Source of the DNA: Gracilariopsis chorda
Lineage: Eukaryota; Rhodophyta; Florideophyceae; Gracilariales; Gracilariaceae
Direction of reading: 5' to 3'
NCBI GenBank assembly: GCA_003194525.1
Contig: NBIV01000127.1
Coordinates: 144,735 to 208,734, forward strand
Length of the DNA: 64,000 nt
Of this stretch, positions 1 to 64,000 are shown in pieces. Under the pieces are notes generated by a model. It did no database searches. It was not told where the DNA came from and saw only the letters and a program-made list of their open reading frames with translations. Both the position numbers and the translations under genes were made by a program. The stretch's first letter is position 1. Each line of letters starts with the position of its first letter.

Positions 1-988
1 TGGATCCCGGCAACGAAGAACCTGCAGTGCACCCACCCTAGGATAAGAAGGATGTTGGATGAGCTCTCTTTCTTTCGATTGGAATTTCGGCAATAAGGCA
101 AGACTCAAGGCATAGGTTCGACAAAATTTCTACGTATATAAGCTCCAGCGGTGGCGCTATTCACTTGTTGATGAAGATCGCGCTATAAGGCTAGGCATCA
201 GACCTGGAAACAATATAGGGGGGTCCTTAAGTGTGACGTCAGCGGATGTCTTTGTGAGCCGTGGCTGTCTAGGTTTGGCGTGGTGGGTGCCTCTGGTCCT
301 TCAAATCACCGTACTGGCGTGGCCTAAGACGTGTCTTTCATCAGTGGCTTCGGTAACCTTAGAACGGAGAGAGTACAAGAGAGAATTAGACAGAGGGTCG
401 GCAGGCGTGGGTGTAGTTTCTGTGCCGGTTTCTCTAAGGGAGCTGGTGTTGGCAAGCTGGCAAGCTGCTGCAAGAACCAAGCAGTAGTAACTGAGGCGTG
501 GTGGCGCTGGTCTCAGGGACCTTCCGGGTACTAGACCCGGCAAATGCTCCAAGAGAGTGCCAGGTGACGGCTGGCCTTAGTTCAGGCAGCACGTAGTCGG
601 AAGCAACCCTCCTAAAAAGCGCAAACCAATGCCACGGGACAAAGTGGCCCTCTAAGTGGTCGGGGCTAGCTGCTGGGCGAGGTTAAGGACCTACAAGAAC
701 AACAAAACCGACCGTTCTTTCGCAACTGTGTGCTCGACTCAAAGGCAATCGCGGACGCCCTGGAGCTATTCAGGGCAGCGTCCAAAGGGCGGCCGAATAC
801 CTTGGGTAGCGGAAGCAGAGCAACGTTGCACTGCTTAACGCTTTGCGGAAGGAGGTTGACGAAATCCCTGAAAGGGACGACGCTGACCCTATCCTGCAGC
901 AAGTCAAGGACGGGACTTATCCTTTAGCAGGAAAGGAGAAGACCCCTGAAAAGGAAGGACTGCCGAGGAAACTGAAGAGGAATTCTCT
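1..988. other. No supported gene; decayed sequence
   Basis: No long frame with recognisable protein content was found on either strand. From about 650 to 988, short stretches in shifting plus-strand frames read like pieces of a charged protein running into the coiled-coil frame that starts near 989. The broken reading frame below may therefore begin here. No repeat boundary or RNA gene was recognised. Confidence 0.4.
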
Positions 989-1714
989 TTGAAAAGCAGT
1001 GGCGATGACGGAAGCGAGGCCGAATCATCCCGTACGCCACGCCGTAATGGAGACGCTGACTGGGCTTCAGTAATGCAGGCTCCAGCAAAGATTCAACGCG
1101 ACCATAAAAGGGACCGTGATGAACTACGCAAAGAGCATGCTTCTCTTCGAAAAGAGCTTCAAAGGTTGAAATCCAAGAATGCTAGCAAGGAGAACGATTT
1201 CTTAAAAGTTCTGAGTCAAGCCAGGCGTGAAGAGGTTGAAAGCAAGGACGAAATCGGAAAAAGTGAAACTTCGGACTCCGACGAGAACTTTTGGAGCGCG
1301 AAACCTTCTGCGCCGACTTCCAAAAAGGCTATTACACGGTTCTTTAAGAAGTTAGCGCGCCGGCCTTTGCCGGATCAGACGGTTCTCGTGGGCTCTCTAG
1401 AAGGAAAGAACGTGTTGTGAAAAGCTTTGAACAATTTCCAGACAGTCTCCACTTGGACTGAAGCTCGGCATTTGGGTGGAAATCTAAATAAGCGCAAAGC
1501 GGCTACACTGGCAAAAATCATTGACTGCGTCATTAGTTCTCTGGATGTTATGCGTGCGAAGGAAGAACTCGTGGTTGAGATTGCCATTCCGCATCTGGCA
1601 GCTGTTGTAATGGCGTACAGAACCAAGACCAAGTCTGCGGCGCGTGAATTGGAGGAAGAGCAAGATGACTTGGTGAGCGCAACTCACCGACGACGATTAC
1701 ATAAGTCAGTTTAG
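989..1714 (+). pseudogene. Broken reading frame for a charged coiled-coil protein, unknown
   Basis: The same plus-strand frame is open from 950 to 1714 with one in-frame TGA at 1418-1420. The first part is very rich in Arg, Lys and Glu and would form a coiled coil (roughly residues 30-75 counted from 989). The part after the stop also contains helical, Ala/Glu-rich sequence. The apparent start at 989 is a TTG, so it is not a credible true start, and fragments of related character lie upstream in other frames. I do not recognise the family. An accessory or gag-like protein of a decayed mobile element is possible because the surroundings are all mobile DNA, but nothing in the sequence proves it. 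A host pseudogene is equally possible. Confidence 0.3.
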
Positions 1715-3327
1715 TTGAAAGAAGAACTCTGGACTTCGACACAAAGGATGAGTCTGCCCTTTTGGATGATAGGTAGAAGGCTTGAGACGACTTTAGAGAA
1801 AAGAAACCAGCATATAATGCACTGAAGTACGATGGACGAGCAGGATATTCTTCCCATACAGTAGGTAGTTGGTGATGCAAGGAGGCACCTAGAGTGTGTA
1901 CGTAATCGACGAAATCAGCGTCTTAGGAACATAGACTGCTTGAAGACATCCTGCACAACCTGTTAGGTAGGCTGTATGCCCTGAATACCGGCATGTATTC
2001 TCATATCATCCGAAGTCAGGAGAGAGAATCGCTATCAAATGGTTGGCGACCAACATCTTGCAACACATCGGAGTGGAATCCTTCCGTCGAAGCTATTTCG
2101 ATGCGCGATTTTCTAAGAAGAAGAGGACGTTCATTTTACATATGAACCCATAAAACATTAAGTGTGGTTGGACCCGGAGCGAGTAGCTACTGACAAGCTT
2201 TACATGAACCTGAATGCCCTCAACCTACAACAAAGCAATCGGTTTGAGATGGTATCTACCAATGCAATATTGCTTGTCAACGTGCCGTTGCAATTGGGCT
2301 GGGGATCTGGAGGTTATTGAAGTCTTCTCATGGGTCCACCATGAAACTGGAATGTGGAAGAAGTGGTGCTTAGGGAAATCTGGAAGTACTAGTAGTAGTA
2401 GATCAACGGTGGAGGCCCGTCCATGTGTAGAAGTTTTGCCATGGATAGGGCCGGGAGTATAGATGTGTGAAAGAGGTGCATGGGTTTGGGGAAGGGCAAG
2501 AAAAATGGTTCAAGTTCATTGAGGGATGGAGTCGCTTGCTTATGCTTCGCGTGGTTTTCTGAATATTTTAGCTTCGTACAAAAGTCAAATGTTATTGCCA
2601 AAAATCACTATGTGCAAACAGTGTCTTTAGATGCCTTAGAAAATATCATGCTGCCTAAGCCCTGAATGAACGTAGTGAGCTGCCGAAGGTCTTTAAGTAA
2701 TAAATAGCATGATTCTGTGCCGCCTCAGGAAATAGCTTCACAGAATAGTTGTTCTTGTTCACTCTCTGACAGCGTATTGCACTAGAAGTTAGACGCAAGT
2801 CACGCGGCCGAGCCATGGATAGGTGCGTAGGATAAGGGCTTCGTTTGTATAAGAGGCATAGCTTTCACATCTGTAGTTGCGCTTCTGCTTTCTCTTTCAA
2901 TACCTGTGATCAATACGCCCCTTCTAACGGTTTGTAAGTGCTAAAGAGTTATCAGAGTAGTGGCTAGCGTTCCGTGGGAGCGTCGTGAAGATCTGACCAG
3001 GATTGTCGTGAGCCAACAGTCCTCCAGACCAATCCTGTCCAACCTGGATGCTGAATAATGACATTCATCACCAGGCATCTTTCGATTCGGCACATTTCTA
3101 ATTGTGCCAAACTTGTGCCGAATCCATTTCCCAATTTTGTCCAAATTGGTACGTAAAACCGGAAGGCAAATTTCACAATACAAACTGTAACGAACATGAA
3201 TTGGCGCCAAAAATAGGCTCATTTAAGCTCAAGGACAGCCCCTAAAGACACACCAAGCCAATACACACACGAACGTGATACGAAATCTGCACTTCCGCCA
3301 TCATCTCTGCTTGAAGTTACTCCCAAA
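1715..3327. other. No supported gene
   Basis: Only short, mutually overlapping frames are present, none with a recognisable domain. A plus-strand stretch near 2200-2310 reads coherently for about 35 residues, but on both sides it runs into stops. The tract at 3050-3200 has several near-repeats of a gtgccgaat-type word, which also occurs near 21050. This may be terminal or subterminal sequence of the hAT element that follows, but no clear inverted partner was found. Confidence 0.4.
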
Positions 3328-5527
3328 ATGCCAAAACGCATTTCAAAGCCACAACGACGTACAGCAGTCTCATCCAATCCACAAGATAAGATAAGGTTTG
3401 GATTGACCCTAACCTCTCGGCATCTCCAAACTGCAGCAATTAATGCAGTCTTTTGCCGTTTCTGCATCACATATGGAGGGGAGGAACAATCAAATGGACG
3501 GCGTTCTTCATTCCTAATGAACAAAATCTTTTGCGTGCCATTCCGAACAGATAATTACCTACTGCACCTTCGAAGCCAGCAAAGGACTAAATGGGAGGAG
3601 TATCAACCATTATCTTAAGAAGAGAAAAAACCTTACTTCGACATTGAAGTACCGTATACGGAGACAATTCAGGCGCATTTTGGAGAAGATGACAAATTAT
3701 ATTCTAATTATCATTCAATATCGACTCAAGAATAGTGAAAGAGATTTTAAGAGATTTGTTTCTGTCTCATGAAACAAACCCAAACCGTTTTGAAAGAAAC
3801 TATCTGTTCACATTTTACTCTGATCACGATATCTACACGGTAACTATAAACAAAGCTTCGCAATTCAAAATGATGATTGGAAATGTTTCTTTAGGAATGT
3901 CGTTTCGCCAGGCTTGCAAATCCACTAGAGTTAGGAAAGCAGTATGGGGTTGGGCTGCTCTCTCGGGATTGTCGGAGCAAATGGTGTCTCATTACCTGCA
4001 TGTGGTGGTGTTCATAAACCTGCAGAGAATTGCGTAACTTCTACGTGATAGTAATTGCTGGGCTTATTCGCTTGCTTTTGGTGCAGCAACCAAGCATAGA
4101 AATGCATATAATGATGTACGCATTCGTCTATGTGTGAATGGGAAGGTCATACAGCTTCTGGTACTGGCCATTCCTTTTTACGAATCTCACACTGGCCAGG
4201 CTACTTTCGAAGTGATTACAACTACTTTGAAGGCTTTAAATGGCGAAATGTGGGCTGCAAAGCTACTGTCAGCCACTACAGATCGCGCTGCAAATATGGA
4301 TGGCATGTATCAGGGTGCGGTGACCCACTTTGCTGCAGTGGCTGGGAATGGTTTCTTACACATTTGGTGTGCGGCTCACCAGTTAGATTTCGTCATTCAA
4401 GATGTGCTCAACGGCTCGCTACGATATCAGTTTTATGCAACAATTTGTCGCCTTATCTCGTTTCTCCGAAAGCAGACAAATCTGAGGAGTGAGATGAGAA
4501 CTACATGTCCCTTTGTTGCAACCACACGATGGCGGTCGTTGGTAAATGTGCTTACCTGGCTTTCCAAGCACGAGGTGAGAGTTTGTGAGTATATCGCAAA
4601 TATTTCGAATAGTCCCGTCGTGTTACCATCACGTGTGTGGTGGGTGCCCCTATCTGGAATTTTGCGGTTTCTGTCGTGCGTGGAAGTTTGCTTTCAGTGT
4701 ACTGAAGGAAAGGAAATGCTTATTTTTGAACAGAACAGTCATTTTCGTGCTCTTCGTGATGATATGCGTACCATGGGAGACATCATAGGTCCTTTGTGTG
4801 GTATGGAGATGTTTACGACAGTGACTGAGATCGATGTTGCTGCGCAGAGTGGAAACTGTATCGTGGATGCTACTGCTGTGCGAAATGTCCTAAATTACAT
4901 AAGCTAGAGAGTGTTGAATGACTTTAACTCACTATCAGAGAACGAGAAAGGAGAGGTCTTTACCACTCTTTCATCCCTCTTTCCTTCGGCATATTTAAAG
5001 CTCTCTGCGCTAACCGCTGAACGGGACCCAAGAAATGTGCCAAGCGAAGCGCAAATTCTACAAACGCTCCCAAAATAGCTTTCGAAATTACGCCCCCTGG
5101 AGTTCTTTTCGATTGTCAACTCACAGAGGTACAGAATGTGTTGCACTCGGAGTCAAGAAAAAATCAATGATATCGAATCCGCGTTTGACGACTTCAAGGA
5201 CACCATGCTTGGTGACTCTGCCCTTCAACAACACTTATCTGACCTTCCTGATGAAGTTCTCAAATGTGGGAACGTGGTCCAGAAGTCGTGGCAGTACTTC
5301 ATGCCCAGTTTAGGAAACTGCGTGCTTTTGCGGCGCTTTGGCTACGGTTTTTCTGGGAACCGCAACAGTAGAGAGCGATTTCTCTGTGAACCGCAACAGT
5401 AGAGAGCGATTTTTCTGTGATCCAATGGGAGAAAGATGACAAACGTCAAAACCTTACGGATATTGTCCTGGAAGAAATTCTGCAGTCGAAGCAATACGAT
5501 CTCTTAAAACGTCCCCAATTCACCTGA
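3328..5527 (+). pseudogene. hAT-superfamily transposase, broken
   Basis: This is a decayed cut-and-paste transposase. The N-terminal part (3328-3733) carries a BED-like zinc-finger pattern, CRFC followed by NYLLHLR, then a typical KWEEYQ segment, with an in-frame TAA at 3616-3618. After a frameshift, one frame runs from 3735 to about 5390 with stops at 4035, 4905 and 5084. The core holds the hAT hallmarks ATTDRAANM and WCAAHQLD. The C-terminal dimerisation region contains LSENEKGE, then TATVESDFSV and VIQWEKDD, split by a frameshift and a 31-bp tandem duplication at 5357-5418. The last segment ends at the TGA 5525-5527. Terminal inverted repeats and 8-bp target duplications were not found. 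The superfamily assignment rests on this motif order and is fairly secure. The copy cannot make an active enzyme. Confidence 0.8.
5357..5418 (+). repeat. 31-bp tandem duplication inside the hAT transposase
   Basis: Two adjacent 31-bp units (5357-5387 and 5388-5418) differ at one base. 31 is not a multiple of three, so the duplication itself shifts the reading frame in the conserved dimerisation motif of the transposase. Confidence 0.9.
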
Positions 5528-6740
5528 AAACCTGTAAGTGAAAAACCGTAGGAAGGAGCTAAGTATGAAAGAAGTGCTGAATAACTGGCAGAGCGTGTTA
5601 ATACATTAACGAATTTTGGATTGCTTTGCATTGATCTCTTCGCATGTTACTATACTTCGCCAAATTACGATACAGTAAACGTTACCTTGCATCTTGACAT
5701 ATGTTTTCCTTAGTCTCTGAACACCACCAGCGGGGATACGAGATTTGCAAAAAGAGCGCGAGTGCAAGTTGCGCTTGAGCCGTGCCTCTAAAATGGGAAG
5801 CGGGTTGGAAATCTGTGATTGCTGCAACTTTGAAGCCTTGGGACGATAAATGATCTGCTGGTTCCACTTACAGATGCTTGGAGATGGATGGCAGCGACTT
5901 GCGATTTATCAACTCTTTGTTGCGCTGTTCCCGGTAACGACACTTTTTTGAGTACAGTTCGGACAGCAGGTCAAACACAGCATCGATCTGGCCCTGTATG
6001 GTGAAATTCATGCTTTGCGTAGGGGTGGTGCAGGTGGTGGCCCAAAGCTCCTCCTTGACCAGCTTTTCTTGCAGACGGGCGTTGTCTCCGCGCGCGAAAA
6101 AATCCTAGAATCGTGCGTAACAGGCGCTGTGTTCTTCATAGTCTTTGTTCTCGTTGTTGTCGGGCGTAGAAGATGGGGGCTACACATTAAGAGGGAATGG
6201 GTGGCGGGCAATGCCATCAACGGAGAGGCGCAGTTCTCTGGCACGCACTGCGCGCAACGCCGTGCGCGCGCGCGGCATAATCAATCTGGCAATGGAGACC
6301 AAAAAGCTCGCCACGAGGCGGAGTGGGTATTTGGGAAGGCTCGGGGAAGGTAGATGAAGACAGGGAAACACGTAGAGCTAGACACGGTAGTTTGAGAAAG
6401 CATTGAAGCTGAAGACGGTTTGATCGGATATAGTAGATGCGCGTTCGACGGATGAAGTGGCCTAAAAACTTCTTTGGGCGTTGTTGCGGAGCAATAAGCT
6501 GGACGAATTTCTGTTCGGATAATCGCCGAGGCAAGGTAAAGCGTGCGTACGTGTGCCAATTCTGCAAAGAGCCTGAGTCGGTGCCATTTTGGTTGAAAGC
6601 GAGTGCAGAGAAAGGTGCGCGGGCGCACAATCTCTGCAACAAAAAACGTTGAGGACGTCAGTGGCATTGTAGGAAGAAGCACTGGAAGAGTGTTTGCAGG
6701 TTATTTGGGGTGTGTGACGGTGAAGGATGGTCTATAGTGA
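5528..6740. other. Mostly unassigned; one possible minus-strand coding fragment
   Basis: Several overlapping frames exist on both strands at 6000-6680, none with a recognised family. They look like compositional shadows of moderately GC-rich sequence. The only segment with protein-like character is the minus-strand frame at 5868-6104, listed separately. A Harbinger terminal repeat follows at 6741. Confidence 0.4.
5868..6104 (-). CDS. Possible coding fragment or exon, unknown
   Basis: A minus-strand frame is open from 6104 to the TAA at 5868-5870 and reads as an amphipathic, Lys/Glu-rich helical protein. An ATG lies at 6009-6011. The stop overlaps a good splice-donor-like word (GTAAGTG), so this could be an exon whose neighbours I cannot place. 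The same frame shows a short coherent stretch just upstream, beyond an in-frame TAG at 6105-6107. No family is recognised. It could be a host exon or another transposon relic. Confidence 0.2.
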   Translation of the reverse strand, partial: DFFARGDNARLQEKLVKEELWATTCTTPTQSMNFTIQGQIDAVFDLLSELYSKKCRYREQRNKELINRKSLPSISKHL

Positions 6741-7010
6741 CTTTACGCAGTCGGTTCTCATGGAGATTTCACGAAGATTTCTCCTGTAATCCTTACATTA
6801 CTGGTACACGTTGTGAAAAACGCTGTATGGAAATGGCAAATGGCCGTCACATGTGACCATTTCGTGAAGCGATTTCACAAATATTTCGCGTTGATAAGCG
6901 GCCATGAAATCCACAGAAATGGCGGGAAGTGCACTACAAACTGCTAGCATAGCAGGTTCTTATACCAAGTAGCTGAGAACATACCGGACTTCCCTTCTCC
7001 TCCCACCGAT

Positions 7011-7886
7011 ATGGCTACCGTTTTACCGTTCACTCCACCGCCGACCTCGCCCTCCGCGATGGTTCCCAACGAACCCCCCTCTACATCTTGTCCTCCAACA
7101 GCCTCACGACCTTTTAGCACTTCTAAAGCGAAATCGTACGGCTTCTCTGCCACTGACGAACTCATCATCGTGCGCGAAGTAGCGGCGGCAAACGGGCACA
7201 TCGCTCCTTACGGCGAGATCGCGGCAGCGTTTGCAGTGGCGTCTCAAAAAGCGAACGAGAATGATGCGCTAACTGTCAAGAAAAGCAGTAAGAGCATACA
7301 AGATGGTTACAACAAGTTACAAGACATCTTCGACAAACAAGATGCACGATAGCGCGTGATGTTGGGGGTTGGTGGTGAGGTTACTGAAATGGATGAGTTG
7401 CTTGGCGCGATGGCGGAAGCGTGGGAGGGTATTCAACGTGACAAGAGCGCAGAAAAGGACGAGAAGCGTCGCAAGGAGGTTGAGAAGGAGAAAATGGGGA
7501 AGGAGATGGTTGCGCGGTCGTTGGTTAGGAAAAGCAAAACTGGCCCGGATGTTGAGAGCGATGTCGATACTCAAGGCGAAGAAGAAGGTTCGTTGTCGAA
7601 GAGAAGGCGGCTTAATGGCAGACTGAGAGGTGGGATGGCAGGGGAGCTATCCTCGTTTGGCCAAGCTCTAAAGGAGGCGGACATGCTGCGGGTCCAAGTC
7701 GAACAAGAACGACTCATTCTAGAGCGCGAGCGCCTGAAGGTAGAGCAAGAAGAGTGCGAGAAGGAGAGAGAACTCCGCTGCAAGGAGCGCGAGGCGCGCG
7801 ATAAGCTGGAACTAGACAAGTTTAACCTAATGATAGAAATGTTTGCGAGTAAACGTGAAAAGGTATGCGGCTGCTCATTGACGTAA
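7011..7886 (+). pseudogene. MYB/SANT-like accessory protein of Harbinger-1
   Basis: PIF/Harbinger elements usually encode a second, DNA-binding protein with a MYB/SANT-like domain that helps the transposase enter the nucleus and bind the ends. Here a Pro/Ser-rich N-terminus (1-45) leads into a SANT-like segment containing SATDELIIVREVAAANG and a later YNKLQDIF helix (about residues 45-110). An in-frame TAG follows at 7350-7352, then the same frame continues with a long acidic/basic coiled coil rich in EKER-type heptads to 7886. ATG 7011 has no competitor upstream. The single stop makes it a pseudogene unless it is read through. The pairing with the minus-strand transposase supports the identification, which otherwise rests on weak sequence signals. 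Confidence 0.6.
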
Positions 7887-7999
7887 AGGAATCGACTTTA
7901 GCGATTCTGAGGAGCCACGACAGCGGACAACGGCCCGCGGGATCCCGAAGTTTCCCCACTCTCGCGTAAGCCCGAGCAGCGAGGACAAATACTTTACGT

Positions 8000-8571
8000 T
8001 CAACTATTTTTGTGTGCCATGTATGCCTCCAGCCTCAGAGCATCGCACTCGAAGTACTGTGCTATAGTGTTCGTGTACACGCAGGCTCGCACGTTCGTTA
8101 GCAGTAACGCAGCTAGATACAAAGCTCCGACTGGCGATTCTGACACGCAAAGTTTCCTCTTGAAGTACAAAGTTGTCCAATACAACTTAACCTCCTCGAA
8201 GAGCCACTCGAACGTCACTCTTGCCACTGACATGGCTTGGTTGAAGGCTCTTTGAGCTGCAGAAAGATTCGAACCTCGAAACAGAACTTTTATAAACGAC
8301 CTGACGTTGTATCCCGAGTCTCCGTAGATGACGTACTGCTCTTCAGCTATGAACAGAAGCTCTGATAGTTGCTCTTTCAGTCCGCAACGAACATACAACG
8401 TCCAGTCGTGCCAATAACCTTCAATTGGACCAGCAGCATACAAAATGAGGCCGTCTGGAGTAGTGACAACTTGGTACTTCAGTGCACGTTTCCGCTTATA
8501 TCCATTGTACATCACAAGTTGTTCCACGCTCTCTCCTGGACACGAGATCCCAAGGACCGTTCCGTCTATGA
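8000..8571 (-). pseudogene. Harbinger-1 transposase, C-terminal part (DDE domain)
   Basis: This is the catalytic half of a DDE_Tnp_4-type PIF/Harbinger transposase. On the minus strand it reads FIDGT at the insertion edge (first catalytic Asp), YNGYKRKRALKYQ, TTPDGLI, GPIEGYWHDW, YGDSGY (second Asp) and FEWLFEEVKLYW (Glu helix), ending with the family's NVRAC and LEAYM segments before the stop at 8000. No stop or frameshift interrupts it. It is separated from its N-terminal half only by Gypsy-A. Joined at the duplicated AACCC, the two parts total 1,344 nt (20896-20125 plus 8571-8000), an exact multiple of three, so the transposase was intact when Gypsy-A arrived. Confidence 0.9.
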
Positions 8572-8576
8572 AACCC

Positions 8577-9516
8577 TGTGGTGCAATACCACACGCGGAA
8601 AGGATCCCGCGACAGCGGCAAAGTCACCCAAGGTGTCCGAGCCTTGCACCCTTGGTGAGGGCGGCTCAGAAGTAGAGCCCTCCGAACGTGACCGACACGA
8701 GTCGGATGTAGGGCCGAACGGTCACTTCTCGCACAGCGCACGGAGGTGTGGGGAGAATCGGATCTAGCGCTCGACGGACAGTCGATCAGTGTGCAACTCG
8801 GTGTTGCCGGTGGTCTGGTGGAGTCCGCTGTATGCTGCGGCGCGGCGAGTGGAACACCCACGAATGAGGGAACGATCCGTACAACGGTATCCTCTAGGAC
8901 AAAGAAATGAGGGGTGGGGAACGAGCCGCACGGCCGGCGCAGACTCGTGACGAGCAATAAATATCCCGAGACGTCGGGGCCAAACCTGATACAGGGCGGA
9001 GTAGAAACAGTCCGTATGACGGTAAACAGAAGAAGAAACAACAAAAGAAAACAGAAAGTAGTCCGTAAGTAACGGTGGTATCACTCCTTGATGTGCAAGG
9101 GGGGGTGACGGAGCCGGATCGGTAGCAGCACTCCCCTAGGTTGGGGTCATAGCCGTATACCAACGGTCAAAGTCAGAGCCCAAACCCTTGTTGAGGTTTT
9201 CTTCCGTAGGGTCGGCGGCGAGTGCCGCCACCTAAGTACGGCCACTGTAGTGTGGATTACTAACTAAAAATAACTAATTACCCCGGGTGCACCGGGCCTG
9301 ACATCCACGTGTGCGTGGTGGCTCACTTGGCATGAGCCGTCCACTCAGGCGGTGTGCACTACACGTGTTACCCACAAGTACCCCCTTCATAGGGGCATCT
9401 CCCATATAATGGGTTAGCCCAATACACCTCATGTATTCCGTATCCCAACGGCTAACCACGCATCTTATATGAAGAGCGATTTGATTCCCTCTACCTCCGA
9501 AGGCTATTGAACCACA
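8577..9516 (-). repeat. Gypsy-A 3' LTR
   Basis: This 940-bp LTR is nearly identical to 19186-20124. It contains many short perfect inverted repeats, for example a 6-bp GGCGGC stem with a 4-nt loop near 9208-9223. Long minus-strand frames exist in both LTR copies, but only because the LTRs are copies of each other. Confidence 0.95.
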
Positions 9517-9528
9517 TCTCCCCCTCCT
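9517..9528 (-). other. Polypurine tract of Gypsy-A
   Basis: Read on the minus strand, AGGAGGGGGAGA lies directly before the 3' LTR, the expected place for the primer of plus-strand DNA synthesis. It sits only 43 bp from the start codon of the antisense ORF. Confidence 0.75.
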
Positions 9529-9571
9529 GAGGTGAAAACACTGGAACAACTTCGGCGACTTCCATCCCAAG

Positions 9572-11464
9572 ATGGCCATAAATAACCGAGAGGACTCGTG
9601 CGATGCAACCGACTCATCGGAGAGCCAACGCGAACTCGCGCTTGTTCCTTACCATCCTTGTCCACGCCATCCAACGACAGCTGCGAGGAGCTCCAACCAA
9701 CCACCAGCCAACCCGTCATCGGGCCCTTCCTCTTCGCGAATCCCGCGGTATCCGAGGCGCACTCCGACTGCTCGGGTATATGTTCCCGTGCAGCCACGGT
9801 TTCGTTTGGCTCCCTTGCCACCTCCGCTCGCGACGGCTCCACCATCGGTGGCTCCGAGTGACGACATCCCCGCAGGCACGGGTCAACCAAACCAATCGTT
9901 CCTCCGCGATTGGAGCGACGCACCCGGCGCGTCGATGTCTGCCGCTTCTAGTGGGTGGCCAACGTATGGCGCCTTGCGCATCCGGACTCCGGCGAGGCAT
10001 TCCGAGTGGTTCGCTCGGGCTCCTTGGTTCGATCCCGAGGCTGTTCGGAACACTCCGCTCATCGATTCGTATGCGGTGGACGAAATCCTACGCGGTAGGC
10101 TACCCGTGAGCGTTGTCCGGTCGTGGGACTGGTTGGCGCACGTTGCGCTCTCCACGCCACTACTGTGGTGGGCGTCAAACGAAACCGAACATCGGGCGAG
10201 AAGTGAGATGGCCCGATTGGGCTATCGCCGATACCATCGGTTGGCAAACGAAGTGCCCGTTCCGTCGAGTTATGGGTTCAACGTCGCGTATTACCGTACT
10301 TACGGAGAAGCCTCCTATGGAGACCGCTTATACGGGGTGATACCAGAGTTGGACCAGTACTCTGGAAGTGTCCAGCCGTACCAGGACCTGGTTCTCTGGA
10401 CACGACCGATTCTCCGGGCTGAGTTCCGGTACCTCCGCAAGAGTTCACGCGGTGAGTTCTTCGAGATTGTCCGCTTTGAGCGAAAGCAACGTTCCCGTCG
10501 GGGGCTCCTGGTACCATACCAGCACATCGAGATCGAACGCCTCTCGTCGAGGGCCTGGAATCGATACGTTCCGCTGCCTACTTTCTGGCCTGCGGTGGAA
10601 GTCCCTCGAGGGTGCAACGTTGAGTTGCCTCCGTTTCTCTCGTACGTGTACTCACGGTTCTTGCACAATCCGCCTCGTGGTCTCTGGAGTTTCCTAGCGA
10701 CGGAGTGGACCGTCCGGGTTGCAGCCTTCCTCCTGTGGGAAGTGTGCGACAAGTACCGGGTCTGGTTCATTCCAGAGTTGCTCCGCCATTCCATTCGCGG
10801 TTTGGATCCCTCCGAGGTACTCGGTTCCGTGCGTAATGCGCGAGAAGCCACCGGGTTGGTGGACGTGATTGACCAGGTCGACTGGGACACTGTACCGGCA
10901 ACTCAAGCGTCGGAAGGGATCCGCCGTCGGTGGGATAAGTCTCCTGGACGGAGTGTCGCTGCGGGCGATTTCGTATACTTCGACCCGTGGCAATGGGAGC
11001 AGATATCCGCTAGCGAAGCGGCTGAGCGGCGCCGTGCGGAACGGATTATCCCCGATGATCATCCAAGGGGCTTCGTGTTCGTCGAGGAAGACGAGGGTGG
11101 CGAGGAATATGAGGAAACCGCTGAAGCGGGGTCACCGATGTCGGATGGCGACGGCGTGGTCGAGGAGATCGACATCACCGACAATGTCGGGGCATCCAGT
11201 GGTGCTGGTGACATTCCCTCGTGTGGGGGCGATGCTCCAGTGGCTCCTCCTTCCCCGGTGGCGGGGGGGGGTGCGAACAACAGTAGCACCAATCCGCAAG
11301 TTGCAGTAGTCCGCCAATTCCTCGCTGGAGTTGGTGTACCCGTACCAGATACGGTAACCACCCTTGCGCAGTTGCAAGCGCTCGCCTCCGAGTACTTTCG
11401 GGGAGGAGGTGGCGGTGGTAACTCTGGTGGGTACTTCTCCGGGATGGGAGGAAATCTTCCCTAA
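9572..11464 (+). CDS. Antisense ORF of Gypsy-A, 630 aa, unknown function
   Basis: This uninterrupted frame runs opposite to gag-pol and occupies the slot where some retroelements carry env. ATG 9572 is in good context (AAGATGG), 56 bp from the LTR. Visible parts: a Pro/Ser/Arg-rich, probably disordered N-terminus (1-110); a central region rich in Trp, Tyr and Arg (about 120-470) with the word VIDQVDWDTVP near 432; an acidic stretch (about 500-545); a conserved-looking AVVRQFLAGVGVPVP segment near 578; and a Gly-rich tail. No signal peptide, membrane segment or known domain was recognised. Gypsy-C has a broken homologue in the same place and orientation, which argues that this is a genuine gene rather than a chance ORF. 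Its transcript would be antisense to the element's genomic RNA. Function is unknown; nothing here identifies it as an envelope protein. Confidence 0.8.
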   Translation: MAINNREDSCDATDSSESQRELALVPYHPCPRHPTTAARSSNQPPANPSSGPSSSRIPRYPRRTPTARVYVPVQPRFRLAPLPPPLATAPPSVAPSDDIPAGTGQPNQSFLRDWSDAPGASMSAASSGWPTYGALRIRTPARHSEWFARAPWFDPEAVRNTPLIDSYAVDEILRGRLPVSVVRSWDWLAHVALSTPLLWWASNETEHRARSEMARLGYRRYHRLANEVPVPSSYGFNVAYYRTYGEASYGDRLYGVIPELDQYSGSVQPYQDLVLWTRPILRAEFRYLRKSSRGEFFEIVRFERKQRSRRGLLVPYQHIEIERLSSRAWNRYVPLPTFWPAVEVPRGCNVELPPFLSYVYSRFLHNPPRGLWSFLATEWTVRVAAFLLWEVCDKYRVWFIPELLRHSIRGLDPSEVLGSVRNAREATGLVDVIDQVDWDTVPATQASEGIRRRWDKSPGRSVAAGDFVYFDPWQWEQISASEAAERRRAERIIPDDHPRGFVFVEEDEGGEEYEETAEAGSPMSDGDGVVEEIDITDNVGASSGAGDIPSCGGDAPVAPPSPVAGGGANNSSTNPQVAVVRQFLAGVGVPVPDTVTTLAQLQALASEYFRGGGGGGNSGGYFSGMGGNLP

Positions 11465-11693
11465 CATGGGGTTTAGACTCGTGTGGTAGTCCCATGATAG
11501 AGTGGGTGCCACCTGTGAATAGGTGGTAAACTTCTCCGGCAGCCGCCGGCTTGGCATGCTTCGTCTTCTCTTCCTTCCTTCTTCTTCTTCACTCCGCCAC
11601 GGGGCGGGCTTTCCGCAATAAGCGGTATGTTTCTCCACAATTAGCGGGTTGCGCTCAATAATGTGGGTGTTACTCCACAGAAGGTCTGGGTGG

Positions 11694-12947
11694 TCAACCC
11701 ACTTGGGCATTGTCCAGCGTAGCTGGTATCGGAGTCCGCGTCCTGCGGTGGTATTGCAAGACCTTCGAGCGTAGAAGGTGCTCGATCGGTTCGGGTGTAT
11801 CTTCGTTTGGAGGGTATCCGTACCAACGGACTCGGTAGACCAATTCCACATTGGAATCGTAACCATGGCTCACGATGGTCTCAATGACAAACTCTTTGTC
11901 GTGTACTTCCCGCTGTATGGGTGGTACGCGGCTTTCCTCGGCGGAGGGCTCCATTCCGCTGTAACTGCGGTCGGCTGTGACTGTCTTCTCCCGCTTCGGC
12001 GGTAGCGCGTCCTGTACTCCAGGTGGTTTCCGTGAGCCAGGCCACAGTGCCTTGGAGGCGGTTGTAGTGCGCTTCCTTGGTGCTACGTCCGGATTCTTCG
12101 GGTCCTCCCCCTCAGAGTGGTTTTCCTGGGGCTTCCAGTCGTCCCGTACTGCGAGTTTCCTCGGCTTCGAGGGGTGTTTCCGTGTTGACGGAGGAGCTTC
12201 CGCGTCGCGCGCGCTCAGCGTGCGGTGCACGGTCACGTGCCGTGGCGGCGGTTGGCCGTTGGGCACGGGCGGTTCACTGTCAAGCTCCACGTCGCCGTGG
12301 GACGGGCCGTTAATTTCGGAATTTCCAATTTCAAACGGCGGCCGTTTTGCGACGGGGCCACGCGTTGCACTTGTGAGTTCTAGCTCCTGTGGAGGCGGTT
12401 CCCCTACGGGGGGTGACACTTGGCGCTCTGTTGGCGCGTCCAGGTGACTTGGTGAATCTCCACTCTCCGTGGCGCGTGTGCGCGCTCCGTTATCACGGCT
12501 CCCGTTTGTCTTCTCGACGGTGTCGTGAGCGACTTCATCAGACAATCCCAGATCTGGGTCAGCAGTCACCGAGCGTTCTCGGGTGTTCTGCCCTTCTCTT
12601 GCCGCGATCGCGGGGGTTCTCTTGAATTCCTTCCGCGTTTGCGGTACGTCTCCCGCCTGTGCGGGCTTCCTGCTAACATCCTTCTACTCTGTTTCCGCCG
12701 TTTGTGGTTGTACTCCCCGCGATGGGGTAACCGGCGAATCCGTTTGCGATGGCGAGAAACTGGAAGGTGTAGCTGTCCCCTCCCTCTCCTTTGCTGGAGC
12801 GACGGGGTCAGAGGTAAGAATCCCCGTGAGCGGGGCGATGCGTGTGTGGATGTGGGACGGTGCCGTGGGTGCCGGGTGAGGTTCCGACGCGGTCGGCAAG
12901 TCAGCAAGGCCACGTTCCGGGTGGGGTAGAACAGTAGGGCGGGTAGT
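11694..12947 (-). pseudogene. C-terminal linker and chromodomain of Gypsy-A pol
   Basis: This is the same minus-strand frame as the end of integrase (12948-13385), after a TAA at 12948-12950 and another stop at 12684-12686. It encodes a long Pro/Ser/charged linker and ends in a chromodomain (about 11745-11900) with EFVIETIVSHG and YRVRWYGYP, the aromatic-rich core typical of chromoviruses. In that lineage the domain guides integration toward marked chromatin. The stops mean it would not be made as part of the pol polyprotein in this copy. It ends 230 bp from the convergent antisense ORF. Confidence 0.75.
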
Positions 12948-13624
12948 TTACTCATCCGCGGTGGGGGTTTCCGTGTCGACGGGTGTGTCCTGTGCCGGAA
13001 GTTCCCGGGTAGCGGCGTTGGCTGGCCTCGGCGCGAGGACGACGCGGTCACGAGAGATACGTTCGTACTGTCCCTTGATATCAAGGACAACCGTCGTGTC
13101 GGTAGTAGAAACAACCCTATATGGGCCCTCCGCGATCGGAGACAGCTTATGACGCTTCTCCTTTTCGGGGTTGTAATATTCCTTGCGGAGAAATACATAA
13201 GAGTTCACCCCGAACTTCGGGGTCCTGTCCACTCGGGCATCGAAATTCCGCTTATAAGCGGCTTGCGCTTTAGACATCGCATTCCGTACAACGTGTAAGA
13301 TCTTGGTTGACCAAGCTTTCCAAGCGTCCCTGTGGTACCGTGGTGACGGAAACTTGTCCAACGTAGCTTGGGGTTCGATTGCCACCGGTGGTGGGGTACG
13401 TGAGAGTACCAGCTCAAATGGAGCAATTCCGGTGACTCGGTGAACCTGCGTATTGTAGGCGTAGGTTACCGCGTCGGTGTAAAGATCCCAATCAGTGGGG
13501 TGTTCTGCAACGAACGTTCTGGGGCGTTCAGCATTGTGCGGTTGAAACGCTCCACCTGCCCGTTAGCTTGCGGGTGGTAGGTGGTGGTAAACCAGTTCTT
13601 GATGTCAAGAATGCGACATACGTC
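12948..13624 (-). pseudogene. Gypsy-A integrase, C-terminal part, frameshifted
   Basis: The integrase frame breaks next to the catalytic region. Just below 13625 the reading continues in another frame with RILDIKNWFTTTYHP and GQVERFNR, which holds the third catalytic acidic residue. It shifts again near 13540 and then runs openly from 13385 to a TAA at 12948 through the C-terminal integrase region (SYVFLRKEYYNPEKEKRHKL). Homologous sequence in Gypsy-B (62489-63106) confirms the alignment. At least two frameshifts and one stop are needed to explain it. Confidence 0.8.
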
Positions 13625-16600
13625 CTAGAAAAACTTCGCTGAGAACTGCGATCCATTATCCGATAACAAATCAATCGGTGGTCCATAGGTGAAAACCCAA
13701 TGGTTAACAAAAGCCTTCGCGACGAAGGTAGCTGAAACCTTTGGCAAGGGGACCGTACGCACAAGTTTAGAGAAGCGGTCAGTAATTACCAGCAAGTAGC
13801 GGTTGGCCCGAGGTGTTCGGACGAATTCGCCCAAGATATCGATTGCGACAAATTCAAGGGGAGCCCTTGCGGGGAATAGGACCAACTTCTTGGAGTGCTT
13901 GCGCAACTTGATGCGGTTCTTCGCACATGCCGAGCAACCTCGGATGGTAGCATATGCCTCAACAGCCATAGCTGGCCAGTAGAAATCCTTGCGTAAGGTG
14001 TAGTACAGCTTTCTCCCGCCTGGGTGAGCGGATAACTTCGCATAATGCGAGAGATTCAGAACTCGAGACTGCAGGGAGTGAGGTACCACGATCTGTGGGC
14101 GATCTCCGACAGTTCGGACGAGGTAGCCTTGGTCATTCGTGACCAAGGGTAAGGTAGCTCCTCCGTTTAGGCGGGCGCGAATCTGCGTGCACAGCGGGTC
14201 TGAGTGCTGTTCCCGGACCACTTCTTCCGGAGTAATCGGTACAAAAGAACCGGGTACGGGCTCCGCAGATGATGCGGCCAGAATGGCATCGAAGATGTCG
14301 TACTCTTCCGGGTCTGAGTCGGTGTCATCCTCTTCGTCTCCCGAAAGGAAACAAGGTATCTCCAGGTCATCCACTGGTTCAGCTTCTGCGGCTGTTGGCA
14401 AGCGGGAAAGTGCGTTGGCCTGAGCGTTCAGGATACCCTTCTTGTACCGGACTTCGAAGTCAAACTCTGATAGCCGGAGTCTCCACCGCATCAAGCGGCC
14501 AGATGGCTCCGAAATGGAGAGGAGCCAACGCAAGGCCGAGTGATCGGTGTGCACAGTGAAATGGTTTCCCATAAGGTATGGGCGAAGGGTTTGTAGGGCC
14601 CAAACTACAGCCAGACATTCCTTCTCGGGCACCGAGTAATTCCTCTCGTGAACGTTGAGGCTCCGTGACCAATAACCGATTGGTAAGCGCTCTCCACTCT
14701 CTGTGGTCTGGAACAATGTGCATCCAATCTGGACGTTGCTTGCGTCCGTGTCCACGGAATACGGTAAACCGAGTGTCGGTAGTGACAGTATCGGTGGCGA
14801 CGTCACCGCATCCACGAGGGATGAAAAAGCCTTTGCTTTAAAGTCATCAAATGGTTCCAGGATGACTGGTTGTCCTTTCCGGAGAAGTGCGTTGAGAGGG
14901 GCTGCAATATCCGCGAAATGCGGGATGAAACGACGGTAGACGTTGCACAAACCGAGAAATGATCGGAGTTCCGTTTGCGTTGTCGGGTGCTTGGCCTGCT
15001 TGAGGGATTTGACTCGCACCTCGTCAACCGACAACCGTCCCGGACGGATAACATGGCCGAGATATTTCACGGTGTCTGTGAGGAACTCGCACTTCTTAAG
15101 TTTGAGGGTTATGCCTCCGTCACGTAGGACTCGCATTACATCCCTGACATGGCCCAGGTGCTCATCCAGGTTACTGGAGAAAATGATGATGTCATCCAGG
15201 AACACCAGGCAAGTCTTCCACTTGAAGCGGGCTAACAAGATGTCCACCGCTCGTTGGAAAGTAGCGGGTGCGTTCGTGAGGCCAAATGGCATCCGTTTGA
15301 AACGGTAGAGGCCCTGATGGCAAACAAAAGCCGTTTTGTCACGGTCTTCCTCCCTGACTGGGACCTGCCAATACCCCCAATTCGCATCAAGGGTTGTGAA
15401 CACTTTCGCACTTCCAAGCGAGTCAATACATTCGTCCATACGCGGGATGGGATACACGTCTTTGACCGTAGCCGCATTGAGTTTGCGGTAATCAATGCAA
15501 AACCGCCAGGACCCATCAGCTTTGGGAGCAAGAACTACCGGCGAAGCCCAAGGGGATTGAGCCGGCTCGATTACGCCTGCGCGTAGCATCTTCTCAACTT
15601 GAGATTTTTCTTCTTCCCGAGCTGTCGGACCTGCCCTGTAAGGGTTTTGTGAGATCGGCCGGGTATCCGGAAGTAAGTCAATCCGATGTTCGGTGATCCC
15701 GATTTTCCCCAGAGAACCGTCCCACATAGACGTGAATTCACGTAACATATCCCGTAACTGATCACGGTGAGACTCTGGGACGTGGCTGAAGTCCAGAGAC
15801 TCGAGCTCCTCAACAGGATCCTTCTTCTCTTTTCCGGGTGATTCCGGTTCTTCTCCCGACGAGGTCGGTGCCTCCGCTTCCGAGTTCTTCGGCGATTCAG
15901 TATTTTCCGAGTCTGTCGGCTTGGTGACAACCGAGTTCGCTTCGGTTTCCTTCTCCTCCCCCTCCTTAGGTTCAGCGATCCCAAGAACTTCGGCAGCCAA
16001 TACCTTCGTAGGTATGATTGCCACTGGATGTGGAAGTACAGAGCCAATGACTTGGTTCTTGACCAACCACTGTTGGGTAGGGCTAAAATTGGCCACTAAC
16101 ACCTTAAAAGGCTTCTCGGGTTCTACGAGTACGATTCCGTTCGCTAAGGCGAGATGCTTTGCCTCATATAACGAGGGTAACGGCTGGACCGTTTGCATGC
16201 CGTGTGTGGCGGATGAAACAGTAACCCAGGTTTGCGATTCCGGAGGAATGCAAATAGACCGAGCCACTCGGAGCTTCGTGGAGGGGCGATCCTTTTCCAA
16301 CGGTTGTTGGGCGACCGGCAGGGGAACCTGCTTTTTGAGCGCCCTCCGGAGCGGCTTCCGAACAATCGGCAGTGTCGTCCCGTCTATGAACTCGACGGTT
16401 TTGCAGCGTGGTCGAATGGCTTCGACGAAGCGATCGCAAAAGTCGGCTCCGAGGATTATCGGTGCAGCCAGTTGTTTGCAGACGACAAACTGCAACTGGG
16501 CAACGCAGCGACCCAGCCTCACAACGAGGTCGATTGTTCCCACGATTGAAAGGGGGTTGTTGTTCGCGTCAGCGATATCCATCGGCGCTGCCGAGCGAAT

Positions 16601-16936
16601 CTGAGCCCGTAACTGCGGGGGTAGAAGAGACTGAACCAAAAAATTGGGACCAGCACCCGTGTCGAGGACGGACAACTGTCGGACCATATATTGATTTGAA
16701 ATACCCAGGTCGGCGTAAACTTTATAGTTTCGTTTCGCCATGACCAGGACTCTTTCCGGAATACGGAGATTTTTCGACCGTACCCACGGGCGACGGAGAA
16801 CAGCTAAGTGTTCCGAGTCCACGTCTGTTGTGGCCATTTTCCGTGTGAGGATTTTGACCTGGGAGCGAGGCTTCGCAGCCTCCAGTGCCTCCGACCTCGA
16901 CGTCGAGGGCGCCTCTCCTGGAGTGGAGACTCCCAT
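13625..16936 (-). CDS. pol: Gypsy-A pol: protease, reverse transcriptase, RNase H, integrase (truncated)
   Basis: This 1,103-aa frame starts at ATG 16936, 2 nt after the gag stop and in the -1 frame relative to gag. Domains in order: aspartic protease with LDTGAGPNF (residues 91-99); reverse transcriptase with WRFCIDYRKLN, TTLDANWGYWQVP, MPFGLTNAPATF and the catalytic FLDD (579-582); RNase H starting YSVDTDAS (726); integrase zinc motif with His964, His971, Cys1001 and Cys1004; first catalytic Asp in AIDILG (1033) and second in SDNG (1093). The frame is lost at 13625, before the third integrase acid. The RNase H end reads ANALSRL where gypsy elements normally have ADALSR. The enzymes copy element RNA into DNA and integrate it. 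The missing integrase end makes this copy defective on its own. Confidence 0.93.
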   Translation of the reverse strand: MGVSTPGEAPSTSRSEALEAAKPRSQVKILTRKMATTDVDSEHLAVLRRPWVRSKNLRIPERVLVMAKRNYKVYADLGISNQYMVRQLSVLDTGAGPNFLVQSLLPPQLRAQIRSAAPMDIADANNNPLSIVGTIDLVVRLGRCVAQLQFVVCKQLAAPIILGADFCDRFVEAIRPRCKTVEFIDGTTLPIVRKPLRRALKKQVPLPVAQQPLEKDRPSTKLRVARSICIPPESQTWVTVSSATHGMQTVQPLPSLYEAKHLALANGIVLVEPEKPFKVLVANFSPTQQWLVKNQVIGSVLPHPVAIIPTKVLAAEVLGIAEPKEGEEKETEANSVVTKPTDSENTESPKNSEAEAPTSSGEEPESPGKEKKDPVEELESLDFSHVPESHRDQLRDMLREFTSMWDGSLGKIGITEHRIDLLPDTRPISQNPYRAGPTAREEEKSQVEKMLRAGVIEPAQSPWASPVVLAPKADGSWRFCIDYRKLNAATVKDVYPIPRMDECIDSLGSAKVFTTLDANWGYWQVPVREEDRDKTAFVCHQGLYRFKRMPFGLTNAPATFQRAVDILLARFKWKTCLVFLDDIIIFSSNLDEHLGHVRDVMRVLRDGGITLKLKKCEFLTDTVKYLGHVIRPGRLSVDEVRVKSLKQAKHPTTQTELRSFLGLCNVYRRFIPHFADIAAPLNALLRKGQPVILEPFDDFKAKAFSSLVDAVTSPPILSLPTLGLPYSVDTDASNVQIGCTLFQTTESGERLPIGYWSRSLNVHERNYSVPEKECLAVVWALQTLRPYLMGNHFTVHTDHSALRWLLSISEPSGRLMRWRLRLSEFDFEVRYKKGILNAQANALSRLPTAAEAEPVDDLEIPCFLSGDEEDDTDSDPEEYDIFDAILAASSAEPVPGSFVPITPEEVVREQHSDPLCTQIRARLNGGATLPLVTNDQGYLVRTVGDRPQIVVPHSLQSRVLNLSHYAKLSAHPGGRKLYYTLRKDFYWPAMAVEAYATIRGCSACAKNRIKLRKHSKKLVLFPARAPLEFVAIDILGEFVRTPRANRYLLVITDRFSKLVRTVPLPKVSATFVAKAFVNHWVFTYGPPIDLLSDNGSQFSAKFF

Positions 16937-16938
16937 AC

Positions 16939-18969
16939 TCAGTTTTTCTGAGCTTCACTGCTACCTTGCGGGTTCGCAGAACCAGCGACAGCTGCAGTGC
17001 TTCCACCTTGAGGAGGTTGGGTTCCCGCGTCCTGGGACTGGAAGTCCGCTATATTGCGGGGGAAGACCGACCTCGCGCGCAAGTAAGCTGAGGCGGGTAC
17101 CCTCTCCTTTTCGGCAGGGGTCAAGGCTTCGTAGTTTACGATCACCTTTGCCATATCCTTCATAGGAAGGTAGCAGTTGGTGGACACATGTCCCGGTTTG
17201 TAACACAGATGGCAGATGATGTGTCGGAGTTGATCCGCTATATGCGGTCGGCGGTCCGATCGTGGAGGATAGGGGTCTTTCCAACCTGGTCGTTGGGTTC
17301 GTGTTCCACTGGAGTACGGCACCGTCAAGGCCGGAACATGATTTCCAGCATACATTGCGGGGTCTACGTCCCCAGTAGAGGGTTCCGTTGTCGACGGTAG
17401 CTCCGTTGTCGGCACTGACGAGTCGCTTTGCAGCAGATGCATGTTGTCGTACATCCCGTGATCCGTTCCTCTCGTCAGAGGCGGTGACGGTACCTGTCTT
17501 GCCTCCAGGGGGAGGACTTTGCCCGACCAGTGCTTCGTTCCCTTACGAGCTCGGAGTGCATCGCCCTCGGCTTGGGCGAACTGCACTAGTTCCAAGTAGG
17601 TGACTCTCCGTCGATCCTTGCGGTGACGGGCAACCAGTGTCCTAATCGTAGGGTCGAGCCCATCCACAAACATGGTACACCTCTCCTGCGCGGAGTACAC
17701 GTTACCACAACGGTGGAATGCCTTGTTCAACCGCGTGGAGTAAGCTGTTTCAGACTCCTCCGACTTCTGTCGGGTATCCCGCAAAGCGATGATAGCGGCT
17801 TGAATAGCATTCCCTGTTGCGTAAGACCTCAGGAGATACTGCACGGCTTCTGGCCAGCAGGTAACTTCTCCTTCGGAGGCTCTCGAGGACCCACGAACCG
17901 AGTTGAACTGGTCCCCCGCCATTCCCCTCAGAAAGTAAGGTAAGGCAATATAGCCCTGAGCCTCGCTCATCCCGAGTATATCGGCTTCCGCAACAAAGCG
18001 GGCAAGGAAATCCAAGATAAGGATTGGGTCCTCTCCTGTGAACTGTTTGCGGAGCGTGAGCTCCAACCGTTTGATGCAATCCTTCACACGGCCAGTTCCT
18101 CGAGGGGTTCTCTCCATGCTAGAGTCCTCCAACCGATAGTATCGGTACGACAGTAGTTTCCGATACAAAAGATTCGTCGGCTTCAACTCCTTGAGTCCAA
18201 GGTGCTTCCGTCCTTTCTCACGGGTACGCACGGCGCCATGCGTGGCTTCCGTGTACTTCGACCGCGATGCGCGGGAACGGTGGTTCGGCTCAGCATCGGA
18301 TGAAGAGGAGGAAGAGCCGTGACTGCGGACGTCGGACTCGGAAGATGACGAAGATGACAAACCTTCTTCCATCTTGACCTTCTTCCGCCTGTGGCGGTCC
18401 GTCGCGCGGTGCGACTTCCGAGATCCCTCGGAAACTGGGGCACCCGGTGGTACTGCATCATGAATGATGGTTTGCTCCAGCGTTTCCAAACGGGCTGCCA
18501 GGCGATTAAGACGTTGGGCCACCTCTTGCAAGAGGGTACCCGAAACCTTTCGGCCTTCCATAACCGTGTTAACGTCGGCTCGTAAAACACGGACGTCGTT
18601 CGAAACGTCCCGAACATCGGCATCATCGAAACGAGTTCAGAGTTTCGTTATATCCTGAATCAGGTTCACCTGCGAGGACTGCAGGATCCTCACCTGTGCC
18701 TCTAATTCACGGAGGGTAAACTCGTCGGACCTCGACGACATGGCTTGAGCCGCTGCCAGAGCGAGATCAGCCGGTCCTTGAGCTTCGGGAACCTCGTTCA
18801 CGGAACGGGGTCCCCTGGAAGCCGGAACTGGGTCATCATTTCCCGGCATGGTCAGGGCGTCCCGCGGCAATGGCGGTAAGCTCTGAGGCAAACCGGTAGA
18901 ACCGGGAGGGCCGGATGAACCGGGCACGGAACCAGTTCTGGAACGTCCTGTATTCGATGGACGGGGCAT
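16939..18969 (-). pseudogene. gag: Gypsy-A gag, full length with one in-frame stop
   Basis: One minus-strand frame runs from ATG 18969 to the TGA at 16939-16941, with a single in-frame TGA at 18637-18639. The downstream ATG at 18561 would give 540 aa. Gag forms the virus-like particle and packages RNA. The N-terminal third is Pro/Ser-rich and then coiled-coil. The capsid core contains LLSYRYYRLEDSS and PILILDFLARFVAEADI. A CCHC zinc knuckle, CHLCYKPGHVSTNC, lies near the C-terminus. Gypsy-B gag (56981-59155) aligns along the whole length, including the region on both sides of the stop, which shows that the stop is a lesion or a readthrough site and not the true start region. The last codons read CAG AAA AAC TGA, a possible slip site into pol. 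Confidence 0.88.
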
Positions 18970-19159
18970 CGCTCACCGATAGGGACCGGACCAAGTAAAT
19001 TCACCAGTTGTAGCTTCCGAAGATTCGGGCAAGTAAATGAATACCGTTAAAGCGGATGCTCCCAACCTGCTGGGAACCAGACAAACCGATTCCTCGTTCG
19101 GACAAGCAGCAACGTGATTTACACCACGTTTCACCACCCGCGACAGCGCAGGCGTAGGA

Positions 19160-19183
19160 CTCCGATTCTAAGTCAGGAGACCA
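19160..19183 (-). other. Primer-binding site of Gypsy-A
   Basis: On the minus strand, 2 nt after the 5' LTR, the sequence starts TGGTCTCCTGACTTAGAATC. The initial TGG fits the CCA end of a tRNA. Gypsy-B (56879) and Gypsy-C (43560) have closely similar sequence in the same place. I could not assign the tRNA. Confidence 0.7.
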
Positions 19184-19185
19184 CT

Positions 19186-20124
19186 TGTGGTGCAATACCA
19201 CACGCGGAAAGGATCCCGCGACAGCGGCAAAGTCACCCAAGGTGTCCGAGCCTTGCTCCCTTGGTGAGGGCGGCTCAGAGGTAGAGCCCTCCGAACGTGA
19301 CCGACACGAGTCGGATGTAGGGCCGAACGGTCACTTCTCGCACAGCGCACGGAGGTGTGGGGAGAATCGGATCTAGCGCTCGACGGACAGTCGATCAGTG
19401 TGCAACTCGGTGTTGCCGGTGGTCTGGTGGAGTCCGCTGTATGCTGCGGCGCGGCGAGTGGAACACCCACGAATGAGGGAACGATCCGTACAACGGTATC
19501 CTCTAGGACAAAGAAATGAGGGGTGGGGAACGAGCCGCACGGCCGGCGCAGACTCGTGACGAGCAATAAATACCCCGAGACGTCGGGGCCAAACCTGATA
19601 CAGGGCGGAGTAGAAACAGTCCGTATGACGGTAAACAGAAGAAGAAACAACAAAAGAAAACAGAAAGTAGTCCGTAAGTAACGGTGGTATCACTCCTTGA
19701 TGTGCAAGGGGGGTGACGGAGCCGGATCGGTAGCAGCACTCCCCTAGGTTGGGGTCGTAGCCGTATACCAACGGTCAAAGTCAGAGCCCAAACCCTTGTT
19801 GAGGTTTTCTTCCGTAGGGTCGGCGGCGAGTGCCGCCACCTAAGTACGGCCACTGTAGTGTGGATTACTAACTAAAAATAACTAATTACTCCGGGTGCAC
19901 CGGGCCTGACATCCACGTGTGCGTGGTGGCTCACTTGGCATGAGCCGTCCACTCAGGCGGTGTGCACTACACGTGTTACCCACAAGTACCCCCTTCATAG
20001 GGGCATCTCCCATATAATGGGTTAGCCCAATACACCTCATGTATTCCGTATCCCAACAGCTAACCACGCATCTTATATGAAGAGCGATTTGATTCCCTCT
20101 ACCTCCGGAGGCTATTGCACCACA
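19186..20124 (-). repeat. Gypsy-A 5' LTR
   Basis: This 939-bp LTR has TG...CA ends and is followed on the plus strand by the target duplication AACCC at 20125-20129. It is near-identical to 8577-9516. Confidence 0.95.
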
Positions 20125-20896
20125 AACCCAGGCAATTATCCAGTGCACCAGTTTCCTCATGAACCGCTCTGGAATACATCTCAGTGCGCTGATTCATGTC
20201 TTCCGGTGAGATGTTTCCCATGATTAGGTGGCTACGAGCGTTTAAAAACGCTTCTATGCCCTCCCAGAACAACTCGGATAGTTGCGAATAGTTCTTGGAA
20301 AATAGAAGCCCTCGGTCAAACCATCTTGCAGAAGATGATAATTGACGTAACACAACGCATGTCACCAGCAAAGGATTACAAGAATATTTGTTTCTGGACG
20401 TCACTCTTGACGTGGTATGCCATCCAAGATCTATTAACATACGAGAGATGTCGCTGTTCCTAAACCTGAACAGCACAAGGCATGTAACATCAGTAACGCT
20501 TCCGAACTTGAAAGAAAAGGTGAAAGTTGAAAAATGTCGCTTGAGTATTGCGTAGCGCCTTTTTTCTTCTGTTTCAGATACATACTGAGCGGCAATCGCA
20601 AAAAAAACGTGGGAAGAAGTGGAAAGCGTAACTGGAATTGTCTGTCTGCGACAAGCAATGGTAGGTAGTATAATTGCCCACTTTACCTGTCGACCATTGC
20701 TTTGGGAGTGGGAATAATCGGAATGCCTACGGAGAGGCACCTTTGGGAAAGGGATAGTATTTTCAGGATAAGGGAGACCTTGATTGGTAATACTCACAAC
20801 TCGAACTGATTTCTTACTGCGTAAAGATTCGTTGATGATTTCATCATATTTGCAGGTTCCGCCTTTTCTGATTTTCTGGCTTACAAATATCGTCAT
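20125..20896 (-). pseudogene. Harbinger-1 transposase, N-terminal part
   Basis: The minus-strand frame is open from 20917 (a GTG inside the terminal repeat) through an ATG at 20894-20896 to the Gypsy-A insertion. The best family match starts near 20460 with FRFRNSDISRMLIDLG, followed by RQLSSSARWFDRGLLF and SQLSELFWEGIEAF, the helical pre-catalytic region typical of Harbinger transposases. It ends in ALDNCLG, which continues as FIDGT at 8571 once Gypsy-A and one AACCC copy are removed. The first 140 residues have no recognisable family pattern, and the true start may be further in. Confidence 0.8.
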
Positions 20897-20926
20897 ATCT
20901 GGTTGTGACTTTCTCACTGCGTAAAG
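20811..20926. repeat. Terminal and subterminal repeat of Harbinger-1
   Basis: A 16-bp word ending ACTGCGTAAAG occurs at 20811-20826 and, with one mismatch, exactly 100 bp later at 20911-20926. The outer copy is the inverted partner of CTTTACGCAGT at 6741-6751. Repeated subterminal words are common transposase or MYB-protein binding sites in this superfamily; that role is inferred here. Confidence 0.55.
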
Positions 20927-21372
20927 CCTAATATGTTTTACTTCGAGGGTGTCGCGACGGCGGTCTGGCTATTATCAAGTCTGTGTGGTGGGCGCACGTG
21001 TCGTTCGTGTGTGCGGTCTGGCAGGGTGGACAGGGCGGTCCGAAATTGTGCCGAATCGGTTTTTGTTTTATGGTCGAAAACGCGCGGATTCGGACAATTC
21101 GGAACGTTCCGAATCGAAAGAGGCCTGTTCATCACGATTAAATAATTTACGAATTTGTGCTAAACCCTGACAGGCTTTGTTTTCTCAACTCACCGAGAAG
21201 CGAGAAGCCCTTTGAGCTCCGGACCTTCCCCACCGTTCATGCGAATTTTGTTCTATTCATGGGACCTACTAGCTGCCACCAAATATCAGGCATCAATCTC
21301 TTGTTCATCCGACAACCATTGTCTGGCCTCTGCTGAAATTCGACAACCTCCTTCTTCATAACAAACGCCTCA
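20927..21372. other. Intergenic; no supported gene
   Basis: This lies between the Harbinger-1 end and the first host gene. It contains a short perfect palindrome, CGGAACGTTCCG, near 21102 inside a tract rich in gaattc/cgaat-like words. No coding signal was recognised. Confidence 0.4.
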
Positions 21373-21900
21373 ATGAAAGACATGGCGTGCGCATTCGCAC
21401 TGACAACACCTTTTGTGACGTCAGGGGCCGCCCCCGCGATCACCAGCAGCTGGAACGGTAGAAGAATACCTGTCACACCATGGCGACGGCCTATTCGAGT
21501 ACACACGGCATGCCTAGCTGTGAACAAAGAGCCAAATGCATCTAAAGATGAAGAGCAGCTCGATGAAGCTGCTATGAGAGCTGCCGAGATCCACGAAGTA
21601 ATGAACGGCTTAAAGCAGTTTAAGGATCGTATAATTGAAGGTACGCAACAGCCCTAAAGCCGGCTTAGCTGCTCATCGCAGTGCTTTGCGCATCGATTTT
21701 TGTTTATGCTAACCACTATTGTTGCGTCCTTCGAGAAATGTTTCTTTCGCGAAACTGTAGATGCGACTAAACTAGCGAGAAAAGTTCGAGCGCCAAAGAA
21801 GCAGCTGGAGGCCGCGTTGGCTTCGCATCCGGATATCATAAGGATAGATGGGCATATTGCAGAGCTAGAAGAAGAGCTCAAACATTTGGGAGATCGATAA
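21373..21900 (+). CDS. Putative plastid-targeted small protein, two exons
   Basis: Exon 1 is 21373-21640 and exon 2 is 21761-21900, with an intron at 21641-21760 (GTACGC...ACTGTAG, with a TATGCTAAC branch-like word at 21705-21713). Spliced length is 408 nt, 135 aa and a stop, in frame. The first 45 or so residues are Ala/Ser/Thr/Arg-rich with few acids, like a transit peptide. The mature part is helical and charged, with AAMRAAEIHEVMNGLKQFKD before the junction and KLARKVRAPKKQLEAALASHP after it, ending in an acidic helix. Both parts keep the same helical character across the splice, which supports the intron. I recall similar small plastid proteins of plants and algae without defined function but cannot name the family. 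It is convergent with the ESSS gene 134 bp away. Confidence 0.65.
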
Positions 21901-22034
21901 ACGTTGTCGCCATCATAACCTTGACAGAGCCCATTGTGGGAATAGTTTGTGTTTACATCGCCTCCTATCGTGCGTGGCATAAGCACACTAGATTGTGCCT
22001 TTGGTTCGTAAATAGCCCGCGCTGTCGTGACCAC

Positions 22035-22560
22035 TTACTCTTCCCCACGAGCAGCCGCACGAGCTAGTGCTTCTTCTCGAGCCCAAGCCTGGGGCGACAT
22101 ATTGGGTCGTGAGTTAAGTCCGAATCCGAGCATCACGCCTGCAAGGACTAGAGTCCCAATGTATGGCACCTCCCAGTCAAAAAGCTTTCTTCTCTCTCCC
22201 GGCTTACGAATCGCTTCGCCGAATAGGCGCCCACCCGGTTCATTCACTTCGGTTTCCCCAAACAGGCCTGGGGATGTTTAAAGGGTTGGTCATATTCAAA
22301 TGTAGGGTTAGAGTTCAGCCTATGAAAACATTCGTTGTCGTTTCCGGGTCCCGCTATAGTTGAGAATGAATGAGACACGCCGCACATCCTATGCACACCA
22401 AGGTTGGAATTCGATTCCCGGAGCCTGACGCTTTGTCTGATTCTTACTAACGATTAACGCCGCCGCGCTCCGTAGCGGATGGAAACAACGTACCTCCTCC
22501 TCCGCGTACTGATCGAGAGGAATGAAAAGCTCTAGAGAAGCTTCGTAGTCTGAAAGCCAT
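22035..22560 (-). CDS. Mitochondrial complex I subunit, ESSS/NDUFB11-like, two exons
   Basis: Exon 1 is 22560-22494 and exon 2 is 22267-22035, with an intron at 22493-22268 (GTACGT...CCCCAG). Spliced length is 300 nt, 99 aa. Exon 1 encodes a classic mitochondrial presequence, MAFRLRSFSRAFHSSRSVRG: Arg-rich, no acidic residues. Exon 2 carries GRLFGE, RRKLFDWEVP, one membrane span (YIGTLVLAGVMLGFGLN) and a C-terminal PQAWAREEALARAA helix. This pattern, GRLFGE plus a DWE motif before a single span and an AWA..KAL-like tail, matches plant ESSS (NDUFB11-type) accessory subunits of NADH:ubiquinone oxidoreductase, which sit in the membrane arm. The intron falls between the targeting peptide and the mature protein. 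Without exon 1 the frame has only a GTG start, so the splice model decides the start. Confidence 0.78.
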
Positions 22561-23401
22561 TTTTTCCTTCGTGCTCAATCGAAGATGTTCCTGGACTCTC
22601 AAGTAAGATCAGGAGAAGACAAGGGAGACCGAAAGATGAGCGAGAATAGTATCTTATCACAGCCGCACCCCCAAGGGCTGTCTGTGGTTCTGCAAATAAC
22701 TGCTCTGTGCCTGCGTATTTTAAAACCATTACTGCACAGCATTTTGTTTCTGTGTGGGACACGTTTTCCTTTCAGCTCTCCCTGCATGTTCAAGTCCGAC
22801 CTCTGGCATTTTTCTTCTTTCTCTTCGCTCTTTTGACGAGCATTTGGCTTACCCTCGATCATCTGGGGTTCGACGAGATTCCCCCGTACTTCGACTGAAC
22901 TGAACTTAGTGCTTGACGCATTGCTCTTCTCTTCAGATAAAGAATGACAAGGGATGGAAGATAGAGTTGGCTAAGAGACCAAGACATGGCAATGACCCTT
23001 GCTATGTTTGAGACATTATGAAATGGGATTAAGTCTTCTCGTCATTGTCGACCGTTTGGCCAGAAGTGAAAGTTTGCTGTGACTACAGGCCACTAGGTGA
23101 AAAAGCAATTTATGATGGCATGTAACCCTTTACCTTCGGTAGCACATGGACGTTTCGCACAGTATCTACGCCGAATACGCAGACGCTTAGGGTGCTGGGC
23201 GAATGTTAAATGGGACAGTCCTCATAGTTAAATGCTATCTACACGGTCCATACCTACGTTCATACCTATTAGTTATTCTCGTAGCTCTGTAACTGATCTG
23301 TTATAAGCCAGGCCTTATTAACTTACCATACAGCACAAAGAGCCAGCTCAACTGATTGCCCTCGTCGTGTCGGAAACCTTACAAATGATTCATATCGGAT
23401 A
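22561..23401. other. Intergenic; no supported gene
   Basis: This is upstream of the ESSS gene and downstream of the PEX13-like gene. Frames at 22585-22898 on both strands overlap each other and carry no recognised domain. It presumably contains the ESSS promoter; no core element was identified. Confidence 0.45.
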
Positions 23402-24217
23402 TTACAAGCTCGAGGAATCTCCTGCAGTTTGGTCTGTAGATCTGGCTGCCTCGTCCCTTCTTTTGCGGAACTGCCCGAGAGCCATCTCGAAGGGGTCATC
23501 CTCCGGTACCAAACCAAGTATTCGGAGCACCAAGGCAACAGGGGAGAATCGTCCCGCCAACGGTGACATGAAAAACAAACACAACAACCTCCATACATTG
23601 CTCGCTCTTCGTACTATTTTAGCCACTACAGCCAACGGCCCGGTCTTAACGGAGAGCCACATCTTCGCCTCGTGCCTGAACGCGCTTAAACTGTAACCCA
23701 AACCGAACAACGCGTCAAATAGCATGTGAAGATTGCGTAGTATATCTTCTATCATTGAAGACACTCTCGCGAAACGTGCCATAGCGTCATGCATGCCTGA
23801 CATCACCATCTCAGAGGTCTGTCGTGCATCATTGAGCACTTGGCCTGCAGAGAATTGCTGGCGCGCGTTGAAGCCGAAGGCTGGATTTCCAGCGTACCCA
23901 GCACCGTAGCTGCCAAAGCCAGCCCCAAACCCACCCATATAAGAACTCCCGTAGTTTGCGTTGTAAGGCGAAAAGTAAGAGCTAGGGTAGGAACCGTTAT
24001 ACATCTGGTAGGGAGTTGAGTTCATTGGGTTGGTGATGTTTTGATTCAAGAAATCCGTATTCGTCGTACCATTTTGGTTTGTCGGGTACGCGTTGGTCGC
24101 ATGCGCCACGTTGGTTGCTCTACCAGATCTAGGTTGCTGATTGGAATTTGATCCTCTTTGATGCTCACCGTGGGAACGGGTTTCTGTGAATGGGTCTGCA
24201 GACGTATTCTCACACAT
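23402..24217 (-). CDS. PEX13-like peroxisomal membrane protein
   Basis: The frame starts at ATG 24217 and ends at 23402, about 271 aa. It opens upstream to a TGA, so an additional 5' exon is possible. The first half is Asn/Thr/Tyr/Gly-rich with a GFGAGFGSYGAGYAG tract. Then comes a helical block including MARFARVSSMIEDILRNLHM and LFDALFGLGYSLSAF, followed by hydrophobic segments. This Gly/Tyr-rich N-terminus plus FA..SSM(ID).. plus SF/A helix order is the layout of PEX13, a docking component for PEX5/PEX7 cargo receptors at the peroxisome. No SH3 domain is present; animal and fungal PEX13 have one, plant PEX13 does not. The assignment is from pattern and order, not from strong identity. Confidence 0.6.
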   Translation of the reverse strand: MCENTSADPFTETRSHGEHQRGSNSNQQPRSGRATNVAHATNAYPTNQNGTTNTDFLNQNITNPMNSTPYQMYNGSYPSSYFSPYNANYGSSYMGGFGAGFGSYGAGYAGNPAFGFNARQQFSAGQVLNDARQTSEMVMSGMHDAMARFARVSSMIEDILRNLHMLFDALFGLGYSLSAFRHEAKMWLSVKTGPLAVVAKIVRRASNVWRLLCLFFMSPLAGRFSPVALVLRILGLVPEDDPFEMALGQFRKRRDEAARSTDQTAGDSSSL

Positions 24218-24749
24218 ACCTTCAAAAGATAGTTCGACTGGACAACGGGCGGTCTGACCCAATCAGTGGTATCAAATGCAATGGCAAGGATTGCAAGAAG
24301 GTTAGAGAAAGACCCAAAGATTCACGAAGTTCACGACTTGTGACAAAAATACGATAGACGCGTATTAGTTCGATTACGGATGTTACAAGTGCGTTCTCCG
24401 TTGTAGTTGAACAAGACCCAGCAAAGAGGACTCGCTTGCAGTCTTGATATGGCTGTGAAGGAGCCCTGAGAAAGTTATCCGAGGTGCAGTGGAGTGGATG
24501 CCCGAGGCAAGTTAACGCTCTTCGCGCACGAATAAATGATCGTCTCCGTTGGCCTTGTGTCGTTCTCTGCAAACTAAAGCTGGTCAGTGGTCTGTGACGA
24601 TGCCCTTGGCTGGGAGTAGGATTCGGCCTTGCATGAAACACGTGAAATTCTCCTACCAAAGGTGAACGGCACACGCCCAAGTATAGAACTGGAACACGTC
24701 TGTGTTTCTAGGATGTTACAAGGGTTTACATCAGAGGTCAGCTAGCGTT

Positions 24750-24953
24750 CTACATTTCGTGCCATGGATAGATAGTTGTCAACCCGAGTAGGGAGCCTTG
24801 AACCTTTGCATAAATTTGCTCGGCAGTGGAATTCAGGAAATCAATTGTAACAATATATGTTGTTTCTGGCTCGATTTCGGCGTAATCTGGGAAGGCCTCC
24901 AAAATCTTTTCCATCAGATATTGAAAAGCATATTTGCACTCCCATGCTGCCAT
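24750..24953 (-). CDS. Small hypothetical protein, 67 aa
   Basis: An ATG-started minus-strand frame encodes an acidic protein with aromatic residues (ECKYAFQYLMEKILEAFP, then TTYIVTIDFLNS). It could be a small gene or the last exon of one, but I recognise no family. It lies between the PEX13-like gene and the MITE. Confidence 0.3.
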   Translation of the reverse strand: MAAWECKYAFQYLMEKILEAFPDYAEIEPETTYIVTIDFLNSTAEQIYAKVQGSLLGLTTIYPWHEM

Positions 24954-25135
24954 GGTTCGTACTTTGTTTTGGTTTAATACGTGCGTTCTTCTGCCCGTCG
25001 CAACTTAACATCTCCAAAACCTCAAGAGCGATTGTGATCAGCTGTCACCTCGATATCTAGCTAGACTGTTCAGATCCTAACGTCGAATGAACGCTTTACT
25101 AGAACGGGCCTCAGCAGAGACATAATAGTTGTTAA

Positions 25136-25228
25136 GGCCCTGTCTGCATATGGATATGGACATGGGTTTTTGGCACTGCACCGGGAAAAGAATTAAAAAT
25201 ATGTCCATGTCCATATGTAGACAGGGCC
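25136..25228. mobile_element. 93-bp MITE, Harbinger/Tourist type
   Basis: 28-bp terminal inverted repeats with two mismatches start GGCCCTGTCT at 25136 and end with the complement at 25228. They are flanked by a perfect 3-bp duplication TAA at 25133-25135 and 25229-25231. The size, GG start and TAA target fit a PIF/Harbinger-derived miniature element. It lies about 200 bp upstream of the PTPS-family gene. Its TIR differs from those of all three Harbinger elements in the window. Confidence 0.8.
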
Positions 25229-25424
25229 TAAGGTTAAGGATTAGCGATCGCTACCCGCAATCCTTCGAACTTGTCTAACTGTTAGTATTTACTCAGATAG
25301 TCTGCATCGAGGTTTTCTGAGACGTTCCTCTACCACCCTAAGCACCTGGGTGAGCTGTTGAGCTTAAATCCAACTCTTGCACGGAGAAGTGATCCTTGAG
25401 ATTCCCAGCATTACTGAATCTACT

Positions 25425-25932
25425 ATGGGATATTCGCTGTGTGTAAGAGATTCCATCATGATAGCCCATTCGTTCACTGGAAATGAGTTCGGCCCAGCAC
25501 AAAAGGTATGCAATCACTCGAGTCCGGAAAACAACGGCTCCAAATAGAAAGGACTAGATCAGATAACATAAAGTTCTAACAAGCAACCGGGAAAACGGTG
25601 ATCGTATCGGCTGTGAATGTCAGATGCATGGTGCAACCTACGTGGTGGACTGCGAGTTTATTACAGACAAATTGGAGAGCCACCTGAACTGGGTAGTGGA
25701 CATTGGCGAAGCAAGCACAGTTTTGAAAGAGGTTCTATCAGAATTCAACTACAAGAACCTCGATGAACTGGAGGAGTTTCAGGGACAGAACACGACCACA
25801 GAGTTCATGTGCAGACAAGTATTTGATCGCGTGGCGGATCGGTTTAAGGGAAAGTTTGTTGGTGCTATTCGAATCAAGATGTCTGAATCGCACATAGCAT
25901 GGGCGAGTTACACGGGTATTGTAGAAGAGTAG
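25425..25932 (+). CDS. 6-pyruvoyl-tetrahydropterin synthase / QueD family protein, two exons
   Basis: Exon 1 is 25425-25505 and exon 2 is 25624-25932, with an intron at 25506-25623 (GTATGC...GTCAG). Spliced length is 390 nt, 129 aa, typical for the family. Exon 1 ends in IMIAHSFTGNEFGPAQK and exon 2 opens with MHGATYVVDCEFI, so the conserved segment carrying the first metal-ligand His (AHSF) and the second (MHG) is rebuilt exactly by splicing. Further family signals: VVDIGEA, LKEVLSEFNYKNLDEL, NTTTEFM and a late SESHIAWA. The third metal-ligand His of the usual HGH motif is Ala here (HGA), as I recall for a divergent subgroup. The enzyme family converts dihydroneopterin triphosphate to pterin or 6-carboxy-pterin products; which reaction applies here is not clear. 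Confidence 0.82.
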
Positions 25933-26172
25933 TCTTATCGACGAAAGCATCATGCGTCGCACATGCTACGCTTGGTACGACGTTTTTTACTTAGGTCCAT
26001 TGACTATCCCAGCTAATCATGGATTGCAGCCTTTGCAATTGTTCTCACACTCATCAGGACGCCCTTAAGAGTATGTAAAGACCGTAGCGTAATAGGTACC
26101 GAAGTGACCTTCCCTCACTGCAGAGAAAAAAGACAATGCAATCGATATTTGCGGCAGCTTGAGACTGTACAA

Positions 26173-26601
26173 TTACTCGTCTCCATCCTCCTTATTCTCC
26201 TTAAGGTATTCGAGCAAGAACTCGTAGCCCGGTGAGCTCTCACCGAATTCCTTAATGACACAGCTGGTGGCACCGACCACCTTAGTGGCATTACCCTCCT
26301 CGTCGATCTTGCAAAGACCAGCCCATTCACCAAGTTGCTTCTTATCCGGCACGCGCACGAGCGCCACTTCATGCGCAGCACAAAGTGCCTCGATCAAACG
26401 CGTGTATCGCGGCTCGTCACAGTCGGAAGCGAGGATGCACAGTTGTGCCTGACCGCGATCCAGAGCCTTTACGACTTCGTTCAGACCACGGACCAATCCG
26501 TCGTGCACGAGAGACTTTTTGAGCACCTCTTGCAGGGCCTTGAGGATGTCCATTTCTCCGACATCTTCGGGGACGGCGTCAACGGGAACTTCGTCAGACA
26601 T
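26173..26601 (-). CDS. RPS12: 40S ribosomal protein S12 (eS12)
   Basis: A single intronless frame of 142 aa starts at ATG 26601. The eukaryotic S12 core is unmistakable: DILKALQEVLKKSLVHDGL, GLNEVVKALDRGQAQLCILA, CDEPRYTRLIEALC, VALVRVPDKKQLGEWAGLC and VVGATSCVIKEFGE. The length matches other eukaryotes (about 130-145 aa). The protein is part of the small cytosolic ribosomal subunit. Eukaryotic eS12 belongs to the L7Ae-like fold family and is unrelated to bacterial S12. This is the most secure host gene of the window and shows the host strand context of the island. Confidence 0.97.
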   Translation of the reverse strand: MSDEVPVDAVPEDVGEMDILKALQEVLKKSLVHDGLVRGLNEVVKALDRGQAQLCILASDCDEPRYTRLIEALCAAHEVALVRVPDKKQLGEWAGLCKIDEEGNATKVVGATSCVIKEFGESSPGYEFLLEYLKENKEDGDE

Positions 26602-27010
26602 AGCGGGTTAGATGGGTCGTGCGCTTCTGCGAAAAGGGACAGTGATCAAGGTTGTCACCAGACAAGGTTCCTCCAACCTGATGAGATATTTCACAGATGG
26701 GGCATCCGCTCGGCGACGACGATGGGGAATGGTGCTCGCAGGATCATATAACACGCAGAAGACGGTCTGCGGTGTGCTGTCGGCGTCCGAAGTACGTGTA
26801 CAAGTTTTATTAGATCTTTGATCCGATTAGAATCTCGTGTTCGGTAACGCGGGAACGTTGGACAGCAGCGCTGGAGCGATATAATTACAGAAGACGAATC
26901 TTCAGATTCATCGCTGTTCGCCATCCAATACGATCTGCCCAACGCAGACGCCGATCTACGAAGGGCAGACAAGATGGTAGGGGTTTTTGGCATGCACAGT
27001 TCAGTACATT
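26602..27010. other. RPS12 upstream region; no other gene
   Basis: This is 400 bp between the RPS12 start codon and the left end of Harbinger-2. Short frames on both strands overlap without recognised content. It should contain the RPS12 promoter. Confidence 0.5.
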
Positions 27011-27027
27011 AGGCGTTTTTAATTAAG
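27011..27027 (+). repeat. Harbinger-2 left TIR
   Basis: AGGCGTTTTTAATTAAG, preceded by ATT. It is identical to the complement of 34064-34080 and contains the 8-bp palindrome TTAATTAA. Confidence 0.93.
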
Positions 27028-27161
27028 GGAACTCAGTGCTATTTCTAAGGCTCCTTTTCTGGCATGTTCCTTATTTTGAAATAACTTGCTCATTTCAAAA
27101 TAAGACCCTAGCATGTTTGAGGACATCTGCCTCCCTCTCTTCTGCCACCAGGCATTCCATC

Positions 27162-27542
27162 ATGAACGAGGACTCTGACGATAACACCTCCTCCGCTATG
27201 GCACTTATGTCACAATTCGTAGCTCAACAGCAATACACACAGCGTCTTTTAAAGCAAGGAAACATTGCCGCAAAAAATTTTATTCGCTCTGCTACACACA
27301 CATCTGACCACGAAGGAATTGAAACTTCTATCTCACGACCAGGAAGAGGTAACACCCTTTTCTTCCACAAGGCCACTTACGTCCGCCGGCATCCCTCAGG
27401 TATATACAACTACGTGCGCTCTTAGAAAACCAACATACATCTCTTTGAGAAGATCACGCACTTAACTCATGCAAAATTCGACAGTTTACACACTTTGGCT
27501 GAAGTAGAACTACAGAAGCCTTTGGACGTGCTTCGTGAATTC
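27162..27542 (+). pseudogene. Harbinger-2 transposase, part 1 of 3
   Basis: This is the N-terminal piece from ATG 27162 to the copia insertion, in frame with parts 2 and 3, with one in-frame TAG at 27423-27425. It begins MNEDSDDNTSSAMALMSQF and contains RRHPSGIYNYVRS before the stop and a helical stretch after it (HTLAEVELQKPLDVL). Parts 1-3 add up to 381, 702 and 147 nt, 410 codons including the stop. The split at AATTC is exact: removing copia and one duplication rejoins REF to HPETVRV. Confidence 0.85.
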
Positions 27543-27660
27543 TGTGGTGACGCGCACACACGTCCACCACTGCCACATAGCTAGGGAGCGCTCTATATAA
27601 AGCACCCAGGAACACTCGTCACCGGCGTCGCTGTTCCTGGGGTATCGGTTCGTCGTCACA
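27543..27660 (+). repeat. Copia 5' LTR (118 bp)
   Basis: It matches the 3' LTR except that 76 bp present there (30886-30961) are missing. The gap is bounded by a repeated TGGTGACGCGCA word. It contains the TATA box. Confidence 0.92.
27594..27601 (+). promoter_or_regulatory. TATA box in copia LTR
   Basis: TATATAAA is present in both LTR copies (27594 and 31011), 59 bp before the LTR end. It is the likely core promoter of the element. Confidence 0.65.
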
Positions 27661-27674
27661 GGTTATGGGCCCAG
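27661..27674 (+). other. Copia primer-binding site, half initiator-tRNA type
   Basis: Directly after the LTR, GGTTATGGGCCCAG is complementary to the anticodon stem-loop region of eukaryotic initiator tRNA-Met (its CAT anticodon reads as ATG here). Drosophila copia is known to prime from such an internal, cleaved half of initiator tRNA. The absence of TGG at the start fits this mode. Confidence 0.75.
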
Positions 27675-27844
27675 AGACGTCTGAAATCTCTTCAAGACTT
27701 TCAAGATTCTTAAGACGACAGGACAGATCGGAAGACGACTACTATATACAAAGCCTTCTTCAAAACTGTTACACTCTTCAACAAGAAAAATCCTCCCTCA
27801 GCCTCTCAGTCGCTGAAACATCTTCTACACAACATCTCTCCATC

Positions 27845-29792
27845 ATGGAATCTCTTTCTCAACCAAAACTGTCTTATACAAATTTCACCTTCTGGAAAGA
27901 CGCTCTGTCTATAAATGCCGCCTTATTAGACGCAGATGCGCTACTTGAAAATGATCTACCTGTACCTCAGGATCCAGCTTTACTGTCGGTTCATACAAAA
28001 AAATCCAACAAAGTGAAGTCACTCATTATGCAAAGCATTCCGGAACACATCATTGAACAACTCCCGACAAACATCCTAGCTGAAAGTCCCTACCGCATAA
28101 CTCAAATTATTTCCTCACACGTACAACAAACAAACATGGAAGATCACGATACACTCGATGCAGAAGCACGAGCTCTTTTATTTACTACAGGCATGGAAAT
28201 CAAGGACTATATATCTCAACATCTCAAGATCCGAACCAAATTGCTCAACGCTGAATTCCCCAATATATCTGACGAGAAAACTACTGTCAAGTACCTTTTC
28301 TATGGTTTGAAGTTCAACCCTGACCTCTATCAATTGGCCATCGTCATGGCAGGATCCCCACCGCCAACTATTAGAGAATTTACGAACCGCCTCCAGCAAG
28401 CCACATTACTGCAGAAAGCTATCACACCAACCTCATCCACTTCACCTTACACATCCTTCACGCCAGCACCCACCGCACCCGAGGCCTCCCGTTCTCGTCC
28501 TCGTCGTGTACGCAACAAACCGTTCTCAAATCATCCTCGTCCCCAGGGCTACACTGGAAAGTGGTGTCGCGTACATGGATGTGTTACCCATAGCGATGAT
28601 GAGTGCACACTACAGAACAAGGCAAAAATGCAAGCTCGGGCGTTCGTGGCTGAACCGGAGTCGTCCTCGAAAAACCTTCTCGAGGAGCTTCTGCTCCGCA
28701 TGTCTGCATTAGAACACAATGTGGACGCTGACCATTCCGCACCGCCCGATGGTAAGTTCATTCTCGATTCTGGCGCTTATCCTACACACGTCTCCACTCC
28801 ACACCCCACCATGAATTCCCCCTCAGGACCAACTTACACCCTGTCCGCCAATGGCCACACTTCCCGCATCACGAAACAGGGGTCAATAACAATTCCAACG
28901 ACGCATAAGCCACTCGTCATCTCCAATGCGGTCCATGCTCCAAACATACGGCAGAATCTCCTTTCCGTCACCTCACTTGCGCACAAGTATGGACTCGTCG
29001 TCTTCACCCCCTCCAAGGCTGCAGTCATTCGTCCACGCCGACCACCCCTTAGTTCCGAAATCATTGCCTGTGCTTCCTTGATAAACAACCAATATGCTCT
29101 CGATACTCCCTCCCACGCCTTTGGAACTCGAACGATAACCCAACGCACAAACCCCTTACTCAAGCCTATCAACCCACAAACATCTATACCCCCGCCAACC
29201 CCAACATCTTCCCCCCCGCTACAATCCCGCATCCCCAATCTCAACACATTCCCTACCCCATCCCTAGAATCGCAACAACCTTGGCTCACTCGCCACCAAC
29301 CTCCGTCACTTCCCCCTCCTACCTCGAAAATCAAGCATGACTTCATGGTGTGGCACCTCAAGCTAGGCCACATCCACCCCCGCACCCTTCAGGTAATGGC
29401 CAAACACAATCTCCTCCCAAATCTCCCTCGCAGTCTCCAACACACTCCACCGCAGCTACACTGTCGCGGATGCCGCGAAGGCAAATCGAAACCCCAACCT
29501 CATCGCCGCACAACGCACCATACCTCCCCTGGCGTATACATCGCCATCGACACCTGTGGCCCACTTCAACCTCCCTCTAGACAAGGGCACAGCCACATAC
29601 TTGTTGCCATCGACATAGCATCCCGCTTCCTTCATATAAGATTCCTCAAAACCCGCTCCGAAGCTCTGACCCAACTTCTCGACATTCTCACCCTCATCTA
29701 CGCCACTCACAATCGCCACCCACTCCATCTCGTTAGTGACAACGCTAAAGAACTGACATCCCAATCCTTTCAAAAGGCTCTCATCTGCTGCA
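27845..29792 (+). pseudogene. gag-pol: Copia gag-protease-integrase (truncated)
   Basis: The frame is open from 27665 (an ATG inside the primer site), but the likely start is ATG 27845, MESLSQPKLSYTNFTFW, the usual copia gag opening. A gag knuckle-like motif CRVHGCVTHSDDEC precedes the protease, LDSGAYPTHV. A Pro/Thr-rich linker leads to the integrase zinc motif (HLKLGHIHP... CRGCREGK) and catalytic IDTCGPL and SDNAKEL. At about 29790 the integrase stops and the sequence jumps to the late RT region in another frame. The deletion removes the third integrase acid and the RT fingers and palm. The frame then runs out at 29956. Confidence 0.9.
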
Positions 29793-31001
29793 TTCCTATA
29801 CACCAAAGGTCTCTATGCTCACCTCACTGCCCATGGTTACCAAGCTCTCAAATCCGATCCAAATGTTTTTCTCAAACCAACACGTCACGGCCTGACTATC
29901 GTCGGAATCACCACCGACGACTTTCTTGCAGCAGCATCCGACCGCCGCTCACTTGATGAACTGCACACTGCTCTGCAGGCGAAATACACCGTGAAACGGC
30001 TTGGTAAGCCCACAAAGTACATTGGTTGGAACTTTGAATACACTGCTTCAGGTTTTCGCGTACACCAGAACCACCTCATCCACGAAATAGCGGAGAAACT
30101 TCGACTGCGCCATGGCAATCCGGTCAGCACACCATATACAGACGGCCTCAATCCACAGATACCGCTCCAATCCCAGCCCATCTCCAACGTAATCCACAAA
30201 CTTTACCGCGAAACCCTTGGAACCATCCGCTACATCGCCGATTCAACCCGCCCCGACATTGCCTTTCTGACCAGCGCCCTTGCTCGTTCTCAACGGAATC
30301 CAACACATCATGATTGGCTAATGCTCAAGCGACTAGTCCGCTACCTCTACTGCACTCGCGATGCCGGCCTGCACTTTCGTTCTGGTCACACGCAATCGCT
30401 GGAATGCTATGTTGACGCGGATTATGCCAACAACACCACAAACCGCCGCTCTGTCACCGGCATCCTGATCCTCTTGAACGGCACACCAATCTCATGGCGT
30501 AGTTCCCTACAAGGGACGGTCAGTCTGTCAACGTGTGAGGCCGAATTTATCGCCGCGTCTCAAGCCGTACAAGAAGTTGTATGGACACGCAACTTTTTAA
30601 CCGAACTCCGTCAACACTGTGAGGCCGCTACTCCGCTCAAGATCGATAATCAAGCTGCTGTATTGATTTCAAACTCCACAGCGCCCACAAAGCGGCGAAA
30701 GTACATCGATATTCGCTATCACTTCGTCTTGGATGCAGTACGGCGCAAAGATGTCTGCGTTCATCACATACCGTCAAGCACGATGCTTGCTGACCCGCTC
30801 ACGAAACCACTGAAACCTCAGCGCTTTCGAGATCTCACAGCTTATGTTCGAGCCCAACCTCCATCGCACGCGGTGGGGGGGCCTGTGGTGACGCGCAAAG
30901 ACGGTACGACTCCACTCTCACCGCGTGCTGTTACGCAGCCAGTGGCTGCCAGCCACCCTCATGGTGACGCGCACACACGTCCACCACTGCCACGTAGCTA
31001 G
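29793..31001 (+). pseudogene. Copia reverse transcriptase (C-terminal end) and RNase H
   Basis: In the frame of ATG 29991, coding continues from about 29793 with KGLYAHLTAHGYQAL, the post-palm RT segment, then IVGITTDDF, where the catalytic YVDD is degenerate as TTDD. The thumb follows, then TRPDIAFLTSALARSQ and the copia RNase H (ECYVDADYANNTTNRRS, SLSTCEAEFIAASQA, HIPSSTMLADPLTKPL). It ends inside the 3' LTR at 31001. The remaining RT would be inactive. With the deletion upstream, the copy depends on other elements if it moves at all. Confidence 0.9.
30870..30883 (+). other. Copia polypurine tract
   Basis: A GCGGTGGGGGGGCC tract lies immediately before the 3' LTR TGTGG start, at the expected position for plus-strand priming. 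Confidence 0.6.
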
Positions 31002-31077
31002 GGAGCGCTCTATATAAAGCACCCAGGAACACTCGTCACCGGCGTCGCTGTTCCTGGGGTATCGGTTCGTCGTCACA
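30884..31077 (+). repeat. Copia 3' LTR (194 bp)
   Basis: This begins TGTGGTGACGCGCAAAG and ends GTCACA, followed by AATTC. It carries TGGTGACGCGC twice, 76 bp apart. The 5' LTR has lost the interval between them. Confidence 0.9.
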
Positions 31078-31082
31078 AATTC

Positions 31083-31784
31083 CATCCAGAGACAGTAAGA
31101 GTCCCAAGGAAGAGAAAGTTGAACACGCAGGAAATAATTTTCTTTCTGTTCGAAATTTTTGGGGAATCGGACGAAGGGAACCAGGGTTTGGAGCACATGG
31201 CATTGAAGTATGGAATGTCTGTGGGTAGCGTTTCAAATTATTTCAGACAGGGATTAATGGCTTTGCATAAAACTCTGGACGAAGTCACGCCAAGACTTGT
31301 GCGATGGCCATCCCATGAGGAAAGGTTAAACATGGAGGGAATTTTGATAGGGTTTCCTTTCTGTGTCTTTTTCGTTGATGGGAACAAAAACAAGCAATGG
31401 AGTCCGAGTGACGCAAAGGAGCAGAAAACAGCGTACGATGGGTACAAAAAGTGCCACTGTTGGGCTTTATTGGTGTTCTGTGATATGTTTGTAAGATTTA
31501 TTCGAGTGGAGATTAGTGATCATGGTGCAGAATCCGATCGTAGCTTGTACACTAACTCAGTTGTGTATCGTAACTGCGAGTCATACCTTGCGAATGGACA
31601 ACATGGAATGGCTAATATGGGGTTTGCTGGTGATGGTGAGCTTGTAGTCCCATACAAACGGACCGAAAGTACTTCTTGGTTGTATCGAACTGAGCACAAT
31701 AAGAACATACGGAAGCGAAGGATGGTTAAAGAGTGGGGAATAGGGTTTATTAACAACAGATATAGATTGTTCCTTGGGCGTTGG
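31083..31784 (+). pseudogene. Harbinger-2 transposase, part 2 of 3 (DDE core)
   Basis: The reading frame resumes after the copia element and runs without stops to the solo LTR. It holds a helix-turn-helix-like segment (ALKYGMSVGSVSNYFRQGL), the first catalytic region (FCVFFVDGNKNKQW), a WSPSDAKEQKTAYDGYKK block equivalent to the family's YSGKKR region, the second Asp (GFAGDGELVVPYKR) and the Glu helix (RMVKEWGIGFINNRYRLF). It breaks at FLGRW, exactly where GTTGG is duplicated around the solo LTR. Confidence 0.88.
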
Positions 31785-32616
31785 TGAAGTGCAACGCCCT
31801 CAGGGAGGGATTACTGGTACTTGATCGTTTTCCCGATATTTTCGGTTGTGTAGTGTGTATATGACCTACGCCCCACAATGGTGGGTATGGGCACGTGGGA
31901 CACGATTTTGGGTCAATTGGCGGTTGGCCACAGTAGTGGATGTTGCCACGAAATGTGGAGTATTTTAGTTGATTTTATTTATTATTTTCACACCCATTTC
32001 TGGGAAGCTAGTACTTAGTGCGACGGCGCACTGCCATCGCAGCAGTTTACCTTCCCCAACAAGGCACCCCAACCTGGGGAATTGGCTCTAGTTGTTACCG
32101 CTTGCGCGCTTGCTCTACTCCTCCTTGGAGGGAAATGCCGTAAACCACGGGACATCTAACCCCCTTGCACATCTAAAGAGGCCCATCCTTGGGAGTATAA
32201 TTGTTCCAATAACATTGGTGTTTCGCCCTGTATAGGGAGTTCTGTCCACCGGCATTGCCGTATTTGGTTGTCGCTCTCGCGACTCACCCTCGCCCACTTT
32301 TCCTCCTTTCCCTCCACTCTCCTCCTTTCCCCCTTTCAGGGTAGTACATCCCGCTACCCGCGGCCCTCCTGTGTGCACCCGCTCACAATTCCCCACTCAC
32401 TTGGAAACATACCTCTACTGAGGATCACACCCCGCTCACGCGGATACCGATTCTTCGCCTTCACCTCCCTGCGCAAGTCGTGACAGGTGTCCCTGGTCTT
32501 ACAAACCGGCTTCGCCGTGACACCTCTGGGAGGGCTCTACCCAACTGGGTTCACCTCGTGAGAGGAAGATCCCGGACGTCTTTCGGTGTTTTTCCCCCTT
32601 GGGGCATTGCACCACA
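31785..32616 (+). mobile_element. Solo LTR, Gypsy-B family
   Basis: An 832-bp sequence starting TGAAGTGCAACGCC and ending GCATTGCACCACA is flanked by a perfect 5-bp duplication GTTGG (31780-31784, 32617-32621). It is highly similar to the Gypsy-B 5' LTR at 56051-56875. A solo LTR with intact TSD is the product of recombination between the two LTRs of a former full element. It is full of mini-hairpins such as CCTC-TACT-GAGG and CCGC-TCAC-GCGG. Confidence 0.93.
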
Positions 32617-32621
32617 GTTGG

Positions 32622-32768
32622 CCTTTTGAGAAAGATCTGTTTCCTATTGCGTACCTTCCTGTTGTCATGGTGGCTAACTGGCAGTTTGATCGTAGGGGAT
32701 TTGCGCTCCAAACCAGAGACAGGTATATGGAGAAACTTGAGCGAGCCGACCGTTTGGTTGATGAGTAA
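32622..32768 (+). pseudogene. Harbinger-2 transposase, part 3 of 3
   Basis: The C-terminal 48 residues and stop begin PFEKDLFPIAYLPVVMVANW and end in an amphipathic helix (RYMEKLERADRLVDE). Removal of the solo LTR and one GTTGG joins GRW to PFEKD in frame. Confidence 0.85.
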
Positions 32769-32894
32769 TGTGCGCGGCTTCGAGCGATGCGCCCCAAGTT
32801 CGCAGCGCTCGACGCCGCACTCAAACTTTTTTTTAGCTCAATTGGTTCCTTCGGCGTCATCCGTGGGCTCCGATTGCGACGGCACGGGCACGTT

Positions 32895-33983
32895 TTATGT
32901 GTTCGAATGCGTTCCAGTGGCACAAGGAGGGTTGTTAATTGGTTCCGGGGCGAGTAGGTTTGAATGCATGTTGAGCGGTGGTTGACAGGTTGACGCCATA
33001 GAAGGTAGCGGGGCTGTGGAGATGCTTGGAACAGGAAGGTTGTTCTTCTGTGCATAAAGCGCAAGAAACGCACTGAACTGCTCGGCCTGTCTTGCCGATA
33101 CTGCGACGCTAGCCATTGCTGCATTCGCGCTAAGGGTCTGAACCCTTAGAAGATGTCGATCTGCTGCGCGACGCTCCTCCACACGTTTCTTTTTGATCTT
33201 CTCTTTCTCTTTCTTCTCTTTCTCATAGTCTGCTTTTCGTTTTGCGAGGCGATTGGCCTTTTCACTACGAGATTTCTGAAGTCTTGAAAGTGTTTTCGCT
33301 GAGCTGTCCTCTTTTGTAACAATGTTCTTCTCTGATTCCATTTTGAAGTCAAGAAGGGCTTGGTCTAAGAGATGTTGAGCATCTCCTTGTTTTCCACCTG
33401 GTCGTACAGCGGCAAATATCATCGTAGTATCTCCTTCTGCAGCGTCCGCAATATGTACATTTTTGGCCTGCTTCAAAGCAACAGACGCTATGTATTGCAC
33501 GTTTGAAGCTTTCAGGGTTGCCATGTACTCTCTACGCCATGAAGCTCCATACGATAGCTGTTCTTGCAGCACTTCTTTGTCTGTTACGTGACGTTGTACA
33601 GCGCTTTTTGCTACCCGAGAGCATGTGGTTTCGAGTGTTTACCCTTTCTGCGTTGGTGCGCCGAGAGCTACAAGTTGTCGTAAGATCCATACCTTTTCAA
33701 GCTTGTTAGGGACAAAACGTTGGCTTATCGTAGAGCTGGATGGGGTGGTGGTTGGACGCAGTTGATCGGAGCATGTGTTGGATGACTCTGCTGCCGAATG
33801 GTTCGCAGTTGCGCTTGCGTTTGGAGAGAGATTGCTCTGGGTCGGCATCATGGAGTTTGAGTCCATGTCTTCGGGTTGAAATGCAGCGCGGGCATGGATC
33901 TTGAAGCTTAAGAATAGTGGGAGAACTCCGATCAGACTTACTAGAATAACAATTTGAGGCACTAATTCAAAACAGCAGAACAT
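32895..33983 (-). pseudogene. MYB-like accessory protein of Harbinger-2
   Basis: One minus-strand frame runs from ATG 33983 to 32895 with a single in-frame TAA at 33639-33641. A hydrophobic start precedes a Ser/Thr/Asn-rich stretch. Next comes a probable SANT-like segment (QRFVPNKLEKVWILRQL, continuing past the stop), then a long Lys/Glu/Arg coiled coil and a Pro-rich tail. The layout (variable N-terminus, SANT-like part, coiled coil) and the position convergent with the transposase match the other two Harbinger elements. The first 35 residues may not belong; ATG at MDSNSMM is an alternative start. Confidence 0.6.
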
Positions 33984-34063
33984 TTTAACAGAAGTTCTAT
34001 TTCCAAGTTAAAACGGGTGCGACTGCCATTCACTAAGTTATCGCCATGATAAGCTTCGTTTCT

Positions 34064-34080
34064 CTTAATTAAAAACGCCT
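34064..34080 (-). repeat. Harbinger-2 right TIR
   Basis: A perfect inverted copy of 27011-27027, followed by the ATT duplication at 34081-34083. Confidence 0.93.
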
Positions 34081-34083
34081 ATT

Positions 34084-34583
34084 ATTCTGTACTTATCACA
34101 ATATGTAAACTACTGAAATACTAGACACGGATTTTTCTTTGGCAGAGAGTTCGGTAACAGGTCTTGGGGAGGATGATCTTGCACCTTCGTACTTGATCAT
34201 ACAAAAATCGGCATTCGCCACAAAACCATCTCTAAGGAAAGAACGAGAGCTTAAAACGCTCTCCTTTTTCTTGCAAAAGCGCGACGGGCGGATGTTAGTA
34301 ATGCACCAAGTCCTTAGTTTTCAGATAGATTCAAGAGTCAATTGTGAAAGAAGCGCTTCATACAGAGCGTATATAAAGGGTAGCTAGCTTTTCGTTTTCC
34401 TTGTAAAGACTTGGTGACAGCTAGAGCCTGAAGCGCTGTCGTTTTACTAAAAGTGTTATGTACTGCATTATTGGTCTGATAGAATGGCCTTATAGCCGTA
34501 ACGTGACAGCTCGAAGACGTTACAGAACACATGCAGTTCTTTGGTTATGTTTACTATGCAGGAAATTTGGTACCGTTTGTTAA
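34084..34583. other. No supported gene
   Basis: Between Harbinger-2 and the recognisable part of Harbinger-3. It may contain the 5' end of the Harbinger-3 transposase in a decayed form, since the first helices of that protein are missing downstream. No matching terminal repeat was found. Confidence 0.4.
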
Positions 34584-35348
34584 TGGTGGGATCAGGAGAA
34601 ATTATTTGGTTTTGCCACTTCAATTTTAAGCGAAATATTCTACAAAGCTTTAGACTTATTTTATTCTAACTTTTCTACTTTAGTATCACTGTATCGGCTG
34701 TCGTTTCTTTCCTCAAAAGCAGCTACATACGCTGCAGCGCTGAGCAATGCTGGTGCACCCTTAGATAAATGCGTTGGATTTATCGATGGAACGAACTTAA
34801 ATCTATCAACACCCAAAGGCAGTGCCCAGTGTGACACGTAGAGTGGCCAAAAGCGCAGAAACTGCCTCACCTTCCAAGCAATGAGCACTCCTGATGGTCT
34901 GATATTTCACATCTTCGGCCCTCGCGAACGTCGGGGGCACGATATGACGGTTTATCGTCATTCTAATATCGATGAAGAACTCAGCACTACTTTGTGAATA
35001 GAGGGTACTCAGTATTACATTTACGGAAATCCTGCTTACGTAATCAGGCCATACTTGATAATAGACTATGGAGTAGCTCTTCTTATGGAAGAACAGAAAA
35101 AATTTATCAAGGAGATGTCGGCATGTCAAAATGCCGCAACATCTTTTAAAGACATCAAGAAGTACTCTTTACATGTTCCGAGCTCGAAAAAGATGTGAAT
35201 TGGCTGCAAACCAGCAGCCTTATGGTATTTTGTGTCCGCTCTGTTGTGAAACTTCCGTGCATGCCTGTACGGTAATCAAAGTGCAACTGCCTTTAACTGT
35301 GCAGCGCCTACCTTAGAGTAATACGTTGCAACGATACTGCGGGAGTAA
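34584..35348 (+). pseudogene. Harbinger-3 transposase remnant
   Basis: A single frame (codons starting at multiples of three) carries the family signature despite stops at 34839, 34995, 35196 and later. It reads SILSEIFYKALDLFYSN, CVGFIDGTNLNLSTPKG (first Asp), SGQKRRNCLTFQAMSTPDGL, FGPRERRGHDM, QYYIYGNPAY (the second Asp of the usual YGD is Asn), then KKFIKEMSA, NFRACLYGNQSATAFNC and PTLE. It is a clear PIF/Harbinger relic with a lost catalytic residue. Confidence 0.85.
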
Positions 35349-35570
35349 TGACTGGAAACGATTTACGAAAAGTTTGCATGAGCAACAAGTCTGCCGTATG
35401 GTATGGACTTCAATGCCTTTGTTCGGCCTCCCTCCATATCAACTTTTGTGGCGCAGTTGTCTTATCAACTCCAACATGCTGCGTTGAACTTTCATCCCTA
35501 GCCTTCGTTTTGCCGCTACCTCTTGCTCTCACTTATTATTTTCTTCCGCTTCTCTTCTTTTGGCCTCCAA

Positions 35571-36446
35571 TTAATGTTCTTCTAAGTGCACACGTCTCTG
35601 CTCTATTTTATTGCGATCTTCTGCAGTACTAGCTGCATTGTTGATGCCCTGGTTCTCAAGAGCCAGAAGCTTTTCCTCACGCACGACCCGGGACATCTCC
35701 AAGCTGAGACGTTCCTGATCTCGGACATCTCGGCGCTCTGCCATTTTATTTCGTAGTTTTTCAGCTTTCTCCACTGCTAAGATTGCCGTACTCATGTCCT
35801 GACGGGTCTTTCGCGGCGAGATTCTCCTCCTCTTGCGCCTTGTATCCATACTTCCCTATTCTTCGTCATTCGGATCGCCACCATCATGCGATCGAGAGCT
35901 ACTTCTTGACATAGCCATGTCCCGCACATTACGACCCGCAGCAAATAGGGAATCTTCCTTCCCTTGTAGTTCCATCCTTGCTGCCTCCTTTTCATCGTTG
36001 AAGTCGTCTATTTCAATGACTATATCTTGGTCAAGCTGCTCAAATTCACCGTATGTCTCCCCGCCCCTCGATTCATTGGCTTTCTTGCGATCCGCGCCTC
36101 TGAATTTCGCGATCAAGAGCTTAAAGCGATTTTAACAGTGTTTACCGTCAGGTTTTTCATGTGACCATGTTAGCTTCATTGACTTTCTGCATTACAGTGG
36201 CGAAACCAAACATTCTTGAACCATGCTTCGGTCTGTGGGCGTTTGCTGCCTGAAACTCCTTTAGCAGCGCCAAACAAGGACGTCGTTGAATTTGCGCCTT
36301 GTGTTAGAAGAAGGACGGGATGATGGTCGCTGTGGTTGAGTGTGCTGCAATTGATCCGGAAGCACCTGGTCTACGGGAGACGGAATGGGAGGGGCAGTGC
36401 TTGGTGCTGTCGTTTCAGTAGTTGCAGAGATGTCCTGTGTGATCAC
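35571..36446 (-). pseudogene. MYB/SANT-like accessory protein of Harbinger-3
   Basis: The N-terminal piece (36446-36261) is Pro/Ser/Gln-rich and ends RRKF..V. After a frameshift the SANT-like part continues as CLALLKEFQAANAHRPKHG and FGFATVMQKVNEAN, then NRFKLLIAKFRGADRKKA and GEFEQLDQDI, the standard Harbinger MYB-like order ending in a QLLxDI-type motif. From 36116 one frame runs to 35571 with a single TAG at 35856-35858 and closes with a Lys/Arg/Glu coiled coil. The apparent 36446 start is a GTG. Confidence 0.7.
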
Positions 36447-37084
36447 CTCTGCACATGATGGAGCCTGTTGTCATAAAGGCATGGTTGTGGTAGCGTTGGT
36501 GTGTCGATGTGGGCAGGAGAAGGATAACACAATTGGTGTATTGGTTGGACAGTATTCCCGCTATTTTGTACAGAAACAAGCTTCGGTACCAAGCACTTAC
36601 TACCGAAGTTTCTTTGCTTTATTCGGCGCAGACTGCTCACACCTTCCAGCTCGACCAAAATATGGACCGAAATAACACAGTTCTTTCCTTGCCAAAACCC
36701 ACTAGTATCCTAATCATTCCTTTCAATGAGTGGAGCCAGAAGGAGGGATAATGGCAACTTATCAATATTTAATGTAGTAGACTATGATAACTTAAACTAA
36801 CTGCTTGAATTTCAAAGAATTCCATTCTTTGCATGGGGCCTTTCCGAATCGCATTAAGGTAGGAGATGCGAATTTGGAAGGCCAGGCCAGATTGCTTCAA
36901 TTACTAGTGGTAGAGGCCTCCATTTAGGGAGGTTCATAAAATTGATTTCTTGGGCAAGAATATCAGAAATTTTATTTTTGAAAGCCAAAAAATTGAAACT
37001 GGACCCAAAAATGGCAAAATCCGACTATTCTAACCCCGTCTCACCAACAAAGTTTAGATATGCGTTGGTAGAAGACTTAATGCA
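36447..37084. other. No gene; two short inverted repeats
   Basis: Two adjacent inverted repeats stand out: a CAAAGAAT/ATTCTTTG pair around 36813-36831 and an imperfect pair starting GGCCTTTCC at 36837 with its complement ending at 36883. They lie just beyond the recombinase end of the YR retroelement and might belong to its termini. That is unproven. Confidence 0.35.
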
Positions 37085-37565
37085 CTCGATTTTCTGTTTG
37101 GCTTGAGCAGAAAAAATCGAGTTTAGCAATAGTGGCGGCTCCTAACTGTACGTAGCGGAGAAGCATATCCCGTTTTTTCTAGCGGCTACGCCATTGGGTA
37201 TGCAAGATAGGCTTGTTTTGTGTGTAATCATACATCACACCACCTTAACAGAAGGAGTGCGATGTGATGTGCGGGGTTTTCGTATCGCAGCGGAGGTGAT
37301 TTTGAAGGTTGTCACGAATGCACTCGTTTAACTGCTCATTGCCGAGCAAGAAGTGCTGTGAATTCGGGTCACGATCTTTTTGTAGCGAAAAAAGTCGTTG
37401 CAACCATTGGTGAAGCAATGGTGTCCAAATAATCACGCTTTGTTGTAGCTGGGAGGTTTCACTTCGTTGTAATATCAAAATGCCAGCATGTGACTTAGGT
37501 ATCTCAGCTTGGAGTATTTCTTTCCATCGGAGCGCTGCTAGCTCATTAGACCGCAGATATCAGTC
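37085..37565 (-). pseudogene. Tyrosine recombinase of the YR retroelement
   Basis: In one minus-strand frame: LRSNELAALRWKEI (box I with the catalytic Arg, 37553 downward), a long middle segment, ITSHSFC followed by a stop and GG (box II, where HSFR/HxLR is expected, so the second Arg is Cys), HTQWRS, a stop, and LLRYVQLG containing the likely nucleophile Tyr. It ends at a TAA near 37085. The three catalytic boxes are at family-like spacing. Two in-frame stops and the R-to-C change make it inactive. Confidence 0.72.
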
Positions 37566-38257
37566 AAAAGAAAGCAGGATAGAAAGGCCAAACTCGAACG
37601 AGTAGAGGCGATTTCCAAAGTAGGTAAGAGCAACTGCTTAAGTACGACGACTGAGAGTATATTGCTGGCTAGTTAGTATCTGATCCCAACCAAGCAATGC
37701 TTTATGCGAAAGCGGGAGCTGACGTTTCAGTTCGGGCAGAAAAAATAAAATGGCAGTTTTTGTCGAAGCATAGATGCCCCTTCCAACGCCTTCGTTCGAG
37801 TGATAGATGTAGAAAACTTACTCCCCAAGCAGCGTGTCAATTTCATCAAGAAACGCGCTTTTCCGATTTTCTTTGGACCTTTTCAAGAACCGATTCAATA
37901 CTTGTAAATATCATTTCTCCGTCACGGGGGCCAGCAAGGCCAGAGCTAAGTCAAAACCGTAGTGACGGGGCATCTGCAGGATTAATTTCTGAGGGGATCC
38001 AGATCAGAATAATCTGTACTTCCCCAGCTAGTGACAATGCAGATATTCGGCGGCTGTCTCGCTGGAGCGTGGGTGCAGACGTTCGATCTTTCCGAGTAAC
38101 AAATACAAGACTTGTGAATCGATTAGAGAGGAAACGCGAAAACTTCTGGGACGGGACTGCTTACATAGCGACCTGAGACCAAAGAGTAACGCATCGGCCT
38201 CAAGTACATTAACGTGCGCAGAGCACCGCAAATCATGCGATTGGATTAGTTTCCAGT

Positions 38258-38800
38258 CTAAAAACTTGAGGTGGTCATTAAAAATCGAGAAATCGAGTGC
38301 TTGATTTCCCAATTCTCGGAGATCGTTTCGCAGAAAATGGGTTTTAGAAAATCGGATTGATGCGCCACATTTGACGTTTGCACGGGGTCGTGGATATTCG
38401 TTGGGGCGTAGAGAGCTGCTCCTTTTTGTGTGCTAGCATCGTTCCATAACAGAAACGGGCATTGATCTGCTTTCCTGTCAGCATGTAGTAACGGTGCAAG
38501 GGCAATGAAATTTTTCAACTCATTTGTATCACTTAGAGGGGGAGTAAGGACCGATTTTTGAATCTGTAGCAGCTTGTAAACCTGGTTGAGATATGCAAAA
38601 ATCGGCCTTCTCAGTAGCATAAACCAATTCCATTGGCCGAGGAGCGATTCCAACACCTTTTGAGGCCAAATCTTCTGCCTCACCGAAAACCAGGTGTTAG
38701 CTATAACGTGCTCCAATTTTTCTGGGGCGGTTCCAAATCCCCAGAGAGATCCACGACGATTCCTAACACCGATATACGATTCTGGCATGGGGATACGCAT
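38258..38800 (-). pseudogene. RNase H of the YR retroelement
   Basis: This frame contains the YR-element connection VLESLLGQWNWFMLLRRPIFAY (RT thumb region) and FLLWNDASTQKGAALYAP, the RNase H opening with its Asp-Ala-Ser. It is in a different frame from RT, so at least one frameshift separates them. Confidence 0.7.
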
Positions 38801-39387
38801 TTTGATAACTTAGGCGGCAGGTCGGCGCTTTTGAAAGCAGCAAAAACATGATTGTAGTATTTTGCTACAAGCTCCCGATCCCGTCCAAAAATAAAGAAGT
38901 CATCAATGTACATCCCGTATCTTACCAGCCCTAACTTGAAGAATTTTAGACAATCTCGAGATCTTTTGGCAGCTTTCCTAAGTGAAACGTGACAAAACGA
39001 TGGACTTACCGCGCAACAATAACATAGGGATTCTAACCCATGGGTAGCACTCTCAGGCGGATTTCCACTCGTTTACCATTGCTCAGAATTGTTCGCAAAA
39101 CCAGAAAACTTTCGGAGATGTACCGGGAGCTCCAAGCGATAATAAAAAGTGTCGATGTCTAATTTTCCAATCCAGAGTGGGTCTGAAGTATCCTTTTTGA
39201 GCTGCGCCATCAAGCTGGGAGTACGGAGTGAATGGTCTTCAGGTTTCGAAAAACACAAATTCCCCCGCCTGGCATCAGTAATCAGACGTTGGCGATCTGC
39301 ATCCTTTGGGACTGCAATCACTTTATTCATTTTTACGGGGTCTTCGGCACAAAATTCTATCAACTTAGCCTTCAGTAACCTTTCCAC
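38701..39387 (-). pseudogene. Reverse transcriptase of the YR retroelement
   Basis: A frame carrying VIAVPKDADRQRLITDARRGN, LWIGKLDIDTFYYRLELP, RKFSGF, a stop near 39073, then the catalytic MYIDDFFIFG and KLSKC with LGIVVD. These correspond to RT motifs 1 to 6 of DIRS-type elements. Further N-terminal pieces are visible to 39591. Confidence 0.75.
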
Positions 39388-40065
39388 AAGTTCTTCGTAG
39401 TTTCAATTCTTTACCATGATCACGATTTTCTGATTTCGGCGCTGCCACGGAGGAACAGAGTCAGAAATAATTAAGCGAGATTCTGGCTCGCAATATTGCC
39501 GGGCAACATCGGGTGTCAATACTGCTGAGAGAGGAACAGACCCTGAAACGCCACCAGCCAGTAGCGACATCAAATCAGGGTCAATGTCCAAGGCATCTGC
39601 CTTTCAAAACTGATCCCTATAGATATCGATGTACGACCAACAGGCTGCTGGCTGTACCTGCAGCAAGGCGAGGCGGCACAAACTTTCGCACTGGTCAATG
39701 AGGTATTGCTGGACGTGAGCAGGAAGTTCAGAGTTTTGGGGATACCGTTCCTGATTTTCCGGGATTTGGGAACGAAAATCTTTTAGAAATCGCGCATTGG
39801 GATTATAAAGCAGATTGAGGCCCCTAGGGCAAAATTCAGCAGTGCGAAAAATCAAACGCGAACGATGTAAACGCGAGCGGTTTCGGCGAGATGGGGAGGA
39901 TTTTGGGTGTCCAGAAACGGCCACCTTTAACGGACATAGGTCATGTCGATCCATAACTATAAACTACTACTACTAAAAATTGGTTCTACGATAAGCTGCA
40001 ATAAAAACAAAAGTCTACTCTAACTCGCCCCCACCCACTCCCCCTTTCTACTGAGATCGTGGCTT

Positions 40066-40614
40066 CTAAGCGAGTTCCATAGCAAGTTTGGTGGCTCGAA
40101 AATGCTTGTATGACCGCAGCTGGGTGTCTTGAACACGCTTGGAGTGAGAATTGGAATTCTCCTCCAAGTGGCCAGCAACCTGCCAACTACGATGAGCCAT
40201 GGCCGTTTCGATGGCGTAAAGTCGGCGCGGAATCACCTCGACCGCGGAAGATCTCTTCATCCATGGGAAACCCTCATCCTGAAGGGGGAAATCCAATGCT
40301 TGCGCTATCGATGCAGCTTCCCGGGTATTACTGTAATTATTACTAAGCCCGTGGTTTGGGAAATGCCGCACCGCTACCGTGATTGATCCTGATCCATAAA
40401 TGGGCAGCAAGTCTAGCATAAAGCTACCTACAATCTGTTCCTTTCCTGTCACCTTCAACCTTATGCAAGTGAGACGAAAACGACGACTATCTTCTTTGTC
40501 ATCTTCTGACGCACTTTCGCTTTCTTCCTTCCTCCTCTTCTTATGATTATTTCCACGGCGTCCAAGCACTTCAAAATTGCGTTTGTCACTATCGAAGCTA
40601 CTATTCGACGCCAA
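40066..40614 (-). pseudogene. Gag-like or accessory frame of the YR retroelement
   Basis: A 182-aa frame with a Lys/Arg/Glu-rich, nuclear-localisation-like N-terminus (NNHKKRRKEE) and a folded-looking remainder. Its place upstream of RT on the same strand suggests the element's first ORF. No zinc knuckle is visible and no family is recognised. Confidence 0.4.
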
Positions 40615-40914
40615 TGAGTTACTGTGTGAATTCTAAAGTGCCCTTCAACGCGCCCGGGAACGTGATTTAAGCATGCTTATTACGTCTTAGGGCCTTTCCT
40701 CCTTTTCGCTCCTCTTGTTACTCTCGACTACACCCGTCACGGCGGAGACAACCTGGCCCAGCTTCGCTGCAGTTTCAGCTGTAGAGGGGCCTCCGTCGCT
40801 ACCTTTTCTGTTTTTTGAAGAGCGGGTCCGAACTGCCTCCTCACCATCTACACTATCCTGGTCTATTCGAGATTTCTGAATCCCTTTTGGTTTCTTAGAT
40901 GACCTGTATTTGAC

Positions 40915-41437
40915 TTAATATACCGGTCTCATCTCGGAATCTGAGGCCGCATGACGCTTACTGGGAACAACTATCTCATCTTCCAAATCTAGTTTGAGAG
41001 ACGGATAGCTTCCAGACACAAGCTCCATTGCGACGAGCGAAGCGGTCATTGGTTCTGGGAGCACCGAGTCCCAGTCAAACTCAGGGAATTTTGCTTCAAG
41101 CCGCTCGAGCGCATTTTTCAAGCCACTTTCAGTAGGCCTCGAGAGCTTTGCGAAATTCACCTCCTTTCTAAAATAGTCCAGCGCCTCTTTACCCGTCTTC
41201 ATAACTTCACAATGGCGTAAGACCTCAGACAATTTTTCTTTTGTAGAAAGTCGATATTGTCAGAAAAGTGGCAGACTCATACCACAATTCCTGGTCAGTA
41301 TGGCCCACTGAAGGGCTTCTATTTGGTTCGTAGGGCTGCTCATGTGCAGTAGGACGGCTATAAAACCTCGTAAGCTGGACTGGCTGCAACTTTGCACTCC
41401 AGTCCCTCGTAAACCCTAGTGCGATATGTCGGAGCAC
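40915..41437 (-). pseudogene. 5' coding remnant of the YR retroelement, unknown
   Basis: Two overlapping minus-strand frames (41437-41225, then 41232-40915) read as one interrupted protein. The second part is acidic and helical (MSEVLRHCEVMKTGKEALDY, LEAKFPEFDWDSVLPEPM). It is probably the 5' end of the element's first ORF. Identity unknown. Confidence 0.35.
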
Positions 41438-43046
41438 CTAAAAAAAATTATGGACACGCTGCTAGAGCTTTCTACCAGATTAACAGTACCAGCACCTGGT
41501 CCAGATGTTTCTCTCTCGCAGGTCGCCTGGGAATGGCAATCGATCTTTCGCGCTAACGCCGCCCCCAGTCCCCTTGTTGAGTTAGACTAGCCACTAGCAC
41601 GCCAAAATACCAGCCCACCAGTTCTCCAAAGTCATCCGTGACGTATTACAGGTATATGAAATCCCGAAGCATTGGTTGAGGCCAAACTGGAATACAGTTT
41701 GGCCTCAGTGCAGGCAAAATTTCGCCCTAGGGGATGAACAGTAGACTTGTCCATCTAAGCTGCAATAAACTGCCCTAGCAACACAGCCGTTGTGCAGCTC
41801 TGAATTTTTATGTATTGTTTGATCGCCCAGATCGGATACACACATTGTTGAGACAGTCAAGAAAATACACAAGAAGGTGCAAAAATCTGTTGCAATGGCA
41901 GGAAAAACTACATTCAAACACCCTCCGTGATCAAGACTTTAAGCGGACAAAGCGGTCTCACCCATTATTGACACGCTCAAGAATAGTTTCTGTGACACCC
42001 AAGGAGCCATATGCGTCTACAAAAAAGGCATAGCCGCACATGCTTCTTAGGCGGTGGACGTAGAGCTTTCGGAGCAGAATCACCTTAAGCGAAAGCCCTA
42101 CTTTCCACTAAGAATTAACAACCCCTTCTGAATTGTCAACAGGAAATAGTTCACGGCAATCAAGCGGTCAGCCAAAATTTAGATTTTTCTAATAAGGGGG
42201 GGGGCATAAGAAAGAGTTTTCTTTATCCGTTTTCCAGACCAGCCTACCTAAGCGGCGATCGTTCCAATGTAGATATGCAAGAGTCTTAGTTTCCTTCAGA
42301 CTCAACCAAACCGGTCAAAAAAAATTTTCCCTGCCAAGGAATCTGTAGTTCTTACGAACGGCACGACGAGAAGGTGCTTCTGCAGCGCAGAGACTGAACA
42401 TACAGCACGGCAGGGGGGGGGGGGGGGGCGTGTTCAGTACTTCTAAATCCAGCGAAGTCAGAAATTTTAAAACCTCAATTCTCGGAGTGCGCCGCGTTTC
42501 AAAAAACTCTCTGCGCTTTCCCAGTGGTGAGCTCAGGATTAAGTTCTAATTTCACAAGTCACAACACTACCAACTAAAACTAAAGCCCAAGGAGACACTA
42601 GCAGTCCTTCGCAGGGGTGAGAGAAATTCCCTCGAATCCTCAAAACTGTAAAATATCCCAAGAGTCCAAAAACTCGATCGAATCGACTGCATCAATCTCT
42701 CAGCGGTGCGCCTTTTCAATCTCACAATTTCCTGGCGGAGAACCGTTTTGCAACGTGAAAATCAGCTTTGCTCCAGGAGTCCGAGAATTCAACCGAAGCT
42801 ACTGCACCGAATACATCTCCAGAGAACACCCCCAGAGGCTAGACGGAACGCCACTCAACCCCCCCTGATATAATGGCTATAAGCCCCAACCCTAAAAGCC
42901 CCATTTCTCTTTGAAATGTCACTAGGTCCAGAAACCACTCTAATGTTTTCTTAAGCCAACCCTCTATTTTTTGACACATCAATGCACCAAAACATCCCAT
43001 CAGACTGTACCATTCCCGTCTTTTCTCTAAGTATTGACAGTTGCTT
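41438..43046. other. No supported gene
   Basis: AT-richer sequence without long frames. It contains the G16 hairpin at 42393-42438. It ends at the left LTR of Gypsy-C. Confidence 0.45.
42393..42438. repeat. G16 run enclosed by an 8-bp inverted repeat
   Basis: Sixteen consecutive G (42413-42428) lie between ACTGAACA (42393-42400) and TGTTCAGT (42431-42438). The run could form a G-quadruplex presented in a hairpin loop. Confidence 0.8.
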
Positions 43047-43557
43047 TGTAGTAAAATAGCCCTAAGGTCAGACGGCTGGCAAGATGGAGTGCCGAAGAGG
43101 TGGACAAAGGCCCAGAGCACGATTGGCTCGTGTCCATATTAGCCACGTGGGTCGGAGATAATTGTGACCTGAGGTGTGACCTCAGCTGGACCTGGCACTG
43201 CAGCACAGTTCACAGGAGAATAGTGTAGCTTTTAATTTAATTTATAAGTAGTAGCTACCGGTGGTCTAGAGCGCCTCGCCGACTATATTAGTTAGCTCGA
43301 GCTCTGCGGAAGCCCCATCTTCTTCCTCTAGTGGCCTCCAAGTTTTCAAAAGACACAAGCTTCCCAGTCATCATTACGAGTGCGCTCGACCTGTAGGGAC
43401 CTCTTATAACGCCCGCGCATAGCGCGTGCACGTCAGAAGGTGCCCAAGACACAACTAGACCCCAGTGGACTGCCACCCTAGTGGCTGGTTCTCTGCCGCC
43501 GCTACCTCTAGTAGGTACTACTTCCCCAATTGGCCTCTAGAATAGTATTCTACTACA
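43047..43557 (+). repeat. Gypsy-C 5' LTR
   Basis: 511 bp, with terminal inverted TGTAGTA/TACTACA. The primer-binding site starts TGGTATCCCGACC at 43560, 2 nt after the LTR. Confidence 0.9.
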
Positions 43558-43559
43558 CC

Positions 43560-43580
43560 TGGTATCCCGACCTAGAAGCC
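43560..43580 (+). other. Primer-binding site of Gypsy-C
   Basis: TGGTATCCCGACCTAGAAGC lies 2 nt after the LTR. It resembles the Gypsy-A and Gypsy-B sites (TGGTCTCCTGAC then C/T, TAGAATC), suggesting the same tRNA primer with compensated changes. Confidence 0.65.
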
Positions 43581-43744
43581 TACAAGGGCAGCCGTTTGGA
43601 ATCTGAAGACCGAAGGAAATTGAATAGGACTTCTACCATTGGACTACTTGTCTTCGTTTCTGACTTGAAAGCAACCCTGACCTCATAGATAACCAACATC
43701 CCAACCCCACAACAGACGCCCAACAAGGAACCCCGGCAGCCGCC

Positions 43745-45868
43745 GTGGCTGCTTCGGACACTCCTGCACCAGTACCCGCCCGAGGGGACACTGCAAGTGA
43801 CCATAGGAACACGTGCAGCCGTTCTGGTGGACGTAAGATTAACCCAGTGGACAACTCCGAACGACTGATCTGGGAGTCACCATTGGTCCCTCGCATTCGC
43901 GAGAGGGTCGAACAGTTGAACGAGCCAGTCGACCAAATGAATATTGCACTACAGCCTCAGGACCCAGCCTCACTCGCCCCCAATGCCCAAATGGTGGACA
44001 AGGTTGCCTCTCTCCTATGGCTGCAACTCCGTTCTTGGTTTGAAGAACAAGTGGAAGCATTTCTAAGAGACCAGTTGGATAAGGCACTTCGCGACCGCCT
44101 CTCTGTGTGGGCTGACCGACTAATTCCTCAGATCTTTCACTCGGATGTCCTTGTGGAGTTAATCGTCACGACCATCCCGAGGGAAATCACACGCCAGGTA
44201 GGCCAACTCGACAGCTCTCGAGCTGTTTCTCGAAGTAGACCGTCGGTTTTTCGTCGGTCAGGCCAGACCGGACCCAGGGAGCGGCTACAGAATTAGCCCT
44301 TCGCCTTGGAAACCATTAGGAATGTCCATTGGACCATCCACCGCCTGGGGTAGAGACACCTCAGAGACAGAGAGGCCGCGCGGGAGATGAGCCCACTGTT
44401 CAATATGGCATTCGGCATGCCGCGGAGTACCATCGCGTCAGTGAAGAGCCTGTCCCGAGGGACTATGGAAGTGCCAAAGTCCAGAGGAAATAGAAGAGAA
44501 ACCCAAGGTCAAAGAGGTCGGGCCCTCGTAGAAGAGACCACTCAAACTCCAGTGATGACGACCATTCGGACTCCTCCAGCACCTCCGATACCGATGTGGA
44601 TGAGGCAGACGTCCGGCGCCTCAGACCATGGGCCATGACTAATGAGCTTTTCCAGAAGGTCTTGGACGTGGACACGCATCGCCTGTTGGATCAGTCCAAG
44701 CGGTACACCTCATCTGTCTCCAAGATTATTGCTAGGTGGGCCAAGAGGATGCATAGGACCATCCAAGACAAGTTTTCTGGGAAGGTTCCCATAACAGTTC
44801 TCAGGATCTTGAGTTCGTTCAAAGTGGCATGTGACCAGAACGGTATCCATGAAGGAGCTGCAGTGTATTGATGTTAGTGCTTTCTCAGTGGTCAAGCAGA
44901 AAAACATGTGGTTGCCAAGATATCTGGCTCGGCCAATCCCGTGGATGCCCTTGACAGGGAGCTCTTCAGAACGTATCCTGAGTTGGTTCATTATTTATTG
45001 GAGGCCTATGCCTCCGATGACCACATAATGGATGCCTATCAGGACGTCATTGGATACCATCAGAGTTCCAATGTGACCAAAACGGACTTTGCTGACCAAC
45101 TTTGGACACGTGCCCGCCGTTGCGGAACCGTTATTTCCGAAGGTCGGCTTAAGCGATACTTTATTAATGGGTCTGTTACCAGCCATACAGACCCACGTCC
45201 GTAACTACTACACCGCCCATCCAGACCTTTCGTAACGTCAGCTTGTGACGTTCACCGAAGGATACGGGAAGACCTATGGGACCTCCCGCCGTGCGGGCGA
45301 TGTGGATACCAGGGGAAGCGCCAGACCGCTGGCGAGGGGACGAAGTGCCCATCTCGTCCAGTCGCAGACTGATACGGACTCAGCCTATGGACGCTCTGAA
45401 ACTACGGACGCACTCGCATTCAGCTTCTCTTCGGCCCGATCTGGTGCACCATCGGTTCTGACCTCAGAGACGACCACACCATCCGCCCCAGCTACTCCCA
45501 GAATGTCTTCAGTGGCTCCGCGAAGAGATATCTTTACGAAGTCCAATAAACCGTTTTTCATTTGCCTGTCCATGGCCTGTCCATGTGAATGCTTCAAATT
45601 TATGCCGGAGGACATCCGTAAGGCCGTGATGGCCCGTAGAAAAGAGAACGATCGGGTGCGCCGCGCGGAAGGCTATTACCGAAGGCCAATTAGCCAGAGG
45701 ATTACAGGGACTTCGGGGAGTTCAAAATACGTAAGACCCCTTACGACCACCGTGCAGAAACCTCTGGTCAATATGCTGGGCGAGTCTGCCAATGCCGTTG
45801 AGCACCCTGACCATCAGAACCATCCCTTGGCACTAGAGCCACAGGAAATCGATCAGAGGGACGCATAG
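43745..45868 (+). pseudogene. gag: Gypsy-C gag, broken
   Basis: Three main frames. 43745-44296 is a helical N-terminal part (VDKVASLLWLQLRSWFEEQ). 44596-44871 and 44908-45204 hold the capsid core, recognisable against Gypsy-A gag by the RRLRPWAMTNELFQKVL segment. 45245-45868 is a Ser/Thr-rich C-terminal part with a degenerate knuckle region (FFICLSMACPCEC) followed by EDIRKAVMARRKENDR. Several frameshifts are needed. Confidence 0.75.
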
Positions 45869-46098
45869 AGGCGTGCAGTTCCTCTAACGTCAAATGCCTC
45901 AGTACACCGGACCGGAAGCCAAAAGAGGAGAAGAAGAAATTGGAACCAAAGCATGGAAATTATCTGGATTCTAGTCAGCCTTACGCGGTAGACCAGTGGG
46001 GAGACCTTGAGGACGCAGTATGTGTCCTACGGAAGGAGAATTAGAAAGTACACGGGACTCTTATACTGCAAACGAACACCACGCGGGCTTTCAATGCC

Positions 46099-47738
46099 GT
46101 GTTGAACACGGGTGCAGGCCCAAACCTGGTACATAGTAAGGTGTTATCGTTGGTCTGGGAGAGGATGCTGCAGGAAAGGAAATCGCCAAGGGTGATGGAC
46201 GCGTCACGCCAACCAATGGATATCCGCGGGGTCGTCCCGCTTTACATCCAGTTGGGTCACCTGAAGGTTAGGACTTGGGTTATTGTATGTCCGGACCTTG
46301 GAGCAGAGGGTATCTTTGGGGCCAGTTTCATCGATAGATATGTAAAAGCTATCTGTCCTGGCCAAAAGAAAGTTTCATTCCATCGAGGACCTCCACTGGC
46401 CATTATTGAAGCACGCCCCGGACACGGAGCCACCCCCTCAGGACCGAGGTTTCCCAAGCGGACGGTATCCAATAATGTACGCTTGGCCATGGCGGTATTA
46501 ATACCGCCGATGTCCCAAGTGGCGGCCGCTGCAGTGCGTGAATCCTCAGGTCTTGTGTCGGTGCAGAATCACCCCAAGCTGGTCACGAATCATTTATCTT
46601 TGATGGCCAATGGAGTGATGAATGTTGTCCTCAATAGGCCATTCGCTGTTACCATGAGCAATTTCCGCGATAAACCCACCAGGCTTCCCAAAGGTATGGT
46701 AGTTGGCACTAACGTACCTGCCCCAGTGCCGATCATGGAGGCTCAGCTCGGAAACCCGCCATCGAGCAGCGAACCAGTGGCCAATTTGGAGAACGAAGTT
46801 AACCTCTGTGAGGGTTCCGAGCTCTACAGGAAACAATTCATTGACCTCCTGAAGGACTTTGCCGGAATGTGGAGTGGCAAGCTGGGAAAGATAGATGCGA
46901 CGAAACACCGCATCGACCTCAAGGATGGAGCCACAACGCAGTACCAGCACCCTTATAGGACAGGCCTGAAAGGAAGAGAAATAGTAGCAAAAGAGATGGG
47001 GAAGATGTACACCGCCGAAGTAATTGAACGTGCCCCTCCCAATGAGGCCAAATGGACAAGCCCCTTTGTCCTTGTGGCCAAAAAAGATGGGACCGTATGG
47101 TTTTGCATTGATTACCGTAAGCTCAATGCTTTGACCAAACGGGACACCTATCCTATTCAGAGGATGGATGACTTTCTTGATTCCCTGGACGATGCGCAAG
47201 TTCTTACCACGTTGGACGCAAATTGCGGCTACTGGCAAGTACCAATGGACGATAGTGCTAAAGCGTTGACTACCTTCACGACCCACGAGGGGCTGTTCCG
47301 ATTCACTCGGATGCCCTTCGGACTGATGAACGCGCCAGCCACCTTCCAACGGGCAATGGATATCATACTATCCAGGGTCAAATGAAAGTATGCTCTGGTC
47401 TACTTGGATGACATAATCGTCTTTTCGAGGTTCATTGGTGATCACTTCACTTATGTAAAGGCTGTCCTAAGGTTATTCCAGTAGGCTGGTGTCACCCTAA
47501 AGCTGAGTAAATGATTCTTCTTCCAGCCCTCTGTGGACTAACTTGGCCATGTGGCCTTACTCAGTATGCTCCAGGTAGCGAAAACTACGACGAAGGCCAT
47601 TAGGGATGCGAAACTCCCGAGGACCCACACGGAACTGCGATCCTTTTTAGGTTTATGCAATGTGTACCGAAGGGGTGTCCCTGGGTTCGCGAAGATTGCG
47701 TCGCCACTGAATGAAATGCGGGACCCCTTCGGAATATG
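46099..47738 (+). pseudogene. pol: Gypsy-C pol: protease and reverse transcriptase, broken
   Basis: The protease motif reads LNTGAGPNL, with Asn in place of the catalytic Asp. RT shows WFCIDYRKLNALTKRDTYP, TTLDANCGYWQVP, MPFGLMNAPATF and, after a TGA at 47383-47385, YLDD. Further stops interrupt the thumb, and the connection is found at 47551-47738 (RSFLGLCNVYRRGVP). Clearly a pseudogene. Confidence 0.9.
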
Positions 47739-47788
47739 ATGACCTGGCGTACGAGCAGTTCGAAGCCTATTAGAGCGTCAAGGACCAT

Positions 47789-48406
47789 TTGGTAAACCCC
47801 CCAATCTTGGCCTTCCCCAGGGCAAACAAACCGTACGTCCTCGATACAGATGCCTCGTCAACCCAGGTTGGATGCGCACTGCTCCAAGGGCAAGATTCTC
47901 CGAAGAACTATCGACCAATTGGATACTGGAGCCGTTCGTTAACGAAGGCTGAAAGGGAGTACAGCACGTCGGAACGGGAATACTTGGCCATTGTCTGGTC
48001 AGTTTTACACCTGCGGCCTTACCTGGAGGGTACTCGGTTTGCCATTAGGACAGAACACAATGCCCTTCGATGGCTTCTGAATATAACCGATGCGTCATCC
48101 CGTTTAGCTCGCTGGAGACTCCGGTTGGCCGAATTCGAGTACGAGGCTAGCTATAGGCCGGGCGTAAAGCACCAGGCCGCTGATGCCTTATCTCGTATCC
48201 TGACTGATGGAACGGATCAAACCCCATTAGACGATGAGATTCCCACCTTATGGGAAGGTCCACAGGATGCAAAGGTTGATCCAGAACTTAGTGACCTTGT
48301 AGGAGAAGTTACGACTAACCAAGGGAATGGAGAAGAAACTAAGGTCATTTTATGCACTATTGACTTGGAGGACCCATCCTTGGAAGTCCACGTGGCCGAG
48401 ACGTAA
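47789..48406 (+). pseudogene. Gypsy-C RNase H
   Basis: RNase H domain: YVLDTDASSTQVGCALLQ, YSTSEREYLAIVWSV, and the terminal QAADALSRI with the conserved Asp retained. It is in a different frame from RT. Confidence 0.88.
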
Positions 48407-48535
48407 ATAAAAAACCTCATCCCAATATTACTCGACGAATTCCTCACGGCCCAGAAGGGTGATCAGCAGTGTGTCCAGTGGGCTAATGCAGTCGGGATCC
48501 CTGGGTTCCTGTTCGATTATAACCGTCACGAAATA

Positions 48536-49210
48536 TTGTGCCGCCGCTCTCCACTTGATAGGGCAGTACAGCACGTTGTTCCAAGGGCCATTCAGGCAGG
48601 AATCTTATATCTGGCTCATTACCCTTGGCTGGCTGGCCACCCAGGCAGGACGAGAATGTATCAGATCTCAAGGAAATTCTTCTATTGGCCACTCATGGCC
48701 AACGATATAATGGAGACCGCACGGAGATGCGCAGCATGCGCTAGGATTCGGGGAACACGAGCGCTGCTCCAGTGGGAGCTGAAATTCTTCCCTGTGGCAG
48801 GACCTTTGGAATTTATTGCTATGGACATCCTAATGCCTTTCCCTAAATCGACCCATGGGAACTGCTTCATCTTGATTATTACCGACAGGTTTTCCAAGAT
48901 GAGGCGTGCTATTCCCCTACGGTCCACCACGGCAACTGATATTGCTATGGCGTTTCTTGTCCATTGGATATACCTCTACGGCCTGCCTTTATATCTGTTG
49001 ACCGACTATGGCCCACAATTTCTCTCCAAGTTCTATGGACATGTGTGCTCGGCTTTGGGTCTACAAATTCTCCTGACCACCGCCTACCACGCGCAGACTA
49101 ATGAACAAGCGGAGCGCTTTAATAGGACGCTGGCCTCTAGGATGAGCCACTATGTGGCTGAGCACCAGTGCGACTGGGACGATTACGTCCAACCCATCGT
49201 CTATGACTAA
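48536..49210 (+). pseudogene. Gypsy-C integrase
   Basis: Zinc motif (HYPWLAGHPG... CAACARIRG), then catalytic AMDILMPFP, LLTDYGPQF (Asp kept, usual Asn replaced by Tyr) and NEQAERFNRT (Glu). It ends at a stop just after the core. The C-terminal part continues in another frame at 49283. Confidence 0.9.
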
Positions 49211-49282
49211 AATCATGAACTCCATCGGTCCACGGTTACGACACCCCTTGACCTTACCCTGGTCCGGGCGGCCCCGCCCTAC

Positions 49283-50074
49283 ATGGTCGATCTGCAGGGT
49301 ACAGGCATCCCCCAGTACATTACTGACGAAATGACGCCAGATCAGGCCAAACAGTATTCGCGGAAGCGAATTGATTCTATCCTGAAGGCCGCCCAGACCC
49401 ATATGGACAAAGCGCAGAAGCGCTATAAAGCGGTATTTGATAAAGAAATCTGGTTTGTGCCAAAGTTTTCTACAGGGAACTATGTTCCTTTGGAAAGGCC
49501 ACCCAGGGAAAAACACGAGGCTGAGGACACTCTTTCCCAGCTGGTACCTCGTTCCACCAGACCATACAACTTAATCAAGTCCACTGGTCATACGGTTAAA
49601 TTAGACCGAGACGGCCTTCAGGATATCTTGTCGACGGACCGCATGTTTAGGGCCCCTCAGCCGTTGGTTGGACCGATGCAACCCCCTAGTGGAAGTGCAA
49701 GTATACCGCAGGCCGTCGCCCGCATTTCCTCAAGTGTCCTAACGCCGCCACCACAGCAAGGCACACGCGCCGTTACCGCCGACCCTCTTGGTGCTCAGGT
49801 CAATAAAGCGGGTCCACAGGGTGCCGTTGCCGACGTCCTCGGCGGCCGCAAAACCGTCTCATCGGACGATGGCTATGGAGCATTCGAGGACATGTATTTA
49901 CTAGAGGAGGACCGCCGCGAGTATGTCGTACACCGCATCGTCTCCACTGGCCTTGAAGAAAAAGGTGGGGCGCTGTACAAAGTCCGCTGGTACGGCTATG
50001 GCCTGGAGAAAGAACAGGGGATACCACCTGAAGATATCCCGGCGAATTTATTAATCGCTATTGCACCAAAATGA
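49283..50074 (+). pseudogene. Gypsy-C integrase C-terminus and chromodomain
   Basis: The open frame contains the integrase tail (AQKRYKAVFDKEIWFVPKF), a Pro/Ala-rich linker and a chromodomain at the end (EYVVHRIVSTGLEEK, YKVRWYGYGLEKEQG). It ends at 50074. Confidence 0.85.
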
Positions 50075-50987
50075 GCTACACGGAGCACGATCTCCGAAAC
50101 GGTCGTCTCCATGACCTGGCCACTCCGCTCGCTCCGTCTTCCTCCACACGCACGCATGTAGAACACTGACAACTTCAACTTCGGACCCATGGAACTGCCC
50201 TTAGAAAATCATACCCGAAGGAACTGGTAATTGCAAATCGCATCTTGAGAGCCAAGGGGTATCTATACCAAAGGTAAACCATGGGGAACCGGCCGTTTGC
50301 CAGGGACACCCTGCGGACGCCCTAGCTACGAGCACATCGCAGCGTTATCGTACCATGGGTTGCACGGAGCATGCTCTTAAGGAGGAGGGGGGGAATGATG
50401 GCCACAGAGACCATTTTGAGGACCGACCAATGGGACTACGCGCGTGCCACGGTGCGCCCTTGAACCGCCTCCCATGACACTGCCTTCATCATCTCCCTCA
50501 GGCCGAACTATGGCCGAACGAGAACCGCAGCGACTTCAGACCCCCGTCGTTGAACTTCAAAAATAGTCCCAAGGGGTCTGAAGGACGCAAATGATGGCAA
50601 GAGGTATAAGGGTTGACCTCACGAAACACATCAAATGGGACTAGAACCAGGACTCAGGGCCTGAAGGACGACGATCAGCGCTAACTAGGGCCCATGTGGG
50701 CAGTATGGAAGACTTAAGGCTTTACTCAGTACGCCAGCGACCAATTAGGCCGAAGGACCAGCGGAAGAACCGACTTGCGCGCGCTTGCGACCTGGGCTAT
50801 GAGCCGACGAGTGAGCCGGAAAATTTTCGGTGTCCGTCAGGTTCAGACCGAATCGGTTATCCGAGTCGGCTGCCACGGAAGTTGACAGAACTTTAGCGTT
50901 CTCCTCCAGAACGGTCGCCAATGCCTCTTTGACCTCTTGGTTCCTCCCCACCAGGGTCAAGTACCGTGACGCCCTACGGACCCACGA

Positions 50988-53566
50988 CTAGGCCGCACGC
51001 AACGCCTCGACGAGCTCAATGGGCGCGGTTACGCCTGCCGAACAGCAAACCCCGACGAGCTCCTCAAAGGCTCGAGCTACGGCCATAAATATCGCAGGTG
51101 GCGGAGATGGCACTGGCGCACTGACCCCCAAAGAAAGGAGCGAACTAGTAGCGGTGTCGGTTGAACCAAGAGACGACTCAGGAAGCTCGACCATGTGGAG
51201 CTTTGAAGGTGGCTTCTAATAGGAAGCAGGGACAGGCGCTGTTGGCGGGCCTTCGGAAGGAGGCTGCAGGCAAGAGTTATCAAACCCAATGGCCTGCAGA
51301 TAATAGTCCGGGATGGTCCGACGCAGTACATCGACTGGATTATCCAATAAAGGCTGCGCCTCATAGGCCTTGCCATCATCGCAGCCCAAAGGATGCTCCG
51401 GAATCGTCCAAAACTCGTCTGCGTCGTAGTCGTACCACAAGTATCCAGGGGCCTTTGCCCAATCGACCTGCAGGACATAATCTAAAAGACTCTCTATGTG
51501 CTCCGCGCTATACAAGGCCCCGCGGACTATGTTCGAGGTGGGGAGGCAGGGGCACCAATCGGCCCTCAGGACTCGGAATGATTTCCTCATTCCAAATACG
51601 ATGGTCGGGCTCACGGGCATTCGCATGCAAGCCAGTACTGGCAGTATCCAAGAAGGCCATGAGGCAGAGTACTGCTCATTCCACAACGAAGACCTGCCAG
51701 GTAAGTCAAGGGAGTCGCTGACGGAAATTGTCCTGGAATTGGGTGGTGTAATAAGCCACAATGGACGAAGAAGGGACCATGAGGAGATTAGACACATGCC
51801 AAATGGACGCCTCAGGGCTGGCAGCGACCGGTGCCATGGGAAGATAGACGTTGGATTTACGGGACAGCGGCATGTTGTGGAAATCGACCTCGTGCCAGCA
51901 GATGAAGTACTTCAAATTCGTCCGGATACGGCCGTCGGGTTCGATCATGTCATTCCAAAAAGACCTTTTGGCAATCCAGTACAGCCAATCATAAAGCGGT
52001 CTGTAGCAAATCAGCCCCAGAAGTTTTTGGTCGCTGGGTGGGAACGACGACCAACGGTCACCGTGTAAGAGATTTAGGTCCGCGAGGAGCCGGTTAACCC
52101 TCCGTTAGTAATCTTCTTTTTCGTCACATTGGACGTACGGCATGTACGGTCGGACCAAGGCACGGATACGCGCCACTGCTCAGAAATCCGCGGGGAGATG
52201 TAACCAACGGTTGTACCAAGAGGTCTCTCGCGCGTTCTTCTTCTCACGAACGTAATTCGGGATTGCCGCAAATCTACGGGCGTACAAATATTGGTCCTGG
52301 TAGCGAATGAATTCCTCGGCCGAACTGGGCAGATAGGTACTTCTTATGGCCGTCGGAGTGCGTCCCCGGGTGTGGTCATTCCTCTCCCAAGGATGGGCGT
52401 ACGCGCTGCTGGTGGGGACTAAAGCTGAAGTGCAATGCCCTCAGAGAGGGATTCTTGGTACTCGGTTGATTTCCCGAATGTTTCGGTAATGTAGTCGTTG
52501 CATGAACTACGACCACTAATAGTGGATTTGAAACGTGGGACACGGAAGAGTCAATTGGCGGTTGGCCACAGTAGTGGACATGAACCACCAAAGCGGAGTA
52601 ATTTAGTTAATTCTATTTATTATTTTTACACCCATTTCTGGGATGGTTAGTACTTAGTGCGCCTGCGGATTGCCGTCGCAGCAGTAAAACTTCCCCAAGA
52701 AGGGACCCCAACCTGAGGAATTCGCTGTAGACCTCACCGCCTTCGCGTGTTCTCTACTCCTCTTTGGAGGGAAGCACCTTCGCCTACGGGAAGTCCAACC
52801 CCCTTGCCTATCTAAAGGACCTGAGTATTCGGACTGTTATTCCAGCCTTCTGGGTGTTCGCCTTGTATAAGGTTTATTTCGCGGCACTGCCGTTAGTCTT
52901 CGTCACGACACTCGCGACTCAGCTCCCCCTTATTTTTCCCTTTACAGGGTGGCTTTCCCGCTACCCATCGCTCGTGTTCGCGCGTGCCACTAACGTGGAA
53001 ACCTCACCTCTCTAGAGGACGATCACTCTCATACACCGCTCCTGCGGATACCCGATTCTTGCCTCAACCTCCCTGCGCAAGTCGCGACGGGTGGCCTCGG
53101 CCTTACAATCCGACATAGTCGTGCTACTCCTGGGAGGGCTCCACCCAACTGGGCTCACCTCTAATGAGGAAGGATCCCGAACGTCTTTCGGTGCGCTCCC
53201 GCTTCCGAGCATTGCACTACAAAAGCAATTGGACTGGATTCCACAGTGATTGCCGACCGCCGGATGCGTTCACTGTCATCGCACAGCGGGCGAGGGCCCC
53301 AAGGGGTTAAGTAGGAGTCGGTTCCAAAGGATATGCCATTCGCAGCAATTGCCAAGCGAAATGACCAAGAGTCGTAATGGGAGGACTCCAGTTACACTAT
53401 AACGAGGAGACCATCGGACTCTGCCCGCAATCGCCGTGGGGCTCGAATGGACGACCGAAATGAAGCAGAGCGAATGACGTGGTTGCGGGCACGCAGTAGC
53501 TACAACCCGGCGGTAGACGTGGGCGCCCAATGGACCCACATCTGATGCACTCATCCCCGTGGCCAC
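50988..53566 (-). pseudogene. Antisense ORF of Gypsy-C, broken homologue of the Gypsy-A antisense ORF
   Basis: This reads on the minus strand between the chromodomain and the 3' LTR, exactly as in Gypsy-A. The N-terminal piece (53566-53222) is interrupted by a nested solo LTR. LTR plus duplication is 801 bp, so the frame continues unchanged from 52425 to about 51706 with stops near 52190 and 52101, then shifts frame at 51797-51216 and again at 51194-50988. Shared words with the Gypsy-A ORF in the same order: PLSRKSNVYLPM versus LSSRAWNRYVPL (51873); YVLQVDWAKAP versus VIDQVDWDTVP (51479), each followed by an aromatic Y.D segment; and AVARAFEELVG versus AVVRQFLAGVG near the C-terminus (51083). 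No known domain. Confidence 0.75.
52426..53221 (+). mobile_element. Solo LTR, Gypsy-B family (diverged)
   Basis: 796 bp, TGAAGTGCAATGCC...GCATTGCACTACA, flanked by a perfect AAAGC duplication (52421-52425 and 53222-53226). It is recognisably the same family as 31785-32616 and 56051-56875 but shorter and more diverged. It sits inside the Gypsy-C antisense ORF. Confidence 0.92.
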
Positions 53567-53787
53567 TGGCGTTTGAAACGGAATAGGAACGCAGGCACGA
53601 CCAATGGGCGATCCATATCCTTTCCCAGCCCTTACTAAAGGCTAGTAGGGGGGAAGCTTAACTAGTCAATCTACCATTGGGATCGCAACCAGCGCTAGTG
53701 CAGCTATCCTCCGGGTCTTTAAACAGGAGTACACAGAAATGGGCGTCAGGGAGAAGTGAGCCGACGGTGAATTCTGCAGAGGCGGCA

Positions 53788-53804
53788 GAAACAGGGGGGG
53801 AGTA
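53788..53804 (+). other. Gypsy-C polypurine tract
   Basis: A tract ending AGGGGGGGAGTA lies directly before the 3' LTR start TGTAGTAG at 53805. Confidence 0.65.
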
Positions 53805-54334
53805 TGTAGTAGAATAGTCTTAAGGTCAGACGGCTGGCAAGATGGAGTGCCAAAGAGGTGGACGAAGGACCAGAGCACCACTGGCTCGTGTCCATATTAG
53901 CCACGTGGGTCGGAGATAATTGTGACCTGAGGTGTGACCTCCGCTGGACCTGGCACTGCAGCACAGTGCACGGTAGAATAATGTATTATTTTATTTATTA
54001 TTTTAGTAGTACTTATTGGTAGTCTAGAGTGCCTCGCCGACTATATTAGTTGGCTGGAGAGCTGCTGGCAACTGAGGAGTAAAGGGAAGCACCACCTCCG
54101 TCCTCTAGTCGCCTCCAAGCTTCCAGCGGACACAGGCTTCCAAGTCATCGTTACGAGTGCGCCCGACTTGTATGGACCTCAGATAACGCCCGCGCCTTGC
54201 GCCTGCAAGTCAGAAGGTGCCCAAAACACAACTAGACCCCAGTGGACTCTCACCCTAGTGGCTGGTACTCTGCTGCCGCTACCCCTAGTAGGTACTACTT
54301 CCCCACTTGGCCTCTGGACTAGTATTCTACTACA
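53805..54334 (+). repeat. Gypsy-C 3' LTR
   Basis: 530 bp, homologous to 43047-43557 with many substitutions and small indels. Followed by TGCTC. Confidence 0.9.
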
Positions 54335-54582
54335 TGCTCCGCACGTCAGTCAGCGTCTCTCTACCCGCTCCACTTATAAGTATACATCTTGGTCAACAAG
54401 TCGACATTCAAGTCTAAATTGGGCGCAAAATTTTCGCTCTTGTGCGAGAACCTTCGGTACATGTCCTTGCTGTACTGCGCAACAATCTTTGTGTTTACGA
54501 ATGAAGAGAATCATGGCGGAGGTGACGGAGGCCATGCAAAAATACGCTGCTATACAGATTTATTATAACACATCACTAGTAA

Positions 54583-55098
54583 CTAAAGTTGGCTCGATGC
54601 CCACTGTACCATGTCATCCATTACCATGTCGCGCTTCTCCGCCAGCAAGTCATGCAAAATTCCGTGGTAGAGGCGAACCGTTTTGTTCCTACTGCCAATT
54701 CAATCATGGAAATCAATCGTACCCTTCGCATTGGTGAAGCGATCTTCTCTAGAGTGTGCCACAAACACGAACACGTGAAATCGTTCAGCCCCACTCATAA
54801 TATTCTCACAAATCTTCAACACTTCATACCCGACACAGGCCTGTAGCGGGCTGCGCACGACCAGCGGGTCATCCTTCAAATTATAACAATCCTCTCCCGC
54901 TTTCCGAGCTCGCCTTCTCTTACGGTCAAACTTGAGTCTCTGCACCGGTAACAGCGGCGCCAGAGAAGCCAAAGACGGCGCAAACAACTTCCAAATCGGT
55001 TTATGGTACACTTGTACTGCCGGTGCGGCGAGCATAACACCCCTGAAAGTACTGTGAGGCACATCTCGTGCCAAGTGAATCGCCACAGCGACCCTCAT
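54583..55098 (-). pseudogene. Monoglyceride-lipase-like alpha/beta hydrolase, C-terminal part
   Basis: A minus-strand frame runs from 55098 to a TAG at 54583-54585 with one in-frame TGA at 54700-54702. It reads VAVAIHLARD (the helix after the usual GxSMGG nucleophile elbow), GVMLAAPAVQVYHKP, a DDPLVVRSPLQA segment, the acid region FVAHSREDRF and, after the stop, KTVRLYHGILHDLL with the catalytic His. This is the monoacylglycerol lipase pattern. The nucleophile Ser region is absent. A splice acceptor (AATGAG before GGTCGC) at 55094 would fit an exon boundary right at the elbow, but no upstream exon was found before the Gypsy-B insertion. Missing 5' half plus a stop: pseudogene, or a gene whose 5' exons lie beyond the window. 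Confidence 0.72.
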
Positions 55099-56050
55099 TT
55101 GAAACTGACATTTGCGTTGCTAGCAATGAAAGAAGAATGATTAGAGCTATAGAAACGTGGAGGCGGTTTTTGGCCTTCAGCAGCGCTGCATGCCGCTAAA
55201 TAGGGGTGATTATGGGAGATCTGCAGGCCATTTCTGCTCGTTATGGCTCGTAGACGGCCTGCAAATCAATGAGGGCTGCGGCGCCGAGAGTGATTATAGA
55301 ATGGTATTTCAACTATGCCCCCGCGCGTTGGTGATTGGCTTGCACTGCAGTTTTGTATGTGAATGACGGTAGATTTTAATTGGCTAGCACTTCCAAAATG
55401 ACTGCAGTGCCAGCCATTGTGCAGCGGGAGGGCTTGCACTGTTGCAGCGCCAGCCACGTAGCAGCTGCTGCAGTCAACATGCAGCAGCAGCCAATAAGGA
55501 TTGAGTTTTGTTGTTGCTGCTGATGCTGCTGATGCTGGTGGTGGTGGTGGTGATGGGGAAGTTTTTGAATGAGAGGGAGGCCTTGGGTGAAGAGAGGTTT
55601 TTGGAATTGCAGAAAGAGGCTTGCAGGAGTGTGTAGTGGCGCAACGCATACGTTCAATCAACATTTACCCCATCATACGCTTGTGAATGTATAGAGTGGA
55701 GAGAAAAGTAGAAGTGGGCTTCGGTCGCGGGGGACGCTACAAGCCATTGTATAGGACTGACTTTGAGGGATTTGCAGGCCTCTTTTGCTCGCTAAGGCTC
55801 GCAAACGGCCGGCAGACCAACTTATTCCGCGGCACATATATAACAGTGTCTTTGAGCGCCACGTGACTGAAATATTCAGTACAATGTGCATCTGCACTAA
55901 AGAGTGAACGATAGCGTAAGCGTCGTGGTAAAACCTGGCTGTTTCTGAGTGGCTGGCACTGTAGTCATTTTTGGGATGCCAGCTACTCAGCAGCAAGCAG
56001 ACAATCAACAGTGCAGTATACGTACCATATGAAATGGTATGAACTCGCAA
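55099..56050. other. No supported gene; diverged repeats and a short microsatellite
   Basis: Two copies of a diverged 55-bp unit (TTTGCAGGCC... / TCTGCAGGCC..., near 55217-55270 and 55772-55825) each carry an internal inverted repeat of the GGCCTGCAA type. Related GGCTGGCACTG-like words recur at 55340-55450 and 55950-55990. A (GTT)/(GCT)/(GGT) triplet run lies at about 55507-55553. Long minus-strand frames here are driven by the triplet run and are not believed. Confidence 0.45.
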
Positions 56051-56875
56051 TGAAGTGCAACGCCCTCAGGGAGGGATTCTGGGTACTTGAACGCTTTCCC
56101 GATATTATCGGTTGTGTAGTGTGTATATGAACTACGCCCCACAATGGTGGGTATGGACACGTGGGACACGGTTTTGGGTCAATTGGCGGTTGGCCACAGT
56201 AGTGGATGTTGCCACGGAATGTGGAGTATTTTAGTTAATATTATTTATTATTTTCACACCCATTTCTGGGAAGCTAGTACTTAGTGCGACGGCGCACTGC
56301 CGTCGCACCAGTAAACCTTCCCCAACAAGGGACCCCAACCTGGGGAATTGGCTCTAGTTGTTGCCGCTTGCGCGCGTACTCTACTCCTCCTTGGAGGGAA
56401 ACGCCGTAAACCACGGGACATCTAACCCCCTTGCACATCTAAAGGGACCCATCACTGGGAGTATAATTGTTCCAATTGCATTGGTGTTTCGCCCTGTATA
56501 GGGATATTGTTACCGGCATCGCCGTTCGTCCCCGTCGCTCTCGCGACTCACTTCGCACTCTTTTTCTCCTCTTCGCCCTTCCTTTTTCCCCTTTTTAGGG
56601 TCGCACCTCCCGCTATCCGCGGCCCTCGTGTGCGCATCCGCTCACACGCCCCTACTTACGTGGAAACATACCTCTACTGAGGATCACACCCCGCTCACGC
56701 GGATACCGATTCTTCCCCTTCACCTCCCTGCGCGAGTCGCGACAGGTGTCCCTGGTCTTACAAACCGGCTTCGCCGTGACACCTCTGGGAGGGCTCTACC
56801 CAACTGGGTTCACCTCGTGAGAGGAAGATCCCGAACGTCTTTCGGTGTTTTTCCCCTTTGAGGCATTGCACCACA
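56051..56875 (+). repeat. Gypsy-B 5' LTR
   Basis: 825 bp, TGAAGTGCAACGCC...GCATTGCACCACA. It is rich in perfect mini-hairpins, including a 7-bp stem GCGACGG/CCGTCGC near 56287. Confidence 0.92.
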
Positions 56876-56878
56876 AAG

Positions 56879-56902
56879 TGGTCTCCTGACCTAGAATCGG
56901 TT
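56879..56902 (+). other. Primer-binding site of Gypsy-B
   Basis: TGGTCTCCTGACCTAGAATC lies 3 nt after the LTR and differs from the Gypsy-A site at one base. Confidence 0.7.
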
Positions 56903-56980
56903 TTTGTTTTCCCTCTTACGACGTTTGTTTTCATTCACCGGAAGTTCCGTGATCGTTTCTCGTCGTAACGGTATTTTCTC

Positions 56981-59155
56981 ATGTCGAGAAATCCCTCCGA
57001 TGCGGAGCCAGTGGTTACGCGTAGTCGCTCCCGCGACAACGCGGACACATCCGAAGTTCGGTTCGTACCCCGTATCCCTTTACGGACAAGTTCCAGCCGT
57101 GCTGGCGCCGCTTCATCGCGGAATGATACCCCCGACCGGGAACCCCGGAACCTCCTTTTGCCCTCGTTATCACCCCCGCAGGGGAATGCAGCATCGACTC
57201 CGGCTGTTGCCGCAGTGCCCCAGGCACCCCGGCCTGCTCCCGCTGTCGCGGCTTCAAGCCCCCGTGGAACGGGCGATAACACCCCCCAGGGGACGTCCCT
57301 GGAATCCCAGGTCCGCGCTCTGTGGACCGCCCATGACACCCTTGTAGGGGAACTACTATCCCTCCAAGAGGTGGTCTCGGCAACCCCCGTAAAGGAGGTC
57401 GCCGAGGAACTCCGTATTTTACGGTCTGACGTCAACTCCGTGTTGGAGAGTTTGGGACAACCCGCCACCTTCATCGAAGGAGTTGAAGCCCGATTTGATC
57501 GGATTGGTGCCCGCTTAGAGACGCTGGAGCAGTTCGTCCTCATGCACAAACCATCCCCGGGTGATCCGGTAAACGAGGCATCGCACAACGACCAGCTTGC
57601 TGGGAAGAAGAAACGCCGTCACCGACGGAAACATCACCGAAAATATTCGGACTCCGATTCTTCGACATCGTCAGACTCATCCCGAAACCATTCGGTTAGC
57701 TCGAGCTCCTCGGACTCCGACTCGGAGGACGAGAAGCGAGGCTACTCCTCCCGCTCGAAGCGGTCATCGGCCACTGAAGGTGTGGTCCGAACCCGCCAGA
57801 AGGGGAGAAGACACCCCGGTCTCCGGGAATTGAAACCGACAAACCCGGATTACCGGAAGCTTTTATCATACCGGTACTACCGGCTTGAAGATTCGTCACT
57901 TGGACGTACGCCCCGTGGTACGGGAAAGGTGCGAGAATGCATTAAGCGAATGCAGCTCTCGCTCCGCAACCAGTATTTTACTGGAGAGGACCCAGTCCTA
58001 GTACTGGATTTCCTATCCCGCTTTGTAGCGGAGGCCGATATCCTCGGTATGAATGAGGGACAAGCCTATTTGGCTTTACCGTATTTCTTACGGGGAGTGG
58101 CGGAGGACCAATACACCTCTGTCAGAGGATCTTCTCGCGCCTCCGAGGGAGGAGTTACTTGCTGGCCGGAGGCTGTGCAGTATCTTCTGCGCTCCTACGC
58201 CACCAACACCGCTATTCAGCAGGCTATCCTCGCTTTGCGAGATACACGCCAGCGTGCTGGAGAGACCGAGACCGATTACTCGGTGCGCCTTAACAAGGCT
58301 TTCCACAGATGTGGTAACGTATACCCCGCTGGGGAGCGCAGTACCATGTTCATTGATGGTCTTGACCCGGCAATCCGGAGTTTAGTTACCCGTTATCGGG
58401 AGGACAGGCGGAGGATCACCTACCTCGAGCTGGTCCAACACGCTCGAGCGGAAGGGGATGCACTTCGTGCAAGAACTCCGAACAATCGGTCTAAATCCGC
58501 CAAGGCGTTGTTGCTGGAAAGCGAAGCTTCCTCTCTCCCGCTCACCGCGGATGGGAACCCTGGACAGGGATTTGATACCGTGCATTTAGCGCAGGAGGAT
58601 GGTGTGTCGATACCCACCAGTGAGTTACCGTCAACGACGGAGATGACCCATGATACGGGAACAGAAGATCCCGTTCTATACGGTGGTAACAGTCGGGTTC
58701 AACCCCAACGACTCCCGTTTTCAAACGGTCAATCCCGTTATCAACGGCCTGGATGGACTGACACCCGCCCTGCGGTTCGCTTCTCCGATACTTGGAATAA
58801 TAATCCGCGTGTCGCGGTGCTGGCTCTCATTTGCCACCTGTGCTATGCCCATGGCCATACCTCTCCTCAGTGTATTTGTTCAATGAAGGATATGGCCAAG
58901 GTGGTGGCAAATTATGAGGCCCTCACTCCAGAGGAGAAACGTTCCGTCCCGACGGCTTCCTACCTCCGTGCTAAAACGGACTTTTCCCACGCCCTACCAC
59001 AGACCCCGCGTGCGCGGCAAGCTTCATACACCCCGATTCGGGAGATCACGCAACCATCCGTTGCAACCCCCGCTTATGCGGATAGAAACCCCCGTCAACG
59101 GGATGAAGCACTCGTTGTCGAGGAAACCAACCCACCGCCGAAGGCGGAAAACTAA
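56981..59155 (+). CDS. gag: Gypsy-B gag, intact, 724 aa
   Basis: This uninterrupted frame runs from ATG 56981 to TAA 59153-59155. The N-terminal 170 residues are Arg/Pro/Ser/Ala-rich, then a coiled coil (EVAEELRILRSDVNSVLESL). A basic Ser-rich stretch (KKKRRHRRKHHRKYSDSDSS) follows, then the capsid core (LLSYRYYRLEDSS, PVLVLDFLSRFVAEADI) and a CCHC knuckle CHLCYAHGHTSPQC. The protein builds the particle. It is the best-preserved gag here and the reference for seeing that Gypsy-A gag starts at 18969. The end, GCG GAA AAC TAA, is followed by pol in the -1 frame. Confidence 0.93.
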   Translation: MSRNPSDAEPVVTRSRSRDNADTSEVRFVPRIPLRTSSSRAGAASSRNDTPDREPRNLLLPSLSPPQGNAASTPAVAAVPQAPRPAPAVAASSPRGTGDNTPQGTSLESQVRALWTAHDTLVGELLSLQEVVSATPVKEVAEELRILRSDVNSVLESLGQPATFIEGVEARFDRIGARLETLEQFVLMHKPSPGDPVNEASHNDQLAGKKKRRHRRKHHRKYSDSDSSTSSDSSRNHSVSSSSSDSDSEDEKRGYSSRSKRSSATEGVVRTRQKGRRHPGLRELKPTNPDYRKLLSYRYYRLEDSSLGRTPRGTGKVRECIKRMQLSLRNQYFTGEDPVLVLDFLSRFVAEADILGMNEGQAYLALPYFLRGVAEDQYTSVRGSSRASEGGVTCWPEAVQYLLRSYATNTAIQQAILALRDTRQRAGETETDYSVRLNKAFHRCGNVYPAGERSTMFIDGLDPAIRSLVTRYREDRRRITYLELVQHARAEGDALRARTPNNRSKSAKALLLESEASSLPLTADGNPGQGFDTVHLAQEDGVSIPTSELPSTTEMTHDTGTEDPVLYGGNSRVQPQRLPFSNGQSRYQRPGWTDTRPAVRFSDTWNNNPRVAVLALICHLCYAHGHTSPQCICSMKDMAKVVANYEALTPEEKRSVPTASYLRAKTDFSHALPQTPRARQASYTPIREITQPSVATPAYADRNPRQRDEALVVEETNPPPKAEN

Positions 59156-60519
59156 CTGAGGGAGTCTCCCCTTTGGGAGAGGCGTCCTCAAGAACGAGGC
59201 TGTTGGCGCCCGAGGCGTCCTCGCCTCTCTCCCCGGTGAAAGTCCTCTCGAGGAAAGACACCGCTGACGCGGACTCTGCGCACCTCGGTGTGTTGCGTCG
59301 CCCGTGGATACGGAGTAAAAATCCCCGGATTCCCGGTAGAGTCTTGGTCTTGGCCAAGCGCATTTATAAGGTCTATGCCGACCTTGGCCTTGACCCCCAG
59401 TTTATGGTGAGGTTTCTCACCGTCCTGGATACAGGTGCAGGCCCCAACTTTGTTGTGGAATCATTGTTACCCCCGCTTGTGCGGTCGCGTATCCGCTCTG
59501 ATGCGGTCCCCGACATTTCGGATGCGAACAACAATCCGGTACAAACGGTGGGCACAGTGGACCTCGTCGTGAGACTTGGTACCTCTGTGGTGAAGTTGGA
59601 CTTCATCGTTTGCCGTTCATTGGCAGCACCAGTCATACTGGGATGTGATTACTGCGACAGATTTGTCGACGCAATCAGGCCCCGCCTCAGGCGTGTAGAA
59701 CTTGACGACGGATCGTCGGTTCCGATTGTTCGCCGCCCGCTAAAGCGGTCCTCTCGGAAACAAGTTCCGCTCCCTGCTGCGCAGGAACCACCGCCCGCGT
59801 CCCGCGAGTCCACCAAGCTCCGCGTCGCTGCCCCGGTTTCTATACCGGCTGACTCCCAAGTCTGGGTGCAGGTAAATTCCCGTCAACACGGTCTTCGGGT
59901 TATACAACCCCTCGCCTCGTTGTACGAGAAATCCCAGCTGGCGCTGGCTAATGGAATTGTCTCCATTTCCCCGGATGTCCCTTTCCGGATATTGGTTGCC
60001 AACCTTGGCAAACACCCCCAGTATCTGGTCAAACACCAAGTAATTGGGAGTGTAACCCCCCATCCTATGGGAATGCTGCCAACAAAGATGACAGCCGCCG
60101 ATGTACTCGGAGTTACCACCTCTTATGAGGAGTTCGCCCCGCCGTCCGAAGACGTCAAGTCTAAGGAGGGTGAGGAAACCGCTACTTCAGCGCCGAACAT
60201 ACCGAGTAACTCGGAATTGCGAACCACACCTGTTCCACCGGACAATGCTCCATCGAGCAATGACCGGATTGATCCGGAAAAAGCACTTGAAGCGCTGGAC
60301 TTCAGCCACGTGCCAGAGTCGCACCGCGACAAACTCCGTACTATGTTACGGGAATTCACCACAATGTGGGATGGCTCGCTTGGCGAGATTGATGCAACGG
60401 AACACCGGATCGATTTAATCCCCGGTGCGCGACCGGTTGCACAACCCCCTTACAGGGCAGGTCCGAAAGCTCGGGAGAGGAGCAGTCCCAGGTGGACAAG
60501 AAGCTCCGCGCAGGTGTGA
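59156..60519 (+). pseudogene. pol: Gypsy-B pol, N-terminal part: protease to early RT
   Basis: The frame enters from inside gag (-1 frame) with no ATG: the position of the Gypsy-A pol ATG is GAG here, and the listed start at 59173 would be a TTG. Protease LDTGAGPNF is intact. An acidic linker follows, then the early RT region EHRIDLIPGARPV. A one-base deletion near 60480 shifts the frame, and the RT core continues at 60492. Confidence 0.88.
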
Positions 60520-62114
60520 TTGAGCCCGCTCAATCACCCTGGGCATCCCCAGTTGTACTGGCTTTAAAGGCCGACGGAACCTGGAGGTTCTGTGTCGACT
60601 ACCGCCGGCTCAATGCCGTGACTGTTAGGGACACGTACCTCATCCCTCGTATGGACGAGTGCATTGACTCCCTTGGAGACGCCACCGTGTTTACGGCCCT
60701 TGATGCCAATTGGGGATATTGGAAAGTACCTGTCAGACAGGAGGATCGCGACAAAACCGCATTCACCTGCCATGCAGGAACGTACCGCTTCAAGCGGATG
60801 CCATTTGGGTTAACCAACGCTCCCGCCACCTTTCAGCGTGCAGTAGACATTCTACTCAACCGCTTTAAGTGGCGGAGTTGTCTGGTCTACCTTGATGATA
60901 TTATCATCTTCTCCAACTCGTTGGACGACCATCTCACTCACGTCCGAGACGTGCTGACCGTACTCCGCGATGCGGGAATTACGCTCAAGTTGAGGAAATG
61001 CGAGTTTTTCACAGATACTGTGAAGTATCTGGGTCACATTATCCGTCCTGGACGGTTAGCGATCTAGAAAGCTCGAGTCAAATCCCTCGTTGAGGCGAAA
61101 GAACCCCGTACTCAAACGGAACTGCGCTCCTTTCTGGGGCTGGTCAACGTATATCGACGGTTTATCCCGAACTTTTCGGATACTGCAGCGCCCCTGAACG
61201 CGTTGTTGCGAAAGGGGAACCCCCCAAAACTGGGAACATTTACGCCCGAGCAATCGGAAGCTTTTAAATCCTTAAAGGAGGCTGTCACATCAGCACCAAT
61301 CCTACATCTCCCAAAACTTGGGTTGCCATAATCCGTAGATACGGACTCGAGCGACTACCAAGTCGGGTCTGCTCTTTTTCAAACCACCCCCGAGGGGGAA
61401 CGACATCCAATTGGTTATTGGTCACGTTCGCTCAATGTTCATGAGCGGAACTACTCCGTTTCGGAGAAAGAGTGCCTCGCCGTCGTATGGGCGATGACCA
61501 CTCTGCGCCCCTACCTTATGGGAATTCACTTCACCGTGTACAGGGATCATTCCTCATTGAGGTGGTTGATGAATATCTCCGACCCGTCGGGACGCCTCAT
61601 GCGCTGGAGACTCCGCCTCGCGGAATATGACTTTCAAGTCATTTATAAAAAGGGTGCGCAGAACACCCAGGCCGACGCTTTATCGCGGTTACCCACAAGT
61701 GGGGAAGCACTCCCAACGGAGGATGATGAAGTCCCATGCTTCATGGCTATAGACCCGGATGATCCCGAACATGCCGTCGAGGCTAGGCCAGAAACCTGGG
61801 ACGAGGATGCTGATTTTGACGAACTACTCGCATCGCGAGATAAATCTGAGAACCTGTTACCGGGAAACTTTGTACCGGTATCACCGGAAGAAATGATCCG
61901 AGAACAATTCGGCGACCCATTCTGTACGAGAATTCGTGCCCGTATCAACGGTGGTGAAGATCTCCCTTTCGGGGTAAACGACAAAGGCTACCTCGTAAGA
62001 AAGGTCGAAGCCCGCCCACAGATTGTGGTACCACATTCCCTGCAATCGCGGGTGTTACATCTATCACACTACGCCCCATTGGAGGTCACCCAGGTGGGAG
62101 GAAACTCTACCTAA
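60492..62114 (+). pseudogene. pol: Gypsy-B pol: RT core and RNase H, two stops
   Basis: One frame holds RT (WRFCVDYRRLNAVTVRDTY, TALDANWGYWKVP, MPFGLTNAPATF, YLDD), a TAG at 61065-61067, the connection RSFLGLVNVYRRFIP, a TAA at 61329-61331 immediately before the RNase H start SVDTDSS, then RNase H to ADALSRL (Asp retained) and the linker to the integrase zinc region. It ends by frameshift near 62100. Confidence 0.9.
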
Positions 62115-63106
62115 CCCTGCGAAGGGATTTCTATTGGCCCGCAATGGCGGTGGATTGCTACGCAACTGTGCGGTTTTGTAGCGAATGCGCGAAGAATCGC
62201 GTCAAACTCCGCAAAAATGCGAAGAAGGTGAAACTATTCCCCGCAAGGGTGCCGCTCGAGTTTATCACGATCGATATTCTCGGACCATTACTCACCACGA
62301 AATGTGGAAACAAGTTTCTACTTGTCATTACCGACCGCTTTTCTAAGCTGGTACGGACTGTCCCTCTTCGGAGGATAACCGCTCTCACGGTGGCCCAGGC
62401 TCTGGTGACACACTGGATTTTTGTCTACGGTCCCCCTGTAGAGGTGCTCTCTGACAACGGAAGCAGTTCGTGAGCAAGTTCTTCCAGGATGTTTTGTCGC
62501 ATCCTGGATGTCAAGAACTTGTTCACGACTACCTACCACCCCAGTGTAATGGGCAAGTTGAACGGTTTAACCGGACGTTTACTCGCGGCGTTACGTTCCT
62601 ACGTCGCTGACCACCCAACGAATTGGGATCTCTACGCTGATGCGGTAACCTACGCGTACAATACGCAGGTACACCGGACTACCGGAGTTTCGCCATTCGA
62701 GTTGGTTCTATCTAGAACACCCCCGCCTGTGGCGCTGGAACCCCAAGCTACCTTGGACAATTTCCCATCTGTGGGTATCTACCGGCAGCAATGGAAGCAA
62801 TGGCTTTCCAAGCTGGTCCCCGCTGCGCGGAAGTCTATGGCACGGGCCCAAGCCGCTTACAAGCGGGATTTTGACGCTCGCTTGCGAGGAAAACCGTCCC
62901 CGATTCGGGCAAATAACTACGTCTTCATCAGGAAGGAATACTACAACCCGGAACGGGAGAAGCGTCACAAACTCTCGCCTGTGGCGGATGGACCCTTCAA
63001 GGTCATCTCTGTTAACACCGACACTGTCGTGGTAGAGATGGGGACACGCACGAACGGATTTCCCGTGATCGTGTTGTCCTTGCCCCTCCTCCCTCGTCAG
63101 AGGTAG
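62115..63106 (+). pseudogene. Gypsy-B integrase, frameshifted
   Basis: After the shift, KDFYWPAMAV-like sequence, the CSECAKNR half of the zinc motif, TIDILGPLL and SDNGSS are in one frame to 62473. Short shifts then surround the third catalytic region (GQVERFNR is readable only in another frame around 62545). The frame from 62489 continues through NWDLYADAVTYAYN and NNYVFIRKEYYNPEREKRH to 63106. Confidence 0.88.
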
Positions 63107-64000
63107 TCCTGGATCCAGGCAACCCCGTTTCTACGGACTCTGCAACACCGGAAACATCCGGGAGTACTAGACCTACGGTACTACCACACCCCAGCCGGGG
63201 ACTCTCAGACCTACCGACTCTGTCGGACTCACCGGCTCAGCCGGGTAATTCGGGCCCCTCAGCGCCCGCCCCTACCACGTCTGCCCCACTGGCGCGCATC
63301 TATACCCGCCAGGCGGGGAATGTTATCCCTTATCCCGCCGCTCCGTCTAAGGGGGGGGAGAAACACTCGTTTTCGAGGAACGATATCGCCGTCGCAACGG
63401 GAAACACACCGTAACATACGGAACACTGACCGTGGAGCACGGAGTATGTCACGCGACACTAATCCCCCGTTCCCGGGCAGTGCTGTGCAACAGGAACCAG
63501 ACGCGCAGGCCCCGCAAAAGCGGCAAATACACCGTTTGTCACGGGGAAAACGAGAAGCCTCACTCCAATACCGCAGCAGCGGAAAGGCAATCGCCCGATG
63601 CCTCGAAGCCGCCGTTGGCGGAAGTCCCCGCGGAAGCGGTTCAATCAGGTCGATCAGACCCGCGCCCTGCGGAGAAGGGGCGCCCAGATACGCCGGCCTC
63701 ACAGGGAATACCCACACCCCTCTTGGGGAAAAAGGCGGCCAAGCTGCAGTCGAAGCTTTAAGCCCTGGCTCGCAAGCACCGGAAACGCCTCCCGTCGTTG
63801 ACGGAATCAAAGCCCCCGCTACGGGGAATAATTTGCGCCAACCCCCGCATCGCTGCGGCGAAGAACCGAGGAACTCGGGAATAACGCGCGCCATCGCACG
63901 CTCGAAAACGGTCGTACCGGACGCTGCTCCTCCTCACGGAGATGGTGCACTGCGCTTAGCGGCAATTCCCCTGAAAAGGGTGTCATCGGCACCTGCCCAG
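63107..64000 (+). pseudogene. Linker after Gypsy-B integrase; chromodomain not reached
   Basis: Pro/Ser/Thr/Arg-rich sequence corresponding to the linker before the Gypsy-A chromodomain. Frames change several times. Nearly every 20-30 bp contain a perfect mini-hairpin (for example CCGC-AAAA-GCGG, CCGT-CGTTG-ACGG, CCCCG-CTA-CGGGG). No chromodomain motif is seen before the window end. Confidence 0.55.

Follow-up and report, generated by a model that had tools for sequence, protein, structure and literature searches.

A long antisense gene under purifying selection in chromodomain gypsy elements of a red alga

Is a long open reading frame on the strand opposite gag-pol of a Ty3/gypsy element a gene, and if so, what does its product do? 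The question is raised by gypsy-A, an element in the window analysed here, i.e. the whole stretch of 64,000 nucleotides from the red alga Gracilariopsis chorda. We conclude that the frame is almost certainly a real, selected gene, ancestral to a large clade of this alga's chromodomain gypsy elements. The frame (Table 1) lies between the chromodomain ORF, which ends at 11694, and the 3′ LTR, and it is oriented tail-to-tail with the gag-pol–chromodomain series. The original prediction of an uninterrupted 630-aa ORF in this slot was confirmed by an ATG, 0 internal stops and the location of the LTRs. The ATG is placed 55 nt inward of the 3′ LTR edge, just past the polypurine tract. In size, position and strand, the frame corresponds to the aORF-3R/eORF-3′R type (at least 250 codons, pol–3′ LTR interval, opposite strand). 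The three sense-strand frames of 9572–11464 contain 7–11 stops each over the codons compared. In first-order Markov simulations of a 1.9-kb segment (n = 300), the longest open stretch had a mean of 179 and a maximum of 401 codons, compared with 630 in the real sequence. Alignments show that the A-type protein is composed of a proline/serine-rich N-terminus, a conserved core (residues ~135–505) and an acidic and Gly-rich tail.

Regarding the element itself, gypsy-A is flanked by a 5-bp duplication, AACCC, at 8572–8576 and 20125–20129. Its domains follow the order of chromoviruses (RT, RNase H and integrase, then a chromodomain), with the chromodomain in a separate frame. The gag-position ORF gave only two weak, unrelated matches to Pfam. 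The sense pol region (11694–16936) is split over several frames despite the young element and the intact antisense gene, by either decay or programmed shifts.

Table 1. Features of gypsy-A and gypsy-C in the window
Feature	Position	Strand	Description
Antisense gene, A-type	9572..11464	+	630 codons, ATG, no internal stop, intact
gypsy-A, whole element	8577-20124	-	Ty3/gypsy chromovirus, young, flanked by target-site duplication
gypsy-A 3′ LTR	8577..9516	-	940 nt
gypsy-A polypurine tract	9517..9527	-	sense strand GGAGGGGGAGA; between LTR edge and antisense ATG; read directly
gypsy-A chromodomain sense ORF	11694..12569	-	domain ~11745-11891, PF00385 E 3.3e-7
gypsy-A sense ORF between integrase core and chromodomain ORF	12566..13198	-	no Pfam match
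gypsy-A sense pol	13625..16936	-	RT, RNase H, integrase zinc-binding and core (Pfam)
gypsy-A gag-position ORF	16939..18561	-	540 aa; assigned by position and similarity to the same slot in the other two gypsies
gypsy-A 5′ LTR	19186..20124	-	99.0% identical to 3′ LTR
gypsy-C antisense homologue, piece 1	51544..52470	-	58% to L053 residues 19-327
gypsy-C antisense homologue, piece 2	50748..51545	-	49% to L053 residues 337-609, other frame
Nested LTR-like insertion in N-terminal part of gypsy-C antisense gene	52426..53225		85.8% identical to a stretch of L051
gypsy-C 5′ LTR, aligned part	43047..43557	+	84.7% identical to 53805-54334
gypsy-C 3′ LTR, aligned part	53805..54334	+	
gypsy-C pol	46006..49036	+	39-40% to gypsy-A pol, in two frames
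gypsy-C chromodomain-ORF match	49850-49999	+	

At least nine element lineages of the G. chorda genome carry homologues of the antisense gene in this slot. The window protein gave at least 73 matches (from the best 70 of 1,553 candidates, with several rows for some places), and those listed range from its own copy through copies at 93–96% down to families at 39–40%. Searches with other members of the family gave at least 152 matches for the gypsy-C fragment (best 150 of 307 candidates), at least 160 for the related protein P0010 (best 80 of 1,456), at least 68 for P0005 (best 66 of 785) and at least 75 for the D-type P0003 (best 75 of 1,661); these lists, including that of the window protein, overlap in part and were not summed. 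For P0003, 62 of the 75 listed matches have no in-frame stop. Open frames of 594–774 codons are found in lineages B, D, E, F, C, G and H, and long open antisense frames were read in A, B, D, E-like, C, E, F, G (774 codons stop to stop) and H (708). We compared the orientation at 70 loci (L001–L070), all of which were chosen through the antisense protein and not through pol, some being overlapping pieces of one place. The antisense match lies opposite the best gag-pol/chromodomain match at 57 loci, tail-to-tail in every one of them, and on the same strand at a single decayed locus (L023); at the remaining 12, the examined piece contains no sense match. Matches to the chromodomain ORF also occur in loci of other lineages carrying the antisense gene. 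The LTRs were located for gypsy-A and gypsy-C only.

The second copy in the window belongs to gypsy-C. The decayed homologue predicted there at 50988–53566 is real, as is the nested insertion; its extent is corrected to the two pieces in Table 1, with a frame change near 51545 relative to the open-frame relative L053. The flanks of the insertion are contiguous in other copies of the gypsy-C family. Piece 1 runs into the insertion for its last 45 nt (52426–52470), where the match was probably extended by chance. An HMM built from six A-type sequences gave no significant match to gypsy-C when searched directly; the link between the A and C types needs intermediates or profiles. First, a single comparison of the A and C profiles by hhalign gave a probability of 96.0 and an E-value of 4.6e-9 over 208 columns. 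Second, the A profile recognized C-like ORFs with E-values of 1.4e-11 (L069), 5e-10 and 1.5e-9 (L057 and L059) and ~5e-7 (L052 and L055), up to 0.004, and it missed L054 (0.3) and L070 (not listed at 0.001); these searches used small in-house sets, which make the E-values optimistic. Finally, tblastn with the E-like protein of L027 reached the G locus at 9e-8 and the C51 locus at 1.4e-7, and the window protein reached G at 6e-5, again with the optimism of small in-house sets. The hhalign value and the BLAST value obtained via intermediates remove the possibility, raised with the original prediction, that the two ORFs share no significant similarity.

To compare the inheritance of the antisense gene with that of pol, we used one copy with an open antisense frame from each of nine lineages. 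Pairwise identity in pol is correlated with that in the antisense core (Spearman 0.87 over 36 pairs, with 0 of 20,000 Mantel permutations as high), for a pol coverage that is uneven, with 673 columns in A, 157 in G and 83 common to E and G. The maximum-likelihood trees share the order A + B, D, E, F, then C51, C53, G and H. Supports along this common path are 99, 86, 77 and 100 for pol and 100, 92, 68 and 100 for the antisense core, and the trees differ only in the arrangement of G and H, which is weakly supported (42 and 64). The lowest pol identity is 42%, between F and H. Between A and the group of C51, C53, G and H, pol is 46–55% identical and the antisense core 19–21%.

Selection on the antisense gene was analyzed with NG86 dN/dS ratios. 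Recent A copies (dS up to 0.07) show ratios of 0.47–0.98, and very close pairs, with few changes, range from 0.2 to 1.3. The ratio of A to L008 and L018 (dS 0.14 and 0.20) is 0.53 and 0.59, and that of A to the older L010, L019, L023, L026 and L011 (dS 1.1–1.7), copies which are themselves decayed, is 0.20–0.22. C51 and L055 give 0.145 over 516 codons of open frame (dS 0.56, dN 0.08, unsaturated) and 0.27 over 700 codons when the broken tail is included, and C51 and L066 give 0.21. C53 shows 0.62–0.88 with close copies and 0.19 with L064 (dS 0.78). The unsaturated deeper pairs thus fall at 0.145–0.27; between-lineage ratios of 0.08–0.36 were not relied on, with many pairs saturated or nearly so in dS. 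This gradient, ~0.2 in deep pairs and mostly 0.5–1 in recent ones, is the pattern of a gene on which selection acts in moving elements and ceases once a copy has inserted, and a ratio near 1 across lineages, which would have contradicted the original prediction, is not what we find. The codon positions of C51 and L055 point the same way: the third-position share of changes is 0.62, compared with 0.33 in neutral simulation (maximum 0.43 of 500), and 0 stops are observed where 6.1 are expected (minimum 1). These results show that the antisense gene is co-inherited with pol and that purifying selection acts on it in active elements. The claim that its conservation implies selection is borne out by the A–C homology, by the low dN/dS with the third-position excess and by a tree like that of pol.

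Codon bias can yield long ORFs opposite genes, and the frame might on that account be a chance ORF, or its conservation might be imposed by a sense-strand feature. However, most of the ORF lies beyond the sense ORFs with known domains, and no open sense-strand frame accounts for the conservation. Stops in all sense frames of the seven pairs compared, a third-position excess that belongs to the antisense frame and homologues across nine lineages refute this explanation, to which we give practically no credence. A related view is that the antisense RNA matters, through dsRNA or interference, and the ORF is incidental; antisense transcripts can indeed restrain retrotransposons (Ty1 work cited in PMC4007536 and discussed in PMC7264820). 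Codon-level purifying selection, with the frame kept down to ~20% protein identity, indicates instead that the protein is needed, which makes an RNA-only role very improbable.

The antisense gene diverges faster than pol. Between A and B, RT shows a ratio of 0.04 with a dN of 0.078, compared with a dN of 0.42 for the antisense gene, so that RT is the more constrained in this comparison; the other RT pairs are saturated in dS. Such divergence suits a regulator and equally an arms-race protein. The strongest rival to a regulator, given this rate, is an anti-silencing factor that would protect its own family from silencing by the host through small RNAs or chromatin. VANC of the Arabidopsis VANDAL transposons, which counters host silencing, follows the same logic. 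The many places with open frames and the putative separate transcription unit are also in line with it, but the constraint is still strong (ratio ~0.2) and the protein has no known host target or motif, and we consider this role unlikely.

No Pfam, NCBIfam or PDB-sequence match was found for the antisense proteins tested, as expected from the original prediction of a protein without a recognizable domain. The 17 alignment members gave four weak Pfam matches only, with a best E-value of 0.019 in two members, none convincing. In particular, neither PF04195 nor a bZIP domain was found by Pfam searches of the single antisense proteins and of the 17 alignment members. AlphaFold2 models were weak (pLDDT 44.2 and 58.1, pTM 0.32 and 0.66) and gave no fold match, which says little either way. 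Among ~5.8 billion proteins, at least nine relatives were found (from the best ~8,000 candidates per search), including two predicted proteins of G. chorda, P0002 (BWQ96_10156) and P0008 (BWQ96_08351); the nine listed name no fungal protein. The closest genome matches of P0003, P0005 and P0010 are 59, 44 and 46% identical at most among the matches listed, and these three proteins are therefore probably from other species. By eye, P0007 appears identical in sequence to locus L025. A single capture event, in which the ancestor of the chromovirus clade took up a host gene or a gene of another mobile element, is an origin compatible with any function. It would agree with the opposite orientation and with a single homologous family whose tree follows pol. 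Nevertheless, no source gene is recognized among the nine relatives listed, where the only Pfam domains are those of DnaA in the probably chimeric P0006, and such a capture seems improbable to us. P0006 (ENA source, contig of 6,041 bases) joins the N-terminal part of a bacterial DnaA to a C-type antisense protein, and its tail repeats the end of P0005; it is probably a chimeric contig. As a side observation, the NCBI annotation of G. chorda carries at least two versions of the antisense gene as ordinary hypothetical proteins (L060/P0008 and L016/P0002).

The function that we favour, as a regulator, can be outlined as follows. The antisense mRNA would start at a putative promoter in the 3′ LTR and run towards the integrase gene. 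We infer this promoter because in A, B, E and F the coding frame begins only a short way in from the LTR; in B, E and F it is closely preceded by a C-run, the complement of the polypurine tract. In five of the nine lineages (D, L028; C51, L051; C53, L053; G, L069; H, L070), no such run is visible within 260 nt upstream of the frame or the ATG used; thus, LTR proximity is visible in four of nine and is not general. The product would probably have a disordered N-terminus, a conserved core and a variable tail. It may act in trans, most likely in the nucleus, and may tune sense expression or integration of its own element, as HBZ does in HTLV-1 and as proposed for GENE23 in maize Grande. No NLS or DNA-binding motif is conserved across the lineages, NLS-like runs being scattered, and the middle part of the protein has a pI of 8.5–9.7 in A, D, E and F, 6.7 in B and 5.2–5.8 in C51, C53, G and H. 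The whole chain, from a selected ancestral gene through a 3′ LTR antisense mRNA to a trans-acting, likely nuclear regulator like HBZ or GENE23, is a tentative reading that we hold at somewhat below an even chance. The same slot is occupied by env in retroviruses, and together with the conserved core and a putative C-terminal coiled coil seen by eye in C-type proteins, this could suggest that the protein serves the particle as a structural or trafficking accessory, active in nuclear import or packaging or as an envelope-like part. A gene on the strand opposite gag-pol, however, is not translatable from genomic RNA, and an envelope-like part is at odds with the lack of a clear transmembrane segment (maximum 19-residue hydropathy 0.93–1.67, only H borderline); we regard a particle accessory as quite unlikely.

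Antisense ORFs between pol and the 3′ LTR are a known kind in plants and one fungal family, as described in PMC7264820 and PMC11963269. The novelty originally claimed for the red-algal gene needs narrowing in this respect; no paper on this red-algal protein was found among the openly licensed papers listed. The nearest likeness is to the TRP28 (Transposase_28, PF04195) ORFs of plant Retand, Grande gene23 and RIRE2, described as protein genes that run antisense to gag-pol in the interval from pol to the 3′ LTR and occur in the majority of elements of the lineage (PMC11963269, PMC7264820). In these accounts, the Grande antisense gene is transcribed, that of Retand weakly, and GENE23 is nuclear (PMC7264820). 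However, the Retand elements are described there as non-chromoviruses (Tat) of flowering plants with a TRP28 domain, whereas the red-algal elements are chromoviruses without a PF04195 match, and their one homologous protein, with open frames of 594–774 codons, follows pol down to 42–46% pol identity. Plant eORFs are likewise extra ORFs at the 3′ side, some of them reversed (Neumann et al. 2019, PMC6317226). Unlike the single red-algal family co-diverging with pol, they are reported to be very diverse (314 groups in Ty3/gypsy), and their acquisition is regarded as independent (PMC6317226). Outside plants, the antisense gene brtn of Boty from Botrytis (Zhao et al. 2011, cited in PMC8365987 and PMC7264820) is, by its description, a similar extra antisense gene of a Ty3/gypsy element. 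HBZ of HTLV-1 is also an antisense gene at the 3′ end, with the HTLV promoter in the 3′ LTR (PMC7264820, PMC11963269), to be compared with the gypsy-A ATG near its LTR; the red-algal protein differs in having no bZIP or other Pfam domain and shows no sequence relationship to HBZ.

These comparisons bear on what the gene means. Neumann et al. questioned the function of the extra, often antisense, plant ORFs because of their heterogeneity (PMC6317226). In the red alga, many open-frame copies and one protein co-diverging with pol over nine lineages make the question of function answerable, add a protein family without recognized relatives, and show that antisense genes occur beyond plant elements and Boty. 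It is nearly an even chance, in our judgement, that red-algal chromoviruses are ambisense by ancestry: the antisense gene, encoding a new protein family, would have been essential to the whole clade since before pol fell below 50% identity, would probably occur in further algal species as well, and would act as a regulator or anti-silencer specific to its family. If so, this would be the clearest case of an antisense retrotransposon protein shown to be needed by evolution alone.

Other elements are present in the window. A third gypsy (56981–64000, + strand), with a pol 71% identical to that of gypsy-A, is cut by the contig end. It contains a minus-strand 211-aa ORF (63259–63894) where the tail of an antisense gene would be, and this ORF has no match to Pfam or to the A-type HMM. 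Lastly, a GAG-pre-integrase and integrase core fragment, copia-like by inference, lies at 27665–29956, and it is followed by an ORF without a Pfam match and then by a DDE_Tnp_4 transposase fragment at 31119–31787, the whole spanning 27665–31787.
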